A stretch of DNA of 64,000 nt from positions 2,852,001 through 2,916,000 of the forward strand of contig NZ_LT629770.1 in NCBI RefSeq assembly GCF_900105335.1, in the 5' to 3' direction. This document shows, piece by piece, positions 1 to 64,000 of the stretch. Made by a program: the position numbers and the translations under genes. The notes beneath the pieces were generated by a model. That model worked only from the letters and a program-made list of their open reading frames with translations. It was not told where the DNA came from and did no database searches. This DNA comes from Microbacterium paraoxydans (GTDB lineage: Bacteria > Actinomycetota > Actinomycetes > Actinomycetales > Microbacteriaceae). Within the stretch, counting starts at the first letter, position 1; each line of letters begins with the position of its first letter.

Positions 1-1
1 G

Positions 2-673
2 CGGGCGATCGAGACCGATCCTCCGGCGCCGGGGGCGACCGAGCAGATCCGACCGCTCGATGACGTCGTAGTGCCGGGGGAGTACCTCCCCGAGCCCCTG
101 GTCGGGCAGCGCGTGGAGACCGAGGGCGTCTGGGTCCCCGGGGATTTCCTCGTCGTGGGCAGCCGCTTCAACGACGGCGTCGAGGGGTACTGGGTCACCG
201 GTCAGCTCCGCGTCGACGAGCGGGTCTCGCTGGCGGTGGCCATCGGCTGGGCACCGGATCGGGAGGCCGCCGATGCCGCTGTGGAGCGCCTCGAGGCCGA
301 CGCGGACGGCAGCGTGGTCCCCGTCGCCGGTCGCATCATCTCGGATGAGGGTCCGTCGGTGCCGCCGCGCACCGATCCGGAGCAGCTGGACCGGATGTCG
401 CCGGCGGCTCTGTTGAGCCGCTGGCACGACATCGAGCAGCTCGACGTCTACCGTCCGTACCTCGCCTCCACGACCGCGACGGCAGGCCTCGCCGACATCG
501 CCTCCCCGGCGCCCGACGAGCAGTCGCCGGTCAACTGGCTCAACGTGTTCTACGCCGCCGAGTGGGTCATCTTCGCCGGCTTCGCGTTCTACCTCTGGTA
601 CCGCCTGGCGAAGGATGCCTGGGAGCGCGAGCTGGAGGAGTTCGAGGACGCCGAGGGGTCCGCGGCCGTCTGA
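2..673 (+). CDS. SURF1 family cytochrome oxidase assembly protein (3' part)
   Basis: This is the C-terminal part of a SURF1-type protein, a membrane factor that helps assemble haem-copper cytochrome oxidase. The frame is open from the first bases of the window, so the true start lies upstream; a GTG at 71 is internal. The visible 223 residues start in the extracytoplasmic domain (QRVETEGVW, GYWVTGQLR, VAIGWAP in the family's usual order) and end with one membrane helix around NWLNVFYAAEWVIFAGFAFY, followed by a short acidic cytoplasmic tail. The N-terminal helix is not in the window. A hairpin follows the stop. Family assignment is by motif recall; confidence is good but the protein is incomplete. 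Confidence 0.85.
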   Translation, partial: RAIETDPPAPGATEQIRPLDDVVVPGEYLPEPLVGQRVETEGVWVPGDFLVVGSRFNDGVEGYWVTGQLRVDERVSLAVAIGWAPDREAADAAVERLEADADGSVVPVAGRIISDEGPSVPPRTDPEQLDRMSPAALLSRWHDIEQLDVYRPYLASTTATAGLADIASPAPDEQSPVNWLNVFYAAEWVIFAGFAFYLWYRLAKDAWERELEEFEDAEGSAAV

Positions 674-683
674 CCGCTGTTGC

Positions 684-702
684 GCATCCGCGCGTCGGAT
701 GC
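684..702 (+). terminator. hairpin after the SURF1 gene
   Basis: A 7-bp perfect stem (GCATCCG / CGGATGC) with a 5-nt loop lies 11 bp after the SURF1 stop. There is no T tract, so intrinsic termination would be weak. Confidence 0.4.
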
Positions 703-762
703 TGCGCTTCTGCGCGTCGGGTCGGCCCGGTGTGAACCTTCGTCAGGGGGTGTCGCGGCCAT

Positions 763-782
763 TCGGTGAGCGCTCGGTGACC
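763..782 (-). promoter_or_regulatory. PHO-box-like direct repeat
   Basis: TCGGTGA occurs at 763-769 and 774-780, exactly 11 bp apart. On the minus strand this reads GGTCACCGAGC-GCTCACCGAA, which resembles the PhoP-binding units of actinobacteria (direct repeats close to GTTCACC at 11-bp steps). A lone half-site, GTGAAC, lies at 732-737. The repeat ends 16 bp before the -35 of the gene for a secreted nuclease/nucleotidase, a plausible phosphate-starvation target. Binding by PhoP is inference. Confidence 0.45.
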
Positions 783-797
783 AATGGGAAAACTCCG

Positions 798-826
798 TTG
801 AGGATGTCCGAACCGCTCCGTATGCT
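798..826 (+). promoter_or_regulatory. sigma-70-type promoter of the secreted nuclease gene
   Basis: TTGAGG at 798-803 and TATGCT at 821-826 are separated by 17 bp, a good housekeeping promoter. The predicted start near 833 leaves a leader of about 80 nt before the ATG at 915. Confidence 0.55.
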
Positions 827-914
827 CGCTCCATGTGCGCACGCTGGGAGTTCCCGATGTGTGCGATGACAGCGTCCTGAGCAGCGCCGGAACACGATCG
901 AGGAGACAGCACCG

Positions 915-3900
915 ATGATGTCCGCTCCTGAGCACGGGGAGACCCTGACCCCCGTCTCGCACCGCAGAATCCGAGGGCGCGTGGGCGCTCTCGCCGCGAC
1001 GTGCGTCGCCGCCCTGAGCCTCGGCTCGCTGGTGGCCGCGCCCGCGTCGGCGAACACTGAGGGCACCGGGGTGGTGATCAACGAGGCCTACCTGTCCGGC
1101 GGAAGCGCGGGGGCGGCGTTCACGAACAAGTTCGTGGAGCTGTACAACCCGACGACGGCGCCCGTCACCCTCGACGGCCTGTCGCTGCAGTACCGCTCCG
1201 CAGCCGGGACCGGCGCCTTCAACGGCGTCGCGCCGCTGAAGGGCACGATCCCCGCGGGCGGCTACTTCCTCGTGCAGGGGAACAGCAACGGCACCAACGG
1301 CGCCGCCCTCCCGACCCCCGACGCCACCACGACGCTGAGCCCGAGCGGCACCAACGGCACGCTGGCCCTCGTCGAGGGCACCGCGGCGGTGACTCTCACC
1401 CCCGGCTCGACGGTCGGCGTGGACGGCGTGATCGATCTCCTGGGCTACGGCACCTCGAACACCTTCGAGACGGCGGCCGCCGCCGCACCCTCGAGCAACA
1501 CCGACGTCCGCTCGCTGAACCGCACCGCGGGTGCCGACAAGGACGACAACAAGGCGGACTTCGCGCTGTCGGCGACGATCACCCCGCAGAACTCCGGCGG
1601 CACCGACCCCGGCACCGACCCGGGCGAGGAGCCGGGGACGGAGCCCAAGACCGCCACGATCGCCGAGGTCCAGGGCACCGGCGACGTCTCGCCGCTGGCC
1701 GGACAGCGCGTCCGCGTCGAGGGTGTCGTCACCGCCGATCACCGCACCGGCGGCTATAAGGGCATCGTGATCCAGACGCAGGGCTCGGGCGGCGAGACCG
1801 ACGCGACCCCCGGCGCCTCGGATGGCGTGTTCGTGTTCCTGAACGCGCTGGCGCCCACGCTCGAGATCGGCGACCTCGTCTCGGTGACCGGCACCGTGAG
1901 CGAGTACTACGGCCAGACCCAGATCGCTCCCGCCGCGGTGGCCGACGTCTCCGTCGTCACCGCGGGTGTGGGCGTGCCCGCCCTCACGCCGCTCCCGGAC
2001 ACCGTGCGCGGTGCCGACCGCGAGCAGTACGAGAACATGTACGTCGCCCCGACAGGCACCTATCGGCTTGCGTCGAGCCACCAGCTCTACAACTACGGGG
2101 CGCTGTGGCTGAACGCCGGCGACGACCTCAACGTCAAGAGCACCGAGACCACGCGTCCCGGTGCCGACGCGGCCGCCATCGCGGCCGAGAACCGCGCCAA
2201 CCGCATCCTGCTCGACGACGCCTGGTCCATCCAGGTGACCAACAACGGCCACCCGGGCCAGCAGCCGTACTTCACGGAGGACACGGTGGTCCGCAACGGC
2301 GACACCGTCGACTTCGGGTCCAACGGCTACGTGCTCCAGTGGGGCTTCGACGACTGGCGGCTGCAGCCGGTCGTCCCGATCGACGACGCCTCCCCGGCGG
2401 AGCGCAAGGTCACCTTCGAGGCGACTAACCCGCGTCCCGAGAAGGCTCCGGAGGTGGGCGGTGACGCGCAGGTGGCGTCGTTCAACGTCTACAACTACTT
2501 CACGACGCTGAAGAGCGAGAACGCCGACGCCCGCGGCGCGGCGAACGCCGCCCAGTTCGCGATCCAGAAGTCCAAGATCGTCTCGGCCATCAACGGCCTC
2601 GACGCCGAGATCGTGGCGCTCATGGAGATCGAGAACTCGGTCAAGCTCGGCAAGCCCGTCGACACCGCCCTGAAGGACCTCGTCGCCGGCCTCAACGCCG
2701 ACGCGGGCTCGGACGTGTGGGACTACGTCCGCACACCGAAGGCCCTGCAGGACCCGGCGACGACGGACTTCATCACCAACGCGATCATCTTCAAGAAGGA
2801 CGCCGTGAGCACGGTGGGCGACAGCGCCACCGTCACCGACGAGTCGGTGTGGGGCAACGCCCGCGAGCCGATCGCGCAGGCGTTCGACATCGACGGCCGT
2901 GTGGTCACCGTCGTCGCCAATCACCTGAAGTCGAAGTCCCCGCCGCAGGGCGCCGGGGCGGAGCCGGCCGACGGCCAGGGCTTCTTCAACGCCGACCGGG
3001 TGAAGCAGGCGCAGGCCATCCTCGCCTTCACGGACGAGCTGGCCGAGACCAGCGGCAGCAGCGACATGCTGCTGATCGGCGACTTCAACGCCTACGGGCA
3101 GGAAGACCCGATCGACGTGTTCACCTCGCAGGGGTGGAGCGACGTGGCCGCCGACGAGGCCGCAGGACAGTACACGTACACGTTCGACGGGGAGCTCGGC
3201 TCGCTCGACCACGTGATCGCGTCGCCCTCGCTCGTCCCGTCGATCACGGGCGCCGGTGTGTGGGGCATCAACTCGCCGGAGTGGAGCGACCGCGGCTATG
3301 CGTTCGGCGCCACCGAGGAGGGCACCCCTTACCGGTCCAGCGACCACGACCCGATCCTCGTCGGCGTCTCCTCGGAGATCCCGCCGGTGAACATCGACGT
3401 CGTGACGGTGAACGACTTCCACGGCCGTATCGAGGCCGACGGGGCCGCGGCGGGTGCCGCGGTGCTCGCGGGCGCTGTGCAGCAGTTCCGCGCGGCGAAC
3501 CCGAACACGATCTTCGCCGGAGCCGGCGACCTGATCGGGGCCTCGACGTTCACCTCGTTCATCAACGATGACAACCCCACGATCGACGCGCTCAACGCCG
3601 CCGGCCTGGACGTGAGCGCTGCGGGCAACCACGAGTTCGACCAGGGGTGGGAAGACCTGCGCGACCGGGTGCAGGAGCGCGCGGACTGGGAGTACATCTC
3701 CTCGAACGTGTTCCTCACCGAGACCGGTGAGCCCGCGCTCGCCCCGGCCTGGGTCAAGGAGCTCGACGGGGTGCGCGTCGGCTTCGTGGGCGCCGTCACC
3801 GAAGACCTCGACTCGCTCGTCTCGCCTGAAGGCATCGCGGATCTCGAGGTGCGCAGCATCGTCGACTCCGTGAACGCCGTGGCCGACGACCTGCGCGACG

Positions 3901-5555
3901 GGGACCCCGCGAACGGCGAGGCGGACGTCGTGATCCTGCTCGTGCACGAGGGTGCGGAGAGCACCGCGCTGTCCGCGATCACCGAGGACTCGCCGCTGGG
4001 CGAGATCGTCTACGGCGTCGACGACGACGTGGACGCGATCGTCTCGGCGCACACGCACCTCGCCTACAACCACGTCATCGACGGCCGGCCGGTCGTCTCG
4101 GCGGGGCAGTACGGCGAGAACCTCGGCCTCATGAACATCCAGGTCGACCCGAAGACGAAGGAGCTGCTCTCGATCACCAACGAGATCAAGCCCCTCACGT
4201 CCGCAGGCAAGCCGCTGTACCCGGCGGTGCCGGAGGTGCAGGCCATCGTCGACAAGGCGAAGGCGGAGGCCGACGTGCTGGGAGCGGTGAAGGTGGGCGA
4301 CATCACCGCCGACTTCAACCGCGCGCGGCAGACCAACGGCTCGGAGAACCGCGGTGGCGAGTCCACCATCGGCAACTTCGTCGCCGACGTGCAGAAGTGG
4401 TCCACGGGTGCGGACATCGCGCTCATGAACCCGGGTGGCATCCGTGCCAACCTGACCTACGCGTCGAGCAACGCCGAGGACCCTGACGGCAACGTCACCT
4501 ACCGAGAGGCGGCGACCGTCCAGCCGTTCGCGAACACCCTGGTCACGCTGACCCTCACCGGGACGCAGCTGAAGGGCGTGCTGGAGGAGCAGTGGCAGCC
4601 GGCCGGATCGGCGCGACCGTTCCTCAAGCTCGGCGTCTCCGAGGGTCTGGTCTACGCCTACGACCCGACGGCGGTCGCGGGTTCGCGGATCACCTCGATC
4701 ACGCTGAACGGCACCGCGATCGACCCGAACGGGGAGTACACGGTGGCGGCGAACTCCTTCCTCGCGGCGGGCGGCGACAACTTCGCCACCTTCAAGGAGG
4801 GCGCGGGCAAGCGGGACACCGGCAAGATCGACCTCCAGTCGATGGTCGACTGGTTCGACGCGAACAAGACGGCCTCGCCTGACCTCGCCCAGCGTGCGGT
4901 CGGCGTGACCGTCAGTCCGGCTGACGCCGACGGCTACCGCGCGGGCGACCAGGTGACGGTCTCGCTCTCCTCGCTGGCGTTCAGCGGTGGCGAGGCGGCA
5001 CCGGGAGCGGTCACGCTGTCGCTCGGAGACACCCAGCTCGCGGCCGGCACGGTCGACCCGACCATCGTGGACACCACCGACGAGGGCGGCCGCGCCACCC
5101 TCACCTTCACGGTGCCGTCCGGAGTGTTCGGTGAGCAGCAGCTCACGGTCGAGGTCCCGGCGACGGGCACGACGGTGCAGGTGCCGTTCACGATCGCCGG
5201 CGAGGAGGAGTTCGCGGGGACCATCGCGCTCGGCTCCTCGAAGGTGGCCGCGGGTAAGAAGCTCGACGTCACCGGCGAGGGCTACCAGCCCGGCGAGACC
5301 GTCACGGTGGAGCTCCGGTCGAAGAAGGGGCAGGGCGTCCAGGTGGGGACGGTGCAGGTCCGGCAGGACGGCACGTTCAGCACCTCGGTGACGGTGCCGA
5401 AGAACGCCCAGCCCGGCAAGTACACCGTCGCGGTGGCGCAGGCCGATGGGGACGAGGCCACGGCCACGGTCACCGTCAACCGCGCCGGCGGCATCGGCGG
5501 GATCATCAAGGACATCGTCGACTGGCTGTGGGACCTCCTGACCGGATGGTTCTGA
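915..5555 (+). CDS. secreted ExeM/NucH-type nuclease fused to 5'-nucleotidase
   Basis: A 1546-residue exported enzyme predicted to degrade extracellular nucleic acid and release phosphate. A signal peptide (Arg-rich start, hydrophobic core, cleavage near APASA-NT at about residue 46) is followed by a lamin-tail domain (VVINEAYLSGG, FVELYNPT), an OB-fold region (about 250-350), and an endonuclease/exonuclease/phosphatase domain (about 520-815; FNVYNYF, LMEIEN, GDFNAYG, SSDHDP). Next come a metallophosphatase/5'-nucleotidase (about 825-1330; NDFHGR, GNHEFDQG, HTHLAYN) and Ig-like repeats. The end is a hydrophobic tail (IIKDIVDWLWDLLTGWF) with no positively charged stop-transfer or sortase motif. 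The start is ATG with a GAGGAGA Shine-Dalgarno; a second ATG follows directly. A PHO-like box and promoter lie upstream. Activity on DNA, RNA or both cannot be told from sequence. Confidence 0.9.
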   Translation: MMSAPEHGETLTPVSHRRIRGRVGALAATCVAALSLGSLVAAPASANTEGTGVVINEAYLSGGSAGAAFTNKFVELYNPTTAPVTLDGLSLQYRSAAGTGAFNGVAPLKGTIPAGGYFLVQGNSNGTNGAALPTPDATTTLSPSGTNGTLALVEGTAAVTLTPGSTVGVDGVIDLLGYGTSNTFETAAAAAPSSNTDVRSLNRTAGADKDDNKADFALSATITPQNSGGTDPGTDPGEEPGTEPKTATIAEVQGTGDVSPLAGQRVRVEGVVTADHRTGGYKGIVIQTQGSGGETDATPGASDGVFVFLNALAPTLEIGDLVSVTGTVSEYYGQTQIAPAAVADVSVVTAGVGVPALTPLPDTVRGADREQYENMYVAPTGTYRLASSHQLYNYGALWLNAGDDLNVKSTETTRPGADAAAIAAENRANRILLDDAWSIQVTNNGHPGQQPYFTEDTVVRNGDTVDFGSNGYVLQWGFDDWRLQPVVPIDDASPAERKVTFEATNPRPEKAPEVGGDAQVASFNVYNYFTTLKSENADARGAANAAQFAIQKSKIVSAINGLDAEIVALMEIENSVKLGKPVDTALKDLVAGLNADAGSDVWDYVRTPKALQDPATTDFITNAIIFKKDAVSTVGDSATVTDESVWGNAREPIAQAFDIDGRVVTVVANHLKSKSPPQGAGAEPADGQGFFNADRVKQAQAILAFTDELAETSGSSDMLLIGDFNAYGQEDPIDVFTSQGWSDVAADEAAGQYTYTFDGELGSLDHVIASPSLVPSITGAGVWGINSPEWSDRGYAFGATEEGTPYRSSDHDPILVGVSSEIPPVNIDVVTVNDFHGRIEADGAAAGAAVLAGAVQQFRAANPNTIFAGAGDLIGASTFTSFINDDNPTIDALNAAGLDVSAAGNHEFDQGWEDLRDRVQERADWEYISSNVFLTETGEPALAPAWVKELDGVRVGFVGAVTEDLDSLVSPEGIADLEVRSIVDSVNAVADDLRDGDPANGEADVVILLVHEGAESTALSAITEDSPLGEIVYGVDDDVDAIVSAHTHLAYNHVIDGRPVVSAGQYGENLGLMNIQVDPKTKELLSITNEIKPLTSAGKPLYPAVPEVQAIVDKAKAEADVLGAVKVGDITADFNRARQTNGSENRGGESTIGNFVADVQKWSTGADIALMNPGGIRANLTYASSNAEDPDGNVTYREAATVQPFANTLVTLTLTGTQLKGVLEEQWQPAGSARPFLKLGVSEGLVYAYDPTAVAGSRITSITLNGTAIDPNGEYTVAANSFLAAGGDNFATFKEGAGKRDTGKIDLQSMVDWFDANKTASPDLAQRAVGVTVSPADADGYRAGDQVTVSLSSLAFSGGEAAPGAVTLSLGDTQLAAGTVDPTIVDTTDEGGRATLTFTVPSGVFGEQQLTVEVPATGTTVQVPFTIAGEEEFAGTIALGSSKVAAGKKLDVTGEGYQPGETVTVELRSKKGQGVQVGTVQVRQDGTFSTSVTVPKNAQPGKYTVAVAQADGDEATATVTVNRAGGIGGIIKDIVDWLWDLLTGWF

Positions 5556-5577
5556 TGCCGATCGGCGGATGACGAGG

Positions 5578-5609
5578 CGGAGGCCGTCGGGGCGACCCGG
5601 CGGCCTCCG
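5578..5609 (+). terminator. terminator-like hairpin after the nuclease gene
   Basis: CGGAGGCCG at 5578-5586 pairs perfectly with CGGCCTCCG at 5601-5609 around a 14-nt loop, 22 bp after the stop codon. The 3' side has only a short TCGTT. Confidence 0.5.
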
Positions 5610-5646
5610 TCGTTCCCGCGGGGTCGGGGCGTCGCCCGCTGCCGAC

Positions 5647-5652
5647 TAGACT
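5647..5652 (+). promoter_or_regulatory. -10 box of a leaderless promoter (DUF3817-guaA)
   Basis: TAGACT is followed by 6 bp and then the ATG at 5659. With no Shine-Dalgarno and this spacing, transcription should start at or next to the start codon. Confidence 0.6.
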
Positions 5653-5658
5653 GGGGGC

Positions 5659-6171
5659 ATGCCCGAACCGAAAGTCGCCAGCTTTCCGGCGATCCGCGGT
5701 GCGCTGAAGTTCTACCAGATCGCGTCGATCATCACGGGAGTCATGCTGCTCCTGCTGCTCGCCGAGATGGTGCTGAAGTACACCCCGATCCACCTCGAGC
5801 TCTTCGCCGGAGGATCGGGCGGCCCGCTCTGGTTCGCCGGCGTCATCGCGGGGCCGGACTGCCAGTGGTGGTCGCTGTTCGCGCCGTGGACGAACTCGTG
5901 CGAGATGACCTCCCTCGGGGACGGCTTCAACATCTCGCTGTTCATCCTCGTCGCCCACGGCTGGTTCTACGTCGTCTACCTCTTCGCGTGCTTCCGCATG
6001 TGGAGCCTGATGCGCTGGCGCTTCCCGCGGTTCATCCTGCTCGCGCTCGGCGGCGTCGTGCCGCTGCTGTCGTTCTTCATGGAGGCGGTCGTCGCCCGTG
6101 AAGTCAAGACCTATCTCGCCACCCGGGAGGCCGCCGAGGCCTCCGCGATCGCCCCGGAAGGTGTCCGTTGA
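5659..6171 (+). CDS. DUF3817 integral membrane protein
   Basis: A 170-residue membrane protein of the DUF3817 family, function unknown. Predicted helices lie at about residues 18-38 ([16 protein letters not shown]), 50-70, 92-115 ([19 protein letters not shown]) and 122-145 ([19 protein letters not shown]). The loop after the second segment is Cys- and Trp-containing ([17 protein letters not shown]) and could hold a disulfide outside the cell. Members of this family often sit directly before guaA in actinobacteria, as here, where the stop overlaps the guaA TTG start (TTGA at 6168-6171). The start has a TAGACT box 6 bp upstream and no ribosome site, so it is likely leaderless. Confidence 0.8.
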
Positions 6172-7754
6172 CCGAACAGTCCGAGACCCAGCAGCGCCCC
6201 GCGCTCGTCGTCGACTTCGGCGCCCAGTACGCGCAGCTCATCGCCCGCCGCGTACGCGAGGCCGGCGTCTACAGCGAGATCGTGCCGCACACCGCCACGG
6301 CCGAGGAGATCGCCGCCAAGAACCCCGTCGCGATCATCCTCTCCGGCGGACCTTCGTCGGTGTACGAGGAGGGCGCGCCGAAGCTCGACCCGTCGGTCTT
6401 CGACCTCGGCGTCCCCACGCTCGGCATCTGCTACGGCTTCCAGTACATGGCCCAGACCCTCGGCGGGGAGGTCGCGCACACCGGCCTCCGCGAGTACGGC
6501 GCCACGGATGCGGTCATCTCGGGTGACGGCGGCACGCTGCTCAGCGGGCAGCCGACCGAGCAGAACGTGTGGATGAGCCATGGCGACCAGGTCGCGAAGG
6601 CACCGGAGGGCTTCGAGGTGCTCGCGACGACGGAGGCCACGAAGGTCGCCGCCTTCGCGAACGAGGAGCGCGGCTTCTACGGCGTGCAGTGGCACCCGGA
6701 GGTCAAGCACTCCGACCACGGCCAGCGCGTGCTGGAGAACTTCCTCCACAAGGGGGCGGGCCTCGCGTCCGACTGGAACCCCGACAACGTGATCGCCGAG
6801 CAGGTCGAGCGCATCCGCGAGCAGGTCGGCGACGCCCGGGTCATCTCCGCGCTGTCCGGCGGCGTGGACTCCGCCGTCTCGACCGCTCTCGTGCACAAGG
6901 CCATCGGCGACCAGCTCACCGCCGTCTTCGTCGACCACGGTCTCCTCCGCAAGGGCGAGCGCGAGCAGGTCGAGAAGGACTACGTCGAGTCCACCGGTGT
7001 GCGGCTCATCACGGTCGACGCCGCGGAGACCTTCCTCGGCCATCTGAAGGGCGTGACCGACCCCGAGGAGAAGCGCAAGATCATCGGCCGCGAGTTCATC
7101 CGCGCGTTCGAGAAGGTGCAGCTCGACCTCGTCGAGGAGGCGAAGGCCGACGGCGGCGCCCCGGTGAAGTTCCTCGTGCAGGGCACGCTCTATCCGGACG
7201 TCGTCGAGTCGGGCGGCGGCGCGGGGACCGCGAACATCAAGTCGCACCACAATGTGGGCGGCCTGCCGGACGACCTCGACTTCGAGCTCATCGAGCCGCT
7301 GCGGGCCCTCTTCAAGGACGAGGTCCGTGCGATCGGCCGCGAGCTCGGCATCCCCGAGGCGATCGTCGGGCGTCAGCCGTTTCCGGGGCCCGGCCTCGGT
7401 ATCCGGATCATCGGTGAGGTCACCGCTGACCGTCTCGAGATTCTGCGTGAGGCCGACGCCATCGCCCGCGAGGAGCTGACCAAGGCGGGACTCGACCAGG
7501 AGATCTGGCAGTGCCCCGTCGTGCTCCTCGCTGACGTGCGCTCGGTGGGCGTGCAGGGCGACGGCCGCACCTACGGTCACCCGATCGTGCTGCGCCCGGT
7601 GTCGAGCGAAGACGCGATGACGGCTGACTGGACCCGTCTGCCGTACGACGTACTGTCGAAGATCTCGAACCGCATCACGAACGGCGTCCGCGACGTGAAC
7701 CGCGTCGTGCTCGACGTCACGTCGAAGCCGCCGGGGACGATCGAGTGGGAGTAG
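6168..7754 (+). CDS. guaA: GMP synthase (glutamine-hydrolysing)
   Basis: GuaA converts XMP, ATP and glutamine to GMP in the cytoplasm. The 528 residues hold a class I glutamine amidotransferase domain with nucleophile Cys88 in GICYGFQ and the later QWHPE motif, then the ATP pyrophosphatase domain with the P-loop SGGVDSAV, then the dimerisation domain ending in KPPGTIEWE, the canonical C-terminus. Length is normal. The TTG start at 6168 is chosen because the protein lines up with family N-termini and GGAAGG lies 6 bp upstream; it overlaps the previous stop as TTGA, implying translational coupling to the DUF3817 gene. Confidence 0.97.
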
Positions 7755-7762
7755 GGGGCACG

Positions 7763-9151
7763 ATGCCCCCGGTCTCGGCACCGGTCCTCCCGGACGTCGA
7801 GTATCTGGTGCTGTCCAGCCGCCTGATCCCGGGGCTGGACGGCGGGTACACGATCGCCACGCTCGCGCGCGCCAGGCTGCTCGCTGGAGCGGGCGCCGGT
7901 GAGGGCCGGGGTCCGCAGCTGCTCACGTTCGACCCGGGAACGCGCGCGGATCACGCCGAGCACCGCCGCGTCTTCGCCGACCGCGGCGCGCTCGCGGACC
8001 CGGATCGACTGCGGAACCTCTTCGACGAGGCGGTCGCCCCGCAGGGCGGAGCCGCCGCCTGGCTGCGGGACGCGGCAGACGATGCGGTGACGGCCGACCC
8101 CGATGTGGAGTACCGGGTGCTCGCGGACCCGGAGGGTCGTCCCTTCGTGGCCCTCCCGGTAATCCCCGGCAACCCCGACTGGCATCTGACGGATGAACCG
8201 GTGCTGGTGTACGACGGCGCCGGTGCGGTCGTCGGGGCGCTGCACGGCTTCCGCGGGCTCTACGGCGCCTGGCTCGACCATGTCACGGCGGCGCTGGGCG
8301 ACCGGCCGATCGTCGTGATCTGCGAATCCCGTCAGCTCGGCGAACTGGTCGCCGACTGGGGGGACCCGCGCGTGCGCATCCTGCACCCCATCCACACCAT
8401 GCACGTCGAGGCGCCCTACACGCCCGACGCCGGCTTGAATACGCTCTGGACGCGCTGGTTCCGGCTGGCCGACCGCTTCGACGCGGTCATCTGGCCGACG
8501 GCCACGCAGCGTGACGACGTCGTGGCGCGGTTCGGCGAGGCCGCCAACCATGTCGTGGTGCCGAATCCCATCGCGCCGGTCGAGCGCCGTGACGACCTGC
8601 GCGAGGAGGGTCTCGTGGTCGTGCTGGGTCGGCTCGCGGCCGGCAAGCGCATCGACCATTCCATCCGCGCTTTCGTCGAGGCGGACGTGCCGGGCTCCCG
8701 GATGGAGATCTGGGGCACGGGAGCGGAGCAGGAGCGGCTGGCGGCACTGATCGCCGAGCTCGACGCCGCGGACCGCGTGCGGCTCTGCGGCTATACCGCG
8801 GACCCGGCCACCGTGCTCGATCGTGCGTCCGTCCTGATCACCTCCACCGCGTTCGAAGGACAGCCGCTCGGCATCGTGGAGGCGCTCCTGCACGGCACGC
8901 CGGTGGTGTCCTACGACGTGCGGTACGGCATCCGCGATGTCCTCGGCGCGGGCGGTGGCGTTCTCGTCCCCGCGGGAGACATCGGTGCGCTGGGCGTTGC
9001 GCTGCGGGAACTGCTGACCGACCCGGAGCGTCTGACGGCGCTGCGTGCCGAGGCGCCGGCCGTCGCTGCGGCGTGGAGTCCGGAGCGGTCGATGGAGGCG
9101 CTGGCCGCGACCATCTCAGCCGTCGTGCAGGCTCCGTCACGGCGCCGCTGA
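7763..9151 (+). CDS. family 4-like glycosyltransferase (TagE-like)
   Basis: A 462-residue retaining glycosyltransferase of the GT-B fold. The C-terminal half has the nucleotide-sugar site typical of GT4 (VVVLGRLAAGKRIDHSIRAF, then TSTAFEGQPLGIVEAL with the E-x7-E pair, then GTPVVSYDVRYG). The sequence around YDVRYGIRDVL resembles poly(glycerol-phosphate) alpha-glucosyltransferases, so the acceptor may be a wall polymer, but that is inference. The ATG at 7763 has AGGGGG just upstream; an in-frame GTG at 7745 would overlap guaA and is less likely. It is probably cotranscribed with guaA. Confidence 0.8.
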   Translation: MPPVSAPVLPDVEYLVLSSRLIPGLDGGYTIATLARARLLAGAGAGEGRGPQLLTFDPGTRADHAEHRRVFADRGALADPDRLRNLFDEAVAPQGGAAAWLRDAADDAVTADPDVEYRVLADPEGRPFVALPVIPGNPDWHLTDEPVLVYDGAGAVVGALHGFRGLYGAWLDHVTAALGDRPIVVICESRQLGELVADWGDPRVRILHPIHTMHVEAPYTPDAGLNTLWTRWFRLADRFDAVIWPTATQRDDVVARFGEAANHVVVPNPIAPVERRDDLREEGLVVVLGRLAAGKRIDHSIRAFVEADVPGSRMEIWGTGAEQERLAALIAELDAADRVRLCGYTADPATVLDRASVLITSTAFEGQPLGIVEALLHGTPVVSYDVRYGIRDVLGAGGGVLVPAGDIGALGVALRELLTDPERLTALRAEAPAVAAAWSPERSMEALAATISAVVQAPSRRR

Positions 9152-9196
9152 AACGCGACCGTCCCGATGGGGCGTCGGGGTACGTCGGGTCCGTAG

Positions 9197-9251
9197 CGCT
9201 CCCGCGCCCCCGGCCCTGACGATGTCGAACAGGGCGCCCGGCGTGGGAGCG
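9197..9251 (+). terminator. imperfect long hairpin ending the guaA operon
   Basis: Two 22-nt arms (9197-9218 and 9230-9251) pair at 17 of 22 positions with a central internal loop; the ends (CGCTCCC / GGGAGCG and GCCCTG / CAGGGC) are perfect. It lies 46 bp after the glycosyltransferase stop. Confidence 0.45.
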
Positions 9252-9271
9252 GGAAGAACTTTCGCCCCCGA

Positions 9272-9298
9272 TGTCGATCTCCGCCGTTCCCGTTCGAC
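9272..9298 (+). promoter_or_regulatory. candidate ECF42-dependent promoter
   Basis: TGTCGA (9272-9277) and CGAC (9295-9298) are separated by 17 bp and lie 50 bp before the DGPF gene. This fits the motif reported for ECF42 sigma factors (TGTCGA at -35, CGA/TC-type -10), and the cognate ECF42 gene is next door, so autoregulation of the pair is likely. Confidence 0.6.
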
Positions 9299-9348
9299 GT
9301 CTGTGATGAGAGGGTCGAGACACGGCCCTTCGGAACAAGGAGAACATC

Positions 9349-9777
9349 ATGAAGTTCATGCTCATCATGCGCGCGACCGACGACGCGGTGGCGGCCTATC
9401 AGGAGATGCCCTTCGAGCAGGTCGTCGAGGCCATGGGCCGGTACAACGAGTCCATGATGAAGGCGGGCGTCCTCGTCGCGGGCGAGGGGCTGACCGACGC
9501 GGCCGAGGGCTTCGTCGTCGACTTCAGCGCCGAGAAGCCGCTCATCACTGACGGCCCCTATGGGGAGACGAAGGAGCTTTTCAACGGCTTCTGGATCATC
9601 GAGGTCTCCTCGCGGGAGGAGGCCGCGGAATGGGCGAGCCGGGCGCCGCTCGGACCGGGATCGTTCCTCGAGGTGCGCCGGGTGACCGGGCCGGAGGACT
9701 TCCCCGCCGACAACGAGTGGATCGAGAAGGAGGCGGGCTGGCGGGAGGAGCAGGCCCGCCGCGCCGAGCAGGCGTGA
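9349..9777 (+). CDS. YCII-related DGPF-domain protein
   Basis: A 142-residue cytoplasmic protein of the YciI/DGPF family (KFMLIMRA at the N-terminus, the signature DGPYGETKE at about residues 66-74, then FWIIEVSSREEAAEWA). Such proteins have a ferredoxin-like fold; their biochemical role is unsettled. Their genes are typically paired with an ECF42 sigma factor, and that is the case here, with the sigma gene starting 13 bp downstream. A strong AAGGAGA site precedes the ATG at 9349. It is the expected main target of the neighbouring sigma factor. Confidence 0.88.
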   Translation: MKFMLIMRATDDAVAAYQEMPFEQVVEAMGRYNESMMKAGVLVAGEGLTDAAEGFVVDFSAEKPLITDGPYGETKELFNGFWIIEVSSREEAAEWASRAPLGPGSFLEVRRVTGPEDFPADNEWIEKEAGWREEQARRAEQA

Positions 9778-9790
9778 CGCCGCTCCGCTG

Positions 9791-11086
9791 ATGGACCGCT
9801 CACCCGACCCCGTGACGAGCTCGGCCGCCTCCGCGCAGGAGGCGGCCGAGCGGGCCGTCGCGGCGGTGTGGCGCATCGAGTCCGCGCGCATCGTCGGCAC
9901 ACTGACGCGGATGGTCGGCGACTTCGGTCTGGCGGAGGACCTCGCGCAGGAGGCTCTGGTCGCCGCGCTGCGGCAGTGGCCCGTTGAGGGGGTGCCACGC
10001 AACGCCGCGGCGTGGCTCACGACCGTGGCGAAGCGGAAGGCGGTGGACGGGTGGCGCCGCCGCGAGCGGCTGGACGACCGCCTCGCTCTGATCGCGCACG
10101 ACCTCGAACGGGAGAAGGCGCAGGGGCCCGAGCTGCCCTGGGACCCGGATGCCGTGGACGACGATGTGCTGCGCCTCCTCTTCATCGCGTGCCACCCGGT
10201 GCTCTCCCGGGAGGCGCAGGTCGCGCTGACGCTGCGGGTCGTGGGTGGTCTGTCGAGTGAGGAGATCGCCCGCGCCTTCCTCGTCCCCACGGCGACCGTG
10301 CAGCAACGGATCGTGCGCGCGAAGAAGACGCTGGCGGCCGCGCACGCGCCGTTCGAGTTGCCGCCGCGGGAAGAGCAGCCGGCGCGGCTCGGCGCGGTCC
10401 TCGGTGTGCTCTATCTCATCTTCAACGAGGCGCACGCGGCCAGCAGCGGTCCGGAGTGGATGCGGCCGGAGCTGAGCGACGAGGCCATCCGGCTCGCCAG
10501 GGTGCTCGCCGCGCTGCAGCCTCGGGAACCGGAGGTTCACGGCCTGCTCGCGCTCCTGGAGCTCACCGCCGCACGCTTCCCGGCGCGGACCGACCGGAAC
10601 GGGAACCCGGTGCTGCTCGCGGATCAGGACCGTCGGCGGTGGGACCGCAGCCGCATCGCGCGGGGGAGAGCGGCCCTGGCGCGGGCGGACGGGCTCGGCC
10701 GTGGACGCGGCCCCTACAGTCTGCAGGCCGCCATCGCCGAATGCCATGCCGTCGCGCCGTCCCTGGAGGAGACCGAGTGGGACCGCATCGTCGTCCTCTA
10801 CGAGGCGCTCAGCCGGCTCACTCCGTCCCCGGTGGTGGAGCTCAATCGCGCGGCCGCCGTGGCCATGGCCACCGGGCCCGCCTCCGCCCTGCGGCTGATA
10901 GATGAGTTGGCGGCGTCCGGGGCGCTGCACGGCTACCACCTGCTTCCCGCCACGCGCGGCGAGCTGCTGCGCCGACTCGGGCGGGAGAGCGAGGCGCGCA
11001 GCGAGTTCGCGGCGGCCGCGGGACTGGCCGGCAACGACCGTGAGCGCGAGCTCCTGGAGCGCAAGGCGCGTGGCGCCGCGAGCTGA
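9791..11086 (+). CDS. ECF42-type RNA polymerase sigma factor with C-terminal extension
   Basis: A 431-residue extracytoplasmic-function sigma factor. Region 2 (RMVGDFGLAEDLAQEALVAALRQWP, then WLTTVAKRKAVDGWRR) and region 4 (LSREAQVALTLRVVGGLSSEEIARAF with the helix-turn-helix) fill roughly residues 25-185. The remaining 240 residues form the helical, TPR-like extension typical of ECF42 (LGVLYLIFNEAH; ELNRAAAVAMATGP), needed for activity in studied members. No anti-sigma gene is nearby, as usual for this group. The ATG has no clear ribosome site and lies 13 bp after the DGPF stop, so coupling is likely. Confidence 0.9.
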   Translation: MDRSPDPVTSSAASAQEAAERAVAAVWRIESARIVGTLTRMVGDFGLAEDLAQEALVAALRQWPVEGVPRNAAAWLTTVAKRKAVDGWRRRERLDDRLALIAHDLEREKAQGPELPWDPDAVDDDVLRLLFIACHPVLSREAQVALTLRVVGGLSSEEIARAFLVPTATVQQRIVRAKKTLAAAHAPFELPPREEQPARLGAVLGVLYLIFNEAHAASSGPEWMRPELSDEAIRLARVLAALQPREPEVHGLLALLELTAARFPARTDRNGNPVLLADQDRRRWDRSRIARGRAALARADGLGRGRGPYSLQAAIAECHAVAPSLEETEWDRIVVLYEALSRLTPSPVVELNRAAAVAMATGPASALRLIDELAASGALHGYHLLPATRGELLRRLGRESEARSEFAAAAGLAGNDRERELLERKARGAAS

Positions 11087-11106
11087 CCGGCCGCGGCACG
11101 AAAAGA

Positions 11107-11146
11107 CCCGCCCCTCACGGATGCTCTCGCAGCCGTGAGGGACGGG
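11107..11146 (-). terminator. bidirectional intrinsic terminator
   Basis: A 9-bp perfect stem (CCCTCACGG / CCGTGAGGG) extended by 4 bp after one mismatch, between convergent genes. On the minus strand it is followed by TCTTTT, making it a good intrinsic terminator for the GlsB-family gene and perhaps also the sigma gene. Confidence 0.75.
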
Positions 11147-11182
11147 CGTGGGTGACGCGGAGCGCGTCGAGTGGGGTCTGCG

Positions 11183-11455
11183 TCAGTCGTTGACCCGCTG
11201 GCCGCGGCCGGCGATGAGGCCGTAGATCAGCAGCACGATGATCGAACCGCCGATGGCGAGGAGCCAGGTCCCGAGGTCCCAGAACTCGGTGAGCGGACGG
11301 TTGAGGATCAGGCTGCCGAGCCAGCCGCCGAGCAGGGCGCCGACGACGCCGAGCAGCAGGGTGATGAACCATCCGCCACCCTGCTTGCCGGGCAGGATCA
11401 GCTTCGCGATGGCTCCGGCGATGAGGCCGAGAAGAAGAAAGCCGAGAAAACTCAT
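11183..11455 (-). CDS. GlsB/YeaQ/YmgE family stress membrane protein
   Basis: A 90-residue, Gly-rich protein with three predicted membrane helices (FLGFLLLGLIAGAIAKLI; WFITLLLGVVGALLGGWLG; WLLAIGGSIIVLLIYGLIAG). The GKQGGGWF turn and the order of helices match the transglycosylase-associated/GlsB family, small stress-related membrane proteins found with Asp23-type systems. No Asp23 partner is present in the window. The ATG is preceded by AAGGAGCTG on the minus strand. It stands alone between two terminators. Confidence 0.85.
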   Translation of the reverse strand: MSFLGFLLLGLIAGAIAKLILPGKQGGGWFITLLLGVVGALLGGWLGSLILNRPLTEFWDLGTWLLAIGGSIIVLLIYGLIAGRGQRVND

Positions 11456-11565
11456 GGTCAGCTCCTTGGGTCAGGAGCCCCGGGGTGCCGGGGCTTCGTG
11501 ACACCTACTGTGCCCGGCCGCGGAATCGCGTGCCAACCCCTTGCGCGCTCCCTCCCGGATATGGC

Positions 11566-11599
11566 AAGAGGCCCGCCTCCCCAGGGAGACGGGCCTCTT
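11566..11599 (-). terminator. terminator of the Bax1 gene
   Basis: AAGAGGCCCG (11566-11575) pairs perfectly with CGGGCCTCTT (11590-11599) around a 14-nt loop, 17 bp beyond the stop of the minus-strand gene. Confidence 0.65.
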
Positions 11600-11615
11600 G
11601 TTGCGACGGATCGCG

Positions 11616-12536
11616 TCAGTTGTTGCCGCGGGCGATCGCGATGATCCGGAGGATCTCGACGTAGAGCCAGACGACGGTGACCATGATGCCGAAGCCGCCG
11701 AGCCAGCCGTACTTGCGCGGAGCGCCGTTGCGGACGCCCTGCTGGATCTGGTCGAAGTCGAGCACCAGGGAGTACGCCGCCATGATCACGACGAGGACGC
11801 CGATGATGAGGCCGAGCGGGATGCCCATGATCTCCTGGCTGAAGAGTCCGAAGGCGTTGGTGTTGACGCCGGTCCACATGAGGACGAGGTTCAGGAGCGA
11901 GAAGACCAGGTAGCCGATCATCGCGATCATGAAGATCTTCGTGGCCTTCTTGGACGCGCGGATCTTGCCACTGGCGAAGAGGGCGAGGGTCACGCCGACG
12001 ACCGAGACGGTCGCGAGCGTCGCCTGGAAGACGATGCCGGGCCAGCGGACCTCGAAGAACGCCGAGATGCCGCCGATGAAGAGCCCCTCGAAGGCCGCGT
12101 AGGCGAAGATCAGCGCGGGGCGGACCTTCTTGCGCGAGGTGAAGGTGATGACCATCGCCAGCACGAAGCCGCCGAGCGCCCCGAGAGCCCAGGGCAGCAC
12201 GTTGACGGCGGCGGGGTTGTACGGGTCGTAGCGCGGCACGTCGAGGCCGCCGAGCGTCAGCACCCAGCCGACGACGGCGGTGACGAGGAGGATGCCGAAG
12301 AGGCCGGCGGTCTTCCACACGGTGTCCTCGACGGACATCCGGTCGGTCTCGAGGGCTCCCGCGGCGGGAGCGGCGTACATGCCCTCGAGCTGCGCGTTGG
12401 CGGCGGCATCCATCGCGCCGTGCTGGAGCGACGCGGCCTGCGCGCCTTGAGCGCCCTGGGGCGCACCCGGGTAGGTCGCGACGTTGCGCGGGTCCTGCTG
12501 CTGGAAAGCAGGATTGTTGAAAGCGAAGTTGCTCAT
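11616..12536 (-). CDS. Bax inhibitor-1/YccA family membrane protein
   Basis: A 306-residue protein with a Gln/Ala-rich cytoplasmic N-terminus (about 100 residues) and seven hydrophobic segments. The family pattern is clear (WVLTLGG, FAYAAFEGLFIGGIS, FMIAMIGYLVFSLLNLVL, LDFDQIQQGV with the conserved acidic residues near the end). Homologues of the TMBIM/BsYetJ type are pH-sensitive calcium leak channels; that role is not provable here. The ATG at 12536 gives the family-like MSNFAFNNPAF start and has GTGAGG 8 bp upstream; an upstream in-frame ATG at 12584 is rejected. A divergent leaderless promoter drives the next gene. Confidence 0.88.
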   Translation of the reverse strand: MSNFAFNNPAFQQQDPRNVATYPGAPQGAQGAQAASLQHGAMDAAANAQLEGMYAAPAAGALETDRMSVEDTVWKTAGLFGILLVTAVVGWVLTLGGLDVPRYDPYNPAAVNVLPWALGALGGFVLAMVITFTSRKKVRPALIFAYAAFEGLFIGGISAFFEVRWPGIVFQATLATVSVVGVTLALFASGKIRASKKATKIFMIAMIGYLVFSLLNLVLMWTGVNTNAFGLFSQEIMGIPLGLIIGVLVVIMAAYSLVLDFDQIQQGVRNGAPRKYGWLGGFGIMVTVVWLYVEILRIIAIARGNN

Positions 12537-12616
12537 CAGGTGGGCCTCACTCCAAAAGGGGGGTCGTAGGTCGCTTTCCTCCACGATACCCGTGAGGCGA
12601 CACTCCCGGGGTGCCT

Positions 12617-12622
12617 TACGCT
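12617..12622 (+). promoter_or_regulatory. -10 box of a leaderless promoter (GDPD gene)
   Basis: TACGCT is followed by 6 bp and then GTG at 12629, which supports that codon as the start rather than the in-frame GTGs at 12611 or 12623. Confidence 0.55.
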
Positions 12623-12628
12623 GTGAGC

Positions 12629-13615
12629 GTGCCCAGCAAATCCCCGCTCGTCATCGGGCACCGCGGTGCCCCGGGCCACCGACCGGAGCACACCCGCTCG
12701 TCCTACGAGCTCGCCCTCGCGATGGGGGTCGACGCCGTCGAGCCGGATGTGGTCGCCACCCAGGACGGCGTCCTGGTCGTGCGGCACGAGAACGAGATCT
12801 CCGGCACCACGGACGTCGCCGATCACCCCGAGTTCGCCGACCGCCGCACGACGCGGCGCGTGGACGGCGCCGCACTGACCGGCTGGTTCACGGAGGACTT
12901 CACCTGGGCGGAGCTGTCCACGCTGCGCTGCCGGGAACGGCTGCCGAAGCTCCGGGCATCCAGCGCCTCCTTCGACGGCATGGAACCCATCCTGCGCCTG
13001 CGCGACGTCCTGGACCTCGTACGGGCGGCCGCGCAGGAGCAGGGCCGGCCGATCGGCGTCGTGCTCGAGGTGAAGCACGCCACGCATTTCGCGAGCATCG
13101 GGCTCGACCTCGCGCCCCTCATCGCGCAGGAGCTGCGGGATGCGGGGTGGGCGGCGGGGGAGCTGCCGCTGATCGTGGAGAGCTTCGAATCGACCGTGCT
13201 CGGACAGCTCCGCGCCGTGGGGGTCGACGCGAGCTTCGTCTACCTCATCGAGGCGGCGGGACAGCCGTACGACCTCCTCGTCGCCGAGGGGTCGAAGGCC
13301 CTGAGCTACCCGGAGACCGTGACCCCCGGGAGTCTGGACCGCCTGGTCGGTCGGGTCGACGGGATCAGCGTCGACAAGAAGATGCTCCTGGTGCCGGGCA
13401 CGGCGCTGGTCGCCGATGCGCACGCCCGCGGCTTGACCGTCTTCACGTGGACCTGCCGCCCGGAGAACGCCTTCCTCGCGGCGCCCTACCGCGGTCCGGG
13501 AGGCAAGAGCGCGTTCGGGCACTACGAGGCCGAGTGGGGCGTGATCGCCCGGCAGGGCGTGGACGGCGTCTTCGTCGACCACCCCGATCTCGGCGTGGCG
13601 TTCTTCCGCAGCTGA
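12629..13615 (+). CDS. glycerophosphodiester phosphodiesterase
   Basis: A 328-residue cytoplasmic GDPD that cleaves deacylated phospholipids to glycerol-3-phosphate and an alcohol. The N-terminus shows VIGHRGAPGHRPEHT (catalytic His and Arg, then Glu), the metal site Glu-x-Asp in AVEPDVVATQDGVLVVRHE, and the C-terminal VFTWTCRPENAF and GVDGVFVDHPD. It has no signal peptide, so it works on imported substrates or membrane turnover products. The start is set at GTG 12629 because a TACGCT -10 box lies exactly 6 bp before it; upstream GTGs would lie in or before the promoter box. Confidence 0.92.
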   Translation: MPSKSPLVIGHRGAPGHRPEHTRSSYELALAMGVDAVEPDVVATQDGVLVVRHENEISGTTDVADHPEFADRRTTRRVDGAALTGWFTEDFTWAELSTLRCRERLPKLRASSASFDGMEPILRLRDVLDLVRAAAQEQGRPIGVVLEVKHATHFASIGLDLAPLIAQELRDAGWAAGELPLIVESFESTVLGQLRAVGVDASFVYLIEAAGQPYDLLVAEGSKALSYPETVTPGSLDRLVGRVDGISVDKKMLLVPGTALVADAHARGLTVFTWTCRPENAFLAAPYRGPGGKSAFGHYEAEWGVIARQGVDGVFVDHPDLGVAFFRS

Positions 13616-13624
13616 CCCGTCGGG

Positions 13625-14023
13625 TCAGAGCGTGCGGTCGAACGCGCCCTGACGGGTGGAGACGATCTCCTTGCCGAGCGGCATGAGCGACACCGGGACC
13701 ATCTTGAAGTCGGCGATGCCCATCGGGATGCCGATGATGGTGATGCACAGCGCGAGTCCCGACACGATGTGGCCGAGCGCGAGCCACCACCCCGCGAGGA
13801 TGACCCAGAGCACGTTCCCGAGGAACGACCCGACGCCGGCCGTCGGCTTGCTGACGACCTCGCGCCCGAACGGCCAGATGGCGTAGGCGGCGATACGGAA
13901 CGACGCGATGGCCCACGGGATCGTGATGATCGGGATGCACAGCAGCAGGCCGGCCAGCACGTAGCCGAGGAAGAGCGCCCAGCCCGCGAGGATGACCCAG
14001 ATGATGTTGAGGATCGTGCGCAT
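13625..14023 (-). CDS. YccF domain membrane protein
   Basis: A 132-residue membrane protein made of two internally similar halves, each a YccF domain: NIIWVILAGWALFLGYVLAGL with CIPIITIPW, and NVLWVILAGWWLALGHIVSGL with CITIIGIPMG. Each half gives a reentrant or two-helix hairpin with the conserved G-I/T-P. Function is unknown. It converges on the GDPD gene, with 9 bp between stops. On the minus strand CACAAT lies 6 bp before the ATG, so it may be another leaderless gene with a variant -10. Confidence 0.85.
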   Translation of the reverse strand: MRTILNIIWVILAGWALFLGYVLAGLLLCIPIITIPWAIASFRIAAYAIWPFGREVVSKPTAGVGSFLGNVLWVILAGWWLALGHIVSGLALCITIIGIPMGIADFKMVPVSLMPLGKEIVSTRQGAFDRTL

Positions 14024-14100
14024 ACAGCGATTGTGTCACCCGCGGCGCGGCGCGGCTGGGCATCAGCCCGGAGGTCCCCCGCGCTCGCGCCCGGCGATGC

Positions 14101-14106
14101 CAGACT
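14101..14106 (+). promoter_or_regulatory. variant -10 box of a leaderless promoter (ABC ATPase)
   Basis: CAGACT with a 6-bp spacer before the ATG at 14113. It differs from the window's common TAGACT box only at the first base. Confidence 0.4.
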
Positions 14107-14112
14107 GACCGC

Positions 14113-15102
14113 ATGACCGGAATAGTGGTGGACGACGTCAGCAGGGCGTTCGGGGACGTGCAGGCCGTGCGAGGGGCCACGCTGCGCGCAGAGGCGGGAA
14201 GGGTGACGGGCCTGGTGGGCCCGAACGGCGCGGGCAAGACGACGCTGCTCCTCATGCTCGCCTCGCTGCTCGCCCCCGACAGCGGCTCGATCCGCATCGG
14301 CGGTATCGACCCCGAAGCCGACCCGCTCGCCGCCCGTCGCGTGCTGGGGTGGATGCCGGACGCCCTCGGCGCCTGGCCCTCGCTCACGGCCCGCGAGACG
14401 ATCGTGACCACGGCCCGCCTCTACGGGATCGACCGCGCGGACGCGGAGCGGCGGGCGCAGCACCTCCTCGGTCTCGTCGGCCTGGGAGAGCTCGCGGATT
14501 CCGCCGCGAAGGTGCTCTCCCGCGGGCAGAAGCAGAAGCTCGGCCTCGCCCGCGCTCTCGTCCACGACCCGCAGGTGCTGCTCCTCGACGAGCCCGCGTC
14601 GGGTCTCGACCCCGAGGCCCGCGTGCAGTTGCGGGTGCTGCTGCGCCGCTTCGCGGCCGAAGGACGCACGGTCCTCATCTCCAGCCACGTGCTGTCCGAG
14701 CTGGAAGAGGTCGTCGACGACGCCGTCTTCCTCGTCGGCGGGGCCGTCGTGGATGCCGCCCCGGCGCAGAGTACGGTCCGCGCCTGGCGGGTGCGGCTCG
14801 CGGGTGCGACCGCGGAGCGCCTGAACGCGGACACGTGGCAGGTCGCATCGACCCTCGGACTGGCGCCCGAGTCCCTCGCTGTGGACCGCGGCGCCGTCCT
14901 CGTCGGCTTCCCCGGGGAGGATGCCGCCGCCCGGTCGCTGCGTCTCCTCGTGGAGGCGGGACTGCCCGTCGCGGAGTTCGCACCCGCGCAGAGCGATCTG
15001 GAGCACACGTTCCTCGCGCTCCGGCACCCGCAGCCGCCCGCGGCGACGACCCCGCCGCCCCCGCCGCCTGCGGCACCCCACGGAACGGAGGCGGGAGCAT
15101 GA
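14113..15102 (+). CDS. ABC transporter ATP-binding protein
   Basis: A 329-residue ATPase with Walker A (GPNGAGKTT, about 36-44), a signature-like SRGQKQKLG in place of LSGGQ, Walker B (VLLLDEPASGLDP) and the switch His (LISSHVLSELEE). The last 90 residues are an accessory domain ending in a Pro/Ala-rich tail (PPAATTPPPPPPAAP). The class is that of Gram-positive exporters paired with a six-helix permease, often for drugs, lipids or lantibiotic immunity. The stop overlaps the permease start as ATGA at 15099-15102. Substrate unknown. Confidence 0.9.
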   Translation: MTGIVVDDVSRAFGDVQAVRGATLRAEAGRVTGLVGPNGAGKTTLLLMLASLLAPDSGSIRIGGIDPEADPLAARRVLGWMPDALGAWPSLTARETIVTTARLYGIDRADAERRAQHLLGLVGLGELADSAAKVLSRGQKQKLGLARALVHDPQVLLLDEPASGLDPEARVQLRVLLRRFAAEGRTVLISSHVLSELEEVVDDAVFLVGGAVVDAAPAQSTVRAWRVRLAGATAERLNADTWQVASTLGLAPESLAVDRGAVLVGFPGEDAAARSLRLLVEAGLPVAEFAPAQSDLEHTFLALRHPQPPAATTPPPPPPAAPHGTEAGA

Positions 15103-16115
15103 GCCTCGCGAACATCGGCGTCATCGCGCGCCTCGAACTGACCCAGCGGCTGCGGAGCGTCGGCTGGTACGTGCTCCTCGGCGTCTTCGCGCTCGTGCTC
15201 CTCGGCGTCACCGGTCTGTCGTTCGCCGTGTACTCCTGGGGAGAGGATGTCGGGGCGGGCGTGTCGTCCATCGTCGTCAACGTGGTCCTGCTGCTCGTCG
15301 TGCTCGTCTCTCCCACCCTCAGCGGCAACGCCATCAACGGCGACCGGGAGGCGGCCACGCTCGCGCCGATCCAGGTCACCGCGGCGTCGACCGGCGACAT
15401 CATGCTGGGCAAGCTGCTCGCGGCGATCGCGACGGGCGGCGCGTTCCTCCTGGTGGCGGTTCCCTTCCTCGCGGCGTCGCTGCTGGCGGGCGGGACCGCT
15501 CCGATCGTGCTGTTCGTGGCGCTGCTCGTCCTCGCCGTCGAGATCATCATCGTCGCCGCGATCGGCGTCGGCCTGAGCGGACTCATCGCCCGCCCGCTCT
15601 TCTCCGTCGCGTCCACCTACCTCGTGGTGTCCGCGCTCGTCATCGGCACGATCATCGTCTTCGCGCTCGGCGGTCTGGCCGTGCGCAGCGAGGCGACGAG
15701 CTACAGCCGCCCCTACGACAGCAACGGCAACGTGGACTGCGAGAGCTGGGAGCGCTACACGTACGAGGCGCCGCGGTTCGACCTCGTGTGGTGGGCGCTC
15801 GCCGCCAACCCGTTCGTCGTGCTCGCCGACGCGACCCCCACCGAGTTCAGCACGGACGGCTACCCGGTCGATCTGTACGGGCAGATCAAGTGGGGTGTCC
15901 GCAGCGCGCAGCTCTCGCCGCTGGAGCAGCGCTGGGACGACTGCGATCCGGAGAGCGGTTCGCAGACGGCCGAACAGGTGATCGACGAGACCGTGCCGAG
16001 CTGGTTCGTCGGGCTCGGCGTGCAGGTCGTGCTCGCCGGAGCGCTGTTCGCGGGAGCATGGGCTCGCACCCGGACGCCCGCGCGGCGGCTGCCGCCCGGC
16101 ACGCGGATCGCCTGA
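15099..16115 (+). CDS. ABC-2 type transporter permease
   Basis: A 338-residue membrane protein with six predicted helices. The first is near residues 19-40 (LLGVFALVLLGVTGLSFAVY), four more fall between about 52 and 200, and the last is near 300-325 (FVGLGVQVVLAGALFAG). An extracytoplasmic loop of about 100 residues with two Cys (VDCESWERY and DDCDPES) lies between helices five and six. SPTLSGNAINGDREAATLAPIQVT matches the conserved cytoplasmic segment of NatB/ABC-2 permeases. It is translationally coupled to the ATPase and completes a two-gene exporter. Confidence 0.85.
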   Translation: MSLANIGVIARLELTQRLRSVGWYVLLGVFALVLLGVTGLSFAVYSWGEDVGAGVSSIVVNVVLLLVVLVSPTLSGNAINGDREAATLAPIQVTAASTGDIMLGKLLAAIATGGAFLLVAVPFLAASLLAGGTAPIVLFVALLVLAVEIIIVAAIGVGLSGLIARPLFSVASTYLVVSALVIGTIIVFALGGLAVRSEATSYSRPYDSNGNVDCESWERYTYEAPRFDLVWWALAANPFVVLADATPTEFSTDGYPVDLYGQIKWGVRSAQLSPLEQRWDDCDPESGSQTAEQVIDETVPSWFVGLGVQVVLAGALFAGAWARTRTPARRLPPGTRIA

Positions 16116-16134
16116 GCGGCGGGGCCGAGGAAGA

Positions 16135-16163
16135 CGCCACCGACCGTTCACCGGCCGTCCACC
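16135..16163 (+). promoter_or_regulatory. PHO-box-like triple direct repeat
   Basis: CGCCACC (16135-16141), GTTCACC (16146-16152) and GTCCACC (16157-16163) lie at exact 11-bp steps. The middle unit equals the actinobacterial PHO-box consensus core. The array is about 85 bp before the start of a secreted phytase-like protein. PhoP control is inference. Confidence 0.55.
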
Positions 16164-16248
16164 GACGGGTCGACGGACGGCCATGCGGCAGCGGTGGTCT
16201 GGACGGGTACCCGTCTGCGCTCAGTCGAGCCATCTTCCAGGAGCCCCC

Positions 16249-19200
16249 ATGCCCCGACTGCACTCCGTGGCGGCCGTCACGGCGGCGTGCGCGCTGAGCG
16301 CCGCCGCCCTGATCGCCGCCCCCGTCGCCGCCTCCGGTGCCATCCCTCCCGGCGAGCCCGCGCCGACCGCCGACGCAGGGCTCGTCCTCAACGAGATCGT
16401 CTACGACGATGCGGCGACCGGGCTCGCCGACCAGATCGAGATCTACAACGCGGGCTCGGCGAGCGTCGACCTGACGGGCTGGCGGGTCTCGGACGAGAAG
16501 CGCGACAGCTTCGGCACGGCACCGGCCGGGACGGTGCTCGCGCCGGGCGCGTTCCTCGTCCTGGTGAAGGACGTGGACTTCGCCTTCGGGCTGGGCAAGG
16601 GGGATGAGGTCGTCCTCCACGACCCGGAGGGGGTCGAGGTCGATTCCTACGCCTACGCGAACACCGCGCCGCTGGCGGTCTGGGCGCGCTGCCCCGACGG
16701 GACGGGCGACTGGGCGCATGCCACGGCGGCGACACCGGGCGCGCCCAACGACTGTCAGGTCGCGCCGGTCGCGGGGTCGATCCGCATCAACGAGGTCGAC
16801 TCGCAGCCGGCCGACTGGGTCGAGTTCCACAACCCGGGGACGGAGGCGCTCGATGTCTCCGGGTACGAGATCCGCGACAACTCCGATGACCACCGGTGGC
16901 GCTTCCTGCCGGGCACCACGATCGAACCACAAGCGTTCCTCGTCGTCGATGAGGGCACGATCGGGCTCGTCGACGGCGTGGAGGCGGCGTTCCGCGACCC
17001 GATCGGCATCGGCAGCGCCGACCGCATCCGCCTCTTCGACACCGCGGGCACGCTCGTCGACGATACGCAGCCCTGGGAGGGACACGCCGCCATCGACGGG
17101 GACTTCGCCGCCGCCACGCTCGCGCGCTGCCCGGACGGTACCGGCGCTTTCGTGCTCGCGTACGCGACCCCGGGAGCGGCGAACTCCTGCGTCCTCCCTG
17201 ATGTCGCGATCAACGAGATCGAGTCCAACGGGGACGCGACCGACTGGGTCGAGGTCGTGAACACCGGCAGCACCACGGTCGACCTGTCCGGCTGGACCGT
17301 CATGGACGGCGATCCGGTCGGACACGCCTCGGAGACGACGCCGCTGCCGGCGGGGACGCTGCTGCCTCCGGGCGGATACCGGGTCTTCGATCAGCCCGCC
17401 GACTTCGTCTTCGGACTGGGCAACGGCGACACCGTGACGCTGCGGGACGCGAACGGACTCATGATCGACGAGCACGTCTACTCCGCGCACGCCGACGGCG
17501 TCTGGGCACGCTGCGCCGACGGGACGGGCGCGTTCGTCGACGCGCCCGCAGCGACGAAGGGCCAGCGCAACGCCTGCGGGAACCCGGTGCGGATCAACGA
17601 GGTCGAGTCGGACGGCGGCGCGCCGGACGACTGGATCGAGCTCGTCAACCCGACCGGCGCCTCGCTCGAGATCGGTGGCGTCGTCGTGAAGGACGACGAC
17701 GACGACCACGCCTACACCGTTCCCGTCGGCACGACGATCCCGGCCGGAGGCTTCTTCGTCATCGAGCGTTCGGCCCTCGGCTTCGGGCTGGGCGCGGGCG
17801 ACGCCGTCCGCCTCTTCGACGGTGAGCTGCTCATCGACGAGACCGCCTGGGGCGAGGGCCACGCGGCGACCTCCTGGGGCCGCTGCCCTGACACCACGGG
17901 AGCCTTCGCGGCGACCGCGAAGCCGACGAAGGGCGCGCCGAACGTGTGCGCGGGCGAGGTCGCCGTCGGCACCTGGCCGGGGTCGGCCGAAGTGCGGGTG
18001 CTCGACGACGTGCCGACGTTCCTCGAGGACAGCTCCGGCCTCGACGTGCAGGAGACCGCGGACGGGGCATTCCTCTGGGCCGTGGACAACGGGGAGGGGC
18101 GCATCTGGAAGCTCGAGGCCCACGCGGACGGCTCGGTGGAGAAGGCCGCGGGCTGGGACGAGGGCAAGCGTGTGCGCTTCGCCAAGGACGCCGGGAACCC
18201 GGGCGCCGCAGGGCCGGACACCGAAGGCATTACAGTCGACGGGAGGGGCCTGGTCTACGTGGCGTCCGAGCGCGACAACAGCGCCAAGGGCGTGAACCAG
18301 AACGTGCTGCTGCAGGTCGATCCGGACGCGGCGGCCGGCGATCTCGTGGCGCAGCGGGAATGGGATCTCACGGCGATGCTCCCGGCGGTCGGCGCGAACC
18401 TCGGCATCGAGGCCGTGCAGTGGGTGCCGGACAGTGCGCTGAACGGAAAGCTCTTCGACGACACCACCGGGACCGCCTACGACCCGGCCGTGCATCCGGG
18501 ACACGGCGACGGCCTCTTCTTCGTCGCGGTGGAGGACGACGGGCACGTCTACGCCTTCGCGCTCGCCGCGGACGGCACGGCCACGCTCGTCTCCGAGATC
18601 TCCCCCGGGCTCACCGGTGTCATGGCGCTCGACTGGGATGCCGTCCGCGGCACCCTGTGGGCGGTGTGCGACGACGGCTGCCAGGGCCGCTCCGCCGAGC
18701 TCACCTTGAACGGGACCGCCCGGCCCGGGATCGCTCACTACGCGCGGCCCGCCGGCATGCCCGACATCAACAACGAGGGCTTCGCGACGGCTCCCGCGTC
18801 GCTCGCGGTCGACGGACAGCGTCCGGTGTGGTGGTTCGCCGATGGCTTCGCCTCGGAGGCGCTGCGCACCAGCACGCTGCCGGGCGGCACAGGCGCCGAG
18901 AACCCCGGTGGGGAGAACCCCGGCGGCGAGAACCCTGGTGGGGAGAACCCTGGTGCGGAGAACCCGCCGCTTCCCGGCACGGAGCTCGTGGACGGCAACC
19001 GCCACGGCGTCACCGTCGATCCGGCGGTGGCCGCACCGGGGCAGCGGGTCACCGTCACGGTCGGCGCGGATGCCGCGGGAGCGCGGGCGGAGGTCTGGAT
19101 GTACTCCGTCCCGGTCCGCCTGGCTGCCGGGACGCTTTCGGCGACGGGTGCCCTCACGGTCACCGTTCCGGTGGACGCGCCACTGGGCGCGCACCGCATC

Positions 19201-19374
19201 GCGGTCTACGCGGCGGATGGGACGCTCCTCGGCTGGGCCGACCTGCGCGTCACCGCCGCGGGCGAGGGGCTGGCCGCGACGGGAGCGGACCTGCCGGTGG
19301 CCGCCACCGCGCTCGCGTTGATGCTCCTCACGACCGGGGTCCTCGCGCTGCGCCGTCGGAAGCGCACCGCCTGA
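16249..19374 (+). CDS. wall-anchored lamin-tail / phytase-like beta-propeller protein
   Basis: A 1041-residue exported protein. A signal peptide (cleavage near APVAASG, residue about 25-30) is followed by four consecutive lamin-tail domains, each starting with an INE motif (LVLNEIVYD, IRINEVDSQ, VAINEIESN, VRINEVESD) and ending with a Cys pair in a W-x-RC-x-D-x-TG segment. From about residue 585 to 885 there is a propeller-like domain (SGLDVQETADGAFLWAVDN, GPDTEGITVDGRGLVYVASE, NNEGFAT) matching the esterase-like/phytase-like family. A short (GGENP)n linker and an Ig-like module lead to LAATG, a membrane helix and RRRKR, a sortase (class E type) anchor. ATG with AGGAG at 16239. No sortase gene is in the window. 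Confidence 0.85.
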   Translation: MPRLHSVAAVTAACALSAAALIAAPVAASGAIPPGEPAPTADAGLVLNEIVYDDAATGLADQIEIYNAGSASVDLTGWRVSDEKRDSFGTAPAGTVLAPGAFLVLVKDVDFAFGLGKGDEVVLHDPEGVEVDSYAYANTAPLAVWARCPDGTGDWAHATAATPGAPNDCQVAPVAGSIRINEVDSQPADWVEFHNPGTEALDVSGYEIRDNSDDHRWRFLPGTTIEPQAFLVVDEGTIGLVDGVEAAFRDPIGIGSADRIRLFDTAGTLVDDTQPWEGHAAIDGDFAAATLARCPDGTGAFVLAYATPGAANSCVLPDVAINEIESNGDATDWVEVVNTGSTTVDLSGWTVMDGDPVGHASETTPLPAGTLLPPGGYRVFDQPADFVFGLGNGDTVTLRDANGLMIDEHVYSAHADGVWARCADGTGAFVDAPAATKGQRNACGNPVRINEVESDGGAPDDWIELVNPTGASLEIGGVVVKDDDDDHAYTVPVGTTIPAGGFFVIERSALGFGLGAGDAVRLFDGELLIDETAWGEGHAATSWGRCPDTTGAFAATAKPTKGAPNVCAGEVAVGTWPGSAEVRVLDDVPTFLEDSSGLDVQETADGAFLWAVDNGEGRIWKLEAHADGSVEKAAGWDEGKRVRFAKDAGNPGAAGPDTEGITVDGRGLVYVASERDNSAKGVNQNVLLQVDPDAAAGDLVAQREWDLTAMLPAVGANLGIEAVQWVPDSALNGKLFDDTTGTAYDPAVHPGHGDGLFFVAVEDDGHVYAFALAADGTATLVSEISPGLTGVMALDWDAVRGTLWAVCDDGCQGRSAELTLNGTARPGIAHYARPAGMPDINNEGFATAPASLAVDGQRPVWWFADGFASEALRTSTLPGGTGAENPGGENPGGENPGGENPGAENPPLPGTELVDGNRHGVTVDPAVAAPGQRVTVTVGADAAGARAEVWMYSVPVRLAAGTLSATGALTVTVPVDAPLGAHRIAVYAADGTLLGWADLRVTAAGEGLAATGADLPVAATALALMLLTTGVLALRRRKRTA
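18898..18966 (+). repeat. 15-bp tandem repeats coding a GGENP linker
   Basis: Four to five imperfect copies of a 15-bp unit (GAGAACCC[CT]GG[TC]G[GC]G) encode a Gly-Glu-Asn-Pro-rich spacer between the propeller and the Ig-like domain of the wall-anchored protein. Confidence 0.75.
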
Positions 19375-19377
19375 CCG

Positions 19378-19413
19378 GGGGAGGGGTGCGGGCGGTCGCC
19401 TGCATCCCTCCCC
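19378..19413 (+). terminator. terminator-like hairpin
   Basis: A 12-bp stem (GGGGAGGGGTGC / GCATCCCTCCCC, one G-U pair) with a 12-nt loop starts 3 bp after the stop of the wall-anchored protein. Confidence 0.6.
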
Positions 19414-19443
19414 GACGCGGACCGCGATGTCGGTGCCGCCGCC

Positions 19444-19449
19444 TAGACT
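19444..19449 (+). promoter_or_regulatory. -10 box close to the helicase start
   Basis: TAGACT with 9 bp before the ATG at 19459; transcription would leave a leader of only two or three bases. Confidence 0.5.
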
Positions 19450-19458
19450 CGAGAGGTC

Positions 19459-21912
19459 ATGACCGAAGCCCCTCTCATCGTCCCCGGTTCCGTCGGCCCG
19501 CAGTCCTCCGGCGCCCCCGCGCAGGACGACCTCCTCGCCGGCCTCAACCCCCAGCAGCTCGAGGCCGTCACGTATCGCGGCCCCGCCCTGCTCATCGTCG
19601 CCGGCGCCGGCTCGGGCAAGACGAGCGTGCTCACGCGTCGCATCGCCTCGCTCCTGCGCAGCCGCGAGGCGTGGCCGAGCCAGATCCTCGCCATCACCTT
19701 CACCAACAAGGCCGCCGGCGAGATGCGCGAGCGCGTCGAAGGGCTCATCGGGGACGCCGCGCGCGGCATGTGGATCTCCACGTTCCACTCCGCGTGCGTG
19801 CGCATCCTCCGCCGCGAGGCGCAGCAGTTCGGGTTCACCAAGAACTTCACCATCTACGACTCCGGAGACTCCCGCGCCCTCCTCAAGCGGCTGGTCAAGG
19901 AGCACGAGGCCGACGCCTACGGGCTCACCCCGGCGGCGGTCCAGGGGCGCATCTCCAAGCTCAAGAACGAGCTCTCCGATGCCGAGTCCTACGCGCGACA
20001 GGCCAACATGAGCGACCCGGCCGAGCGCGTCTTCGTCGAGGTCTTCGCCGACTACCAGCGGCAGCTCCAGAAGGCCAACGCCTTCGACTTCGACGACCTC
20101 ATCGGGCAGACGGTCTACCTGTTCCGGGCGTTCCCGCAGGTCGCCGACACCTACCGCCGCCGCTTCCGGCACATCCTCGTCGACGAGTACCAGGACACCA
20201 ACCACGCGCAGTACGCGCTCATCCACGAGCTCACCCGTCCGGTGTCCGGCGTCGGCTCGACACCGGAGCCGTATGCCGCCAACGGCATGATGATCTTCGA
20301 GCCCGACCCCGAGCCCGCGCCGGGAGCCGGTGAGGCCGGAGCGTCGCTGACGGTGGTCGGCGACTCGGATCAGTCGATCTACGCCTTCCGCGGCGCGGAC
20401 ATCCGCAACATCAGCGAGTTCGAGCGCGATTTCCCGGGCGCGAAGGTCGTGCTCCTGGAGCAGAACTACCGCTCGACGCAGAACATCCTCTCCGCGGCGA
20501 ACGCCGTCATCGGCAACAACTTCGACCGCAAGGACAAGAAGCTCTGGAGCGACCGCGGCGAGGGCGACAGGATCATCGGCTTCACCGGCTATTCGCAGCA
20601 CGACGAGGCCCAGTTCGTCGCCGACGAGATCGAGGCCCTGCACCGCAAGGGCATGCCGTACTCGGAGATGGCCGTCTTCTACCGCACGAACTCGCAGTCC
20701 CGCGCGCTCGAGGAGATCTTCATCCGCTCGGCCGTGCCGTACAAGATCATGGGCGGCACGAAGTTCTACGAGCGCGCCGAGATCAAGGACGCCTTGGCCT
20801 ACCTCGTGGCGGTCGCGAACCCCGCCGACGAGATGGCGGTGCGCCGTATCCTCAACAAGCCGCGGCGCGGCATCGGCGACGTCACCGAGACCGCCATCGC
20901 CCGTTTCGCTGAGGAGCACGGGATCTCCTTCCGCGATGCCCTGTCGCTGCCCGGTCAGCTCGGCGTCGGCCCGAAGATCCAGGCCGCCATCGCCCAGCTC
21001 GACGCCGTGCTCGCCGAGGCGACGGCGATCATGCTCCCGCCGACGGGGGAGGTGCCGCCGCCCACCTCCGTGGCGGACGGGCTCAGCCTGCTGCTCTCCA
21101 AGAGCGGCTATCTCGACGCGCTGCGTGCCAGCCGCGACCCGCAGGACGAGGCCCGCGTGGAGAACCTCGACGAGTTCGTGGCCGTGACCCGCGACTTCGC
21201 GCGCAACAACCCCGAGGGCACCATCACCGACTTCCTCACCGAGGTCGCGCTGGTCTCCGATGCGGACGACCTCGACGACGAGTCCGGGTCGGTCTCACTC
21301 ATGACGATGCACACCGCCAAGGGACTCGAGTACGACGCCGTCTTCGTCACCGGCGTCGAGGAGGACCTCATCCCGCACCGCATCTCGGCGGGAGAGCCCG
21401 GGGGCCCGCAGGAGGAGCGGCGCCTGTTCTACGTGGGCATCACCCGCGCCCGCAAGCGCCTGCACCTGTCCCTGGCGATGACCCGCGCGCAGTTCGGCGA
21501 GGTGACGGTCGCCATGCCCAGCCGGTTCCTGCAGGAGATCCCGGCCTCCCTCATCGACTGGCGGCAGTCCCCGGGCGACGTGAACTCCCGCGGGGGCATG
21601 CAGTCGCGTGCGTTGAACGCCCGTCGCTCCGGCGGGTCCGGCGACCGCTTCGGCGTGAAGGCCCTGCCCCGCGACTCCCTCAAGCCGCTCTCGACGGCGA
21701 TGGACAAGATCCCCAACCGCGTCACCGCCAAGATGCGCGACAACGGCGACCTCGAACTCGCCGCCGGAGACCGCATCCGCCACGACGACTTCGGCGAGGG
21801 GCGGGTCGACGCCGTCACCGGCGAAGGCGCCAAGCGCATCGCCCATGTCCGGTTCGACACGGCAGGGCAGAAGAAGCTGCTCATCAAGGTCGCCCCGATC
21901 CAGAAGCTCTGA
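19459..21912 (+). CDS. pcrA: UvrD/PcrA-type superfamily 1 DNA helicase
   Basis: An 817-residue 3'-5' DNA helicase for nucleotide excision repair and removal of roadblocks. Motifs in order: Q motif (LNPQQLEAV), Walker A (GAGSGKTSVLT), Ia (ITFTNKAAGEM), II (VDEYQDTN), III (GDSDQSIYAFRGAD), IV (LEQNYRS), V (MTMHTAKGLEYDAVFV) and VI (FYVGITRARKRLH). The C-terminal 60 residues (GDRIRHDDFGEGRVDAVTGEGA) form the Tudor-like RNA polymerase-binding domain of PcrA. A 40-residue insert after VDEYQDTN (around residues 260-300; SGVGSTPEP, PDPEPAPG) is typical of actinobacterial UvrD1. No LexA-like box is visible upstream. Confidence 0.95.
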   Translation: MTEAPLIVPGSVGPQSSGAPAQDDLLAGLNPQQLEAVTYRGPALLIVAGAGSGKTSVLTRRIASLLRSREAWPSQILAITFTNKAAGEMRERVEGLIGDAARGMWISTFHSACVRILRREAQQFGFTKNFTIYDSGDSRALLKRLVKEHEADAYGLTPAAVQGRISKLKNELSDAESYARQANMSDPAERVFVEVFADYQRQLQKANAFDFDDLIGQTVYLFRAFPQVADTYRRRFRHILVDEYQDTNHAQYALIHELTRPVSGVGSTPEPYAANGMMIFEPDPEPAPGAGEAGASLTVVGDSDQSIYAFRGADIRNISEFERDFPGAKVVLLEQNYRSTQNILSAANAVIGNNFDRKDKKLWSDRGEGDRIIGFTGYSQHDEAQFVADEIEALHRKGMPYSEMAVFYRTNSQSRALEEIFIRSAVPYKIMGGTKFYERAEIKDALAYLVAVANPADEMAVRRILNKPRRGIGDVTETAIARFAEEHGISFRDALSLPGQLGVGPKIQAAIAQLDAVLAEATAIMLPPTGEVPPPTSVADGLSLLLSKSGYLDALRASRDPQDEARVENLDEFVAVTRDFARNNPEGTITDFLTEVALVSDADDLDDESGSVSLMTMHTAKGLEYDAVFVTGVEEDLIPHRISAGEPGGPQEERRLFYVGITRARKRLHLSLAMTRAQFGEVTVAMPSRFLQEIPASLIDWRQSPGDVNSRGGMQSRALNARRSGGSGDRFGVKALPRDSLKPLSTAMDKIPNRVTAKMRDNGDLELAAGDRIRHDDFGEGRVDAVTGEGAKRIAHVRFDTAGQKKLLIKVAPIQKL

Positions 21913-21943
21913 CGTCGCGGCGGAGAGGGCGGGGAGACACGGT

Positions 21944-21949
21944 TAGGCT
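21944..21949 (+). promoter_or_regulatory. -10 box of a leaderless promoter (SseB-like gene)
   Basis: TAGGCT with 7 bp before the ATG at 21957 and no ribosome site. Confidence 0.55.
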
Positions 21950-21956
21950 GGCTCCC

Positions 21957-23096
21957 ATGGCCCTCTTCTCCCGCCGCAAGAAGTCCGGCGACGACGCCGT
22001 CGCTCCCGCCCCCACCGCCGCTCCGGCCACCGAGAGCGAGGAGGACGCGAGCACGGCGACCGAGGAGTCGGAGGCGTCGACGGCCGAGGCATCGCCCACC
22101 GTCGGCATCTCGGTACAGGCGTTCCGCGGTGTCGGCGCCGAAGCCGGGCCCGAGGTCGCGCTTCCCGATCCGGAGGCCGCGGCGGCAGCCGCAGCGCCCG
22201 CTGCCGCGCCGACGCCGCCGAGCCCCACCGCGGAGCCCGCGGCACCGGCGGCCGAGCGGAAGCTCCCGCTCGCTCCCGCGCTCCCGCCCGAGCAGACCGA
22301 GACCGTGGCCGGCATGAAGGACAACGTCCTCCTGCGCGAGTCCCTGGCGCAGATCGAGGCAGGGGCCTCGAACGAGCAGCTCCTCGGGGTGCTCCGCCAG
22401 GCTCTCCAGGGGCACCTCTACATCCGCGTGAACGGCGATGCCCGCGCGCAGATCAGCGAGGGCAAGCCGCTGGCCGTCGCCGTGGTCCGCGACGGGGAGC
22501 GCCAGTTCATGCTGGCGTTCAGCTCGGCGGCCGCCGTCCGGGATTCCGTGCAGCTGGAAGCCGATCCGTCCGCGACCTCCGCTGTCGCCCAGCCGACGAC
22601 CTCGGTCATGCAGCAGGTCGTCTCCGGCGACTTCGCGGGTCTCATCATCGACAACGCGTCCGCGCCGCACCGTGTGGTGTTCCCCACCGAGCTCCTGCAG
22701 AAGACGCTCGAGCAGGCCGACGTCGACATGACCGTGAAGTCCCTGCTCGCGGCGCCGCGGGAGCAGGATTCGCCCGCCAAGGTGGGCGAGGCTCTCGCCA
22801 CGACGCGCATGTGGGTGGCCGTGAACGACGGATCCGGCACCGGGCAGGTCGGCATCGCCGAGGCGCAGACCGCCGACGGCCGCCGCTTCCTCCAGCTCTT
22901 CTCGCACCCGCTGGAGGTCATCGCGCTCGGCCGGGGCGACCGCCCGCTGCCGTTCGAGCCGGACCAGCTCGCGAAGGTGCTGTCGAGCCACTCCGAGATG
23001 GCCGGCGTCATCATCGACTCCGCAGGGCCCTCCATGGTGGTGGAGCGCGACGCCCTCGCGCCGGTGCTCGTGCGCGCGGTGCGGATCGAGGACTGA
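21957..23096 (+). CDS. SseB-domain-like protein with Ala/Pro/Glu-rich N-terminus
   Basis: A 379-residue cytoplasmic protein of unknown role. Residues 1-110 are low-complexity (Ala, Pro, Glu, Thr; probably disordered). The rest contains two SseB-like modules, the first with NEQLLGVLRQALQGHLYIRV, LAVAVVRDGERQFMLAFSSAAAVRD and GLIIDNAS, the second with MWVAVNDGSGTGQVGIAEAQTADGRRFLQLFSHPLE and GVIIDSAGPS. In enterobacteria SseB denotes a secretion chaperone annotation, but in actinobacteria the domain is widespread and uncharacterised, so no transfer of function is justified. Likely leaderless. Confidence 0.7.
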   Translation: MALFSRRKKSGDDAVAPAPTAAPATESEEDASTATEESEASTAEASPTVGISVQAFRGVGAEAGPEVALPDPEAAAAAAAPAAAPTPPSPTAEPAAPAAERKLPLAPALPPEQTETVAGMKDNVLLRESLAQIEAGASNEQLLGVLRQALQGHLYIRVNGDARAQISEGKPLAVAVVRDGERQFMLAFSSAAAVRDSVQLEADPSATSAVAQPTTSVMQQVVSGDFAGLIIDNASAPHRVVFPTELLQKTLEQADVDMTVKSLLAAPREQDSPAKVGEALATTRMWVAVNDGSGTGQVGIAEAQTADGRRFLQLFSHPLEVIALGRGDRPLPFEPDQLAKVLSSHSEMAGVIIDSAGPSMVVERDALAPVLVRAVRIED

Positions 23097-23147
23097 CGGC
23101 GCGCGCACCGGGATCTGCCGGGGGTTCCGCGGGTCGTGACCGCCCCC

Positions 23148-23153
23148 TAGGGT
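23148..23153 (+). promoter_or_regulatory. -10 box of a leaderless promoter (LigD-type polymerase)
   Basis: TAGGGT with exactly 6 bp before the ATG at 23160. Confidence 0.55.
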
Positions 23154-23159
23154 CGGAGC

Positions 23160-24230
23160 ATGGCCTCTGAACGCGTGACCCTGACCGTCGCCGACACCGA
23201 CGGAGAGCGTGAGGTCGCGCTCTCCAGTCCGAACCGGGTCGTCTGGCCTGACCTCGGCATCACCAAAGCCGAGCTCGCCGAGTACGTGCAGCTCGTGTCG
23301 GTGCCGTTCCTCGCGGCGAACGGCAACCGGCCGGTGTCGCTGGAGCGCTTCCGGGACGGCGTGGGGACCGCCGGAGGACCGCGGCCGGAGGGCTTCTTCT
23401 CGAAGAACCCGCCCAAGGGCACTCCGGACTTCGTCGACGCCGTCACGGTCACGTACAACAGCGGCCGCCGTCATCCTCAGATCGTCCTGAACCGCACCAG
23501 CGCGATCGTGTGGGCGGTGCAGATGAACACCATCGTCTTCCATCCCTGGGCGTCGTTGGCGACCGATTCCGACAACCCCGTCGAGCTGCGGATCGACCTC
23601 GACCCGCAGCCGGGCACCGGCTTCGCCGAGGCGGTCCCCGCCGCCCACGCTCTGCGGGAGGTGTTGCGGGAGGCCGGCCTGGAGGCGTTCGCGAAGACGA
23701 GCGGCAACCGGGGACTGCACGTCTTCGCCCCGATCGAGCCCACCCACGAGTTCCTCGACGTGCGGCATGCCGTGATCGCCGCCGGCCGCGAGCTCGAGCG
23801 CCGGATGCCGGACCGGGTCACGACGAACTGGTGGAAGGAGGAGCGCGGCGAGCGCCTCTTCGTCGACTTCAATCAGGCCAACCGCGACCGCACGATGGCC
23901 GGCGCGTACAGTCCGCGTGCCCTCCCCGGTGCGACCGTCGCGACGCCCGTGCACTGGGAGGAGCTCGACGATCTCGACCCGCGCGCCTTCACCGTGCGCA
24001 GCATCCCGCAGCGGCTGGCGGACGTCGGCGACCCGTGGGCCGACATGCAGGCGAGGCCCGGGCGCATCGACACGCTCCTGGAGTGGTGGGAGCGCGACAC
24101 GGCGAACGGCCTCGGGGAGCTGCCCTTCCCGCCGGAGTTCCCGAAGATGCCGGGCGAGCCGCCGCGCGTGCAGCCGAGCAAGAAGAACGCCGCGAACTGG
24201 GACGCCGACGGCAACCCCGTCGACGACTGA
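23160..24230 (+). CDS. LigD-type DNA polymerase/primase domain protein
   Basis: A 356-residue archaeo-eukaryotic primase-like polymerase of the LigD PolDom family, which fills or extends ends in bacterial non-homologous end joining. Seen: LSSPNRVVWPDLGITKAEL at the N-terminus, GFFSKNPPKGTP, the catalytic DLDP (residue about 145; metal-binding Asp pair), KTSGNRGLHVFAPI with the conserved His, and NQANRDRTMAGAYSPRALPGATVATPVHWEEL. It stands alone, without ligase or nuclease domains, and ends 8 bp from a convergent ATP-dependent ligase. No ku gene is in the window, so participation in NHEJ is inference. Confidence 0.9.
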   Translation: MASERVTLTVADTDGEREVALSSPNRVVWPDLGITKAELAEYVQLVSVPFLAANGNRPVSLERFRDGVGTAGGPRPEGFFSKNPPKGTPDFVDAVTVTYNSGRRHPQIVLNRTSAIVWAVQMNTIVFHPWASLATDSDNPVELRIDLDPQPGTGFAEAVPAAHALREVLREAGLEAFAKTSGNRGLHVFAPIEPTHEFLDVRHAVIAAGRELERRMPDRVTTNWWKEERGERLFVDFNQANRDRTMAGAYSPRALPGATVATPVHWEELDDLDPRAFTVRSIPQRLADVGDPWADMQARPGRIDTLLEWWERDTANGLGELPFPPEFPKMPGEPPRVQPSKKNAANWDADGNPVDD

Positions 24231-24237
24231 GCCGGGC

Positions 24238-25281
24238 TCAGCTCAGGACGTCGGCGAGGTCGTAGCCCTCGACGGTGTCGAGCTGGTCGTACGTGCAGGA
24301 GCGGGCGTCGCGGTCCGGCCGCCACCGCTCGAACTGCACGGTGTGACGGAAGCGGGCGCCCTCGAGCTGGTCGTACCGCACCTCCAGCACCCGCTCGGGA
24401 CGCAGCCGCACGAACGACACGTCCTTCGACCCGCTGAACCGCGACCGCTCACCCTCACCCGTCACGGCGGCGCCGTCCTCGTCGCGCTCGACCAGCGGAG
24501 CGAGCTCCTCCACGAGCTGCTTCCGCTTCGCGTCGCTCCACGCCGCGACGCCGCCGACCTGGCGCAGAGTCCCCTCGGCGTCGTAGAGCCCGACGAGCAG
24601 CGAGCCGACCCCGGTGCCGGACTTGTGGATGCGGTAACCGAGGGCGACGACGTCGGCGGTCCGCGCATGCTTGATCTTGAAGAGGGTGCGCTTCCCCGGT
24701 GCATACGGCTGGGCCAGCGGCTTGGCCACGACGCCGTCCAGCCCCGCGCCCTCGAACTCCTGGAGCCAGCGGACGGCGGCATCCCGATCGCGAGTGGTCC
24801 TCGTCAGGTGCAGCGGGTGCTCCACGGACTCCATGAGCGTCTCCAACCGGGCCCGCCGCGTCTCGAACGACTGGTCGCGCAGGTCGTCCTCGCCGGACGC
24901 GAGCAGGTCGAACGCGATGAACAGGGCCGGGGTCTCGACGGCGAGCTTCGCGACCCGGGAGGCGGCCGGGTGGATGCGCTGGCTGAGGGCCTCCCAGTCC
25001 AGACGCTGCGCGCCGTGCGGACCCGTGGCCACGACGATCTCGCCGTCGAGGAGGCAGGGCACCGGCAGCAGCTGCGGGATCGCGTCGACGAGCTCAGGGA
25101 AGTAGCGCGTGAGGGGCTTCGCGCCGCGAGACCCGATCTCGACCGTCTCGCCGTCCCAGGCGATGAGCCCGCGGAATCCGTCCCACTTCGGCTCGTAGAG
25201 GAGCCCGCCCGGTGTCTTGTCGGGGTCGGGCACTGTCGCGACGGCCTTGGCGAGCATGGGGGCCGGGATCTCGTAGCGCAT
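24238..25281 (-). CDS. ATP-dependent DNA ligase (LigC-like)
   Basis: A 347-residue ATP-dependent DNA ligase with the adenylation Lys in YEPKWDGFRG (about residue 31), motif III (LLDGEIV, then FIAFDLL), motif IV (LDGVVAKP), motif V (TLFKIKHARTADVV) and an OB-fold to the C-terminus (SLLVGLYDAEGTL, RFRHTVQFERWRPD). The size and absence of polymerase or nuclease domains fit LigC-type ligases. It converges on the LigD-type polymerase. ATG 25281 is chosen because MRYEIPAPMLA is the family-like start and a CAGGAT box lies 6 bp upstream. It is 43 bp downstream of the oxidoreductase gene. Confidence 0.92.
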   Translation of the reverse strand: MRYEIPAPMLAKAVATVPDPDKTPGGLLYEPKWDGFRGLIAWDGETVEIGSRGAKPLTRYFPELVDAIPQLLPVPCLLDGEIVVATGPHGAQRLDWEALSQRIHPAASRVAKLAVETPALFIAFDLLASGEDDLRDQSFETRRARLETLMESVEHPLHLTRTTRDRDAAVRWLQEFEGAGLDGVVAKPLAQPYAPGKRTLFKIKHARTADVVALGYRIHKSGTGVGSLLVGLYDAEGTLRQVGGVAAWSDAKRKQLVEELAPLVERDEDGAAVTGEGERSRFSGSKDVSFVRLRPERVLEVRYDQLEGARFRHTVQFERWRPDRDARSCTYDQLDTVEGYDLADVLS

Positions 25282-25287
25282 GCACCC

Positions 25288-25293
25288 ATCCTG
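25288..25293 (-). promoter_or_regulatory. variant -10 box of a leaderless promoter (ligase)
   Basis: On the minus strand CAGGAT is followed by 6 bp and the ATG at 25281. It is a C-for-T variant of the common TANNNT box. Confidence 0.4.
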
Positions 25294-25324
25294 GACCGGA
25301 CGGCGAGCGGGGGAAAGAGCCGGG

Positions 25325-26776
25325 TCAGCCGAACAGGTCGTCGAGTTCCGCAGGCGTGCCGGCGTCGCGGAGCACGGTGTGTGCCGCGTGCCACCCGGCC
25401 ATGCCGTTGACCGCGGGCCCGGGCGGAGTGGAGGCCGATGCGAGGTAGACGCCCGGCATCGGCGTGCGCCACGGCGCGGGGGAGAGGACGGGGCGGCGCA
25501 GGGCCTGACGCATATCGAAGACGCCGCCGGAGATGTCGCCGCCGATCTCGGCCGGGTTGATCGCCTCGCGGGAGGACGCCGGCACCGCGTGGTGGGCGAG
25601 GATCCGGTCGCGGAACCCCGGCGCGAATCGCTCGACCTGCGCGGTGATGAGCTCGGTCGGGTCGAGGTCGGAGCCGTTCGGCACGTGGATGTACGCCCAG
25701 AGCACGGCCTTGCCGTCGGGTGCCCTGGTCGGGTCGAAGAGCGACGGCTGGACGGCCAGGACGTAGGGGCGCTCGGACACGCGACCGACGGCGACCGCGT
25801 TCTCGCTGTTCCACACCTCGTCCCGCGTCCCGGCCACGTGCACGGTGGGCGCGCTCCGCACGTGCTCGTTCGTCCACGGGATCGGGCCGTCGAGCGCGAA
25901 GTCGACCTTGGCCGCCGCGGCGCCGTAACGATACCCACGGAGCGCACGGGCATACGACGCCGGGATGTCCGGGTGGGTGAGGGCGAGACGGGGGGAGGTG
26001 TTGAGCAGGAGCACGTCGCCGCTGTCCGGGTCGCCCCAGTCCAGCGCTCCGAGATCGGCGATGCGGACCCCGGTCTCGATCGAGCCCCCGTGGGCTTCGA
26101 GGTCGGCGATGAGGGCGTCGGCGATCACCTGCGAGCCGCCGCGGGGGTACGGCCAGCCGCCGGCGTGGGCGAGCCCGGCCAGCAGCAGCCCGGCCGCGGC
26201 CCCCGCGAGCGTGGGCTGCGGAGAGTTCGCGTGCGCGACGACTCCCGCCATGAGCGCGGCCGCCTCGTCGGTGCGGAAGGCGGCGCGCGCCAGGGGAGTG
26301 CCCTGATCGAGCATGCGGATGGCGTAGCGCACGGCGGTGATCGGGTCGTGCGGGAGGCGGAGGAGCTGGTTCCCGGTGAAGTCCGTGACGCCGTCGATGT
26401 GGGTGCTGAGGGGGCGGAGCCGGCGCCGCCACGCGTCCCCGTCGATGCCGAGCTCGGCCGCGGTGCGCTCGATGTCGCGCCAGGCGATGGCGGCACGGCC
26501 CCCGTCCAGCGGATGGGCGAACGAGATCTCGGGGCGGATCCACTCGATCCGCTCGTCGAGTCCGAACGCCTGGAAGAACGGCGAGGCCACCGCCGCAGGG
26601 TGGACGGCCGAGCAGACGTCATGACGGAAGCCCGGGAGGGTGGCCTCCTGGGTGCGCAGGCCGCCTCCGACCGTGTCCGCGGCCTCGAGCACGCGCACCC
26701 GGTAGCCGGCGCGGGCCAGGGAGACGGCGGCGGCGAGGCCGTTCGGTCCGGATCCGATGATCGTCGCGAGTGCCAT
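25325..26776 (-). CDS. FAD-dependent oxidoreductase, phytoene desaturase-like
   Basis: A 483-residue flavoprotein of the CrtI/NAD(P)-FAD amine-oxidase-like superfamily. The N-terminus has the dinucleotide site GSGPNGLAAAVSLARAGYRVRVLEA followed by the second glycine run GGG, and the C-terminus has the FAD-closing motif GVYLASASTPPGPAVNGMAGWHAA. The middle includes GGWPYPRGGSQVIADAL, typical of the bacterial retinol saturase/phytoene dehydrogenase-like group. No carotenoid genes are near, so the substrate is unknown. ATG at 26776. The gene is divergent from the small hypothetical gene at 26842. Confidence 0.82.
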   Translation of the reverse strand: MALATIIGSGPNGLAAAVSLARAGYRVRVLEAADTVGGGLRTQEATLPGFRHDVCSAVHPAAVASPFFQAFGLDERIEWIRPEISFAHPLDGGRAAIAWRDIERTAAELGIDGDAWRRRLRPLSTHIDGVTDFTGNQLLRLPHDPITAVRYAIRMLDQGTPLARAAFRTDEAAALMAGVVAHANSPQPTLAGAAAGLLLAGLAHAGGWPYPRGGSQVIADALIADLEAHGGSIETGVRIADLGALDWGDPDSGDVLLLNTSPRLALTHPDIPASYARALRGYRYGAAAAKVDFALDGPIPWTNEHVRSAPTVHVAGTRDEVWNSENAVAVGRVSERPYVLAVQPSLFDPTRAPDGKAVLWAYIHVPNGSDLDPTELITAQVERFAPGFRDRILAHHAVPASSREAINPAEIGGDISGGVFDMRQALRRPVLSPAPWRTPMPGVYLASASTPPGPAVNGMAGWHAAHTVLRDAGTPAELDDLFG

Positions 26777-26841
26777 GCGGTCAGTCTCGCACGCGAACCC
26801 CCGGTCGGCGGAGGGGGTTGCGCCGTGCGATCCTGGAAGGG

Positions 26842-27324
26842 ATGAATGAAGTCCAGGGCCCGACCCCCGCCGGCACCTCCCGTCCGTACCGCTCGCTTTC
26901 CGAGGCGCTCCGCGCGCACCGCATCGATCCGGTGAACCACGCGTTCATCACCGAGATCGTCGATTCCGCGGGGGTGACATCGCTGATCGATCGCGGTCGC
27001 TACATCGAGGCGATCCGCCGCGAGGGGGCGGCGCTGCACATCGGCCGCACGTACACCAACGGCTTCACCGAGGACGAGGTCGTGACCGTCGGGTCCACCC
27101 GCCTCCGCCTGCAGCCCAGCGAGGGACGCGCGCCCTACTTCTACGTCACGCACCCGAGCGAGTTCGCCCCCCAGGCCCCGGTCAAGGTCAAGCGCTCCTC
27201 GACGCCGCGCACCCCCGCCGCTCCCCGCACGCCCGCGGCTCCGAAGCCCGTCGAGCGCGACTACGGTGTGTGCGACGTGTGCTTCATGGTGAAGACGCCC
27301 GCCGGCGGCTGCGGCTGCGACTGA
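26842..27324 (+). CDS. hypothetical protein with C-terminal Cys cluster
   Basis: A 160-residue protein I do not recognise. Residues 1-105 look globular (RSLSEALRAHRIDPVNHAFITEIVDSAG, YIEAIRREGAALHIGRTYTNGFT). Then comes a Pro/Ala/Lys/Arg-rich linker with a repeated TPAAP, and the end is a compact Cys motif, CDVC-x10-CGC, that could bind zinc. GGAAGGG directly precedes the ATG. The stop overlaps the start of the acetyltransferase gene (TGATG), implying coupled translation. The linker plus zinc-ribbon-like tail suggests a nucleic-acid- or protein-binding role, which is speculation. Confidence 0.65.
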   Translation: MNEVQGPTPAGTSRPYRSLSEALRAHRIDPVNHAFITEIVDSAGVTSLIDRGRYIEAIRREGAALHIGRTYTNGFTEDEVVTVGSTRLRLQPSEGRAPYFYVTHPSEFAPQAPVKVKRSSTPRTPAAPRTPAAPKPVERDYGVCDVCFMVKTPAGGCGCD

Positions 27325-27875
27325 TGCCCGCCGCCTCCGCGTCGCGCGGTGGCGTCACCGTCCGCGAGGCGGAGTGGCCGGGTGACGCGGCCTTCGTCGG
27401 TGCCGCGGTGTCGACATACCTCCGGCAGACCGAGCAGGAGAAGCACGACGTCCTGGGCGATCCGGCGGAACCCGACGGCGAACTCCCCGAGCGGTACCGG
27501 CCGGAGGTCCGTGATCCGGCGACCGCGTACGCCGGAGGACGGGTGCTCGTGGCGGAGCTCGACGAGGCTCCGGTCGGCGTGGTGATCGCTCTTCCGCATG
27601 CCGGGTACACCGAGATCAAGCGACTGTGGGCGGATCCGGCGGTCCGCGGCCGCGGCGTCGGCTCCGCGCTGCTCGACGCCGTCCTGGCGGCGGCCGAGGG
27701 GGCGGTGCGGCTGTCGGTCTGGGACTGGCGCGACGCCGCGATCCGGCTCTACACGTCCCGCGGCTTCCGTCCCGTCGACCCCTGGGACGACCGCGACCGC
27801 CTCCTCTGCTTCGAGTCGCGCACTTTGCTGCATCCGGCCGCCGAATCCAGCAAAGTGAGCGATTCGAAGGGCTAG
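27324..27875 (+). CDS. GNAT family N-acetyltransferase
   Basis: A 183-residue acetyltransferase. The acetyl-CoA site is visible as KRLWADPAVRGRGVGSALLDAVLAAA (R-x-x-G-x-G/A type) and the C-terminal beta-bulge region as IRLYTSRGFRPVDPW. Substrate unknown. The ATG at 27324 shares its A with the upstream stop. The last 19 codons lie inside a large palindrome (27811-27867), so the C-terminal sequence (ESRTLLHPAAESSKVSDSKG) may have been acquired by repeat insertion. The stop overlaps the stop of the convergent acyl-CoA dehydrogenase by 4 bp. Confidence 0.85.
   Translation: MPAASASRGGVTVREAEWPGDAAFVGAAVSTYLRQTEQEKHDVLGDPAEPDGELPERYRPEVRDPATAYAGGRVLVAELDEAPVGVVIALPHAGYTEIKRLWADPAVRGRGVGSALLDAVLAAAEGAVRLSVWDWRDAAIRLYTSRGFRPVDPWDDRDRLLCFESRTLLHPAAESSKVSDSKG
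27811..27867. repeat. palindromic element within the GNAT gene end
   Basis: Two 20-nt arms (27811-27830 and 27848-27867) pair at 18 of 20 positions with a 17-nt loop; the inner 10 bp (CACTTTGCTG / CAGCAAAGTG) are perfect. The outer edge reads TCGAATCGC on one strand, the same edge as the palindrome at 32673-32731. It could terminate both convergent genes. Confidence 0.7.
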
Positions 27876-29107
27876 GCGAAAGCGCTCATCCCGGTGATGT
27901 CGCGGCCGAGCAGCAGCGCCTGCACGGATTCGGTGCCCTCGTAGGTGTGGATGGCCTCGATGTCGGCCAGGTGCTGCATGACGCCGTTCTCGAGGAGGAT
28001 GCCGTTGCCGCCGAGGAGATCCCGCGCCGTCGCGGCGATCCGTCGGGCCGCCCGGGTGTTGTGGAACTTCGCGAGCGAGGCTTGCGTCGGCCGCAGCGAC
28101 CCCGCCTGCTCCAGATCGGCCATCCGGCGGCAGTACAGCTGCATCGCCGTCAGATCCTCGAGCATGTGCGTGAGCCGCTCCTGCACCATCTGGAACTTCG
28201 CGAGCGGCTTGCCGAACTGCACGCGCTGCTTCGCGTAGGCCAGCGCCGCCTCGTAGCAGGCCGTCGCGTGGCCCAGCGCCGACCACGCGACCCCGGACCG
28301 GGTGGCGTAGAGAACGGTCGAGGCGTCCTTGAAGCTCTTCGTCCCCGGCAGCACCGCGTCCAGCGGTACCCGCAGGTCGTCCAGGCGGATGTGGGCCTGA
28401 TGGATCGCGCGGAGGGAGGCCTTCCCGCGGATCACGGTGCCGGTGTATCCGGGGGTGTCCTGCTCGACGAGGAAGCACCGCACCGCCCCGTGCTCGGCGG
28501 CGGACTCGTCCTCGACCCGCGCCCAGACGAACGTGATCCCGCCCGAGGCGCCGTTGCCGATCCACTTCTTGGCGCCGCGGAGCACCCAGGAGTCCCCGTC
28601 GCGGCGGGCCACGGTCTCCAGCGAGACGGAGTCGGAGCCGTGGTCGGGCTCGGTCAAGGCGAAGGACCCGAGCACGGAGCCGTCGGCGAGTGCCGTGAGC
28701 CAGCGGTCCTGCTGGGCGGGGGAACCGAAGAGGGCGAGCGTCCGCAGCGCGAGGCCCCCCTGCACGGCGAGGATCGTGCCGAGGGAGCCGTCCCCGCGCG
28801 AGATCTCCATGTTGACCAGGCCCGCGGCGAGCGGGGAGAGCCGGGTCAGAGCGGGGTGGTCGACGCCGTCGACGACGAGGTCCATCTCGCCCATGCGGCG
28901 TGCGGCGTCGAGCGGGTACTCGGCGCGGTCCCACGCCTCGGCCACCTGCGGGGCGACCTCGTCGACGTACGCCTTCGCGCGGTCCCAGGCCTCCCGGTCG
29001 GCGGCGGGGATGTCGGCGAAGACCGCGTAGTAGTCGCTGTCCTGACGTCCGGTGACGTCGTAGGACGAGACGCGCTCGCCGGGGAAGGGGGAGACTTCAA
29101 TGCTCAT
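27872..29107 (-). CDS. acyl-CoA dehydrogenase, glutaryl-CoA dehydrogenase-like
   Basis: A 411-residue FAD-dependent acyl-CoA dehydrogenase catalysing alpha,beta-desaturation of an acyl-CoA. Seen: FALTEPDHGSDSVSLET (FAD/substrate signature), the middle beta domain WVLRGAKKWIGNGA, and the C-terminal IEAIHTYEGTESVQALLLGRDITG, where the catalytic Glu position resembles glutaryl-CoA dehydrogenases. The substrate cannot be set from sequence. ATG 29107 with AAGGAGCACCC upstream is preferred over the in-frame ATG at 29158, which lies before the operator region. A TetR gene 67 bp upstream is the probable regulator. Confidence 0.88.
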   Translation of the reverse strand: MSIEVSPFPGERVSSYDVTGRQDSDYYAVFADIPAADREAWDRAKAYVDEVAPQVAEAWDRAEYPLDAARRMGEMDLVVDGVDHPALTRLSPLAAGLVNMEISRGDGSLGTILAVQGGLALRTLALFGSPAQQDRWLTALADGSVLGSFALTEPDHGSDSVSLETVARRDGDSWVLRGAKKWIGNGASGGITFVWARVEDESAAEHGAVRCFLVEQDTPGYTGTVIRGKASLRAIHQAHIRLDDLRVPLDAVLPGTKSFKDASTVLYATRSGVAWSALGHATACYEAALAYAKQRVQFGKPLAKFQMVQERLTHMLEDLTAMQLYCRRMADLEQAGSLRPTQASLAKFHNTRAARRIAATARDLLGGNGILLENGVMQHLADIEAIHTYEGTESVQALLLGRDITGMSAFA

Positions 29108-29129
29108 GGGTGCTCCTTCGTGACACCAG

Positions 29130-29148
29130 GTATCGTACTCCTCGATAC
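29130..29148 (-). promoter_or_regulatory. inverted repeat, candidate TetR operator
   Basis: GTATCG (29130-29135) and CGATAC (29143-29148) form an inverted repeat over the minus-strand TACGAT (a -10-like box at 29133-29138), between tetR and the dehydrogenase gene. A repressor there would block the dehydrogenase promoter. Confidence 0.45.
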
Positions 29149-29174
29149 TCGGTACCACGACCGCCCCGGTCGGC

Positions 29175-29840
29175 TCAGTCGAGCTCGGAGCGGAGCCTCC
29201 TGGTCACCTCGGCGATCGGCATCGACCGGGGAAAGACCGCCACGACCACGTCGTCCGGAGCGCCCGCGTCGGCGGCCTCGCCCACGCCGTACCGCCGACG
29301 CGCGTCCGCAAGCGCGGACTGGAGGGTGGACAGCGGCACCTTCTTCCGTCCGCGCAGGAGCTGCCGCAGCACGTGGTTGTGCACCGCCGTCACGAGGGCC
29401 GCGAAGCCCACCGCGTCCAGAGGATCCACTCCCGGCAGGGCGCTGCGCAGGTACTCGTCGAACAGCCGCTCGTAGCGGAACACGGTGATGATCTCGCGTT
29501 CGCGGAGCACCGGCACCTCCCGCACGATCTGATAGCGCCGTCGCGCGAGCTGAGGGTCGTTCGCGAAGTGCGTGAACACGGACTCCGATGCCGCGCAGAC
29601 CGCACCCCACGGATCGTCGTGCCCCTCGTCGAGGAACTCCCGGAGCTGCTCCAGCAGGACCTCGTGATCGGCGAAGACCACGTCCTCCTTGCCGCCGAAC
29701 TGCCGGAAGAAGGTCGACCGGGAGACGCCGGCGGCCTTGGCGATCTGCTCCACGGACGTCTGGTCGAACCCCTGGGCGCTGAAGAGTTCGAGCGCGGCGG
29801 CGACGACGCCCCCGGTGCGCAGCTCTGCGGATTCGTGCAT
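29175..29840 (-). CDS. TetR family transcriptional regulator
   Basis: A 221-residue regulator with the TetR helix-turn-helix at about residues 10-55 (ALELFSAQGFDQTSVEQIAKAAGVSRSTFFRQFGGKEDVVF) and a ligand/dimer domain after it (RYQIVREVPVLREREI, LVTAVHNHVLRQLL). It sits directly upstream of an acyl-CoA dehydrogenase gene on the same strand, with an inverted repeat in between, so an acyl-CoA-responsive repressor of that gene is a reasonable inference. Confidence 0.88.
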   Translation of the reverse strand: MHESAELRTGGVVAAALELFSAQGFDQTSVEQIAKAAGVSRSTFFRQFGGKEDVVFADHEVLLEQLREFLDEGHDDPWGAVCAASESVFTHFANDPQLARRRYQIVREVPVLREREIITVFRYERLFDEYLRSALPGVDPLDAVGFAALVTAVHNHVLRQLLRGRKKVPLSTLQSALADARRRYGVGEAADAGAPDDVVVAVFPRSMPIAEVTRRLRSELD

Positions 29841-29965
29841 GGCGAAATCCTAGACCGCCGTGGGGCTCGCGCCCGAGCGTCCCCGCGGGAGCGCACCGCT
29901 ACGGCAGTTCCAGGACCCGCGTTTCCGTGAGGGCGCGCGACCGTCCATGCTGATCCTGGTTGTGG

Positions 29966-30250
29966 TCACGAGGCGTCCGAGGGTCGCCGACTCGCGCGCG
30001 AGTCCGATGCCCGATACCGCCGAGCGATCCGTATGAAGAGGTCCAGGGCCTCGGCTTCCGAGCGGAAGCGGAGCGGCGCATGGAAGCGCTCACCGCGCTC
30101 ATCGGCCTCCCAGACGATCCACTCCTCGCCTTCCCGCTCGATCCAGGCGGACGACTGAGGCCGGCCTGTAGGGCCGAACCAGTTGGCGGTCGCGGTGAGC
30201 TTCTCCTCGCGGATGATGCGCTGCGCCTGGGTGGCGGTGAGGTCGCTCAC
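29966..30250 (-). CDS. small conserved hypothetical protein
   Basis: A 94-residue cytoplasmic protein I cannot name. It reads as one small alpha/beta domain ([62 protein letters not shown]) with an Arg/Ser-rich tail. The GTG at 30250 is chosen because AGGAGA lies 6 bp upstream; the longer open frame back to 30448 crosses the sucC promoter and is rejected. It is divergent from sucC. Confidence 0.6.
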
Positions 30251-30347
30251 GTGGTCTCCTCCGTCCTGCTCCGAGACTGAGGATCGTACCGGAGGAGTCG
30301 GGGCGTCGCCCACGTCCGCGGGCGTCGGAGCGCTCAGCCTGCGGTAG

Positions 30348-30353
30348 TAGGCT
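30348..30353 (+). promoter_or_regulatory. -10 box of the sucCD promoter
   Basis: TAGGCT, with no convincing -35. The predicted start near 30360 places the following palindrome (30370-30383) just downstream of the start site. Confidence 0.4.
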
Positions 30354-30369
30354 GGGGGACTGGTCGATG

Positions 30370-30383
30370 TCTCGACATCGAGA
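30370..30383 (+). promoter_or_regulatory. operator-like inverted repeat shared with icd
   Basis: TCTCGACATCGAGA is a perfect 6-2-6 inverted repeat 41 bp before the sucC start. A related site, TCTTGGTATCGAGA, precedes icd (45673-45686). Eleven of 14 bases match, the three differences are transitions, and flanking bases also agree. A shared regulator of TCA-cycle genes is inferred; I cannot name it. Confidence 0.55.
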
Positions 30384-30423
30384 GAATCACCAGACCAGAC
30401 CGCAGCCCAGTGAAGGAAGCACA

Positions 30424-31590
30424 GTGGATCTGTACGAGTACCAGGCACGAGACGTTTTCGAGAAGTACGGAGTGCCGGTCCTCGCCGGCATCGTCGCGGA
30501 CACCCCCGAGGAGGTGAAGGCGGCTGCCGAGAAGATCGGCGGTGTCGTGGTCGTCAAGGCCCAGGTCAAGACCGGAGGCCGCGGCAAGGCGGGCGGCGTC
30601 AAGGTCGCCAAGACGCCCGACGAGGCGTACGAGGCAGCGAAGGCCATCCTCGGCCTCGACATCAAGGGCCACGTCGTCAAGCGCGTCATGGTCGCGCAGG
30701 GTGCGCGCATCGCCGAGGAGTTCTACTTCTCGGTGCTGCTCGACCGCGCCAACCGCTCCTACCTCTCCCTCTGCTCCGTCGAGGGCGGCATGGAGATCGA
30801 GCAGCTCGCCGTCGAGAAGCCCGAGGCGCTCGCCCGCGTCGAGGTCAACCCGCTGACCGGCATCGACAAGGAGAAGGCGGTCGAGATCGCCCGCGCCGCG
30901 AACTTCCCGGAGGACCTCGTCGAGAAGGTCTCCGACGTGTTCGTGAAGCTCTACGACGTGTACAAGGGTGAGGACGCGACGCTCGTCGAGGTCAACCCGC
31001 TCGTCCGCACCGAAGACGGCGACATCATCGCGCTCGACGGCAAGGTCACGCTCGACGACAACGCCTCCGAGATCCGCCACCCCGAGCACGAGGCGCTCGA
31101 GGACAAGGACGCCGCCGACCCACTCGAGGCCAAGGCCAAGGCGTCCGGCCTCAACTACGTCAAGCTCGACGGCGAGGTCGGCATCATCGGCAACGGCGCG
31201 GGCCTGGTCATGTCGACGCTCGACGTCGTCGCCTACGCCGGTGAGAACCACAACGGCGTCAAGCCCGCCAACTTCCTCGACATCGGCGGCGGCGCCTCGG
31301 CCGAGGTCATGGCCGCCGGCCTCGACGTCATCCTCGGCGACCCGCAGGTCAAGAGCGTGTTCGTCAACGTGTTCGGTGGCATCACGGCGTGCGACGCCGT
31401 CGCCAACGGCATCAAGGGCGCCCTGGAGACACTGGGTGACACGGCTTCCAAGCCGCTCGTCGTCCGCCTCGACGGCAACCGCGTCGACGAGGGTCGCGCG
31501 ATCCTCGCCGACTACGCGCACCCGCTTGTCACCCTGGCCGCAACCATGGACGAGGGCGCCGACAAGGCCGCCGAGCTCGCCAACGCCTGA
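30424..31590 (+). CDS. sucC: succinate-CoA ligase (ADP-forming) beta subunit
   Basis: SucC binds nucleotide and, with SucD, makes succinate and ATP from succinyl-CoA in the TCA cycle. The 388 residues begin [19 protein letters not shown] (the family start), continue with the ATP-grasp domain ([25 protein letters not shown]), and end with the CoA-ligase domain ([35 protein letters not shown]). Length is normal. The GTG start at 30424 follows GAAGGAAG. It is 18 bp upstream of sucD and forms an operon with it; a palindromic operator-like site lies in the leader. Confidence 0.97.
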
Positions 31591-31596
31591 GACTGA

Positions 31597-32511
<915 letters not shown>

Positions 32512-32530
32512 TCTGAGCTACGCTTGACCT

Positions 32531-32560
32531 GAAGGCCCCGGGCTCCACCCCGGGGCCTTC
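32531..32560 (+). terminator. intrinsic-type terminator of sucCD
   Basis: GAAGGCCCCGGG (32531-32542) pairs perfectly with CCCGGGGCCTTC (32549-32560) around a 6-nt loop, 19 bp after the sucD stop. Confidence 0.8.
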
Positions 32561-32574
32561 GTCATGCCCCCACA

Positions 32575-32731
32575 CTTTCGAATCGCGCAAATGGCCCCAT
32601 TCCACGACGGAATGGGACCAATCGCGCGACTTGAACGGGCCGATTGAGCCGACCTGCCGGGGTCCCACTTCTTTCGAATCGCGCAAATGGCCCCATTCCG
32701 TGTCGGAATGGGGCCATTTGCGCGATTCGAA
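32575..32731. repeat. duplicated palindromic element (perfect 28-bp arms in copy 2)
   Basis: Copy 2 (32673-32731) has two 28-nt arms that are perfectly complementary around a 3-nt loop; the arm runs from TTCGAATCGCGCAAAT to GGCCCCATTCCG. Copy 1 (32577-32635) starts with the same sequence: 29 nt are identical at 32575-32603 and 32671-32699. Its right arm has decayed. The pair sits between sucCD and the purine permease gene, whose stop is 7 bp beyond copy 2, so copy 2 may terminate that gene. No transposase is nearby. The 32561-32737 gap holds only this element. Confidence 0.9.
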
Positions 32732-32737
32732 GCGGGG

Positions 32738-34213
32738 CTAGATCCCGACGCCGAAGAGAGCCTCGATGGGACCGCGGGCGAAGAAGATGAGGAAGCCGGC
32801 GCCGACCACCCACAGCAGCGGGCTGATGGTCTTGGCCTTGCCGGAGAAGGCGTGGATGAGCACCCAGCTCACGAAGCCCGCCCCGATGCCGTTGGCGATC
32901 GAGTACGTCAGCGGCATGACCGAGACCGTGAGGAACACCGGCAGCAGCACCCGGAAGTCGCCGAAGTCGATGTGCCGGATCTGCGCCATCATCATGGCAC
33001 CGACGATGATCAGTGCCGCGGCGGCGATCTCGGTCGGGACGATCGAGGTCAGCGGCGTGAGGAACATCGCGATGAGGAAGACGATGCCCGTCACGACGTT
33101 CGCGAGACCCGTCCTGGCACCCTCCCCGATGCCGGCGCCGGACTCGATGAAGACGGTGCTGGAGGACGACGAGGTCGCACCACCGGCGATCGCTCCGACG
33201 CCCTCGACCACCAGCGCCGACTTGATGCGCGGGAAGTCGCCGTTGTCATCGGCGAGGTTCGCCTCCTTCGCCAGGCCCGTCATGGTGCCCATGGCGTCGA
33301 AGAAGTTCGTGAAGAGGAGCGTGAAGACGATCATCACGAGCGCGACGAGGCTGACCTTGCCGAGGTCGAACGAGAAGTCGACGGCGCCGATGAGGCTCAG
33401 GTCGGGGACGCTGACGGGGGAGCCGTTCAGCGCAGGGACGGTGAGACCCCAGCCGCCGGGGTTGACGACGTTGCCCTCGTCGTCGACGCCGCGGGCGCCG
33501 ATGTGCCAGATCGCCTCGACGACGACCGCGAGCACGGTGCCGCCGATGAGGCCGATGAGCATGCCGCCCTTGATGCGGAGCGCGACGAGGATGCCGGTGA
33601 GCAGCAGCGTGATCACGAACAGCAGGCTCGGCACGGTCGCGACGGAGCCGTTGACGCCGAGGCCGACGGGCGGCGACGAGGCACCGGTCGCGGTGACGAA
33701 GCCGGAGTTCACGAAGCCGATGAAGGCGATGAAGAGGCCGATGCCGACCGTGATCGCGATCTTGAGCTGGAAGGGCACGGCATCGAAGATCGCCTTCCGC
33801 AGCCCGGTGGCGGCGAGCAGCACGATCACGACGCCGTTGATCATCACGAGCGCCATCGCCTCGGGCCAGGTGACCTGGCCGACGACGGAGAACGCGACGA
33901 AGGCGTTGATGCCGAGACCGGCGGCGAAGCCGAACGGCAGGCGGGTGACGACACCGAAGAGGATCGTCATGATGCCGGCGGTCAGGGCCGTCGCGGCGCC
34001 GACGGCGTTGAAGTCGAGCATGTCGCCGGCGACGTCCGGCTTTCCGGACAGGATGATCGGGTTCAGGATCACGATGTAGGCCATCGTGACGAACGTCACG
34101 AGGCCTCCACGGATCTCGGTGCCGATCGTCGATCCGCGCTTGCTGATCTCGAAGAAGCGGTCCAGGGTACCGGTGGGTCCGGTGGACGCCGGGGCGGGTG
34201 GGGCAGTAGTCAT
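32738..34213 (-). CDS. NCS2 family purine permease (AzgA-like)
   Basis: A 491-residue importer of nucleobases (hypoxanthine/guanine/adenine type) with about 12-14 membrane segments. Family signs: RFFEISKRGSTIGTEIRGGLVTFVTMAYIV at the N-terminus, ILNPIIL, LPFGFAAGLGINAFVAF, the conserved TNFFDAMGTMTGLAKEA with the following GALVVEG-like SALVVEGVGAIAGG, and STVFIESGAGIGEGARTG. The substrate class is by family; the exact base is not fixed. GGAGGT precedes the ATG at 34213. It is divergent from the DUF6350-purN-purH cluster, so salvage and synthesis of purines are neighbours. Confidence 0.92.
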   Translation of the reverse strand: MTTAPPAPASTGPTGTLDRFFEISKRGSTIGTEIRGGLVTFVTMAYIVILNPIILSGKPDVAGDMLDFNAVGAATALTAGIMTILFGVVTRLPFGFAAGLGINAFVAFSVVGQVTWPEAMALVMINGVVIVLLAATGLRKAIFDAVPFQLKIAITVGIGLFIAFIGFVNSGFVTATGASSPPVGLGVNGSVATVPSLLFVITLLLTGILVALRIKGGMLIGLIGGTVLAVVVEAIWHIGARGVDDEGNVVNPGGWGLTVPALNGSPVSVPDLSLIGAVDFSFDLGKVSLVALVMIVFTLLFTNFFDAMGTMTGLAKEANLADDNGDFPRIKSALVVEGVGAIAGGATSSSSSTVFIESGAGIGEGARTGLANVVTGIVFLIAMFLTPLTSIVPTEIAAAALIIVGAMMMAQIRHIDFGDFRVLLPVFLTVSVMPLTYSIANGIGAGFVSWVLIHAFSGKAKTISPLLWVVGAGFLIFFARGPIEALFGVGI

Positions 34214-34288
34214 CGGGAAACCTCCGGAGAAACGCTACCGTGTCGTCCGCCTCGCGCGCGCCCACGGGGGCCGAAGGGGAACTCGTCG

Positions 34289-34294
34289 TAGTCT
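34289..34294 (+). promoter_or_regulatory. -10 box close to the DUF6350 start
   Basis: TAGTCT with 10 bp before the ATG at 34305, giving a leader of three or four bases. Confidence 0.45.
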
Positions 34295-34304
34295 CGAAGG
34301 CGCT

Positions 34305-35591
34305 ATGCAACGCCTCCTCGTCGCGCTCCTCGCCGCCCTCGACGCCGCCATCACGGCTGCCGTCGGTCTGGCCGTGCTGCTGGCGCCGCTGACGCTCCTC
34401 TGGACACTCGCTTTCGGCGTGACCGCCGACTGGGGAGCGCTGTGGCCGCTCACCGGAACGCTGTGGCAGTTCGGCCACGGCGTGCCGCTGGAGGTCGTGA
34501 TCCCGGACGCCCTGCTCGTGACTCTGGCGATCCCCGTGGAGGCAGCGCGCTTCGTCCTCTCGGTCACACCGTTGGCGTTCGTGCTCCTCACCCTGCTCCT
34601 CGCCGCTCGCTCCGGGGGCCGGGCCGCTCGGTCCGGGGCCTGGGTGTGGGGATCGCTCTCGGGGACCGTCGTGTTCGCCGTGATCTCGACGGTCGTCGCT
34701 CTCACATCGGCGCTCGGCGCCGCGCGGGTCCCGCTGGCTCTCGCCATCCTGCTGCCCCCCGTCGTGTACCTCGTGGGCGCCGTGTGCGGCGCGGTGCGGG
34801 TGGCATGGGAGGACGGCGACGGCGGGCTGCTCGACCGCATCCACGACATCCTGGATTCTCGGGAGGACTGGGCGCCGGTGCCCGCCGCGATCGTGCGGGG
34901 CGCCGCGTTCGCGCTCGTGGGCGTGACCGGGGCCGCCGCCCTGGCCGTCGCCCTGTCGGTCCTCACGCGGGGCGGAGAGGTCGTCGCGCTGTTCCAGGCG
35001 GCGCGGGTCGACGCCCTGGGGGCGACCGTGCTGACCCTCGGGCAGCTCGCATATCTGCCGACCTTCGTGGTGTGGGCGGCCGCGTGGCTGGCCGGCCCCG
35101 GGTTCGCGGTCGGGGCCGGGACCGCGGTGTCGCCCGCCGGCACCCAGCTCGGCGTCGTGCCCGGCATCCCGGCGTTCGGTCTGTTGCCGGAGAACTCCTC
35201 GTTCTGGATGCTCATCGTCATCCTGATCCCGGTGGCCGCCGGGGCATTCGCCGGGTGGGCCGTGCGCTCGCGGCTCGTATGGGAGGGGACGCCGCTGGGG
35301 CTCCTGCAGCGCGTCGTGATCGCGGTCGGAATCGCCGCGGTCTCAGGCGGCGTTGCCGCGCTCGCCGCCGCCTTCGCGAACGGTTCGATGGGCCCGGGCC
35401 GACTCGAGGTCGTCGGTCCGGCGATACTGCCGTTCGCCTTGTCTCTGGGGGCGGAGGTGCTCGTCGGGGCGGCGATCCTGTTGCTGTCCCCCCGCAACCG
35501 CGACGAGCTCGCGGAGGAGCGCACCGATCGCTGGATCGCGGAGATGTCCGAACGGGCCTCCGAGGAGCACGCTGACGACGACCGCCGCTAG
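34305..35591 (+). CDS. DUF6350 family membrane protein
   Basis: A 428-residue polytopic membrane protein of the actinobacterial DUF6350 family, function unknown, which commonly lies before purN. At least nine hydrophobic segments are visible, for example LLVALLAALDAAITAAVGLAVLLAP, FVLLTLLLAARS, LAILLPPVVYLVGAVCGAV, FALVGVTGAAALAVAL and FALSLGAEVLVGAAILLL. The C-terminus is charged and cytoplasmic (DRWIAEMSERASEEHADDDRR). ATG 34305 is preferred over upstream in-frame starts because the earlier sequence has no membrane character and overlaps the divergent permease gene. Confidence 0.75.
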   Translation: MQRLLVALLAALDAAITAAVGLAVLLAPLTLLWTLAFGVTADWGALWPLTGTLWQFGHGVPLEVVIPDALLVTLAIPVEAARFVLSVTPLAFVLLTLLLAARSGGRAARSGAWVWGSLSGTVVFAVISTVVALTSALGAARVPLALAILLPPVVYLVGAVCGAVRVAWEDGDGGLLDRIHDILDSREDWAPVPAAIVRGAAFALVGVTGAAALAVALSVLTRGGEVVALFQAARVDALGATVLTLGQLAYLPTFVVWAAAWLAGPGFAVGAGTAVSPAGTQLGVVPGIPAFGLLPENSSFWMLIVILIPVAAGAFAGWAVRSRLVWEGTPLGLLQRVVIAVGIAAVSGGVAALAAAFANGSMGPGRLEVVGPAILPFALSLGAEVLVGAAILLLSPRNRDELAEERTDRWIAEMSERASEEHADDDRR

Positions 35592-35640
35592 CCGCCCCGG
35601 ACCTCCGGCGACGCCGGTCGGAGCGTCATCGGCACGCCGG

Positions 35641-35646
35641 TAGACT
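35641..35646 (+). promoter_or_regulatory. -10 box of a leaderless promoter (purNH)
   Basis: TAGACT is followed by exactly 6 bp and GTG at 35653, indicating leaderless purN mRNA. Confidence 0.6.
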
Positions 35647-35652
35647 GGGCGC

Positions 35653-36240
35653 GTGCTCACGGTCGCCGTACTCATCTCGGGCGCCGGCTCGAACCTTCGC
35701 GCCCTCCTCGAGGCCGCTCGTCACCCCGATTTCCCGGCGCGTGTCGTCGTCGTCGGGGCGGATCGCGAAGCCGACGGGCTGGCCCATGCCGAGGAGTTCG
35801 GCATCCCCAGCTTCACCGTGCCGTGGCACGAACACGAGAGCCGCGAGGCGTGGGGCGAGGAGCTGGGCCGTCAGCTCGCCGTCTGGTCGCCCGACCTCGT
35901 GGTGCTCAGCGGCCTCATGCGCCTGCTGCCGTCCTCCCTCGTCGCCGCCTATGCGCCGCGGATCATCAACACCCACCCCGCGTACCTCCCGGAGTTCCCC
36001 GGAGCGCACGGCGTCCGCGACGCCCTCGCCGCGGGCGTCCGCGAGACCGGCGCCAGCGTGATCGTCGTGGACGACGGGGTCGACACCGGCCCCATCCTCG
36101 CCCAGGAGCGCGTGCCGATCCGGGCCGACGACACCGAGCACACGCTGCACGAGCGCATCAAGCCGGTCGAGCGCCGGCTCCTCATCGACGTCGTCCGGCG
36201 CATCGCTACCGGCGACCTCTCCCTGACCTCCGCCCCCTGA
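35653..36240 (+). CDS. purN: phosphoribosylglycinamide formyltransferase
   Basis: PurN transfers a formyl group from 10-formyl-THF to GAR, step three of purine synthesis. The 195 residues contain the phosphate-binding [17 protein letters not shown], the catalytic Asn/His/Asp set in [17 protein letters not shown] and [16 protein letters not shown], and the C-terminal helix [12 protein letters not shown]. It starts with GTG directly behind a -10 box, without a ribosome site, and is followed 33 bp later by purH. Confidence 0.96.
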
Positions 36241-36273
36241 CCCCCCCGACGCCCCCGCACGAAGGAGCCCATC

Positions 36274-37881
36274 ATGGCCGGCCCCCGCCACGACCCCACG
36301 CTCTACCGCGATCGCGACACCGTGCCGATCCGGCGCGCTCTCGTCTCGGTCAGCGACAAGACCGACCTGCTCGTGCTCGCCGCTGCGCTCGCGGAGGCGG
36401 GCGTAGAGATCGTCTCGACCGGGTCGACGGCGTCCACCATCCGCGACGCCGGCTTCGAGGTGACGGATGTGGCCGCGGTCACGGGTGTCGCCGAGATGCT
36501 CGACGGTCGCGTCAAGACCCTGCATCCGAAGGTGCACGGCGGGCTGCTCGCCGACCTGCGCCTGGAAGATCACGAGCGGCAGCTCGCCGACCTCGACATC
36601 GCGCCGTTCGAACTCGTCGTCGTCAACCTGTACCCGTTCGTGGAGACCGTGGCCTCCGGTGCCGAGGGTGACGACGTGGTGGAGCAGATCGACATCGGCG
36701 GCCCCGCCATGGTGCGTGCAGCGGCGAAGAACCACGCCAACGTCGCGATCGTCGTGTCGCCGCAGTCCTACCCGGCGATCGTCGCGGCCGTGGCACAGGG
36801 CGGCACGTCTCTCGCCCAGCGGCGGGAGCTCGCGGCGCGGGCCTTCGCGCACACCGCGGCCTACGACACGGCCGTCGCGCAGTGGTTCGCCGAGGGCACG
36901 CTCAACGACCCGGGCGACCTCCCGGCGCACCTGACGATCCAGGCCGAGCGGCTCGCGACGCTGCGCTACGGCGAGAACTCCCACCAGCGCGGCGCCATCT
37001 ACACCCGCGCCGGCGGCCACGGCATCGCTCAGGCCACGCAGCTGCAGGGCAAGGAGATGTCGTACAACAACTACGTCGACGCGGACGCCGCCCTGCGCGC
37101 CGCCTACGACATGGTCAAGCCGGCGGTCGCGATCATCAAGCACGCGAACCCGTGCGGGATCGCCACGACCGCGCCGAACGCCCTCGACCCGATCGCCAGC
37201 GCGCACCTCCGCGCCCACGAGTGCGACCCCGTGTCGGCGTACGGCGGCGTGATCGCCGCGAACGGCACCGTGACGCTGAAGATGGCCGAGAACCTGAAGG
37301 ACATCTTCACCGAGGTCATCGTCGCGCCGTCGTTCGAGCCCGCGGCCCTCGAGGTGTTCAAGGCGAAGAAGAACCTGCGCCTGCTGCAACTCCCCGAGGA
37401 CTGGCAGCAGGAGCGCATGGACGTGCGCCTCGTGTCCGGCGGGCTTCTGCTCCAGGACGCGGACCGCTTCCCGGACGACATCGTCTCCGTCGCCAAGAAC
37501 TGGGAGCTCGTGTCGGGGGAGCGCCCGAGCGACGAGGAGATGGAGAACCTGATCTTCGCGTGGAAGGCGTGCCGGGCCGTGAAGTCGAACGCGATCGTGC
37601 TGGCGAAGGACAACGCGACGGTCGGCGTCGGCATGGGCCAGGTCAACCGCGTCGACTCGTGCCGCCTCGCGGTGGAGCGTGCGGGAGATCGTGCCGCCGG
37701 ATCCGTCGCTTCGTCCGACGCGTTCTTCCCGTTCGCGGACGGTGCCCAGGTGCTCATCGACGCGGGTGTCACGGCGATCGTGCAGCCCGGCGGCTCCGTG
37801 CGGGACGAGGAGGTCGTGGATGCTGCGCGCAAGGCCGGCGTCACGATGTTCTTCACGGGGGAACGTCACTTCTTCCACTGA
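36274..37881 (+). CDS. purH: bifunctional AICAR formyltransferase/IMP cyclohydrolase
   Basis: PurH performs the last two steps of IMP synthesis. The 535 residues hold the N-terminal IMP cyclohydrolase domain ([45 protein letters not shown]) and the C-terminal transformylase domain ([59 protein letters not shown]). The end, [10 protein letters not shown], is the classic PurH C-terminus. GAAGGAG precedes the ATG. It forms an operon with purN and ends in a complex palindromic region. Confidence 0.97.
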
Positions 37882-37961
37882 CCGAGACCCCGGTCTTCTG
37901 CCGAGACCCCGGCGTGCGCACGTCTGCACGCCGGGGTCTCGGCGCGTAGGCGGGGTCTCGG
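37882..37961. repeat. four-copy CCGAGACCCC palindrome array, likely terminator
   Basis: CCGAGACCCC occurs directly at 37882-37891 and 37901-37910, and inverted at 37933-37942 and 37952-37961. The inner pair is part of an 18-bp perfect stem (37900-37917 / 37926-37943) with an 8-nt loop. It immediately follows purH. The nested symmetry exceeds what a simple terminator needs. Confidence 0.8.
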
Positions 37962-38025
37962 GGAGAGAACCGCGATGTCCGATTTCCGCCAGCCGTAGCC
38001 GCGCGGGGGTGAGAGAGTGGAGGAC

Positions 38026-39534
38026 ATGAGCCCCTCCTTCGACGAGCGCTACCGGGCGATCAGCGCTCGGGACACCCGCTTCGACGGGCAGTTCGTCACC
38101 GCTGTGCGCTCGACAGGGATCTACTGCCGGCCCAGCTGCCCCGCGCGCACGCCGAAGCCACAGAACGTCACGTTCTATCCGACGAGTGCCGCGGCGCACG
38201 AGGCCGGCTACCGCGCGTGCAAGCGGTGCCTGCCGGAGGCCGCCCCAGGGTCGCCCGCGTGGGACGTCCGCGGAGACACGGCCGCGCGGGCCATGCGCCT
38301 GATCGCGTCCGGCGTGGTCGAGCGCGAGGGGGTGCCAGGACTCGCGTCGCGACTCGGCTACTCGAGCCGTCATCTCACGCGGCTGCTGACGACCGAGCTC
38401 GGCGCCGGACCGCTCGCGCTGGCGAGAGCGCACCGCGCCCACACCGCCCGCATGCTGCTCGTGGGAACCGACATGCCCATCGCCGATGTCGCCTTCGCCG
38501 CCGGCTTCCACAGCATCCGCCAGGGCAACGACACGATCCGGGAGGTGTTCGGGCTCACGCCGGGGGAGCTGCGTGCCCGCCGCCGCACGCCCTCCGCGGC
38601 CGCCCCCGGAACGATCGATCTCGTCCTGCCGTACCGGGGGCCCCTGGATGCGGCCGGGGTCTTCGCGTGGATGGCCGCGCGAGCCGTGACGGGCGTCGAG
38701 GAGGCCACGGCGACGTCGTTCTCCCGTCATCTCCGGATGCCGGGCGGCCCCGCGTGGTTCGAGGTGCGTCAGGAGGAGACGGAGCGCCTGCACCTCCGGG
38801 CCCGGGTCGCGCAACTCGGCGACCTCACGCCGCTGGTGGCCATCGCACGCCGCATCTTCGACCTCGACGCCGACCCGCTCGCGGTCGACGAGGCCCTGGC
38901 CGCGCACCCGCCCCTCGCGCCCTTGGTCGCGCGGACCCCCGGCATCCGCGTGCCCGGGGCGGCCGATCCGCACGAGATGCTCATCCGCGCGATGATCGGG
39001 CAGCAGATCACGGTCGTCGCCGCCCGCACCGCGCTCACCGCGCTCACCGACGCGCTGGGGGAGCGGACCCCCGAGGGCCTGCTGTTCCCGACGATGTCGG
39101 CCATCGCGACCCACGGCGCGGAGGTGCTGCGCGGGCCCGCCGCCCGGATCCGCGCCGTCACGGGAGCCGCCGCGGCCCTGGCGGACGGGAGCCTGACCCT
39201 CACCGTGGGCGATGACGGCCCGACGCAGCGCGCCGCCCTCCTCGCGATGCCGGGGATCGGACCATGGACCGCCGACTACGTGCGGATGCGGGTGCTCGGC
39301 GATCCGGACGTGCTGCTCCCCGGCGACGTCGCTCTCCGTGCCGGTGCTGCCGCGTCCGGGCTGCCCGCCGAACCGAAGACCCTCACCGCCTGGGCGGAGC
39401 GCGCCGCACCGTGGCGGAGCTACCTCAGCGGGCACCTGTGGCGTGCCGCCCCGATCCGTCCCGTCGGACCGCGGCGCAGATCCACCGTCCGGCCCGCCCG
39501 CGACATCGCATCCGACACCGAGGAGACCTCATGA
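38026..39534 (+). CDS. Ada-AlkA fusion: AraC-type regulator and 3-methyladenine glycosylase
   Basis: A 502-residue alkylation-damage protein. Residues 1-75 are the Ada zinc domain with Cys34, Cys38, Cys65 and Cys68 (YCRPSC, CKRC), which senses methyl-phosphotriesters. Residues 80-180 are the AraC helix-turn-helix ([18 protein letters not shown]). About 190-300 is the AlkA N-terminal domain, and 310-490 the HhH-GPD glycosylase with [30 protein letters not shown], the last Asp region being catalytic. It lacks the Ada methyltransferase domain, which is supplied by the next gene. ATG 38026 has GGAGG 3 bp away; a GTG at 38017 is the alternative. The stop overlaps the ogt start (ATGA). Confidence 0.93.
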
Positions 39535-40028
39535 CCGCTCTCATCCAGACCCTCGACACCGCTGACGGTCCCTTCACGATCCTCGCCGACGACCGCCAGC
39601 GGGTCCTCGTGTCCGGCTGGACGGACGACGTCGAGGCGATCCTCGGCCGTCTTCCCGCCCGGGTACGCCCCGATGCCGTGCGCGAGGCCGAGACGGACGC
39701 GGCGGGCGCCGTCCGCGCGTACTACGCGGGCGACGTCGCGGCGATCGACGGGGTCGCGGTCGCGCAGAACGGCACCGCCCTCCAGCTCGCCGGCTGGGCG
39801 GCGCTGCGCACCATCGCACCGGGGGAGCCCCTGACCTACACGGGCTTCGCGACCCGACTCGGCAACCCCCAGGCCGTGCGCGCGGCGGCGTCGATCTGCG
39901 CCCGCAACGCCCCGGCCCTGTTCGTGCCCTGCCATCGCGTGCTCCGCACGGACGGCTCCCTCGGCGGCTTCGCCTGGGGGCTGCCCGTGAAGGAGAGCCT
40001 TCTGGCGCGCGAACACGCCGCCCGCTGA
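39531..40028 (+). CDS. ogt: methylated-DNA-protein-cysteine methyltransferase
   Basis: A 165-residue suicide DNA repair enzyme that moves methyl groups from O6-methylguanine to its own cysteine. The acceptor motif [18 protein letters not shown] and the helix-turn-helix/Arg finger region ([25 protein letters not shown]) are present. Translation is coupled to the Ada-AlkA gene through ATGA at 39531-39534, making an adaptive-response operon in which the sensor/regulator is also a glycosylase. A strong hairpin follows. Confidence 0.95.
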
Positions 40029-40042
40029 CCTCCCGAGCCGAG

Positions 40043-40068
40043 GAGCCCGCTCCGCACGGAGCGGGCTC
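40043..40068 (+). terminator. intrinsic-type terminator of the Ada-AlkA/ogt operon
   Basis: GAGCCCGCTCCG pairs with CGGAGCGGGCTC around a minimal loop, followed by TT; it starts 15 bp after the ogt stop. Confidence 0.8.
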
Positions 40069-40090
40069 TTCGCCGTCTCGGGAATTCCCC

Positions 40091-40120
40091 TTGCGCTCAG
40101 CTCGTTCACAGGAATAGGCT
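40091..40120 (+). promoter_or_regulatory. promoter of the leader ORF and ABC exporter
   Basis: TTGCGC (40091-40096) and TAGGCT (40115-40120) with an 18-bp spacer. The start site near 40127 leaves about 47 nt before the leader ORF and about 210 nt before the transporter gene, an unusually long leader for this window. Confidence 0.55.
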
Positions 40121-40173
40121 GATGGGCTGTCGCGCCAACCGGACGACCTCGCCGAGCCCTTGAGGAGGACACC

Positions 40174-40239
40174 ATGACCACGATCGCCACCGCGCGGATC
40201 GCCACCCTCGGCTCGACCCCGGCGCGCCTGCTCTCCTAG
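40174..40239 (+). CDS. 21-residue leader peptide ORF
   Basis: ATG at 40174 follows a strong GAGGAGG (40162-40168) at ideal spacing and encodes MTTIATARIATLGSTPARLL-S before TAG. It lies alone between a good promoter and an ABC exporter gene that itself has only a weak GAGAGA site. Good start signals on a tiny ORF before a drug-exporter-like gene fit ribosome-mediated attenuation. The peptide has no run of one amino acid, so sensing of translation inhibitors is more likely than amino-acid supply. Expression is not shown. Confidence 0.6.
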   Translation: MTTIATARIATLGSTPARLLS

Positions 40240-40261
40240 AGCCTCCGCCCCCTTTCTGCAC

Positions 40262-40297
40262 CGGATGCCGGGCTCCGTGAGCTCGTTCTCGCATCCG
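40262..40297 (+). promoter_or_regulatory. leader hairpin, candidate attenuator
   Basis: CGGATGC / GCATCCG (7 bp) encloses a second stem CGGGCTC / GAGCTCG (one G-U pair, 3-nt loop) with a 5-nt bulge. It lies 22 nt after the leader-ORF stop and 38 nt before the transporter ATG. No T tract follows, so it may act on translation or through Rho. Confidence 0.5.
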
Positions 40298-40335
40298 TTC
40301 CCCCGCTCTTCTCCCCTTCGACTCCTCTGAGAGAC

Positions 40336-42282
40336 ATGTCTTCCTCGTCTTCCGCGCAGAACCCGTCCCCCTCATCCTCCCTCTCCACGCCCGCCGCGCT
40401 GTGGCGGCTCAAGCCGTTCGTGAAGCCGGTCATCTGGCGTCTCGCCGGCGGTGCCGCCAGCGCGCTCGCGGCGGCCCTCATCGCGCTGATGATCCCCATC
40501 GTGCTCGAGCAGATCATCGGCGGGCCGGTGCAGTCCGGAGCGCTCGACGCGATCGTCTGGGGAGCGCTCGCCGTGTTCGCCCTCGGCCTCGGCGAGGCGC
40601 TCATGGTGTGGCTCCGTCGGCAGTTCGTGCTCTTCCCCGCCACGCAGGTGGAGTACCGCATGCGCACCGAGCTCTACTCACGCCTGCAGACGCTTCCCGT
40701 CGCGTTCCACGACCGGTGGCAGTCCGGGCAGCTGCTCAGCCGCATGATGCAGGACATCGGCCTGATCCGCCGGTGGCTCGCCTTCGGCCTCGTGCTCCTC
40801 GTCGTGAACGTGCTGACGATCCTCATCGGCTCGGTGCTGCTGTTCCGCTGGCACTGGCTGCTGGGCACGATCTTCCTCGTGACGGCGGTCCCGCTGTGGA
40901 TCCGCGGCTACCTGTTCGAGAAGCGCTACGGCGCCCTCACCCGCCGCAGCCAGGACCAGGCGGGCGACCTCGCCACGAGCGTCGAGGAGAGCGTGCACGG
41001 CATCCGCGTGCTGAAGGCGTTCGGCCGCGGCACGCACGCCCTCCGCCGCTTCAGCCGTCAGGCCGAGACGCTGCGCGAGACCGAGATGAGCAAGGCCGGG
41101 GCCATCGCCTCGATCTGGTTCTGGCTCGACCTCATGCCGCAGATCGCCTTCGGCCTCAGCCTCATGTCGGGCATCTGGCTCATCTCGCAGGACGCGATCA
41201 CGTCGGCGGAGCTGTTCGCCTTCTTCGCGATGGCCGTCGTGCTGCGCTGGCCCATCGAGTCGATCGGCTTCCTCTTCTCGTTCATGCTCGACGCGCGTAC
41301 GGCGACGGACCGCGTCTTCGACATCTTCTCGGAGACGAACACCATCACCGACCCGGAGAACCCGGTGCACATCGAGAACCCGCGTGGCGAGCTCGCGTTC
41401 GAGAACGCGCACTTCCGCTACCAGGATGCGGCGGCCGACGAGCGGGACCTGCTCGACGGGATCGACCTCGTGCTGCGGCCGGGCGAGACCATGGCGCTCG
41501 TGGGCCTCACCGGCAGCGGCAAGACCACGCTGACGACGCTGCCGACGCGGCTGTACGACGTGACGGGAGGACGGGTCACGCTCGACGGCGTCGACGTGCG
41601 CGACCTCACGCTCGCCGAGCTGCGGGAGCACATCGCGATGGCGTTCGAGGACGCGACGCTCTTCTCGGCCTCGGTCCGCGAGAACGTCCTGCTCGGCCGC
41701 GCCGACCTCGACGTGCACAGCCCCGAGGCCGAGCGCGTCCTGCGCGAGGCGCTCGACGTCGCCCAGGCCGCCTTCGTCGACACCCTCCCCGAGGGCGTCG
41801 AGACGGTGATCGGCGAGGAGGGACTGAGCCTGTCCGGCGGACAGCGCCAGCGGCTCGCCCTCGCCCGCGCCGTGGCCGCCAACCCCCGGGTGCTCGTCCT
41901 CGACGATCCGCTGTCGGCGCTGGACGTCGACACCGAGGCGCTCGTGGAGGAGGCGCTGCGGCACGTGCTCGCCGACACCACCGCGATGATCGTCGCGCAC
42001 CGTCCGTCCACCGTGGCCCTCGCCGACCGCGTGGCGCTGCTGGAGGACGGCCGGATCACCGCCGTCGGCACGCACACCGAGCTGTTGAAGACGAGTCGGC
42101 ACTACCGGCACGTCATCTCCAGCCTGGAGGCCGAGGAGGCCGCCCGCACCGGGGCCATCCCGATCATCCGCGACGAGCAGGCCGAGATCCACGAGACCGT
42201 GCAGGAAGGCATCCGCGAGGAGGCCGATGACGAGGCGCCGGGAGGCGCCCCCCGATTCGCAGGAGAGGAGGTGCAGCGATGA
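40336..42282 (+). CDS. heterodimeric ABC exporter, subunit with degenerate ATP site
   Basis: A 648-residue fused membrane-ATPase half-transporter of the multidrug/lipid type. Six helices span about residues 30-320 with the coupling region [22 protein letters not shown]. The ATPase has Walker [10 protein letters not shown] (about 391), [14 protein letters not shown] and Walker [13 protein letters not shown]. The catalytic Glu after Walker B is Asp, as in the non-catalytic half of heterodimeric exporters. The tail is acidic ([18 protein letters not shown]). The stop overlaps the partner start (ATGA). Upstream are a leader ORF and hairpin. Substrate unknown. Confidence 0.92.
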
Positions 42283-44090
42283 GCTCCCTCACCGGAACCC
42301 AGGACGAGGACCGCTCCCGCCTCACCACGGAGGAGAGCAGGGCGATCCGCCGCCGCTCGCTGCGGCTGCTCGGCTCGCTCGTGCGCCCGCTCAAGCCGCA
42401 GATCGTGCTCGCCGCCACGGTGCTCGTGATCTCGACGGCGCTGCAGGTGGCCGGACCGATCCTCATCAGCATCGGCCTCGACCGGGCGCTCCCCGCGGTG
42501 CTCGACGACGCCGACTGGATGCCGACGTTCGTCGTCGGCGGGATCTACCTGCTCGCGGGTGCTCTCGCCGCCGTGCTCATCGCCTGGTACGTCATCATCG
42601 CGGCCAAGCTGACCCAGGCCGTCTTGCTGGACCTGCGCAAGCGCATCTTCCTGCACACCCAGCGCCTGAGCCTGGAGTTCCACGAGTCGTACACCTCGGG
42701 GCGGATCATCTCGCGCCAGACGAGCGACCTGGACTCCATCAAGGAGCTCCTCGACGGCGGCCTGAACGAGCTCGTCTCCGGCGTGCTCTTCGGTGTCTTC
42801 ACCTTCATCGCCCTGTGCGTGTGGGACTGGCAGTCCGGTCTGATCCTCGCGATCGGCGGCGTGCCGCTGTTCTTCCTCATGCGCTGGTTCTACTCGCGCT
42901 CGCAGCTCGTGTACCGAGAGTCCCGGGTGATCAGCGCGAAGGTGATCGTGCAGTTCGTGGAGACCATGACGGGTATCCGCGCGGTCAAGGCATTCCGGAA
43001 GGAGCCGCGCAACGACGAGGCCTTCCAGGGCGTGGCCGGCGAGTACCGCGACGTGAACCGCCGCTCGATGCTGCTGTTCGGCACGTTCGAGCCCGGGCTC
43101 ATGGGCGTCGCGGCGCTCGTGCTCGGCGTGGTCGTGCTCTGGGGCGGCATCCGGGTCTCGGAAGGAGCGCTGACGGTCGGCGTGCTGCTCTCCGCCGTGC
43201 TCTACGTGCGCAACTTCTTCGCTCCGATGCAGGAGATCGCGATGTTCCTCAACTCCTACCAGTCCGCCACCGCGGCGCTGGAGAAGGTGTCGGGCGTCCT
43301 GGAGGAGGTGCCGACGGTGCCGGACCCCGAGAAGCCGGTGGACCTCTGGGAGTCCCGGGGGCACATCCGCTTCGACGAGGTCACCTTCGCGTACAACGAG
43401 GACAAGACGATCCTGCCGAACTTCTCGCTCGACATCCCCGCCGGGCAGACGATCGCGCTGGTCGGGACGACGGGGGCGGGCAAGTCCACGCTGGCCAAGC
43501 TCATCTCGCGGTTCTACGACCCGTCCGCGGGGACGGTGACGCTCGACGGTGTCGATCTGCGGTCGCTGCACCCGAAGGATCTCCGTCGTGCGATCGTCAT
43601 GGTCACGCAGGAGGCGTACCTGTTCAGCGGGACCGTCGCCGACAACATCGCGCTCGGGCGCCCGGACGCGACGCTCGACGAGATCCGCGAGGCGGCGCGG
43701 GCGGTGGGCGCCGACGCGTTCATCTCGGCCCTGCCGGACGGGTACGACACCGACGTGAACAAGCGCGGTGGTCGTGTCTCGGCCGGGCAGCGACAGCTCA
43801 TCTCGTTCGCCCGCGCCTTCCTCGCCGACCCGGCGGTGCTGATCCTCGACGAGGCGACGGCCTCGCTGGACATCCCGTCCGAGCGGCTGATCCAGGACGC
43901 GTTGCAGACGCTGCTGGCCGACCGGACGGCGATCATCATCGCGCACCGGCTGTCGACGGTGGCGATCGCGGATCGTGTGCTCGTGATGGAGCACGGCCGG
44001 ATCATCGAGGACGACACCCCGGCCGCCCTGATCGGCGGCACCGGGAAGTTCGCCCAGCTGCACGCGGCCTGGCAGGAGACGCTCGTCTGA
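42279..44090 (+). CDS. heterodimeric ABC exporter, catalytic subunit
   Basis: A 603-residue partner half-transporter. Six membrane helices are followed by an ATPase with Walker [10 protein letters not shown], Walker [13 protein letters not shown] with the catalytic Glu, and the H-loop [13 protein letters not shown]. Its signature is [14 protein letters not shown] rather than LSGGQ. The deviant signature faces the Asp-containing site of the partner, so one composite ATP site is canonical and one degenerate, as in TM287/288- and BmrCD-like pumps. Translation is coupled to the first subunit. Confidence 0.92.
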
Positions 44091-44110
44091 CGCGCTGACG
44101 CGCTGACGCG
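44087..44110 (+). repeat. three tandem 8-bp CTGACGCG repeats over a stop codon
   Basis: CTGACGCG is repeated three times in tandem, the first copy containing the TGA stop of the exporter subunit. Confidence 0.8.
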
Positions 44111-44116
44111 ACAGCG

Positions 44117-44144
44117 GCCCCGGCATCCGCCCGGATGCCGGGGC
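44117..44144 (+). terminator. intrinsic-type terminator of the exporter operon
   Basis: A 13-bp perfect stem (GCCCCGGCATCCG / CGGATGCCGGGGC) with a 2-nt spacer, followed by TTCCTC, 26 bp after the stop. Confidence 0.75.
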
Positions 44145-44175
44145 TTCCTCGTCCGGGCGCGTGCTCCGCGATCGG

Positions 44176-44181
44176 TAGCAT
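44176..44181 (+). promoter_or_regulatory. -10 box of a leaderless promoter
   Basis: TAGCAT with exactly 6 bp before the ATG at 44188. Confidence 0.55.
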
Positions 44182-44187
44182 CGAAGG

Positions 44188-45009
44188 ATGGACCCCTTCC
44201 TCCTCGTCGCGGAGTGGTGGTGGCTCGCGCCGACCGCCGCCGCCGGGGTGACCGCGGGCGCGATCGGGGTGCGTCGTCGCAACACCCGCAGCGGCCGCCG
44301 ACTGGAGTACGACGCCGCCCGGCACGACCTCCGCGAGGCCCAGCAGCGCGCGGTGGTGCGACGGACGGCGCTGAAGGTGGCACGAGCCGACCTCGCGCGG
44401 GTCTCCGCCGAGCGGGCCGCGCAACGCGCGAGCGCCGAGCAGGTGGCCGGCGCCCGGCGCATGCTCAAGGAGCGCGAACGCGACGCCAGAGCGGCGGCCG
44501 CCGACGTCCGCGCCCGACGCGTCAGGGTGAACGCCGCCCGCGCCGCGATCCCCGCCGGCTCCGCCCCGCGGCCGCTGGAGCGCCTGTATGCGGAGCACGA
44601 CGCGGTGACGGCGCGATGGATGCGGTACGAGACCGACACCGCGCTGCAGATCACCTATCCCGAGATGACTGACGTGAAGCGCCCGGAGACGGCCGCCTAC
44701 CTGCGGGCCGCCGGTGCGGCGGTCGAGGCGCGTCGGCAGACGACGGGCCGCGTGACCGCCGCCGAGTACGCGGCCTACCGCGACGCCGTCGCGGAGCTGG
44801 AGCGGGCGTTCGAGGCCGCCGAGCACGCGGCGAAGGTCCAGACGGGGGAGGCGCCGCCCACACCGGCCTGGCAGGACGCCGCGCAGGACATGCTGCACCG
44901 CTCCGCCGAGGCCATCGATCGGGCGGCGGGTGCCGCCGCGTCCGCGCTGGCCGCGTGGAACAGCCGTCGGGGCAAGGGCACGCCCCCGGACGGCAGCGGT
45001 CAGCGCTGA
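44188..45009 (+). CDS. membrane-anchored coiled-coil hypothetical protein
   Basis: A 273-residue protein I do not recognise. A short N-terminal helix (FLLVAEWWWLAPTAAAGVTAGAIGV, then RRRN) could anchor it with the rest in the cytoplasm. Residues 35-115 are an Ala/Arg-rich, heptad-like coiled coil (LEYDAARHDLREAQQRAVVRR, EQVAGARRMLKERERDA). A possible globular part follows (PLERLYAEHDAVTARWMRYETDTALQITYPEM; ETAAYLRAAGAAVEARR), and the end is low complexity. It is a single gene behind a leaderless promoter; no partner is implied by context. Confidence 0.6.
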   Translation: MDPFLLVAEWWWLAPTAAAGVTAGAIGVRRRNTRSGRRLEYDAARHDLREAQQRAVVRRTALKVARADLARVSAERAAQRASAEQVAGARRMLKERERDARAAAADVRARRVRVNAARAAIPAGSAPRPLERLYAEHDAVTARWMRYETDTALQITYPEMTDVKRPETAAYLRAAGAAVEARRQTTGRVTAAEYAAYRDAVAELERAFEAAEHAAKVQTGEAPPTPAWQDAAQDMLHRSAEAIDRAAGAAASALAAWNSRRGKGTPPDGSGQR

Positions 45010-45053
45010 GGAGGATCGAGAGCACGCCGCCCTGCAGGTCCGAGGGCGACGGA

Positions 45054-45080
45054 GTCTCGATGGGGGAGGGGATTCGAGAC
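45054..45080. terminator. hairpin between convergent genes
   Basis: GTCTCGA (45054-45060) pairs with TCGAGAC (45074-45080) around a 13-nt loop, between the coiled-coil gene and the convergent acetyltransferase. Confidence 0.4.
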
Positions 45081-45093
45081 CCCGCCGCCGGTC

Positions 45094-45552
45094 TCAGGAG
45101 GGGACGCGGATCTCGGCGATGACCTCGCCGTAGGCCGTCTCCCCGACGGGGGTGAACCCGACGCGGCGGAAGAACGCCTCCGGGCCGTCCTCGCCGGCTT
45201 CGTAGATGACGTTGACGTGGTCGACGCCGCGGTTGCGCGCTTCGTCGATGAGGTTCTCGACGGCGAAGCGGCCGATGCCGCGACCCTGGTCGTCCGCGTC
45301 GACGTTGATGCGCCACAGCACGGAGCGGAAGTGCTCCTCCGGCGCCTCGTCATCGAAGTTGGCGCTCACGAATCCCACGACCTCGTTGCGGTCCAGGATC
45401 ACCCGCTGCCAGGAGGTCTGCGGGTTGATGACGGTGGCCGCGATGCCGTACGAGACGGGGGCGAGGAACTGCTCCTGTCCGGGCTTGAGCGACAGGTTGT
45501 TCACGGCGACGATCGTCGCGGCGGAGAGTTCGACCATGCGCAGTTCGGACAT
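45094..45552 (-). CDS. GNAT family N-acetyltransferase
   Basis: A 152-residue acetyltransferase of the diamine/spermidine-acetyltransferase-like GNAT group. Seen: ATIVAVNNLSLKPGQEQFLAPVSYGIA at the N-terminus, LWRINVDADDQGRGIGRFAVENLIDEA (acetyl-CoA pyrophosphate loop, Q-G-R-G-I-G), and EAFFRRVGFTPVGE near the end. The substrate is not fixed. The ATG at 45552 has TAGCCT 6 bp upstream and no ribosome site. Confidence 0.85.
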   Translation of the reverse strand: MSELRMVELSAATIVAVNNLSLKPGQEQFLAPVSYGIAATVINPQTSWQRVILDRNEVVGFVSANFDDEAPEEHFRSVLWRINVDADDQGRGIGRFAVENLIDEARNRGVDHVNVIYEAGEDGPEAFFRRVGFTPVGETAYGEVIAEIRVPS

Positions 45553-45558
45553 GCCCCC

Positions 45559-45564
45559 AGGCTA
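45559..45564 (-). promoter_or_regulatory. -10 box of a leaderless promoter (GNAT)
   Basis: On the minus strand TAGCCT is followed by GGGGGC and the ATG at 45552. Confidence 0.55.
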
Positions 45565-45672
45565 GCCCCTCCGCTCACCGCATTCATCACTCGGGCGGAC
45601 TTTTCACGGACCGTTCGTCCGAGGGAGTCTCTTCGGTGGGACCGCCGCTTCGGGGTCCGGGACGCTCAGGTA

Positions 45673-45686
45673 TCTTGGTATCGAGA
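45673..45686 (+). promoter_or_regulatory. operator-like site shared with sucCD
   Basis: TCTTGGTATCGAGA, 31 bp before the icd start, matches the sucC palindrome (30370-30383) at 11 of 14 positions with only transitions, and the flanks T-x-before and x-AA-after agree. TATCTT at 45671-45676 could be the -10, so binding would block it. Confidence 0.5.
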
Positions 45687-45717
45687 CAAATAGCCCTCGT
45701 GAACGGAGAACGTCCCG

Positions 45718-47937
<2,220 letters not shown>

Positions 47938-47944
47938 GACGACG

Positions 47945-47980
47945 AGAAGGGGGCGGATGCTGCGGCATCCGCCCCCTTCT
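47945..47980. terminator. strong bidirectional terminator after icd
   Basis: A 16-bp perfect stem (47945-47960 / 47965-47980) with a 4-nt loop, between convergent icd and the L,D-transpeptidase gene. Confidence 0.85.
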
Positions 47981-48022
47981 GCTGTCTCCCCCTGCCGGCT
48001 TCGCCCGGTTCAGGGCTCCGGA

Positions 48023-49510
48023 TCAGTTGTAGACGGAGACCTCGAGGCCCACGGGGGACCAGTCGTAGACGTACTTGGCGAGGTCGATCGGCAGGTTCAC
48101 GCAGCCGTGGCTCATCCGGTTGCCGAAGTTGTTGTGCCAGTAGGTGCCGTGGAAGCCGATGTTCGGGGCGAACCACGTGATCCAGGGCACGTCCTCGGTG
48201 CAGTACGGCGCCCCCTCGTAGCAGCCCATGTCCTGCATCGCGGTGTGTGCGAACACCTTGAAGTTGCCTGTCGGCGTGGGCGTTCCGGGGAGACCGGTCG
48301 ACACGGCCCAGGACTGCACCACCTTGTCGTTCTCGAACAGGTAGGCGCGCTGCGTGCTGAGGTTGATCTCGGCGCGGCGGAACAGGTTCGTGGTCTCGAA
48401 GGGGGTCTCCGTCACGGAGAGGGCGAAGACGCCGTCTCCCGCGGCGAGCTGCGTCGCGAAGTCGTCGGCGATGCCGTCGGTGTCGCCGAGGGCGCGTCCG
48501 GTGGCGCCCTCCTTCTCGGCGCGCAGCACGTTCCCCGCGGAGTCGACGATGTTGGTCGCGTTGACAGGGGCGCGGTCCACCGCGGCGGCGAGCGTGTCGA
48601 CGGTGGTCTGGATCGCCGCCGGGTCCGCCTCGATCCGCAGCTGACCCTCGTCGTCGACCACGGTCAGCCAGGACGCGGCGACCGCGGGGGAGACCGGGAC
48701 GGTCCGTTCCTTCCCGACGTAGAAGCCGATGGAGGAGAGCATGGTGTTGAGCGTGGTGGCGGTCGCCGTCGCGTCCTCGTCGGACACCGCGGGCAGGGCC
48801 TCCGCCGGGCCGCCGGGGTAGTCGAACGTCGTGCGGCCGTCGCCGACGGCCTCGACGAACGCGGCGTTGAGATCGGCCACGTCTATACCGGTGCCGGGAA
48901 CGGAGGGCGTCACGGTGTAGGTGCCCTTCGCGGCGTCGAAGACGACTCCGGCGTCGACCGGGTCGACGAAGCTGCCGGGGACGGCGCCGCGGAGAGCTGC
49001 GGTGGCGGTCTCCTGGTCGAGCACGATGTCGGCCGACACGGGGTCACCCATCCAGGACCCGAGGTTCCACATCGGGTGGGCGGCGAACGCCGCATCGGCG
49101 AGGGCCGTGGCGTCGGCGGTCGCGCCCAGGTCGGCGCCGGTGAGCACGGCGTCATCACCATCGCCCGTGAGGGTGACCTCGGTCTGGGCGAGGTGCGAGC
49201 TGATCGCCTCGGCAGCCGCGCCCGGAGTCATCCAGCCGACCGGGATGCCCGCGACGGTGGTGCCGGGGGCGATGAGGATCATCGAGGCGGCGCCGGCGCC
49301 GAGCGCGACCACGCCGAGGCCGAGACCGATCCACAGGCCGAGGCGGCGCTTCTTCGGGGCGGGCTCGACGGGAGCCCAGGCCAGGGGCTGCTCGCCGGTC
49401 TGCGGCGGGGCCGTGTCGGTCGCCGCCTCCGGCGTCAGGACGCTCGTCGGTGTCGCATCGTCGGGCTGTGCCCCCGTTGCAGCGCCCGGCGTGGAAATCA
49501 GATCGGTCAC
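48023..49510 (-). CDS. L,D-transpeptidase (YkuD domain), membrane-anchored
   Basis: A 495-residue cell-wall enzyme predicted to form 3-3 crosslinks or to attach proteins to peptidoglycan. A Pro/Thr-rich cytoplasmic head of about 55 residues is followed by one membrane helix ([23 protein letters not shown]), two repeated putative peptidoglycan-binding modules (about 85-370, VanW/PG_binding_4-like), and the YkuD domain with the catalytic MSHGCVNLP, Cys470, plus the upstream His in IGFHGTYWH. The GTG at 49510 follows a G-rich GGGGGG; no better start was found. It is the first gene of the cell-wall themed region. Confidence 0.9.
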
Positions 49511-49568
49511 GAACTACACCCCCCGCAGTCTCGACGTGTCCTGTCGTCCATGGTACGGGATGGCTGGT

Positions 49569-49607
49569 AACGGGGAGGCAACGGTCCTGATAAGGTGCCT
49601 CCCCGTT
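49569..49607 (-). terminator. terminator of the RidA gene
   Basis: AACGGGGAGGCA (49569-49580) pairs perfectly with TGCCTCCCCGTT (49596-49607) around a 15-nt loop, 18 bp beyond the RidA stop on the minus strand. Confidence 0.6.
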
Positions 49608-49625
49608 CGCCCGGGGCGGGTGGGG

Positions 49626-50030
49626 TCAGTCGACGACGGCGAGCCCGTCGATCTCGACGAGCATCTCCTCGCGGGGGAGGCCGGTGAACACCGTGGTGCG
49701 CGAGGGCAGGACGCCGCTGGTCGTGTGGGCCTCGACGAAGGCGCCGTAGGCCTCGTTCATGATCGGGAAGTCCTCGCGCTTGGTGAGGTAGACGCGCAGC
49801 ATCACGACATCGTCGAACGTGGCCCCGGAAGCCTCCACGATGGCCTTGACGTTCTCCAGCGTGCGGGTGGTCTGCGCCGCGACGTCGCCCGGGTACAGGT
49901 ACTCGTTCGTCTGCGGGTCGACGGGGCCCTGGCCGGAGACCTGGACGATCGGGCCCTTGCGGACGCCCTGCGAGAAGGTGTGCGCGGGGGCGGGGGCGGC
50001 GTCGGTGGAAACTCGTGTCTTCGCGGTCAT
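49626..50030 (-). CDS. RidA (YjgF/UK114) family enamine/imine deaminase
   Basis: A 134-residue protein of the RidA family. RidA proper hydrolyses reactive 2-aminoacrylate and related imines released by PLP enzymes such as serine and threonine dehydratases. Seen: SQGVRKGPIVQVSGQGPVDPQTNE, QTTRTLENVKAIVEASGATFDDVVMLRVYL and the C-terminal SRTTVFTGLPREEMLVEIDGLAVV, with the conserved Arg and Glu. The gene is divergent from a PLP enzyme that may produce such imines, with only 25 bp between the start codons. It is leaderless: TAGGCT lies 6 bp before the ATG. Confidence 0.9.
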   Translation of the reverse strand: MTAKTRVSTDAAPAPAHTFSQGVRKGPIVQVSGQGPVDPQTNEYLYPGDVAAQTTRTLENVKAIVEASGATFDDVVMLRVYLTKREDFPIMNEAYGAFVEAHTTSGVLPSRTTVFTGLPREEMLVEIDGLAVVD

Positions 50031-50036
50031 GCCGCC

Positions 50037-50049
50037 AGCCTAGTAGCCT
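50037..50049. promoter_or_regulatory. back-to-back -10 boxes of a divergent leaderless promoter pair
   Basis: The minus-strand TAGGCT (50037-50042) is 6 bp from the RidA ATG, and the plus-strand TAGCCT (50044-50049) is 6 bp from the ATG at 50056; one base separates them. Each -35 region would lie inside the other gene, so the two promoters cannot be occupied at once. Confidence 0.65.
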
Positions 50050-50055
50050 TGTTAG

Positions 50056-51273
50056 ATGCCTCTACAAATTCCGGATCCCGTCCTCGGCGCCTGGGCGAAG
50101 GGGTTCCCGGCGCACGCCGCGGGGCTGCGTCTGTCGGAGGTCGGCGCGGCCGGTCTGCGTCTCTCGGACCTCGGTACTCCGGTGCTCACGGTGCACGCGG
50201 ACGCGATCGCGCACAACGAGGACACGGTGTTCGGCTGGGCCATGCGCGAGGGCGTCCGCCTCGCCCCGCACGGCAAGACCACGATGGCGCCCGCGCTCTG
50301 GCAGCGGCTGCTCGACGCCGGAGCCTGGGGGATCTCGGTCGCGACGCCGTGGCAGGCCCGCGTCGCCGTCGACGCCGGCGTGCCGACGGTGCTCATCGCC
50401 AACGGGGTGACGGATGGCGCCGCGGCCCGCGAGCTCGGAGCGATGCTCGCCGCCGACGAGGACCTGCGGATCCTCTGCGGCGCGGATTCCCTCGCCGGTG
50501 TCGCGATCCTCGCCGACGCGCTCGCCGATGCCCCGCGGCCGCTGGACGTGCTCGTGGAGCTGGGCGGCGCGCAGGGACGGACGGGGGCGCGGACCGTGGC
50601 CGAGGGCGAGCGCATCGCCGCGGCGATCGCGGCCGCCCCTGGTCTCCGCCTGGCCGGGGTGACGGGCTACGAGGGGCCCTTCGGTCCCGATCGCTCCGCG
50701 GCCTCGGTCGCCGCGGTCGACGGCTTCCTGGCCACGCTCGTCGAGCTGCACCGCCGACTGGAGTACCCCGACGGCGTCCGCCCCGTGCTCAGCGCGGGGG
50801 GCAGCTCCTTCCCCGATCGCGCCGCCGCGGTCCTCGGCGCCGCGGGAGCGGACGCCGAGGTCGTGCTGCGCTCCGGTGCCTTCCAGATCCACGACGACGG
50901 CTTCTACTCCCGCATGTCGCCGTTCGGCCCGCTCACGGACACCGCTCCGCTGCGTTCCGCGATGCACGCGTGGTCGCGGGTGGTCTCCCAGCCCGAACCC
51001 GGCCTCGCCCTGCTCGACGCCGGGCGGCGGGACGTGCCGTTCGACATCGACCTCCCGGTGCCGCAGTCGGTCGCCGGCGCCGTGACCGCCCTGAACGACC
51101 AGCACGCCTTCCTCCGACCCGCCGAGGGGGCGACCGTCGCGGTGGGCGAGGTCGTGCGGCTGGGTCTCTCGCATCCGTGCACCGCGTTCGACAAGTGGCG
51201 CGTCGTCGCCGTGATCGACGACCCCGACGCCGAGGACCCCCGGGTGATCGACGCGGTGGCGACATGCTTCTGA
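50056..51273 (+). CDS. PLP-dependent D-serine dehydratase/D-threonine aldolase-like enzyme
   Basis: A 405-residue fold-type III PLP enzyme (alanine racemase-like barrel plus the DSD1 C-terminal domain) acting on D-amino acids. The PLP lysine is in RLAPHGKTTMAPALWQRL (about residue 76). GTPVLTVHADAIAHNED, VELGGAQGRTGAR, LSAGGSSFPD and the zinc-binding-type LGLSHPCTAFDKW at the C-terminus are family features. Dehydratase, aldolase or deaminase activity cannot be separated by eye. Leaderless start behind TAGCCT. It overlaps the following fusion gene by 10 bp and so belongs to the same operon. Confidence 0.85.
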   Translation: MPLQIPDPVLGAWAKGFPAHAAGLRLSEVGAAGLRLSDLGTPVLTVHADAIAHNEDTVFGWAMREGVRLAPHGKTTMAPALWQRLLDAGAWGISVATPWQARVAVDAGVPTVLIANGVTDGAAARELGAMLAADEDLRILCGADSLAGVAILADALADAPRPLDVLVELGGAQGRTGARTVAEGERIAAAIAAAPGLRLAGVTGYEGPFGPDRSAASVAAVDGFLATLVELHRRLEYPDGVRPVLSAGGSSFPDRAAAVLGAAGADAEVVLRSGAFQIHDDGFYSRMSPFGPLTDTAPLRSAMHAWSRVVSQPEPGLALLDAGRRDVPFDIDLPVPQSVAGAVTALNDQHAFLRPAEGATVAVGEVVRLGLSHPCTAFDKWRVVAVIDDPDAEDPRVIDAVATCF

Positions 51274-54200
51274 GCGCCGAGAAGGCCGCCGCCGGCCTGG
51301 TGCGCGTCTATCGGCGGGCGACCGTCGTCGACGGCACCGGCGCGCCGCGCTTCGTCGCGGACGTCGCGGTGGAGGGGGCAAGGGTCGTCACCGTCGTCCG
51401 CGACGGCGACGGGACGACGCTCGAGCTGCCGGACGGCGCGGTCGAGGTCGACGCGTCCGGCCTCGTCCTGGCGCCCGGTTTCATCGACATGCACGCGCAC
51501 AGCGACCTCGCGGTGCTCCAGGGCGCCGCGCACGACGCCAAGATCCGGCAGGGGGTCACGACAGAGGTGCTCGGGCAGGACGGCCTGGGCTACGCGCCGC
51601 TGGACGAGGCGACCGCCGCCGTCATCCCCGCCCAGATCGCGGGCTGGAACGGGCGGCCGGCGGAGGTCCCGTGGCGGTCGATGAACGACTTCCTGGAGGC
51701 GATAGACGTCGCCGCGGTGGCGAACGCCGCGGTGCTGGTGCCGCAGGGCAACCTCCGGATGATGGTGGTCGGGCACGACGACCGCCGGGCGACCCCTGCC
51801 GAGATCGCGGCGATGGCCGACATCCTCGGCCAGGCCCTGGATGCCGGAGCCTTCGGCATGTCGAGCGGCCTGACCTACACCCCGGGGATGTACGCCGACA
51901 CCGCGGAGCTCGAAGCCCTCTGCCGGGTGGTGGCGGAGCGCGGCGGCTACTGGGCGCCGCACACCCGCAGCTACGGGCGGGCGGCGCTGGACGCGTATCG
52001 CGAGGCCATCGAGATCGGCCGCCGCACCGGGTGCCCCGTCCATCTCACCCACGCGACCATGAACTTCGCCCCGAACCGCGGGCGCGCCGCCGAGCTGCTG
52101 GCGCTCGTCGACGCGGCGATGGCCGACGGTGTCGACGTGACCCTGGACACCTACCCCTACCTTCCGGGGGCCACGACCCTCTCCGCTCTGCTGCCGAGCA
52201 GGCTGGCGGCGACCGGCGACCTGCTCGGCGTCCTGGGGGCCCTCGACGCCGAGGGACGCGAGGCGGTCCGCGTCGAGCTGGAGGAGATCGGCTGCGACGG
52301 ATTCCACGGCGAGGCGGCGGACTGGTCGGCGATCCAGATCTCCGGGACGGCCCACCCGGATCTCGCCGGGCTCGTCGGCCGGACGATCGCCGACATCGCG
52401 GCGGAGACCGGGCAGCGCGCCGTCGATGTCGTGATCGACACGATTCTCGCCGATGCGGGCGCCACGGGTGTGCTCATGCACATCGGCGACGAGGACAACG
52501 TCCGGGCCATCATGCGGCACCCGCGGCACTCCGGCGGCAGCGACGGCATCCTCATCGGCGCGCGCCCGCACCCGCGCGGCCGCGGCACGTTCCCGCGCTA
52601 CCTCGGGCACTACGTCAGGGAGCTGGGGGTGCTGAGCCTCGAGGAGGCCGTCCGTCATCTCTCCGGCAACCCGGCTGCCCGGCTCGGCCTCGACCGCGGC
52701 GACGCACCGCGCGGCGTGATCCGCGAGGGCGCCACCGCCGACCTGGTGCTGTTCGACCCGGAGACGATCGCGGCCGGCGCCACCTTCGACGACCCGCACG
52801 GTGCGCCGCAGGGCGTGCGCGAGGTGCTCGTCGGCGGCGTGCCGGTCGTCATCGACGGCGACCCCACGGGTGCCGTCGCCGGCCGTGCGCTGCGGATGCC
52901 TCCGTCGGCGCCGCGGGCGACGGTGCCGCACATCGCCGCGGAGATCGACTCCCTGGCTCCGGGCTTCCGGTGGACGCCCTCGACCCCGATCCTCGGCGCG
53001 CCGGAGCTGGCGGCCGCGGTCGCACGGCTCGGCGGCGCGGGAGGGGACGACACCCTGCCCGCCATCCGCCTTCTGATCGACGAGAAGCTGGGTGCCGCGG
53101 CCTCCGCGGCGGGGCGGCAGGGGCCCGAGGCTTTCCGGGTGTCGGTGACGGCCTCCGGGATCGAGATCGCGGGGGCGACGCCGGAGGGGGTCTTCCGCGG
53201 CGCGACCACGCTCCGCCAACTCCGCGACCCGGACCACGACCCCGCTCTCCCCGCGACGATCCCGGCAGGGCGCTGGGAGGGCTCTCCCGCCTCCGCCTGG
53301 CGCGGCGTGATGCTCGACGTGGCGCGCCACTTCCGCCCCGTGGAGGACGTGCGTCGCCTCGTCGACCTGCTCGCCGATCACCACCTCAGCATCCTGCACC
53401 TGCACCTGACGGACGATCAGGGATGGCGCTTCGAGGTGCCCGGCTACCCGCGTCTGACCGAGGTCGGCGCACGGCGCGAGGCCACGCAACGCGGTCACGG
53501 ACCGGAGGCCACGGTCGAGCCCGGCGTGCACGAGGGCTTCTACACCTCCGCCGAGCTCCGCGACCTCGTGCGGTACGCGGAGGAGCGCTTCGTAACGCTC
53601 GTGCCCGAGGTCGAGCTGCCAGGGCACATCCAGGCCGCGCTCGCCGCCTACCCGGAGCTGGGCAACCTCGACGTCGGGGCGCCCCCCACCGGGCCGTGGG
53701 AGCGATTCGGCGTGAACGCCCGCACCCTCGCGCCGACCGCGGAGGCGCTGGCCTTCGGTCGTGCCGCCATCGACGCGCTGTGCGACGTGTTCCCGTCCGC
53801 ATGGATCGGGATCGGCGGCGACGAGGTGCCGGTGACCGAGTGGGCGGAGAGTGCAGCCGCCGCGGCACGCATGCGAGAGCTGGGGCTCGCCACGGCGCAC
53901 GACGTGCAGCCGTGGTTCACGGCGCACTTCGTGGACCACGTCCGCCGCCGCGGGCGCACCGCGCTGGCCTGGGACGAGGTGCTGGAGGGCGACGTCCCCG
54001 AGGGCGTCCGCATCCTCGCCTGGCGCGGGCCGGTCGCCATGCGCGAGGCGCTGCGGCGGGGGATCCCGGTCGTGGGATGTCCGGATCTCGAGGTCTACCT
54101 CGACTACCCGCAGTCCGAATCGCCCGAGGAGCCCATCCGCGTCGGGCCCCCGCTGACCATCGAGCGCGCGTACTCCTTCGAGGTCGTCGAGGGCGCGGTC

Positions 54201-54533
54201 GGCGGGCAGGCGAACGTCTGGACGGAGCACCTGCCGAGCAGGGACCGGGTCGACTTCGCGATGTTCCCGCGCCTCGCCGCGATCGCGGAGCGTCTCTGGG
54301 ATGGGGGAGAACCCGCACCGTTCGCCGATTTCGCACGGCGGCTGCCCACGCATCTGCGACGCCTCGCCGCCGCGGGGGTGCGGTATCGTCCGCTGGACGG
54401 TCCGTCGCCCGAGCAGCGGCGACCGGGGATTCCCGGCAAGCCGATGACGGTGGAGACCAGGGAGGGGATCGTCGCCGGCCTCGTCGAGCGCCTGCTCCGC
54501 CGGGCGGCTGTCGAGGATCCGCGGTCGGCTTGA
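51264..54533 (+). CDS. fusion of D-aminoacylase and GH20 beta-N-acetylhexosaminidase
   Basis: One uninterrupted 1089-residue frame. Residues 1-544 are an N-acyl-D-amino-acid deacylase (amidohydrolase): metal His77 and His79 in GFIDMHAHSD, LGQDGLGYAP, GMSSGLTYTPGMYADTAEL, His260/His263 in VHLTHATMNFAP, and the C-terminal GATADLVLFDPETI. Residues 545-1089 are a family 20 hexosaminidase: N-terminal alpha/beta domain, GVMLDVARHFRPVEDVRRLVD, HLHLTDDQGWRFE, and the catalytic Asp853-Glu854 in IGGDEV. The junction contains an in-frame ATG (52896) where a separate GH20 gene would begin, but no ribosome site and no stop. No signal peptide. Whether one or two polypeptides exist needs testing. It follows the PLP enzyme with a 10-bp overlap. 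Confidence 0.88.
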   Translation: MLLSAEKAAAGLVRVYRRATVVDGTGAPRFVADVAVEGARVVTVVRDGDGTTLELPDGAVEVDASGLVLAPGFIDMHAHSDLAVLQGAAHDAKIRQGVTTEVLGQDGLGYAPLDEATAAVIPAQIAGWNGRPAEVPWRSMNDFLEAIDVAAVANAAVLVPQGNLRMMVVGHDDRRATPAEIAAMADILGQALDAGAFGMSSGLTYTPGMYADTAELEALCRVVAERGGYWAPHTRSYGRAALDAYREAIEIGRRTGCPVHLTHATMNFAPNRGRAAELLALVDAAMADGVDVTLDTYPYLPGATTLSALLPSRLAATGDLLGVLGALDAEGREAVRVELEEIGCDGFHGEAADWSAIQISGTAHPDLAGLVGRTIADIAAETGQRAVDVVIDTILADAGATGVLMHIGDEDNVRAIMRHPRHSGGSDGILIGARPHPRGRGTFPRYLGHYVRELGVLSLEEAVRHLSGNPAARLGLDRGDAPRGVIREGATADLVLFDPETIAAGATFDDPHGAPQGVREVLVGGVPVVIDGDPTGAVAGRALRMPPSAPRATVPHIAAEIDSLAPGFRWTPSTPILGAPELAAAVARLGGAGGDDTLPAIRLLIDEKLGAAASAAGRQGPEAFRVSVTASGIEIAGATPEGVFRGATTLRQLRDPDHDPALPATIPAGRWEGSPASAWRGVMLDVARHFRPVEDVRRLVDLLADHHLSILHLHLTDDQGWRFEVPGYPRLTEVGARREATQRGHGPEATVEPGVHEGFYTSAELRDLVRYAEERFVTLVPEVELPGHIQAALAAYPELGNLDVGAPPTGPWERFGVNARTLAPTAEALAFGRAAIDALCDVFPSAWIGIGGDEVPVTEWAESAAAAARMRELGLATAHDVQPWFTAHFVDHVRRRGRTALAWDEVLEGDVPEGVRILAWRGPVAMREALRRGIPVVGCPDLEVYLDYPQSESPEEPIRVGPPLTIERAYSFEVVEGAVGGQANVWTEHLPSRDRVDFAMFPRLAAIAERLWDGGEPAPFADFARRLPTHLRRLAAAGVRYRPLDGPSPEQRRPGIPGKPMTVETREGIVAGLVERLLRRAAVEDPRSA

Positions 54534-54554
54534 TGTCACGTTTCGGTAACCCTG

Positions 54555-54572
54555 CCCGCGGAATCGCGCGGG
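54555..54572 (+). terminator. short hairpin after the fusion gene
   Basis: CCCGCG / CGCGGG with a 6-nt loop, 21 bp after the stop. A weak terminator at best. Confidence 0.35.
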
Positions 54573-54589
54573 ACAGTTGCACAATTCCT

Positions 54590-54608
54590 GTTCGTAAGGT
54601 CTACTAAC
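54590..54608 (+). promoter_or_regulatory. ROK-type operator before the ROK regulator
   Basis: GTTCGTAAGGTCTACTAAC is a 19-bp near-palindrome (GTTCGTA / TACTAAC arms, 6 of 7 paired) ending 4 bp before the regulator ATG. It resembles the TTAGTAA-type sites bound by ROK repressors. TAAGGT inside it could be the -10, implying autorepression. Confidence 0.5.
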
Positions 54609-54612
54609 AAAC

Positions 54613-55800
54613 ATGTCCGTTTCGGATGATCAGCGCCCCGCGGCGACGACAGACTTCGTCGCCGCGAACGCGCACGCCTTCGGCCCTGCGCGGCATCTCC
54701 GTTCGCGCACCAAGGTGCTCCCCGAGCACGCCCGCGGCCACAACCGCGCGCTCGTGCTGCAGACGCTCTACCACTCGGGGGCGATGAGCCGAGCTGACCT
54801 CTCCCGCGAGACGGGCCTCACGCGGGTCACGATCTCCGACCTCGTCGCGGAGTTCATCGCCGACGGCATCGTCGTCGAGATCGGCGTCCGCGAGGCGGTC
54901 GGGCCCGGAAAGCCGCCGATCCTCATCGACATCGACCGGGTGGGGCATCAGATCATCGGGCTCGACCTGTCCGGACCGACCGCGTTCGAGGGGGCCGTGC
55001 TCAGCCTCGACGGCGACGTCCTGGAGCGGCGGCAGGTGCCGCGTCCGGAGACGCCGGACGGCGACGCGGCGTACGACGCCCTCCGCGGCCTCGCGCAGAC
55101 CCTCGTCGAGATCGCCACGCAGCCGGTGCTCGGCGTGGGCATCGGCACCCCGGGTGTCGTGCGTCCGGACGGCCTCGTCCTCAGCTCGCCCAACCTCGGC
55201 TGGACCGACTTCCCGCTGGAGGCGAAGCTCAGCGCCGACCTCGACCTGCCCGTGCTGGCGCGGAACGACGCCAATGCCGCGGTCCTCGCCGAGTACACGT
55301 TCGGCGAGGCGGAAGCCGACTTCATGCTGATCAAGATCGGCCGAGGCGTGGGCGCAGGGCTGATCACCGGCAGCCAGCCGCTCCTCGGCAGCCGTTTCGC
55401 CGCAGGGGAGATCGGTCACGTCGTCGTCGGCACGGACGGCGGGCCTCGCTGCGCGTGCGGCAAGATCGGCTGCCTGGAGGCCTGGCTGAGCGTGAGTCGC
55501 ATGCAGGAGGCGCTCGACGCCGACCCGGCCGCGCGCGAGGAGATCCTCCGCGACTCCGGGACCCGCATGGCGATCGCGATCGCCCCGATCGTCGCCGCCC
55601 TCGACCTGTCCGAGGTCGTGCTCTCCGGGCCCGCTGAGCTGCTGGACGGCACGCTCATCGACGCGGCCGTCGAGACGCTCCACGCGCGGACGCTCGAAGG
55701 CGTCTTCGAGGACGTCATGGTGCGGCTCACCCGTCAGGACGACATCGTGCTCCGAGGCGCCGCGGTGATGGTGCTCTCGGGGCAGCTGGGGGTGTCGTGA
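54613..55800 (+). CDS. ROK family transcriptional regulator (NagC-like)
   Basis: A 395-residue sugar-responsive repressor. Residues 40-100 form a winged helix-turn-helix (HNRALVLQTLYHSGAMSRADLSRETGLTRVTISDLVAEFI). The rest is a ROK sugar-binding domain (GLDLSGPTAFEGAVLSLDG, GVGIGTPGVVRPDGLVL, NDANAAVLAEYTFGEA, GEIGHVVVGTDGGPRCACGKIGCLEAWLS with the zinc Cys cluster). Standing before a ROK kinase and nagB and behind the GH20 fusion, it probably senses GlcNAc or its phosphate and controls this island. A candidate operator overlaps its promoter. Confidence 0.9.
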   Translation: MSVSDDQRPAATTDFVAANAHAFGPARHLRSRTKVLPEHARGHNRALVLQTLYHSGAMSRADLSRETGLTRVTISDLVAEFIADGIVVEIGVREAVGPGKPPILIDIDRVGHQIIGLDLSGPTAFEGAVLSLDGDVLERRQVPRPETPDGDAAYDALRGLAQTLVEIATQPVLGVGIGTPGVVRPDGLVLSSPNLGWTDFPLEAKLSADLDLPVLARNDANAAVLAEYTFGEAEADFMLIKIGRGVGAGLITGSQPLLGSRFAAGEIGHVVVGTDGGPRCACGKIGCLEAWLSVSRMQEALDADPAAREEILRDSGTRMAIAIAPIVAALDLSEVVLSGPAELLDGTLIDAAVETLHARTLEGVFEDVMVRLTRQDDIVLRGAAVMVLSGQLGVS

Positions 55801-55831
55801 CCTCCGCGACCATGACCGGGAACGGCATCCG

Positions 55832-56797
55832 ATGATCGTCCCCGCCTCGGCCGACCGCGCCGGTCGGCCCCTTCGCGTGGGTCTGGACGTCGGCGGCACC
55901 AAGATCGACGCCGTCGCCGTGGACCCGGCCGGGACGATCCTCGCCCGCCTGCGTCGCCCGACCGGGTGGGGAGAGGACGCCGTCGTCGACAGCATCGTCT
56001 CCACCGTCGCCGCCCTCGCCGAGGAGAGCGGGCTGCCGCTGTCCGCCGTCGCTTCCGCTGGCATCGGCATCCCCGGCCTCGTGGACGCCGAGACCGGCCG
56101 TGTGCTCCACGCCGTGAACCTCGGCGTGGAGTCGCTCGACCTCGCGGCGCGCGCCGAGCAGGCGCTGGGCGTCCCCTTCCGGGTGGAGAACGACGTGAAA
56201 GCGGCTGCGCTCGGCGCCGCCGTCCTGAGCGACGTCGCCGGCTCGATGGCCTACCTGAACCTCGGCACCGGCGTCGCCGCCGGCATCGTCGTCGACGGCC
56301 GCATCTGGCGCGGCGCGCGGGGGACCGCAGGGGAGGTCGGGCACCTCTCGGTCGACCCGCGCGGCCGATTGTGCGGCTGCGGACAGCGCGGCTGCGTGGA
56401 GACCTTCTGCGGCGGCGGGGCGCTGGCCAAGGCCTGGGGGCGTCCCGGCGCACTGCCCGTCAAGGACATCGTCGAGGCGGCGGACGCGGGCGATCCGCAC
56501 GCTCTGGCGCTGCAGGCGGACCTCTTCTTCGGTGCGGCAGCGGCCGTGCGCGTGCTCGTGCTGTCGGCCGACGTCGAGACCGTGGTCATCGGCGGCGGTC
56601 TCACCGCGCTCGGCGGTCGTCTCGCGGACGGGATCCGCGCCGCCCTGCACACGGGCGCCCAGGCGTCACCGTTCCTGAAGTCCCTGCGGCTGGATGAGAG
56701 AATCGAACTGCTCCCCGCGGGTTCCCCCGCCGCCGCCTTCGGCGCCGCTCTGGTGGGCGCATCCATTTCTGAGAAGGAGATCGTTCCGCATGGCTGA
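55832..56797 (+). CDS. ROK family sugar kinase, probable N-acetylglucosamine kinase
   Basis: A 321-residue ATP-dependent sugar kinase. LRVGLDVGGTKIDAVAVD is the phosphate-1 loop, GIGIPGLVDAETG and VENDVKAAALGAA the sugar site with catalytic Asp, and GEVGHLSVDPRGRLCGCGQRGCVETFCGG the ROK signature with zinc ligands. Glucose and GlcNAc kinases share these motifs; the GlcNAc call rests on the neighbours nagB and nagA. The ATG at 55832 has only a weak ribosome site, 31 bp after the regulator. The stop overlaps the nagB start. Confidence 0.85.
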   Translation: MIVPASADRAGRPLRVGLDVGGTKIDAVAVDPAGTILARLRRPTGWGEDAVVDSIVSTVAALAEESGLPLSAVASAGIGIPGLVDAETGRVLHAVNLGVESLDLAARAEQALGVPFRVENDVKAAALGAAVLSDVAGSMAYLNLGTGVAAGIVVDGRIWRGARGTAGEVGHLSVDPRGRLCGCGQRGCVETFCGGGALAKAWGRPGALPVKDIVEAADAGDPHALALQADLFFGAAAAVRVLVLSADVETVVIGGGLTALGGRLADGIRAALHTGAQASPFLKSLRLDERIELLPAGSPAAAFGAALVGASISEKEIVPHG

Positions 56798-57569
56798 GGT
56801 CGTCATCGTCGAGAATGCCGAGGCCGCCGGCGCCCTGGTCGCCACCGAGATCGTCGAGCTCATCGACCGTCGCCAGGACGCCGTCCTGGGGCTCGCGACC
56901 GGATCGACGCCGTTGCCCGTCTACCAGGCACTCCGCAGCCGCCTGGCGGGGCGCGACGTCTCGCAGGTGCGCGGCTTCGCGCTCGACGAGTACGTCGGGA
57001 TCGACCCGTCCCACCCGGAGAGCTACCGATCGGTGATCACGCGCGAGGTGGTCGAGCCGCTCGGCCTCGACCCGGAGCGCATCCACGTGCCGAACGGCGC
57101 GGAGGCCACCATCCAGCACGCCGGTGAGGACTACGACGCGGCCATCGCCGCGGCGGGCGGGGTCGACCTGCAGATCCTCGGCATCGGCACCGACGGGCAC
57201 ATCGGGTTCAACGAGCCCGGATCCTCCTTCGCCTCCCGCACCCGGGTGAAGACCCTGACGGAGCAGACCCGCGAGGACAACGCCCGCTTCTTCGACTCGA
57301 TCGACGATGTCCCGATGCACTGCATCACGCAGGGGCTGGGGACCATCCTGGAAGCGCGCCACCTCGTGCTGCTGGCGTTCGGCGAAGGCAAGGCCGAGGC
57401 CGTGGCCGGTGCGGTCGAGGGGCCGGTCACCGCGCTGCTGCCCGGGTCGGCCATCCAGCTGCACCCGCACGCGACCGTCGTCGTCGACGAGGCCGCCGCC
57501 TCGAAGCTGCAGCTCGCCGACTACTACCGCTACACGTTCGCGAACAAGCCGGCCTGGCAGGGCATCTGA
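56790..57569 (+). CDS. nagB: glucosamine-6-phosphate deaminase
   Basis: NagB converts glucosamine-6-phosphate to fructose-6-phosphate and ammonia. The 259 residues include VLGLATGSTPLPVYQAL (phosphate loop), FALDEYVGIDPSHPESYRS (catalytic Asp), LGIGTDGHIGFNEPGSSFASRTRVKTL (catalytic His and the allosteric-type loop) and the C-terminal ASKLQLADYYRYTFANKP. ATG 56790 has AAGGAGA 10 bp upstream and overlaps the kinase stop by 8 bp. Last gene of the ROK regulator-kinase-nagB operon. Confidence 0.96.
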   Translation: MAEVVIVENAEAAGALVATEIVELIDRRQDAVLGLATGSTPLPVYQALRSRLAGRDVSQVRGFALDEYVGIDPSHPESYRSVITREVVEPLGLDPERIHVPNGAEATIQHAGEDYDAAIAAAGGVDLQILGIGTDGHIGFNEPGSSFASRTRVKTLTEQTREDNARFFDSIDDVPMHCITQGLGTILEARHLVLLAFGEGKAEAVAGAVEGPVTALLPGSAIQLHPHATVVVDEAAASKLQLADYYRYTFANKPAWQGI

Positions 57570-57579
57570 TCCGGGGGCG

Positions 57580-57987
57580 CTAGCGCGCTCCGGCCGGCCA
57601 CGCGAGCGGCAGCAGATGCTCGACGCTCAGCGGGGCCAGCGGGAGCGCTGCGGCATCGTCCGGGGTGATCCAGCGCAGCTCGGCGAGCTCGGCCTGCACC
57701 TGCACCGTCGCCGGATCCACCGAGGTCGCGAAGGCATCGGCCACGACGCGGTGACCCGGTTCATTGGCGGCCGCCGACACGAAGCGGCCCAAAGGGCGCA
57801 GGTCGGACTCCGCGAGTTCGAGGCCGAGCTCCTCGTGCAGCTCGCGGATGAGGGTCTCGACGGGCGACTCGCCCGGCTCCGGCTTGCCTCCGGGCTGCAT
57901 GAAGCGGGTCGTGCCGTGCTTGCGGACGACGAGGACCCGCCCTTGCGTATCGACGATCACGGCGGCGCTCACATGGATGTCAGGCAT
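57580..57987 (-). CDS. Nudix hydrolase
   Basis: A 135-residue hydrolase of nucleoside-diphosphate-linked compounds. The complete Nudix box GGKPEPGESPVETLIRELHEELGLEL is present (G-x5-E-x7-R-E-x2-E-E-x-G). It begins HVSAAVIVDTQGRVLVVRKHG, and the fold is of the MutT-like housecleaning kind; substrate unknown. ATG 57987 is chosen because it overlaps the end of the upstream oxidase gene by 8 bp and gives a full Nudix domain. Confidence 0.88.
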   Translation of the reverse strand: MPDIHVSAAVIVDTQGRVLVVRKHGTTRFMQPGGKPEPGESPVETLIRELHEELGLELAESDLRPLGRFVSAAANEPGHRVVADAFATSVDPATVQVQAELAELRWITPDDAAALPLAPLSVEHLLPLAWPAGAR

Positions 57988-59344
57988 CGGGGGAGAAGAC
58001 CTTTCCGGGGTTGAGGATGCCGAGCGGGTCGAAGACCGCGGCGATGTCGCGCTGGAGGCGCCACTGATCCTCGCCGAGCTCGTCGGCCAGCCAGCGCCGT
58101 TTGAGGACGCCGATGCCGTGCTCGCCGGTGAGGGTTCCGCCCAGCCGGATCGCGGCGCGGAAGAGCTCGTCGGCCGCCGCCCACACCTGCGGCGGGGTCT
58201 CCGGGCCCTCGAAGATGAAGTTCGGGTGCAGGTTGCCGTCGCCGGCATGGGCCACCGTCGGGATCACCATGTCGAACTGCCGCTCGATCCGGGCGATCTC
58301 GTCGAACATGGCCGGCATCGCGCTCCGCGGTACCGAGACGTCCTCGATGAGCGTGGTCCCGAGGGACGCCATCGCGGCGTGCATCGACCGTCGGATCGCG
58401 AGCAGACGATCGCCCTCGACGGGGTCGTGCGAGACCACGGGAACGCCCTCGTGGGCGCTCAGGATCGCGGCGATGGCGTCCGCCTCCGCGCGCGCGGCCG
58501 GACCGTCGGTCTGGATCGTCAGCTGTGCGGCGCCCGGGGTCGGCGCGGGGAGGGCGAGCAGGGCGTGGACGGCGGCGAGGCTCGCGGCATCCATGAGCTC
58601 CATGATGGCGGGCTGGATCCCCGCGGCGGTCACCGCCGCAGATCCTGCGGCCGCCGCGCGCACGCCGGGGAAGGTCGCCGTCACGGTGCAGGTCTCGCCC
58701 GGCACCAGGCGGCGCAGCTTGAGCGTGGCCCCGACGACGACGCCGAGCGTTCCCTCCGACCCCACGACGAGGGCGGTGAGGTCGAGCCCGGTGACGCCCT
58801 TCACGCTGCGGTGCCCGAGGTGCAACAGGCGCCCGTCGGCGAGGACGAGGTCGACGCCGAGCACCGCATCGCGGACGACGCCGTACTTCGCGCAGAGCAG
58901 TCCGCCGGCTCCGGTCGCGATGTTGCCGCCGACGGTGGAGATGTCACGACTGGCGGGGTCGGGCGGCCACCAGAGTCCCTGGGCCGCCAGATGCGCGTTG
59001 AGGTCGGCGTTGAGGATCCCGGGTTCGACCACGGCGAGGAGGTCGTCCGGCCGCACCTCGAGGACGGCGTCCATACGGCGGAGGGAGAGGACGATCTCTC
59101 CATCGCCGGCGTTGGCGGCCCCGGCGAGCCCGGTCCCGGCGCCGCGCACGACGACGGGGGTGCGCGTAGCCGAGGCGATGCGCATGGTCTGCTGCACGTC
59201 GTCCACGCTCTCCGCGTGGACGACGGCCAGGGGGAGACCCACCGCGGCATGGCCGGAGCGGTCGGCCGTGGCGTCATGCCTCGCCTGCTCGCTGACGTCC
59301 ACGCGCGCCCCGAGGGCGTCGCGGAGCAGCGAGACGGCGCTCAC
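57980..59344 (-). CDS. FAD-linked oxidase, GlcD-like 2-hydroxyacid dehydrogenase
   Basis: A 454-residue flavoprotein of the GlcD/D-lactate dehydrogenase family. The FAD-binding PCMH domain is clear (VVVRGAGTGLAGAANAGDGEIVLSL, ISTVGGNIATGAGGLLCAKYG, VVGSEGTLGVVVGATLKL), and the C-terminal cap has HAGDGNLHPNFIF and GGTLTGEHGIGVLKRRWL, with the His and Glu typical of 2-hydroxyacid oxidation. D-lactate or glycolate are candidates; D-lactate could come from lactylated muramic acid residues, which is speculation. GTG start at 59344, 10 bp after the YrdB-like gene. It is followed by the overlapping Nudix gene. Confidence 0.88.
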   Translation of the reverse strand: MSAVSLLRDALGARVDVSEQARHDATADRSGHAAVGLPLAVVHAESVDDVQQTMRIASATRTPVVVRGAGTGLAGAANAGDGEIVLSLRRMDAVLEVRPDDLLAVVEPGILNADLNAHLAAQGLWWPPDPASRDISTVGGNIATGAGGLLCAKYGVVRDAVLGVDLVLADGRLLHLGHRSVKGVTGLDLTALVVGSEGTLGVVVGATLKLRRLVPGETCTVTATFPGVRAAAAGSAAVTAAGIQPAIMELMDAASLAAVHALLALPAPTPGAAQLTIQTDGPAARAEADAIAAILSAHEGVPVVSHDPVEGDRLLAIRRSMHAAMASLGTTLIEDVSVPRSAMPAMFDEIARIERQFDMVIPTVAHAGDGNLHPNFIFEGPETPPQVWAAADELFRAAIRLGGTLTGEHGIGVLKRRWLADELGEDQWRLQRDIAAVFDPLGILNPGKVFSPDA

Positions 59345-59354
59345 GACCGTGCGC

Positions 59355-59726
59355 TCATGCCAGGGCGCGGCGTCCGCTGAGGACCCCGGCGACGACGGCC
59401 ACCAGCGCGAAGGCCGTGCCGATGAGGGCCTGGCCCATGGACCACCAGGCGATGGTCACGCCGACGTAGATGAAGAGCTCCACGACGGCGCGGAGGAAGG
59501 GGTGCACCCGGAGCACGGGACGGGGGGAGAGGAAGAGCGCCCACAGCAGGAGGGCGACGACGGGCGCCCCCACGCCGATCACGATGTTCCACGGCAGCTC
59601 CCAGCTGGCGAACCCCCACAGGGCGAGCGAGGCGATCGCTGCGATGAGGACGACCACGCGCACGATGTCGAGGGCCGTGAGGGCCGGACGATCGACGCCG
59701 GCGACAGGGGAGGAATCCGGGGTCAT
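59355..59726 (-). CDS. YrdB family (DUF2568) membrane protein
   Basis: A 123-residue membrane protein with four predicted helices (IVRVVVLIAAIASLALWGF, WNIVIGVGAPVVALLLWALF, AVVELFIYVGVTIAWWSMG, IGTAFALVAVVAGVLSG). It matches the YrdB/DUF2568 pattern, function unknown. It is leaderless: TAGACT on the minus strand lies 6 bp before the ATG, and its first three bases are the TAG stop of the sigma-fusion gene. Confidence 0.8.
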   Translation of the reverse strand: MTPDSSPVAGVDRPALTALDIVRVVVLIAAIASLALWGFASWELPWNIVIGVGAPVVALLLWALFLSPRPVLRVHPFLRAVVELFIYVGVTIAWWSMGQALIGTAFALVAVVAGVLSGRRALA

Positions 59727-59732
59727 GCGTCC

Positions 59733-59738
59733 AGTCTA
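59733..59738 (-). promoter_or_regulatory. -10 box overlapping the stop codon of the sigma-fusion gene
   Basis: Minus-strand TAGACT, 6 bp before the YrdB-like ATG; its TAG is the stop codon of the upstream gene. Confidence 0.6.
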
Positions 59739-61793
59739 TTCCGCGACCGGAGCGTCCTCCGCCGGAGCCGGGGCCTCCCCGGCCGGGGCCTCCTCGGCCG
59801 GGGCGGGCGCAGCCGGTGCAGCTTCGGGGGCCGGTGCGGGCTCCGTCGGCGCCGTTGCAGCAGGTTCCGGCTCAACGGTGTCCGCGGCCTCGTCGACCGG
59901 TGTCGCGTTCTCCTCGGAGGTGGTGGGCGCCGTGACCTCATCGACCGGAGGGGCCACCGGTTCGGCCTCGTCGATGACGACCGCCGTCTGCTCGACGGGA
60001 GCAGAGGCCGCCGTGCGCTCATCCGCGCCCGCGCCCTGGGGCTCCAGTGCGTAGAGCGTCGTGTCGGACGAGGGGCCCGCCTCGCCGGACGGCAGGTAGT
60101 ACCGGAACGTCACCGGTACGAGGTCGGCGATCAAGAACTGGTCCCACGAAGCGCGGAGCTCGAGGGTGCCGGTGCCAGCCTCGCCCAGGACGACGCTGTC
60201 GGCGAGTTCGCCAGCGAGAAGGGCCTGCACGATCGCACCCGGGGCGCCTGCGATCGGCACGAAGTAGTACCAGTGCAGATCGTCGCCGAACCAGACGTCG
60301 GCGGTGCTCCAGGTGGGCGGGTCCGTGGGGATCGCGGGGCCTACCGGGTCGACGGGGTCCACCGGGTCGACGGGGTCCACCGGGTCGACGGGGTCGACGG
60401 GGTCCACCGGGTCGACGGGGTCCACGGGGTCTACCGGGTCGACGGGGTCTACCGGATCCACGGGATCGACCGGGTCCACGGGAGCGACGGGCGGCAGCGT
60501 GGCCTCGGGGAGCGCGGGGACGACCACGGGGGCGGCGGGAGCCGCGTCGGGTCCGGTCTCCGAAAAGACCGGCGGAGCCGCCTCGTCCTCGGCGGGCGGA
60601 GCCGGCGGCTGCTCGACGTCCGGCGTCTCGATCACCACGGGCTCGTCGAGGTCGAGCGACGAGTCCGGCGCGATGTCGGTCGTGATCGACGACGGATCGG
60701 TGTCGGAGGCGCTGGGCAGCGAGGTCGCCGGGTTCGAACCGGTGAGGCCGGGGACGATCGCCGCAGCGGCGACCACTCCGGCCACCACGAGGGCGGCGGA
60801 CCCGGCACCGACGACGGCGCCCATGCCCGTGAAGACGCCACCCGTGCTCGCGCCCGTGCCGCCGGCGGAGCCGGCTCCCGACCCGGCGGCGCCGGAGCCG
60901 GCTGCCGCGGCCTGACCGATGCCGCCGTCGCCGACGAAGACCGCACCCGGAATGGTCGACGACATCCCCGCCACTGCCAGGACCGGCGCACCGCCCTGAA
61001 GAGCTGCGAGGTACCCGGAGGCGCCGGTGGCACCGAGGACGAGCGGGAGCAAAACGAGTGCGAGGCGCTTGGAGACGTCCTTGGCCTCGGCCGCGACGAT
61101 CATGCAGCGGGCGCACTCGTCGAGGTGCAGCTCCAGGCGACGGTGGTCGCGGGTCGCGAGGTTGCCGCGCGAGTAGGCACCGAGGTGCTCGATGGTCCAC
61201 TGGCATTCGGAGCCGGGGCTCGCGCTGCGCAGGTGCGCCTGGATCCAGGCTTCACGCAACCCTTCACGGGCGCGGAAGGCGAGTTGCGAGACCGCGCCCG
61301 CCTTCATGCCGAGGAGCGGGGCCACCTCCTGGGGCTTCATCTGCTCGATCTCGGTGTACCAGAGCACTTCCTGCCATCGCGACGGGAGGCTGCGGAAGGC
61401 CTGCGCGGTGAGACTGCGGTCGAGGGCCTCGTTCGTGGCGTGCTCGGTGCTGTCCGGGTCGGCCACCGTGTCGAGCTCGTCGATCGCGGTCTCGCGGCGT
61501 GCGCGTCCCCACGCAGCGGCGGTGTTGCGGATGCTGGTGAAGAGGTAGGCGCGGAACGAGCCGTTGGGGCCGCCGCCCTTGAGGATCGCCTGGTAGATGC
61601 GGGTATAGGACTCCTGCACCAGGTCGTCCGGATCGATCGAGGATGTCACCGATCGGGCGACGGCCATGCCGGACGGGTAGTGCCGTCTCCAGAGTTCCCC
61701 GAACGCCCCCTTGTCGCCGGAGCGGACGCGGAGGATCAGATCGGCATCGCCGATGGTCTCGTCTGGTGTGGTGTTCTCTCGGTGCACTGTCAT
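59736..61793 (-). CDS. sigma factor fused to ZAS anti-sigma motif, membrane helices and VDP-repeat ectodomain
   Basis: A 685-residue single polypeptide. Residues 1-180 are an ECF sigma factor: region 2 ([53 protein letters not shown]) and region 4 ([48 protein letters not shown]). Then comes a perfect zinc anti-sigma motif C197-x25-H223-x3-C227-x2-C230, hydrophobic stretches near 243-275 and 325-350, an acidic Pro-rich stalk with 15 VDP repeats (about 438-483), an exported-looking domain ([46 protein letters not shown]), and an Ala/Glu/Pro tail. ATG 61793 is used; an in-frame ATG at 61814 is possible. Release by proteolysis is inference. Confidence 0.85.
60346..60480 (-). repeat. 15 tandem 9-bp units coding Val-Asp-Pro
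   Basis: Fifteen uninterrupted 9-bp units (plus strand GG[GA]TC[GCT]AC[GC]) encode (VDP)15 in the sigma-fusion protein. Units differ mostly at the Asp and Pro third bases in alternating patterns, indicating expansion by duplication of units. Confidence 0.92.
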
Positions 61794-62298
61794 CCATCTG
61801 GTCCCGGGGCACACAGCCGTCCCCAGGAGGAGAGACGCGAGAAGGCGTCTTTCATTACGCGGTCAGACCATTCTCTCGCGAAATCGGCATGGTGGCCAGC
61901 CCCGGTGCGGACTCGGAGGAGATGCTCGGGAGGGGTCCGCGGTGCCCGGCGCGGACCGCCCGGAAAGTTTTCTGAACTTTTTTCAGAGAACCGCGTAATG
62001 AACCGGGCGCCCCTTCGTCTCATCCCGTAGAGACAGCCGAAATGGACTCCACCGGGGGGCGGAGTTCCGGCGCTGGTGCGGGGGGTACTGCACCAGTGGG
62101 CGGGTCGGGATCCTCGGGGGAGGAGCTCCCGGCCCCGCCCGCTCGAGCGGGAGGGAAAGGGCCGCCGATCTGGGGAGAACGGCGGCCCTCCACTCCCACC
62201 TTGCGAGACGCGCGACGCCGATCTGGGGAATCCGGTGCCGCATCTCGTCCGATCGACCGGAGACCGCAGCGCTGCGCGTCGCGCGCAGCGCTGTCCTC
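61794..62298. other. 505-bp gene-poor region between the sigma-fusion gene and nagA
   Basis: No credible gene. It holds a 13-bp perfect inverted repeat (TTCATTACGCGGT at 61851-61863; complement at 61990-62002), an A/T-rich patch at 61970-61990 that is rare in this genome and may contain the sigma-fusion promoter, an 8-bp hairpin (62159-62166 / 62181-62188), a 14-bp direct repeat CGCCGATCTGGGGA (62163 and 62216), and the nagA terminator at its right end. The long leader suggests complex control of the membrane sigma gene. Confidence 0.6.
62267..62293 (-). terminator. terminator of the GH20-nagA operon
   Basis: A 12-bp perfect stem (CAGCGCTGCGCG / CGCGCAGCGCTG) with a 3-nt loop, 6 bp beyond the nagA stop on the minus strand. 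No T tract. Confidence 0.6.
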
Positions 62299-63471
62299 CT
62301 AGGCGGGCAGCGCCGGTCCCGACCAGACCCGCGCGACGCGCAGCTCCGCGTCCAGAAGCACGGCATCGCCGAGCAGGCCGGGCCGAAGCGCGCCGAGGTG
62401 CGCCTCGCGTCCGATCGCGCGGGCCGGGGTCTCCGTGAGCGCCCGCACGACCTCCGGAAGGGGGACGCCGGCCGCCACCGCCCGCTGCAGGGCGACATCC
62501 TGAGTCAGCGTGGAGCCGGCGATCGAGCCGGTGTCGTCCGCGCGGGCCACGCCGTTCTCGACGGTGACCTTCACCGCACCGAGGTCGTACTTGCCGTCGG
62601 CGCTCCCGGCCGCGGCCATGGCGTCGGTGATGAGCGCCACCCGACGCGGCGCCGCGTCGAACACGAGCTTGACGACGTGCGGATCGAGATGCACGTCGTC
62701 GGCGATGGCCTCCAGGATCACTCGATGATCGGCGGCCGCGGCAAGCACCGGACCGGGGGCGCGGTGGTGGATGCCGGGCATCGCGTTGAACGCGTGGGTC
62801 AGCAGCGAGGCGCCGGCTTCGAAGGCGGCGACGGCCATGGCGGCGTCGGCGTCGGTGTGTCCCACCGCTGCCGCGGCCCCCGCCGCGACGATCTGACGGA
62901 CGGCGTCGATCCCGCCGGGGAGCTCCGGCGCGATGGTGACCTGACGGACGGTGCCTTCTCCGGCCTCCAGCAGACGGGCCACGTCGGCCGCGACGGGGTG
63001 CCGCAGCAGTGAGGGCTCATGGGCGCCGTGGTGACCGGGGTCGAGGAACGGCCCCTCCAGGTGCGAGCCGAGCACGTCCGCATCGGTCCTGGTCAGGGCG
63101 GCGATCAGGGCGACACTGCGGGCGAGGTCGTCGATCGTGCCGGTGACGAGCGAGATGACGGCCCTGGTGGTGCCGTGCTCGCGGTGCAGATCCCGTCCGG
63201 TCCGGATCGCGTCCACACCGTCGTCGTACGCCGCGCCCGCTCCGCCATGACCGTGGATGTCGACGAAGCCCGGCGTGAGCAGCGCGCCCGCGCCCGCCAC
63301 GGCCGCGCCGTCCACGACCTCGGTCGCGGGCTCCCAGTCCGTTCCGGTGCCGCGGGACGCCACGACGCCGTCCTCGATGCGCACCCAGCCGTCCTCGACG
63401 ATCTCCCCGCGGTCGACGAGGCGGACGGAGTGGATGACCAGGGAACCGGTCGCGGAGGAGAGGGTCTTCAA
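62299..63471 (-). CDS. nagA: N-acetylglucosamine-6-phosphate deacetylase
   Basis: NagA removes acetate from GlcNAc-6-phosphate to give the NagB substrate. The 390-residue amidohydrolase shows LLTPGFVDIHGHGG, GSHLEGPFLDPGHHGAHEP (metal-binding Glu), AAVGHTDAD and LLTHAFNAMPGIHHRAPG (metal His pair), and LITDAMAAAG with catalytic Asp. The TTG start at 63471 overlaps the upstream stop as TTGA and has GGAG 7 bp upstream. It is coupled to the GH20 gene, so hexosaminidase and deacetylase are made together, away from nagB but probably under the same regulator. Confidence 0.95.
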   Translation of the reverse strand: MKTLSSATGSLVIHSVRLVDRGEIVEDGWVRIEDGVVASRGTGTDWEPATEVVDGAAVAGAGALLTPGFVDIHGHGGAGAAYDDGVDAIRTGRDLHREHGTTRAVISLVTGTIDDLARSVALIAALTRTDADVLGSHLEGPFLDPGHHGAHEPSLLRHPVAADVARLLEAGEGTVRQVTIAPELPGGIDAVRQIVAAGAAAAVGHTDADAAMAVAAFEAGASLLTHAFNAMPGIHHRAPGPVLAAAADHRVILEAIADDVHLDPHVVKLVFDAAPRRVALITDAMAAAGSADGKYDLGAVKVTVENGVARADDTGSIAGSTLTQDVALQRAVAAGVPLPEVVRALTETPARAIGREAHLGALRPGLLGDAVLLDAELRVARVWSGPALPA

Positions 63472-64000
63472 CGGGCGCTCCAGGGGATCTCGGGGGCGGG
63501 GTGGAAATCGACCCCCTCAGCCTTCCACAGCGGCGCGAGGGCGCCGACCCGGGCGCGGAAGGACTCCCACGTGCGGCCCACGCCCTCGCGCGGCGACCAG
63601 GCGACCTCGGCCTGCGCGGCGGCACGGGGGAACACGAGCTGCTCCACCTCGTCGAGCGTGCGGGTGGTCTCGGACCACAGCGGCGCCTCGATCCCCAGGA
63701 TCGCCTCGTCCGGCACGGCGAGCACGGCGGTCGGCTCCCACTCGTACGCGCGACGGACGTCGATGATCGCGGCCCAGGTGAGGCCGAGCGGGAATTCGGC
63801 GGTGTACTTCATGTCGAGGTATGTCGCATCCGCCGCCGACATGATCAGGGCTCCGCCGCGCTCGACGAAGTGCGCGGCCTCCTCGGCATGCGTGCCCGTC
63901 GGCGTCGTCATGCCCCAGTACTGGCCGATCGTGCCGCGGGCGATGCCGGCTGCCGACCCCATCTCGTGCCACGCGACCGGGGTCTTGCCCTCCTCGACGA
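63468..64000 (-). CDS. family 20 glycosylhydrolase (C-terminal part)
   Basis: The frame is open to the window edge, so the start and catalytic Asp-Glu pair lie outside. The visible end reads GKTPVAWHEMGSA (late barrel strand of GH20), then IGQYWG, GGALIMSAADATYLDMKY, LGLTWAAIIDVRRAYEWEP (active-site Trp and Tyr region), APLWSETTRTLDEVEQLVFPRAAAQAEVAWSP and a short tail. These are typical chitobiase/beta-N-acetylhexosaminidase features and are clearly different from the GH20 half of the fusion at 51264-54533. Its stop is used in the TTGA overlap with nagA. Confidence 0.85.
   Translation of the reverse strand, partial: VEEGKTPVAWHEMGSAAGIARGTIGQYWGMTTPTGTHAEEAAHFVERGGALIMSAADATYLDMKYTAEFPLGLTWAAIIDVRRAYEWEPTAVLAVPDEAILGIEAPLWSETTRTLDEVEQLVFPRAAAQAEVAWSPREGVGRTWESFRARVGALAPLWKAEGVDFHPAPEIPWSAR

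Follow-up and report, generated by a model that had tools for sequence, protein, structure and literature searches.

The closest described counterpart of the locus studied here is the ong cluster of Pseudoalteromonas, which encodes the GH20 enzyme OngA, the D-aminoacylase-like OngB, the deaminase OngC, a RidA protein and the kinase KdgK (PMC9537276). Activities of OngA, OngB, OngC and KdgK were measured in Pseudoalteromonas, and the available text of that paper confines the complete ong set plus LPMO to Gammaproteobacteria and one betaproteobacterium (PMC9537276). Cys97, Lys254, Ser292 and Gln298 of PpOngB were named as marker residues of the GlcNAc1A deacetylase (PMC12017989). A predicted operon of Paraglaciecola hydrolytica around PhNah20A also combines a GH20 enzyme with a D-aminoacylase, RidA and an amino acid deaminase, but as separate genes that are linked, in the available part of the article, to acylated compounds or amino acids and not to GlcNAc1A (PMC7014002). 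The Arthrobacter aurescens GH20 enzyme 3rcn and the secreted Microbacterium enzyme HJ5Nag (535 residues, predicted signal peptide; PMC5387316) share the GH20 organisation and the catalytic Asp-Glu with the protein described below; according to the accessible text, they are stand-alone enzymes without an amidohydrolase. Neither a D-aminoacylase-GH20 fusion nor actinobacterial GlcNAc1A clusters were found in the open-licence literature, and a word search of PMC9537276 and PMC12017989, as far as their text was available, returned no mention of Actinobacteria or of a fusion.

In part of the genus Microbacterium, these two enzymes, separate elsewhere, form one long protein. As in the ong cluster of P. 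prydzensis (PMC9537276, PMC12017989, available text), genes for a GH20 enzyme, a D-aminoacylase-fold protein, a D-serine-dehydratase-like protein and RidA are grouped at the Microbacterium locus. In contrast, OngA (predicted to be periplasmic) and OngB (cytoplasmic step) of P. prydzensis are separate, and the regulator is of the MurR/RpiR type there, of the IclR type at most loci with unfused relatives and of the ROK type at the fusion locus. Family membership, fold, an intact GH20 catalytic pair and gene context make it likely that the fusion protein is a bifunctional enzyme for C1-oxidised chitooligosaccharides, in which case consecutive steps of oxidised-chitin use would be joined in one protein.

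Architecture of the fusion protein

The window, i.e. the whole 64,000-nucleotide stretch of Microbacterium paraoxydans DNA that was analysed, contains a stop-free frame on the plus strand (51264-54533), which translates into 1089 residues. Its ATG falls within the final codons of the upstream gene (50056-51273). Pfam, alignment and a structure model delimit an OngB-like amidohydrolase half of the D-aminoacylase fold (residues 1-543; 51264-52892), in which Amidohydro_3 covers residues 61-529 (E 2e-29). A stop-free junction of about residues 544-565 (52893-52958) leads into the OngA-like GH20 β-N-acetylhexosaminidase half (residues 545-1089), and Pfam recognised Glyco_hydro_20b, or domain 2 (residues 613-664), and the catalytic domain Glyco_hydro_20 (residues 678-1013, E 9e-86, 288.8 bits) within 53100-54533. 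The catalytic pair Asp853-Glu854 was invariant in 12 of 12 aligned fusions.

Structure prediction (mean pLDDT 76.5, pTM 0.60) yielded two folded halves connected by a linker whose residues 548-552 had a pLDDT below 50. In this moderate-confidence model, the amidohydrolase half consists of a discontinuous β-sandwich (residues about 14-76 and 458-543) and a barrel (about 77-457), and it matched D-aminoacylases with a TM score of about 0.85 on the target. Foldseek hits included 9kb1, 9kb3 and 9kb4 (TM 0.85-0.86 on the target, E about 5e-33). The GH20 half matched 3rcn with a TM score of 0.76. Inspection of the sequence by eye revealed no signal peptide, and the fusion protein is probably cytoplasmic.

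Conservation and integrity of the fusion

The first-pass annotation of this DNA had described a two-domain protein with an amidohydrolase followed by GH20, and had considered a recent stop-codon loss as an alternative. The domain order was confirmed by the open frame, by Pfam and by a search of 295 Microbacterium genomes with the two best candidates per genome scored, in which, among the matches listed, a single match crossed the junction in at least 61 genomes. None of these 61 matches displayed a stop at the junction, the feature expected of two separate genes. No internal stop was reported for 60 of them, and the TAG flagged in the remaining one (G114) falls outside the fused frame. Coverage of the protein was incomplete in three spanning matches (G023, 2-1009; G083, 1-1023; G255, 161-1082), and G083 and G255 have frame breaks elsewhere in the fusion gene. 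Two further genomes, one whose contig stops right at the junction (G066) and one with a frameshifted draft sequence of the gene (G183), bring the total to 63 fusion genomes. Among the matches listed for 299 genomes of the family outside the genus, scored in the same way, only single halves were present (E ≤ 1e-80). No place on any of the 437 plasmid records with a match covered 80% of the protein, the best 20 of the 437 records contained single halves, and a nucleotide search with 50056-54533 gave only two partial matches.

Identity among members of the fusion clade goes as low as 62-65%, and the 21 fused rows formed one clade, grouping once, in an amidohydrolase tree of 88 rows (L164-L229 sampled at about every second row). 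For the GH20 tree, 10 short loci from genomes present twice were dropped; both trees are quick searches with support by SH-aLRT only. Since the fusion is common to the clade down to this identity and forms a single group, recent stop loss is refuted, and an assembly artefact is refuted at the sequence level as well. Moreover, dN/dS values from seven pairs of full fusions were 0.07-0.11 for the amidohydrolase barrel and 0.05-0.12 for GH20; strong purifying selection acts on each of the two catalytic domains.

An over-called gene that yields two proteins in the cell, in place of a true fusion, is highly improbable. An in-frame ATG does exist at 52896 (the Met545 codon), as had been pointed out when it was proposed as a former gene start, but among 24 aligned full fusions five have CTG, CGC, AGC or CAT instead, and no Shine-Dalgarno-like motif was seen by eye upstream of it in the window. 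Being unconserved and motif-less, it is therefore not a required second start. Genes that have suffered large deletions, described in the last section, also remain in frame over the junction.

Active-site residues of the amidohydrolase half

The amidohydrolase half has conserved His77/His79, Asp106, His233, His263, Asp427 and Arg438. The HxH motif (His77, His79) and the catalytic Asp427 (GSDG), which characterise the PpOngB family, are invariant. With the Alcaligenes faecalis D-aminoacylase (1m7j) and the Bordetella N-acyl-D-glutamate deacylase (3gip) it shares the fold, HxH, two metal-binding histidines, the catalytic Asp and the PHPR arginine. Unlike these enzymes, it carries a C-terminal GH20 part and has Asp106 in place of the metal Cys and Thr265 in place of the carboxylate-binding Lys of characterised members, the two residues that define AfDam/BbDam-type deacylases. 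Alignment to 1m7j placed Asp at the Cys position in all 53 fused and all 86 unfused rows, in which some genomes appear twice and several rows come from related species. Of the subtype V metal site of the PpOngB family (Cys/His/His), His233 and His263 are kept and Cys is replaced. Judging from this alignment, the Cys-to-Asp exchange sets the amidohydrolase clade of the fusion apart from its characterised relatives.

The active site also differs from that of P. prydzensis OngB (PMC9537276, PMC12017989, available text): in the sequence alignment, Cys97, Lys254, Ser292 and Gln298 correspond to Asp106, Thr265, a Thr and Arg313. The specificity residues Ser292 and Gln298 are thus not conserved; because their positions were transferred through the AfDam/BbDam numbering in the available text of PMC12017989 and not through PpOngB's own sequence, the register of this loop is less certain than that of the metal site. 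These marker-residue differences count against GlcNAc1A deacetylation by the amidohydrolase half. In the same redundant set of rows, 84 of 86 unfused rows have Trp at the specificity-loop position, whereas 51 of the 53 fused rows have Arg. A simple D-aminoacylase and a simple OngB were both rejected, as the defining residues of each are missing. The "complete N-acyl-D-amino-acid deacylase" of the first-pass annotation accordingly holds for fold, HxH and catalytic Asp, but not for the Cys and Lys positions.

These residues bear on another explanation, in which an ordinary N-acyl-D-amino-acid deacylase (e.g. for N-acetyl-D-Glu or N-acetyl-D-Ser) is joined to GH20 for muropeptide or glycopeptide scavenging and the neighbouring PLP enzyme is a D-serine dehydratase. 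The top PDB sequence matches, D-aminoacylase (261 bits) and D-Glu deacylase (247 bits) ahead of PpOngB (209 bits), agree with it, and Arg313 pairs with Arg295 of the D-Glu deacylase in a weak local alignment, but the Cys and Lys common to D-aminoacylases are absent.

Gene context of unfused relatives

Among the matches listed in a scan of genome contigs for relatives, 66 unfused loci carry an amidohydrolase of the same clade; nearly all are actinobacterial, from related and hence not independent species, and only fetched flanks were read, some ended by contig ends. An OngC-like (D-serine-dehydratase-like) neighbour was present in 65 of them, an adjoining RidA gene in 63, an IclR-type regulator in 59, a KDG-type kinase in 53 (none detected in 13), a KDPG aldolase in 48 (none detected in 18) and a gluconate permease in 38. 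GH20 was found in five of the 66 and was not detected in the other 61. Tsukamurella provides an annotated example of the unfused gene set, and in six Microbacterium loci this unfused set adjoins a GH20 gene, a kinase being detected in four of the six.

By analogy with Pseudoalteromonas, this context follows the "ong" pathway logic for GlcNAc1A, the oxidised sugar that LPMO cleavage leaves at the chain end of chitin. The deaminase-like protein, RidA, kinase, aldolase and permease therefore make GlcNAc1A the more probable substrate; the pathway logic would reach many actinobacterial genera, with Asp for Cys at the metal site. GlcNAc1A is chemically, by its C2 configuration, an N-acetyl-D-amino acid. 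The substrate class proposed in the first-pass annotation, N-acyl-D-amino acids, thus came nearer than its example, muropeptide-like compounds: the context of the unfused relatives fits N-acetylglucosaminate better. Its suggestion of a bifunctional enzyme agrees with the dN/dS values, while the muropeptide-like substrate found no support.

Scavenging by an ordinary deacylase is rather unlikely in this light, as the aldolase, kinase and permease would be needless for D-Glu or D-Ser. Furthermore, a Pfam scan of the 14 genes between 45094 and the end of the window yielded no family specific to muropeptides or MurNAc. The L,D-transpeptidase gene at a distance of two genes on the opposite strand (48023-49510) would suit such scavenging, as would the additional deamination of D-serine and D-threonine by Pseudoalteromonas OngC (PMC9537276, available text).

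Surrounding genes and proposed pathway

OngA-, OngB-, OngC- and OngD-like genes lie together at 49626-54533, the likeness resting on family and context and not on comparison with the Pseudoalteromonas sequences. The fusion gene is overlapped at its start by the gene for the OngC-like PLP enzyme (PF14031; 50056-51273, plus strand), and a RidA family gene is divergent (49626-50030, minus strand). Downstream on the plus strand follow a ROK-family repressor with an N-terminal MarR-like helix-turn-helix (54613-55800; Pfam, HTH below the cut-off), a ROK-family sugar kinase, probably a GlcNAc kinase (55832-56797), and the glucosamine-6-phosphate deaminase NagB (56694-57569; TIGR00502 above cut-off). 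A gene for the GlcNAc-6-phosphate deacetylase NagA is located on the minus strand (62299-63471; 225.6 bits, marginally short of the 225.65 cut-off). Of the 41 fused loci examined over a long stretch (L053-L073, L116-L135), 40 have NagB and the ROK repressor next to the fusion; the remaining locus ends at a contig end. Among the genes scanned with Pfam beside the fusion, no KDG-branch kinase, aldolase or permease and no recognised sugar importer was found, so that, in contrast to the complete ong set, KdgK and a transporter are missing from the cluster. The genome does encode a KDPG aldolase above its cut-off and two KDG-kinase-like proteins, unlinked to the fusion and 44-45% identical to the Tsukamurella kinase, for which "KDG kinase" denotes the sugar-kinase match that scored best, though under all curated cut-offs.

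Given its GH20 membership and intact Asp-Glu pair, the C-terminal half would release the non-reducing-end GlcNAc from GlcNAc-GlcNAc1A, leaving GlcNAc1A (N-acetylglucosaminic acid). Fold and gene context suggest that the N-terminal half would then deacetylate GlcNAc1A to glucosaminate and acetate. The upstream OngC-like enzyme, supported by RidA, could deaminate glucosaminate to 2-keto-3-deoxygluconate, the unlinked KDG kinase and KDPG aldolase would carry out the final steps, and the freed GlcNAc would enter via the adjoining ROK kinase, NagA and NagB.

An AA10 LPMO was found in 11 of the 295 genus genomes. The window's own genome gave no AA10 match, so an LPMO of its own was rejected as substrate source, and none was found in 55 of the 63 fusion genomes. 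Oxidised sugars would therefore have to be scavenged or stem from another oxidase, which counts against the proposed pathway. The absence of AA10 and the Trp-to-Arg difference in the specificity loop would also suit an amino-sugar aldonic acid other than LPMO-derived GlcNAc1A, such as N-acetylgalactosaminate or another oxidase or dehydrogenase product of ordinary chitooligosaccharides. This substrate is quite improbable, considering the flanking NagB and ROK repressor genes and the enrichment of the fusion among AA10-bearing genomes (8 of 11 compared with 55 of 284 others, species treated as independent). An FAD-linked oxidase gene in the window (57980-59344; GlcD-type dehydrogenase match below cut-off) was considered as a source of aldonic acid.

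In-frame loss of the barrel

In eight genomes, the fused amidohydrolase barrel is partly or nearly all deleted in frame. The β-sandwich is still fused to GH20 in the remnant proteins, and the frame across the junction was kept despite the large deletions. We consider it moderately likely that the discontinuous β-sandwich of the amidohydrolase became a structural part of GH20 and that the dispensable TIM barrel was then deleted repeatedly and independently in frame. If this is true, the genomes represent a series of stages by which the scaffold of one enzyme turns into an accessory domain of another. Full fusion, partial barrel and almost no barrel together give an unusually complete picture of the loss of a catalytic core with its scaffold kept.

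A second, unlinked deaminase, often accompanied by a second deacetylase, may have made the fused activity dispensable. Where the local OngC or the barrel was lost, another OngC was present elsewhere in 18 of 19 genomes, compared with 9 of 52 genomes in which the local OngC was kept (Fisher 2e-9, genomes treated as independent). This association favours the proposed pathway; the nine genomes, which retain everything at the fusion locus despite a second OngC, count against it. In genome G096, a KDPG aldolase but no amidohydrolase was present in the part read near the second OngC, and the barrel of the fusion has stayed conserved (93% to G213).

Conservation of the D-aminoacylase-GH20 fusion

On the plus strand, positions 51264-54533 of the window were translated into 1089 codons without a stop, and the start of this gene overlaps the final codons of the preceding gene (50056-51273, plus strand), which encodes a D-serine-dehydratase-like enzyme (PF14031). 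Pfam assigned Amidohydro_3 to residues 61-529, Glyco_hydro_20b to residues 613-664 and Glyco_hydro_20 to residues 678-1013. Each half was folded in an AlphaFold2 model (37 sequences; mean pLDDT 76.5), while the linker had a predicted confidence below 50 and the relative placement of the halves is unreliable at a pTM of 0.60. Top Foldseek matches were D-aminoacylases (including one of Klebsiella), the Pseudoalteromonas deacetylase PpOngB and GH20 enzymes.

The in-frame fusion proposed by the first-pass annotation was confirmed by a single junction-spanning match in 61 of 295 Microbacterium genomes (64-100% identity). None of the 61 displayed a stop at the junction (G114 checked separately). Including G066, whose contig ends at the junction, and the frameshifted G183, the total is 63. 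Outside the genus, only single halves were detected among 299 family genomes of 85 genera (E <= 1e-80), a set that includes a few Microbacterium genomes. Among the matches listed by a scan of genome contigs, the best 80 loci comprised 13 full fusions, all from Microbacterium or an unnamed Microbacteriaceae member, one fusion with a shrunken amidohydrolase (remnant; L163) and 66 unfused loci. In an 88-row amidohydrolase tree, 21 fused rows plus G115, which lacks GH20, formed one clade (SH-aLRT 100%) nested within the unfused clade. Seven full-fusion pairs gave dN/dS values of 0.05-0.12 in GH20 and 0.07-0.11 in the barrel of the amidohydrolase, so both catalytic domains are retained for function. 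The fusion is real and old.

Genomic context and proposed pathway

The fusion is preceded by monomeric IDH, L,D-transpeptidase, RidA (49626-50030, minus strand) and the PF14031 enzyme, which is OngC-like, and followed by a ROK repressor, a ROK kinase and NagB. Among 41 fused loci read at length (L053-L073, L116-L135), 40 contained NagB and the ROK repressor; the remaining one is cut by a contig end. Beyond NagB, the opposite strand carries GlcD-like, DUF2568, ECF sigma factor, NagA and second GH20 genes. The ECF sigma factor (59736-61814) has a 692-aa frame matching known domains only in its first ~240 residues, and thus possesses a long C-terminal extension. The second GH20 gene (63468-64000 and onward; L145:3469-4980) shares its strand with NagA, lies immediately upstream of it and is ~32% identical to the fused GH20.

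Unfused relatives of the amidohydrolase (66 loci, 51-62% identity) occur in Arthrobacter, Kribbella, Kitasatospora, Nocardia, Rhodococcus, Saccharopolyspora, Streptomyces and others, including one member of the Bacillota. Their neighbours, scored by tblastn with window and Tsukamurella genes so that distant replacements were missed and some flanks were cut, were OngC-like (65/66), RidA (63/66), IclR-type regulator (59/66), KDG-type kinase (53/66), KDPG aldolase (48/66), gluconate permease (38/66) and GH20 (5/66). The Tsukamurella locus is annotated as RidA, IclR, sugar kinase, 'alanine racemase', D-aminoacylase, KDPG aldolase and gluconate:H+ symporter. Six same-genus loci combine the unfused set with an adjoining GH20 gene, with the kinase detected in four. 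This gene set matches the steps of the Pseudoalteromonas ong pathway, in which an N-acetyl-amino-aldonic acid is deacetylated, deaminated, phosphorylated and aldol-cleaved (PMC9537276). Given this pathway and the context of the unfused relatives, the GH20 half would produce N-acetylglucosaminic acid (GlcNAc1A), which the amidohydrolase half would deacetylate.

Other arrangements were also observed. In a Microbacteriaceae MAG (L191), RidA and the amidohydrolase are separated by NagB, so that genes for GlcNAc and for aldonic acids are joined in a different way. In Sporosarcina, of the Bacillota, a cluster of the kind seen in the other unfused relatives (L223) groups with Micrococcaceae rows in the amidohydrolase tree and was perhaps acquired by horizontal transfer. 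A haloarchaeal D-aminoacylase on a Natrononativus plasmid (L076) shares the Asp motif, has a GH20 gene nearby and is followed by fumarylacetoacetate hydrolase and PLP-dependent aminotransferase-like genes.

The chitin connection is the weakest link of the GlcNAc1A reading. AA10 LPMOs were found in 11 of 295 genus genomes, eight with the fusion, two with a remnant and one with neither; the fusion occurs in 8/11 AA10 genomes versus 55/284 others (p = 3e-4, kinship ignored). No AA10 gene was found in the window's own genome (3.55 Mb, one contig), which would therefore scavenge oxidised fragments produced by other organisms.

Active-site residues

PpOngB belongs to subtype V (Cys/His/His), with Ser292 and Gln298 key to specificity (PMC12017989). 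Residues were matched by alignment to the structures 1m7j and 3gip and by a family alignment with 53 rows from fusions and 86 from unfused relatives, in which some genomes recur. In contrast to Cys, Lys254 and Gln298 of PpOngB, the fusion carries Asp106, Thr265 and Arg313. Asp106 replaces the metal-ligand Cys in all fused and unfused rows (53/53, 86/86), and its invariance suggests that it is a metal ligand. Thr265 is present in 53/53 and 82/86 rows, respectively. At position 313, Arg occupies 51/53 fused rows (Thr in the other two) and Trp 84/86 unfused rows, a possible change of specificity accompanying the fusion. The catalytic Asp427, His77, His79, His233, His263, Tyr205, Tyr297 and Arg438 are retained. 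The amidohydrolase thus appears OngB-like by context, yet two defining residues differ, and membership of the PpOngB family is not claimed.

Erosion of the amidohydrolase

Eight genomes (G162, G257, G285, G129, G071, G076, G154 and G133; loci L044-L049, L051 and L043) encode a shrunken amidohydrolase in frame before GH20, without a stop. Residues ~1-76 and 458-543 are kept; together they form the beta-sandwich, as the two ends of the chain do in PpOngB (PMC12017989). The barrel is partly or nearly all lost, least in G133, almost entirely in G257 and G071, and G154 is most eroded. Four remnant pairs gave dN/dS values of 0.09-0.11 in GH20, 0.27-0.40 in the sandwich and 0.35-0.81 in what is left of the barrel. 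The sandwich value is 0.13-0.23 in full fusions, so the sandwich of the remnants remains under constraint, albeit a weaker one. On a quick GH20 tree with SH-aLRT support only, the remnants occupy three or more separate positions, one taken by G133, one by G154 (on a long branch) and one by a six-member clade. G183, full-length though frameshifted, lies inside this clade, pointing to extra barrel loss or recombination. G277, the neighbour of G154, has no recognisable amidohydrolase remains. G115 (L042) displays the reverse loss, an amidohydrolase at the fusion locus without GH20.

Loss of OngC and second clusters

Of 71 genomes scored at the fusion locus, 52 possess the OngC-like gene and 19 lack it; G137, G240 (unfused), G277 (no amidohydrolase or OngC found) and G023 are outside this count. 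Among the 19, the amidohydrolase is whole in 11 (ten fusions and G115) and a remnant in eight. Another OngC (45-53% identical) exists elsewhere in 18/19 of these genomes versus 9/52 with a local copy (Fisher p = 2e-9; related genomes, not independent), the exception being the 79% complete G108. Four second OngC sites were read at length: KDPG aldolase is present in three (G213, G285, G096) and a second amidohydrolase in three (G213, G285, G154). The latter is absent from the G096 site, and the fused barrel of G096 is well conserved (93% to G213). This case and the pattern of OngC loss link the fused amidohydrolase with the function of OngC. Unlinked second amidohydrolase-OngC-KDPG aldolase clusters occur in G213, G285, G069 and G221 (L141, L142, L112, L110); their amidohydrolases are 37-40% identical and carry Asp for Cys and His for Lys.
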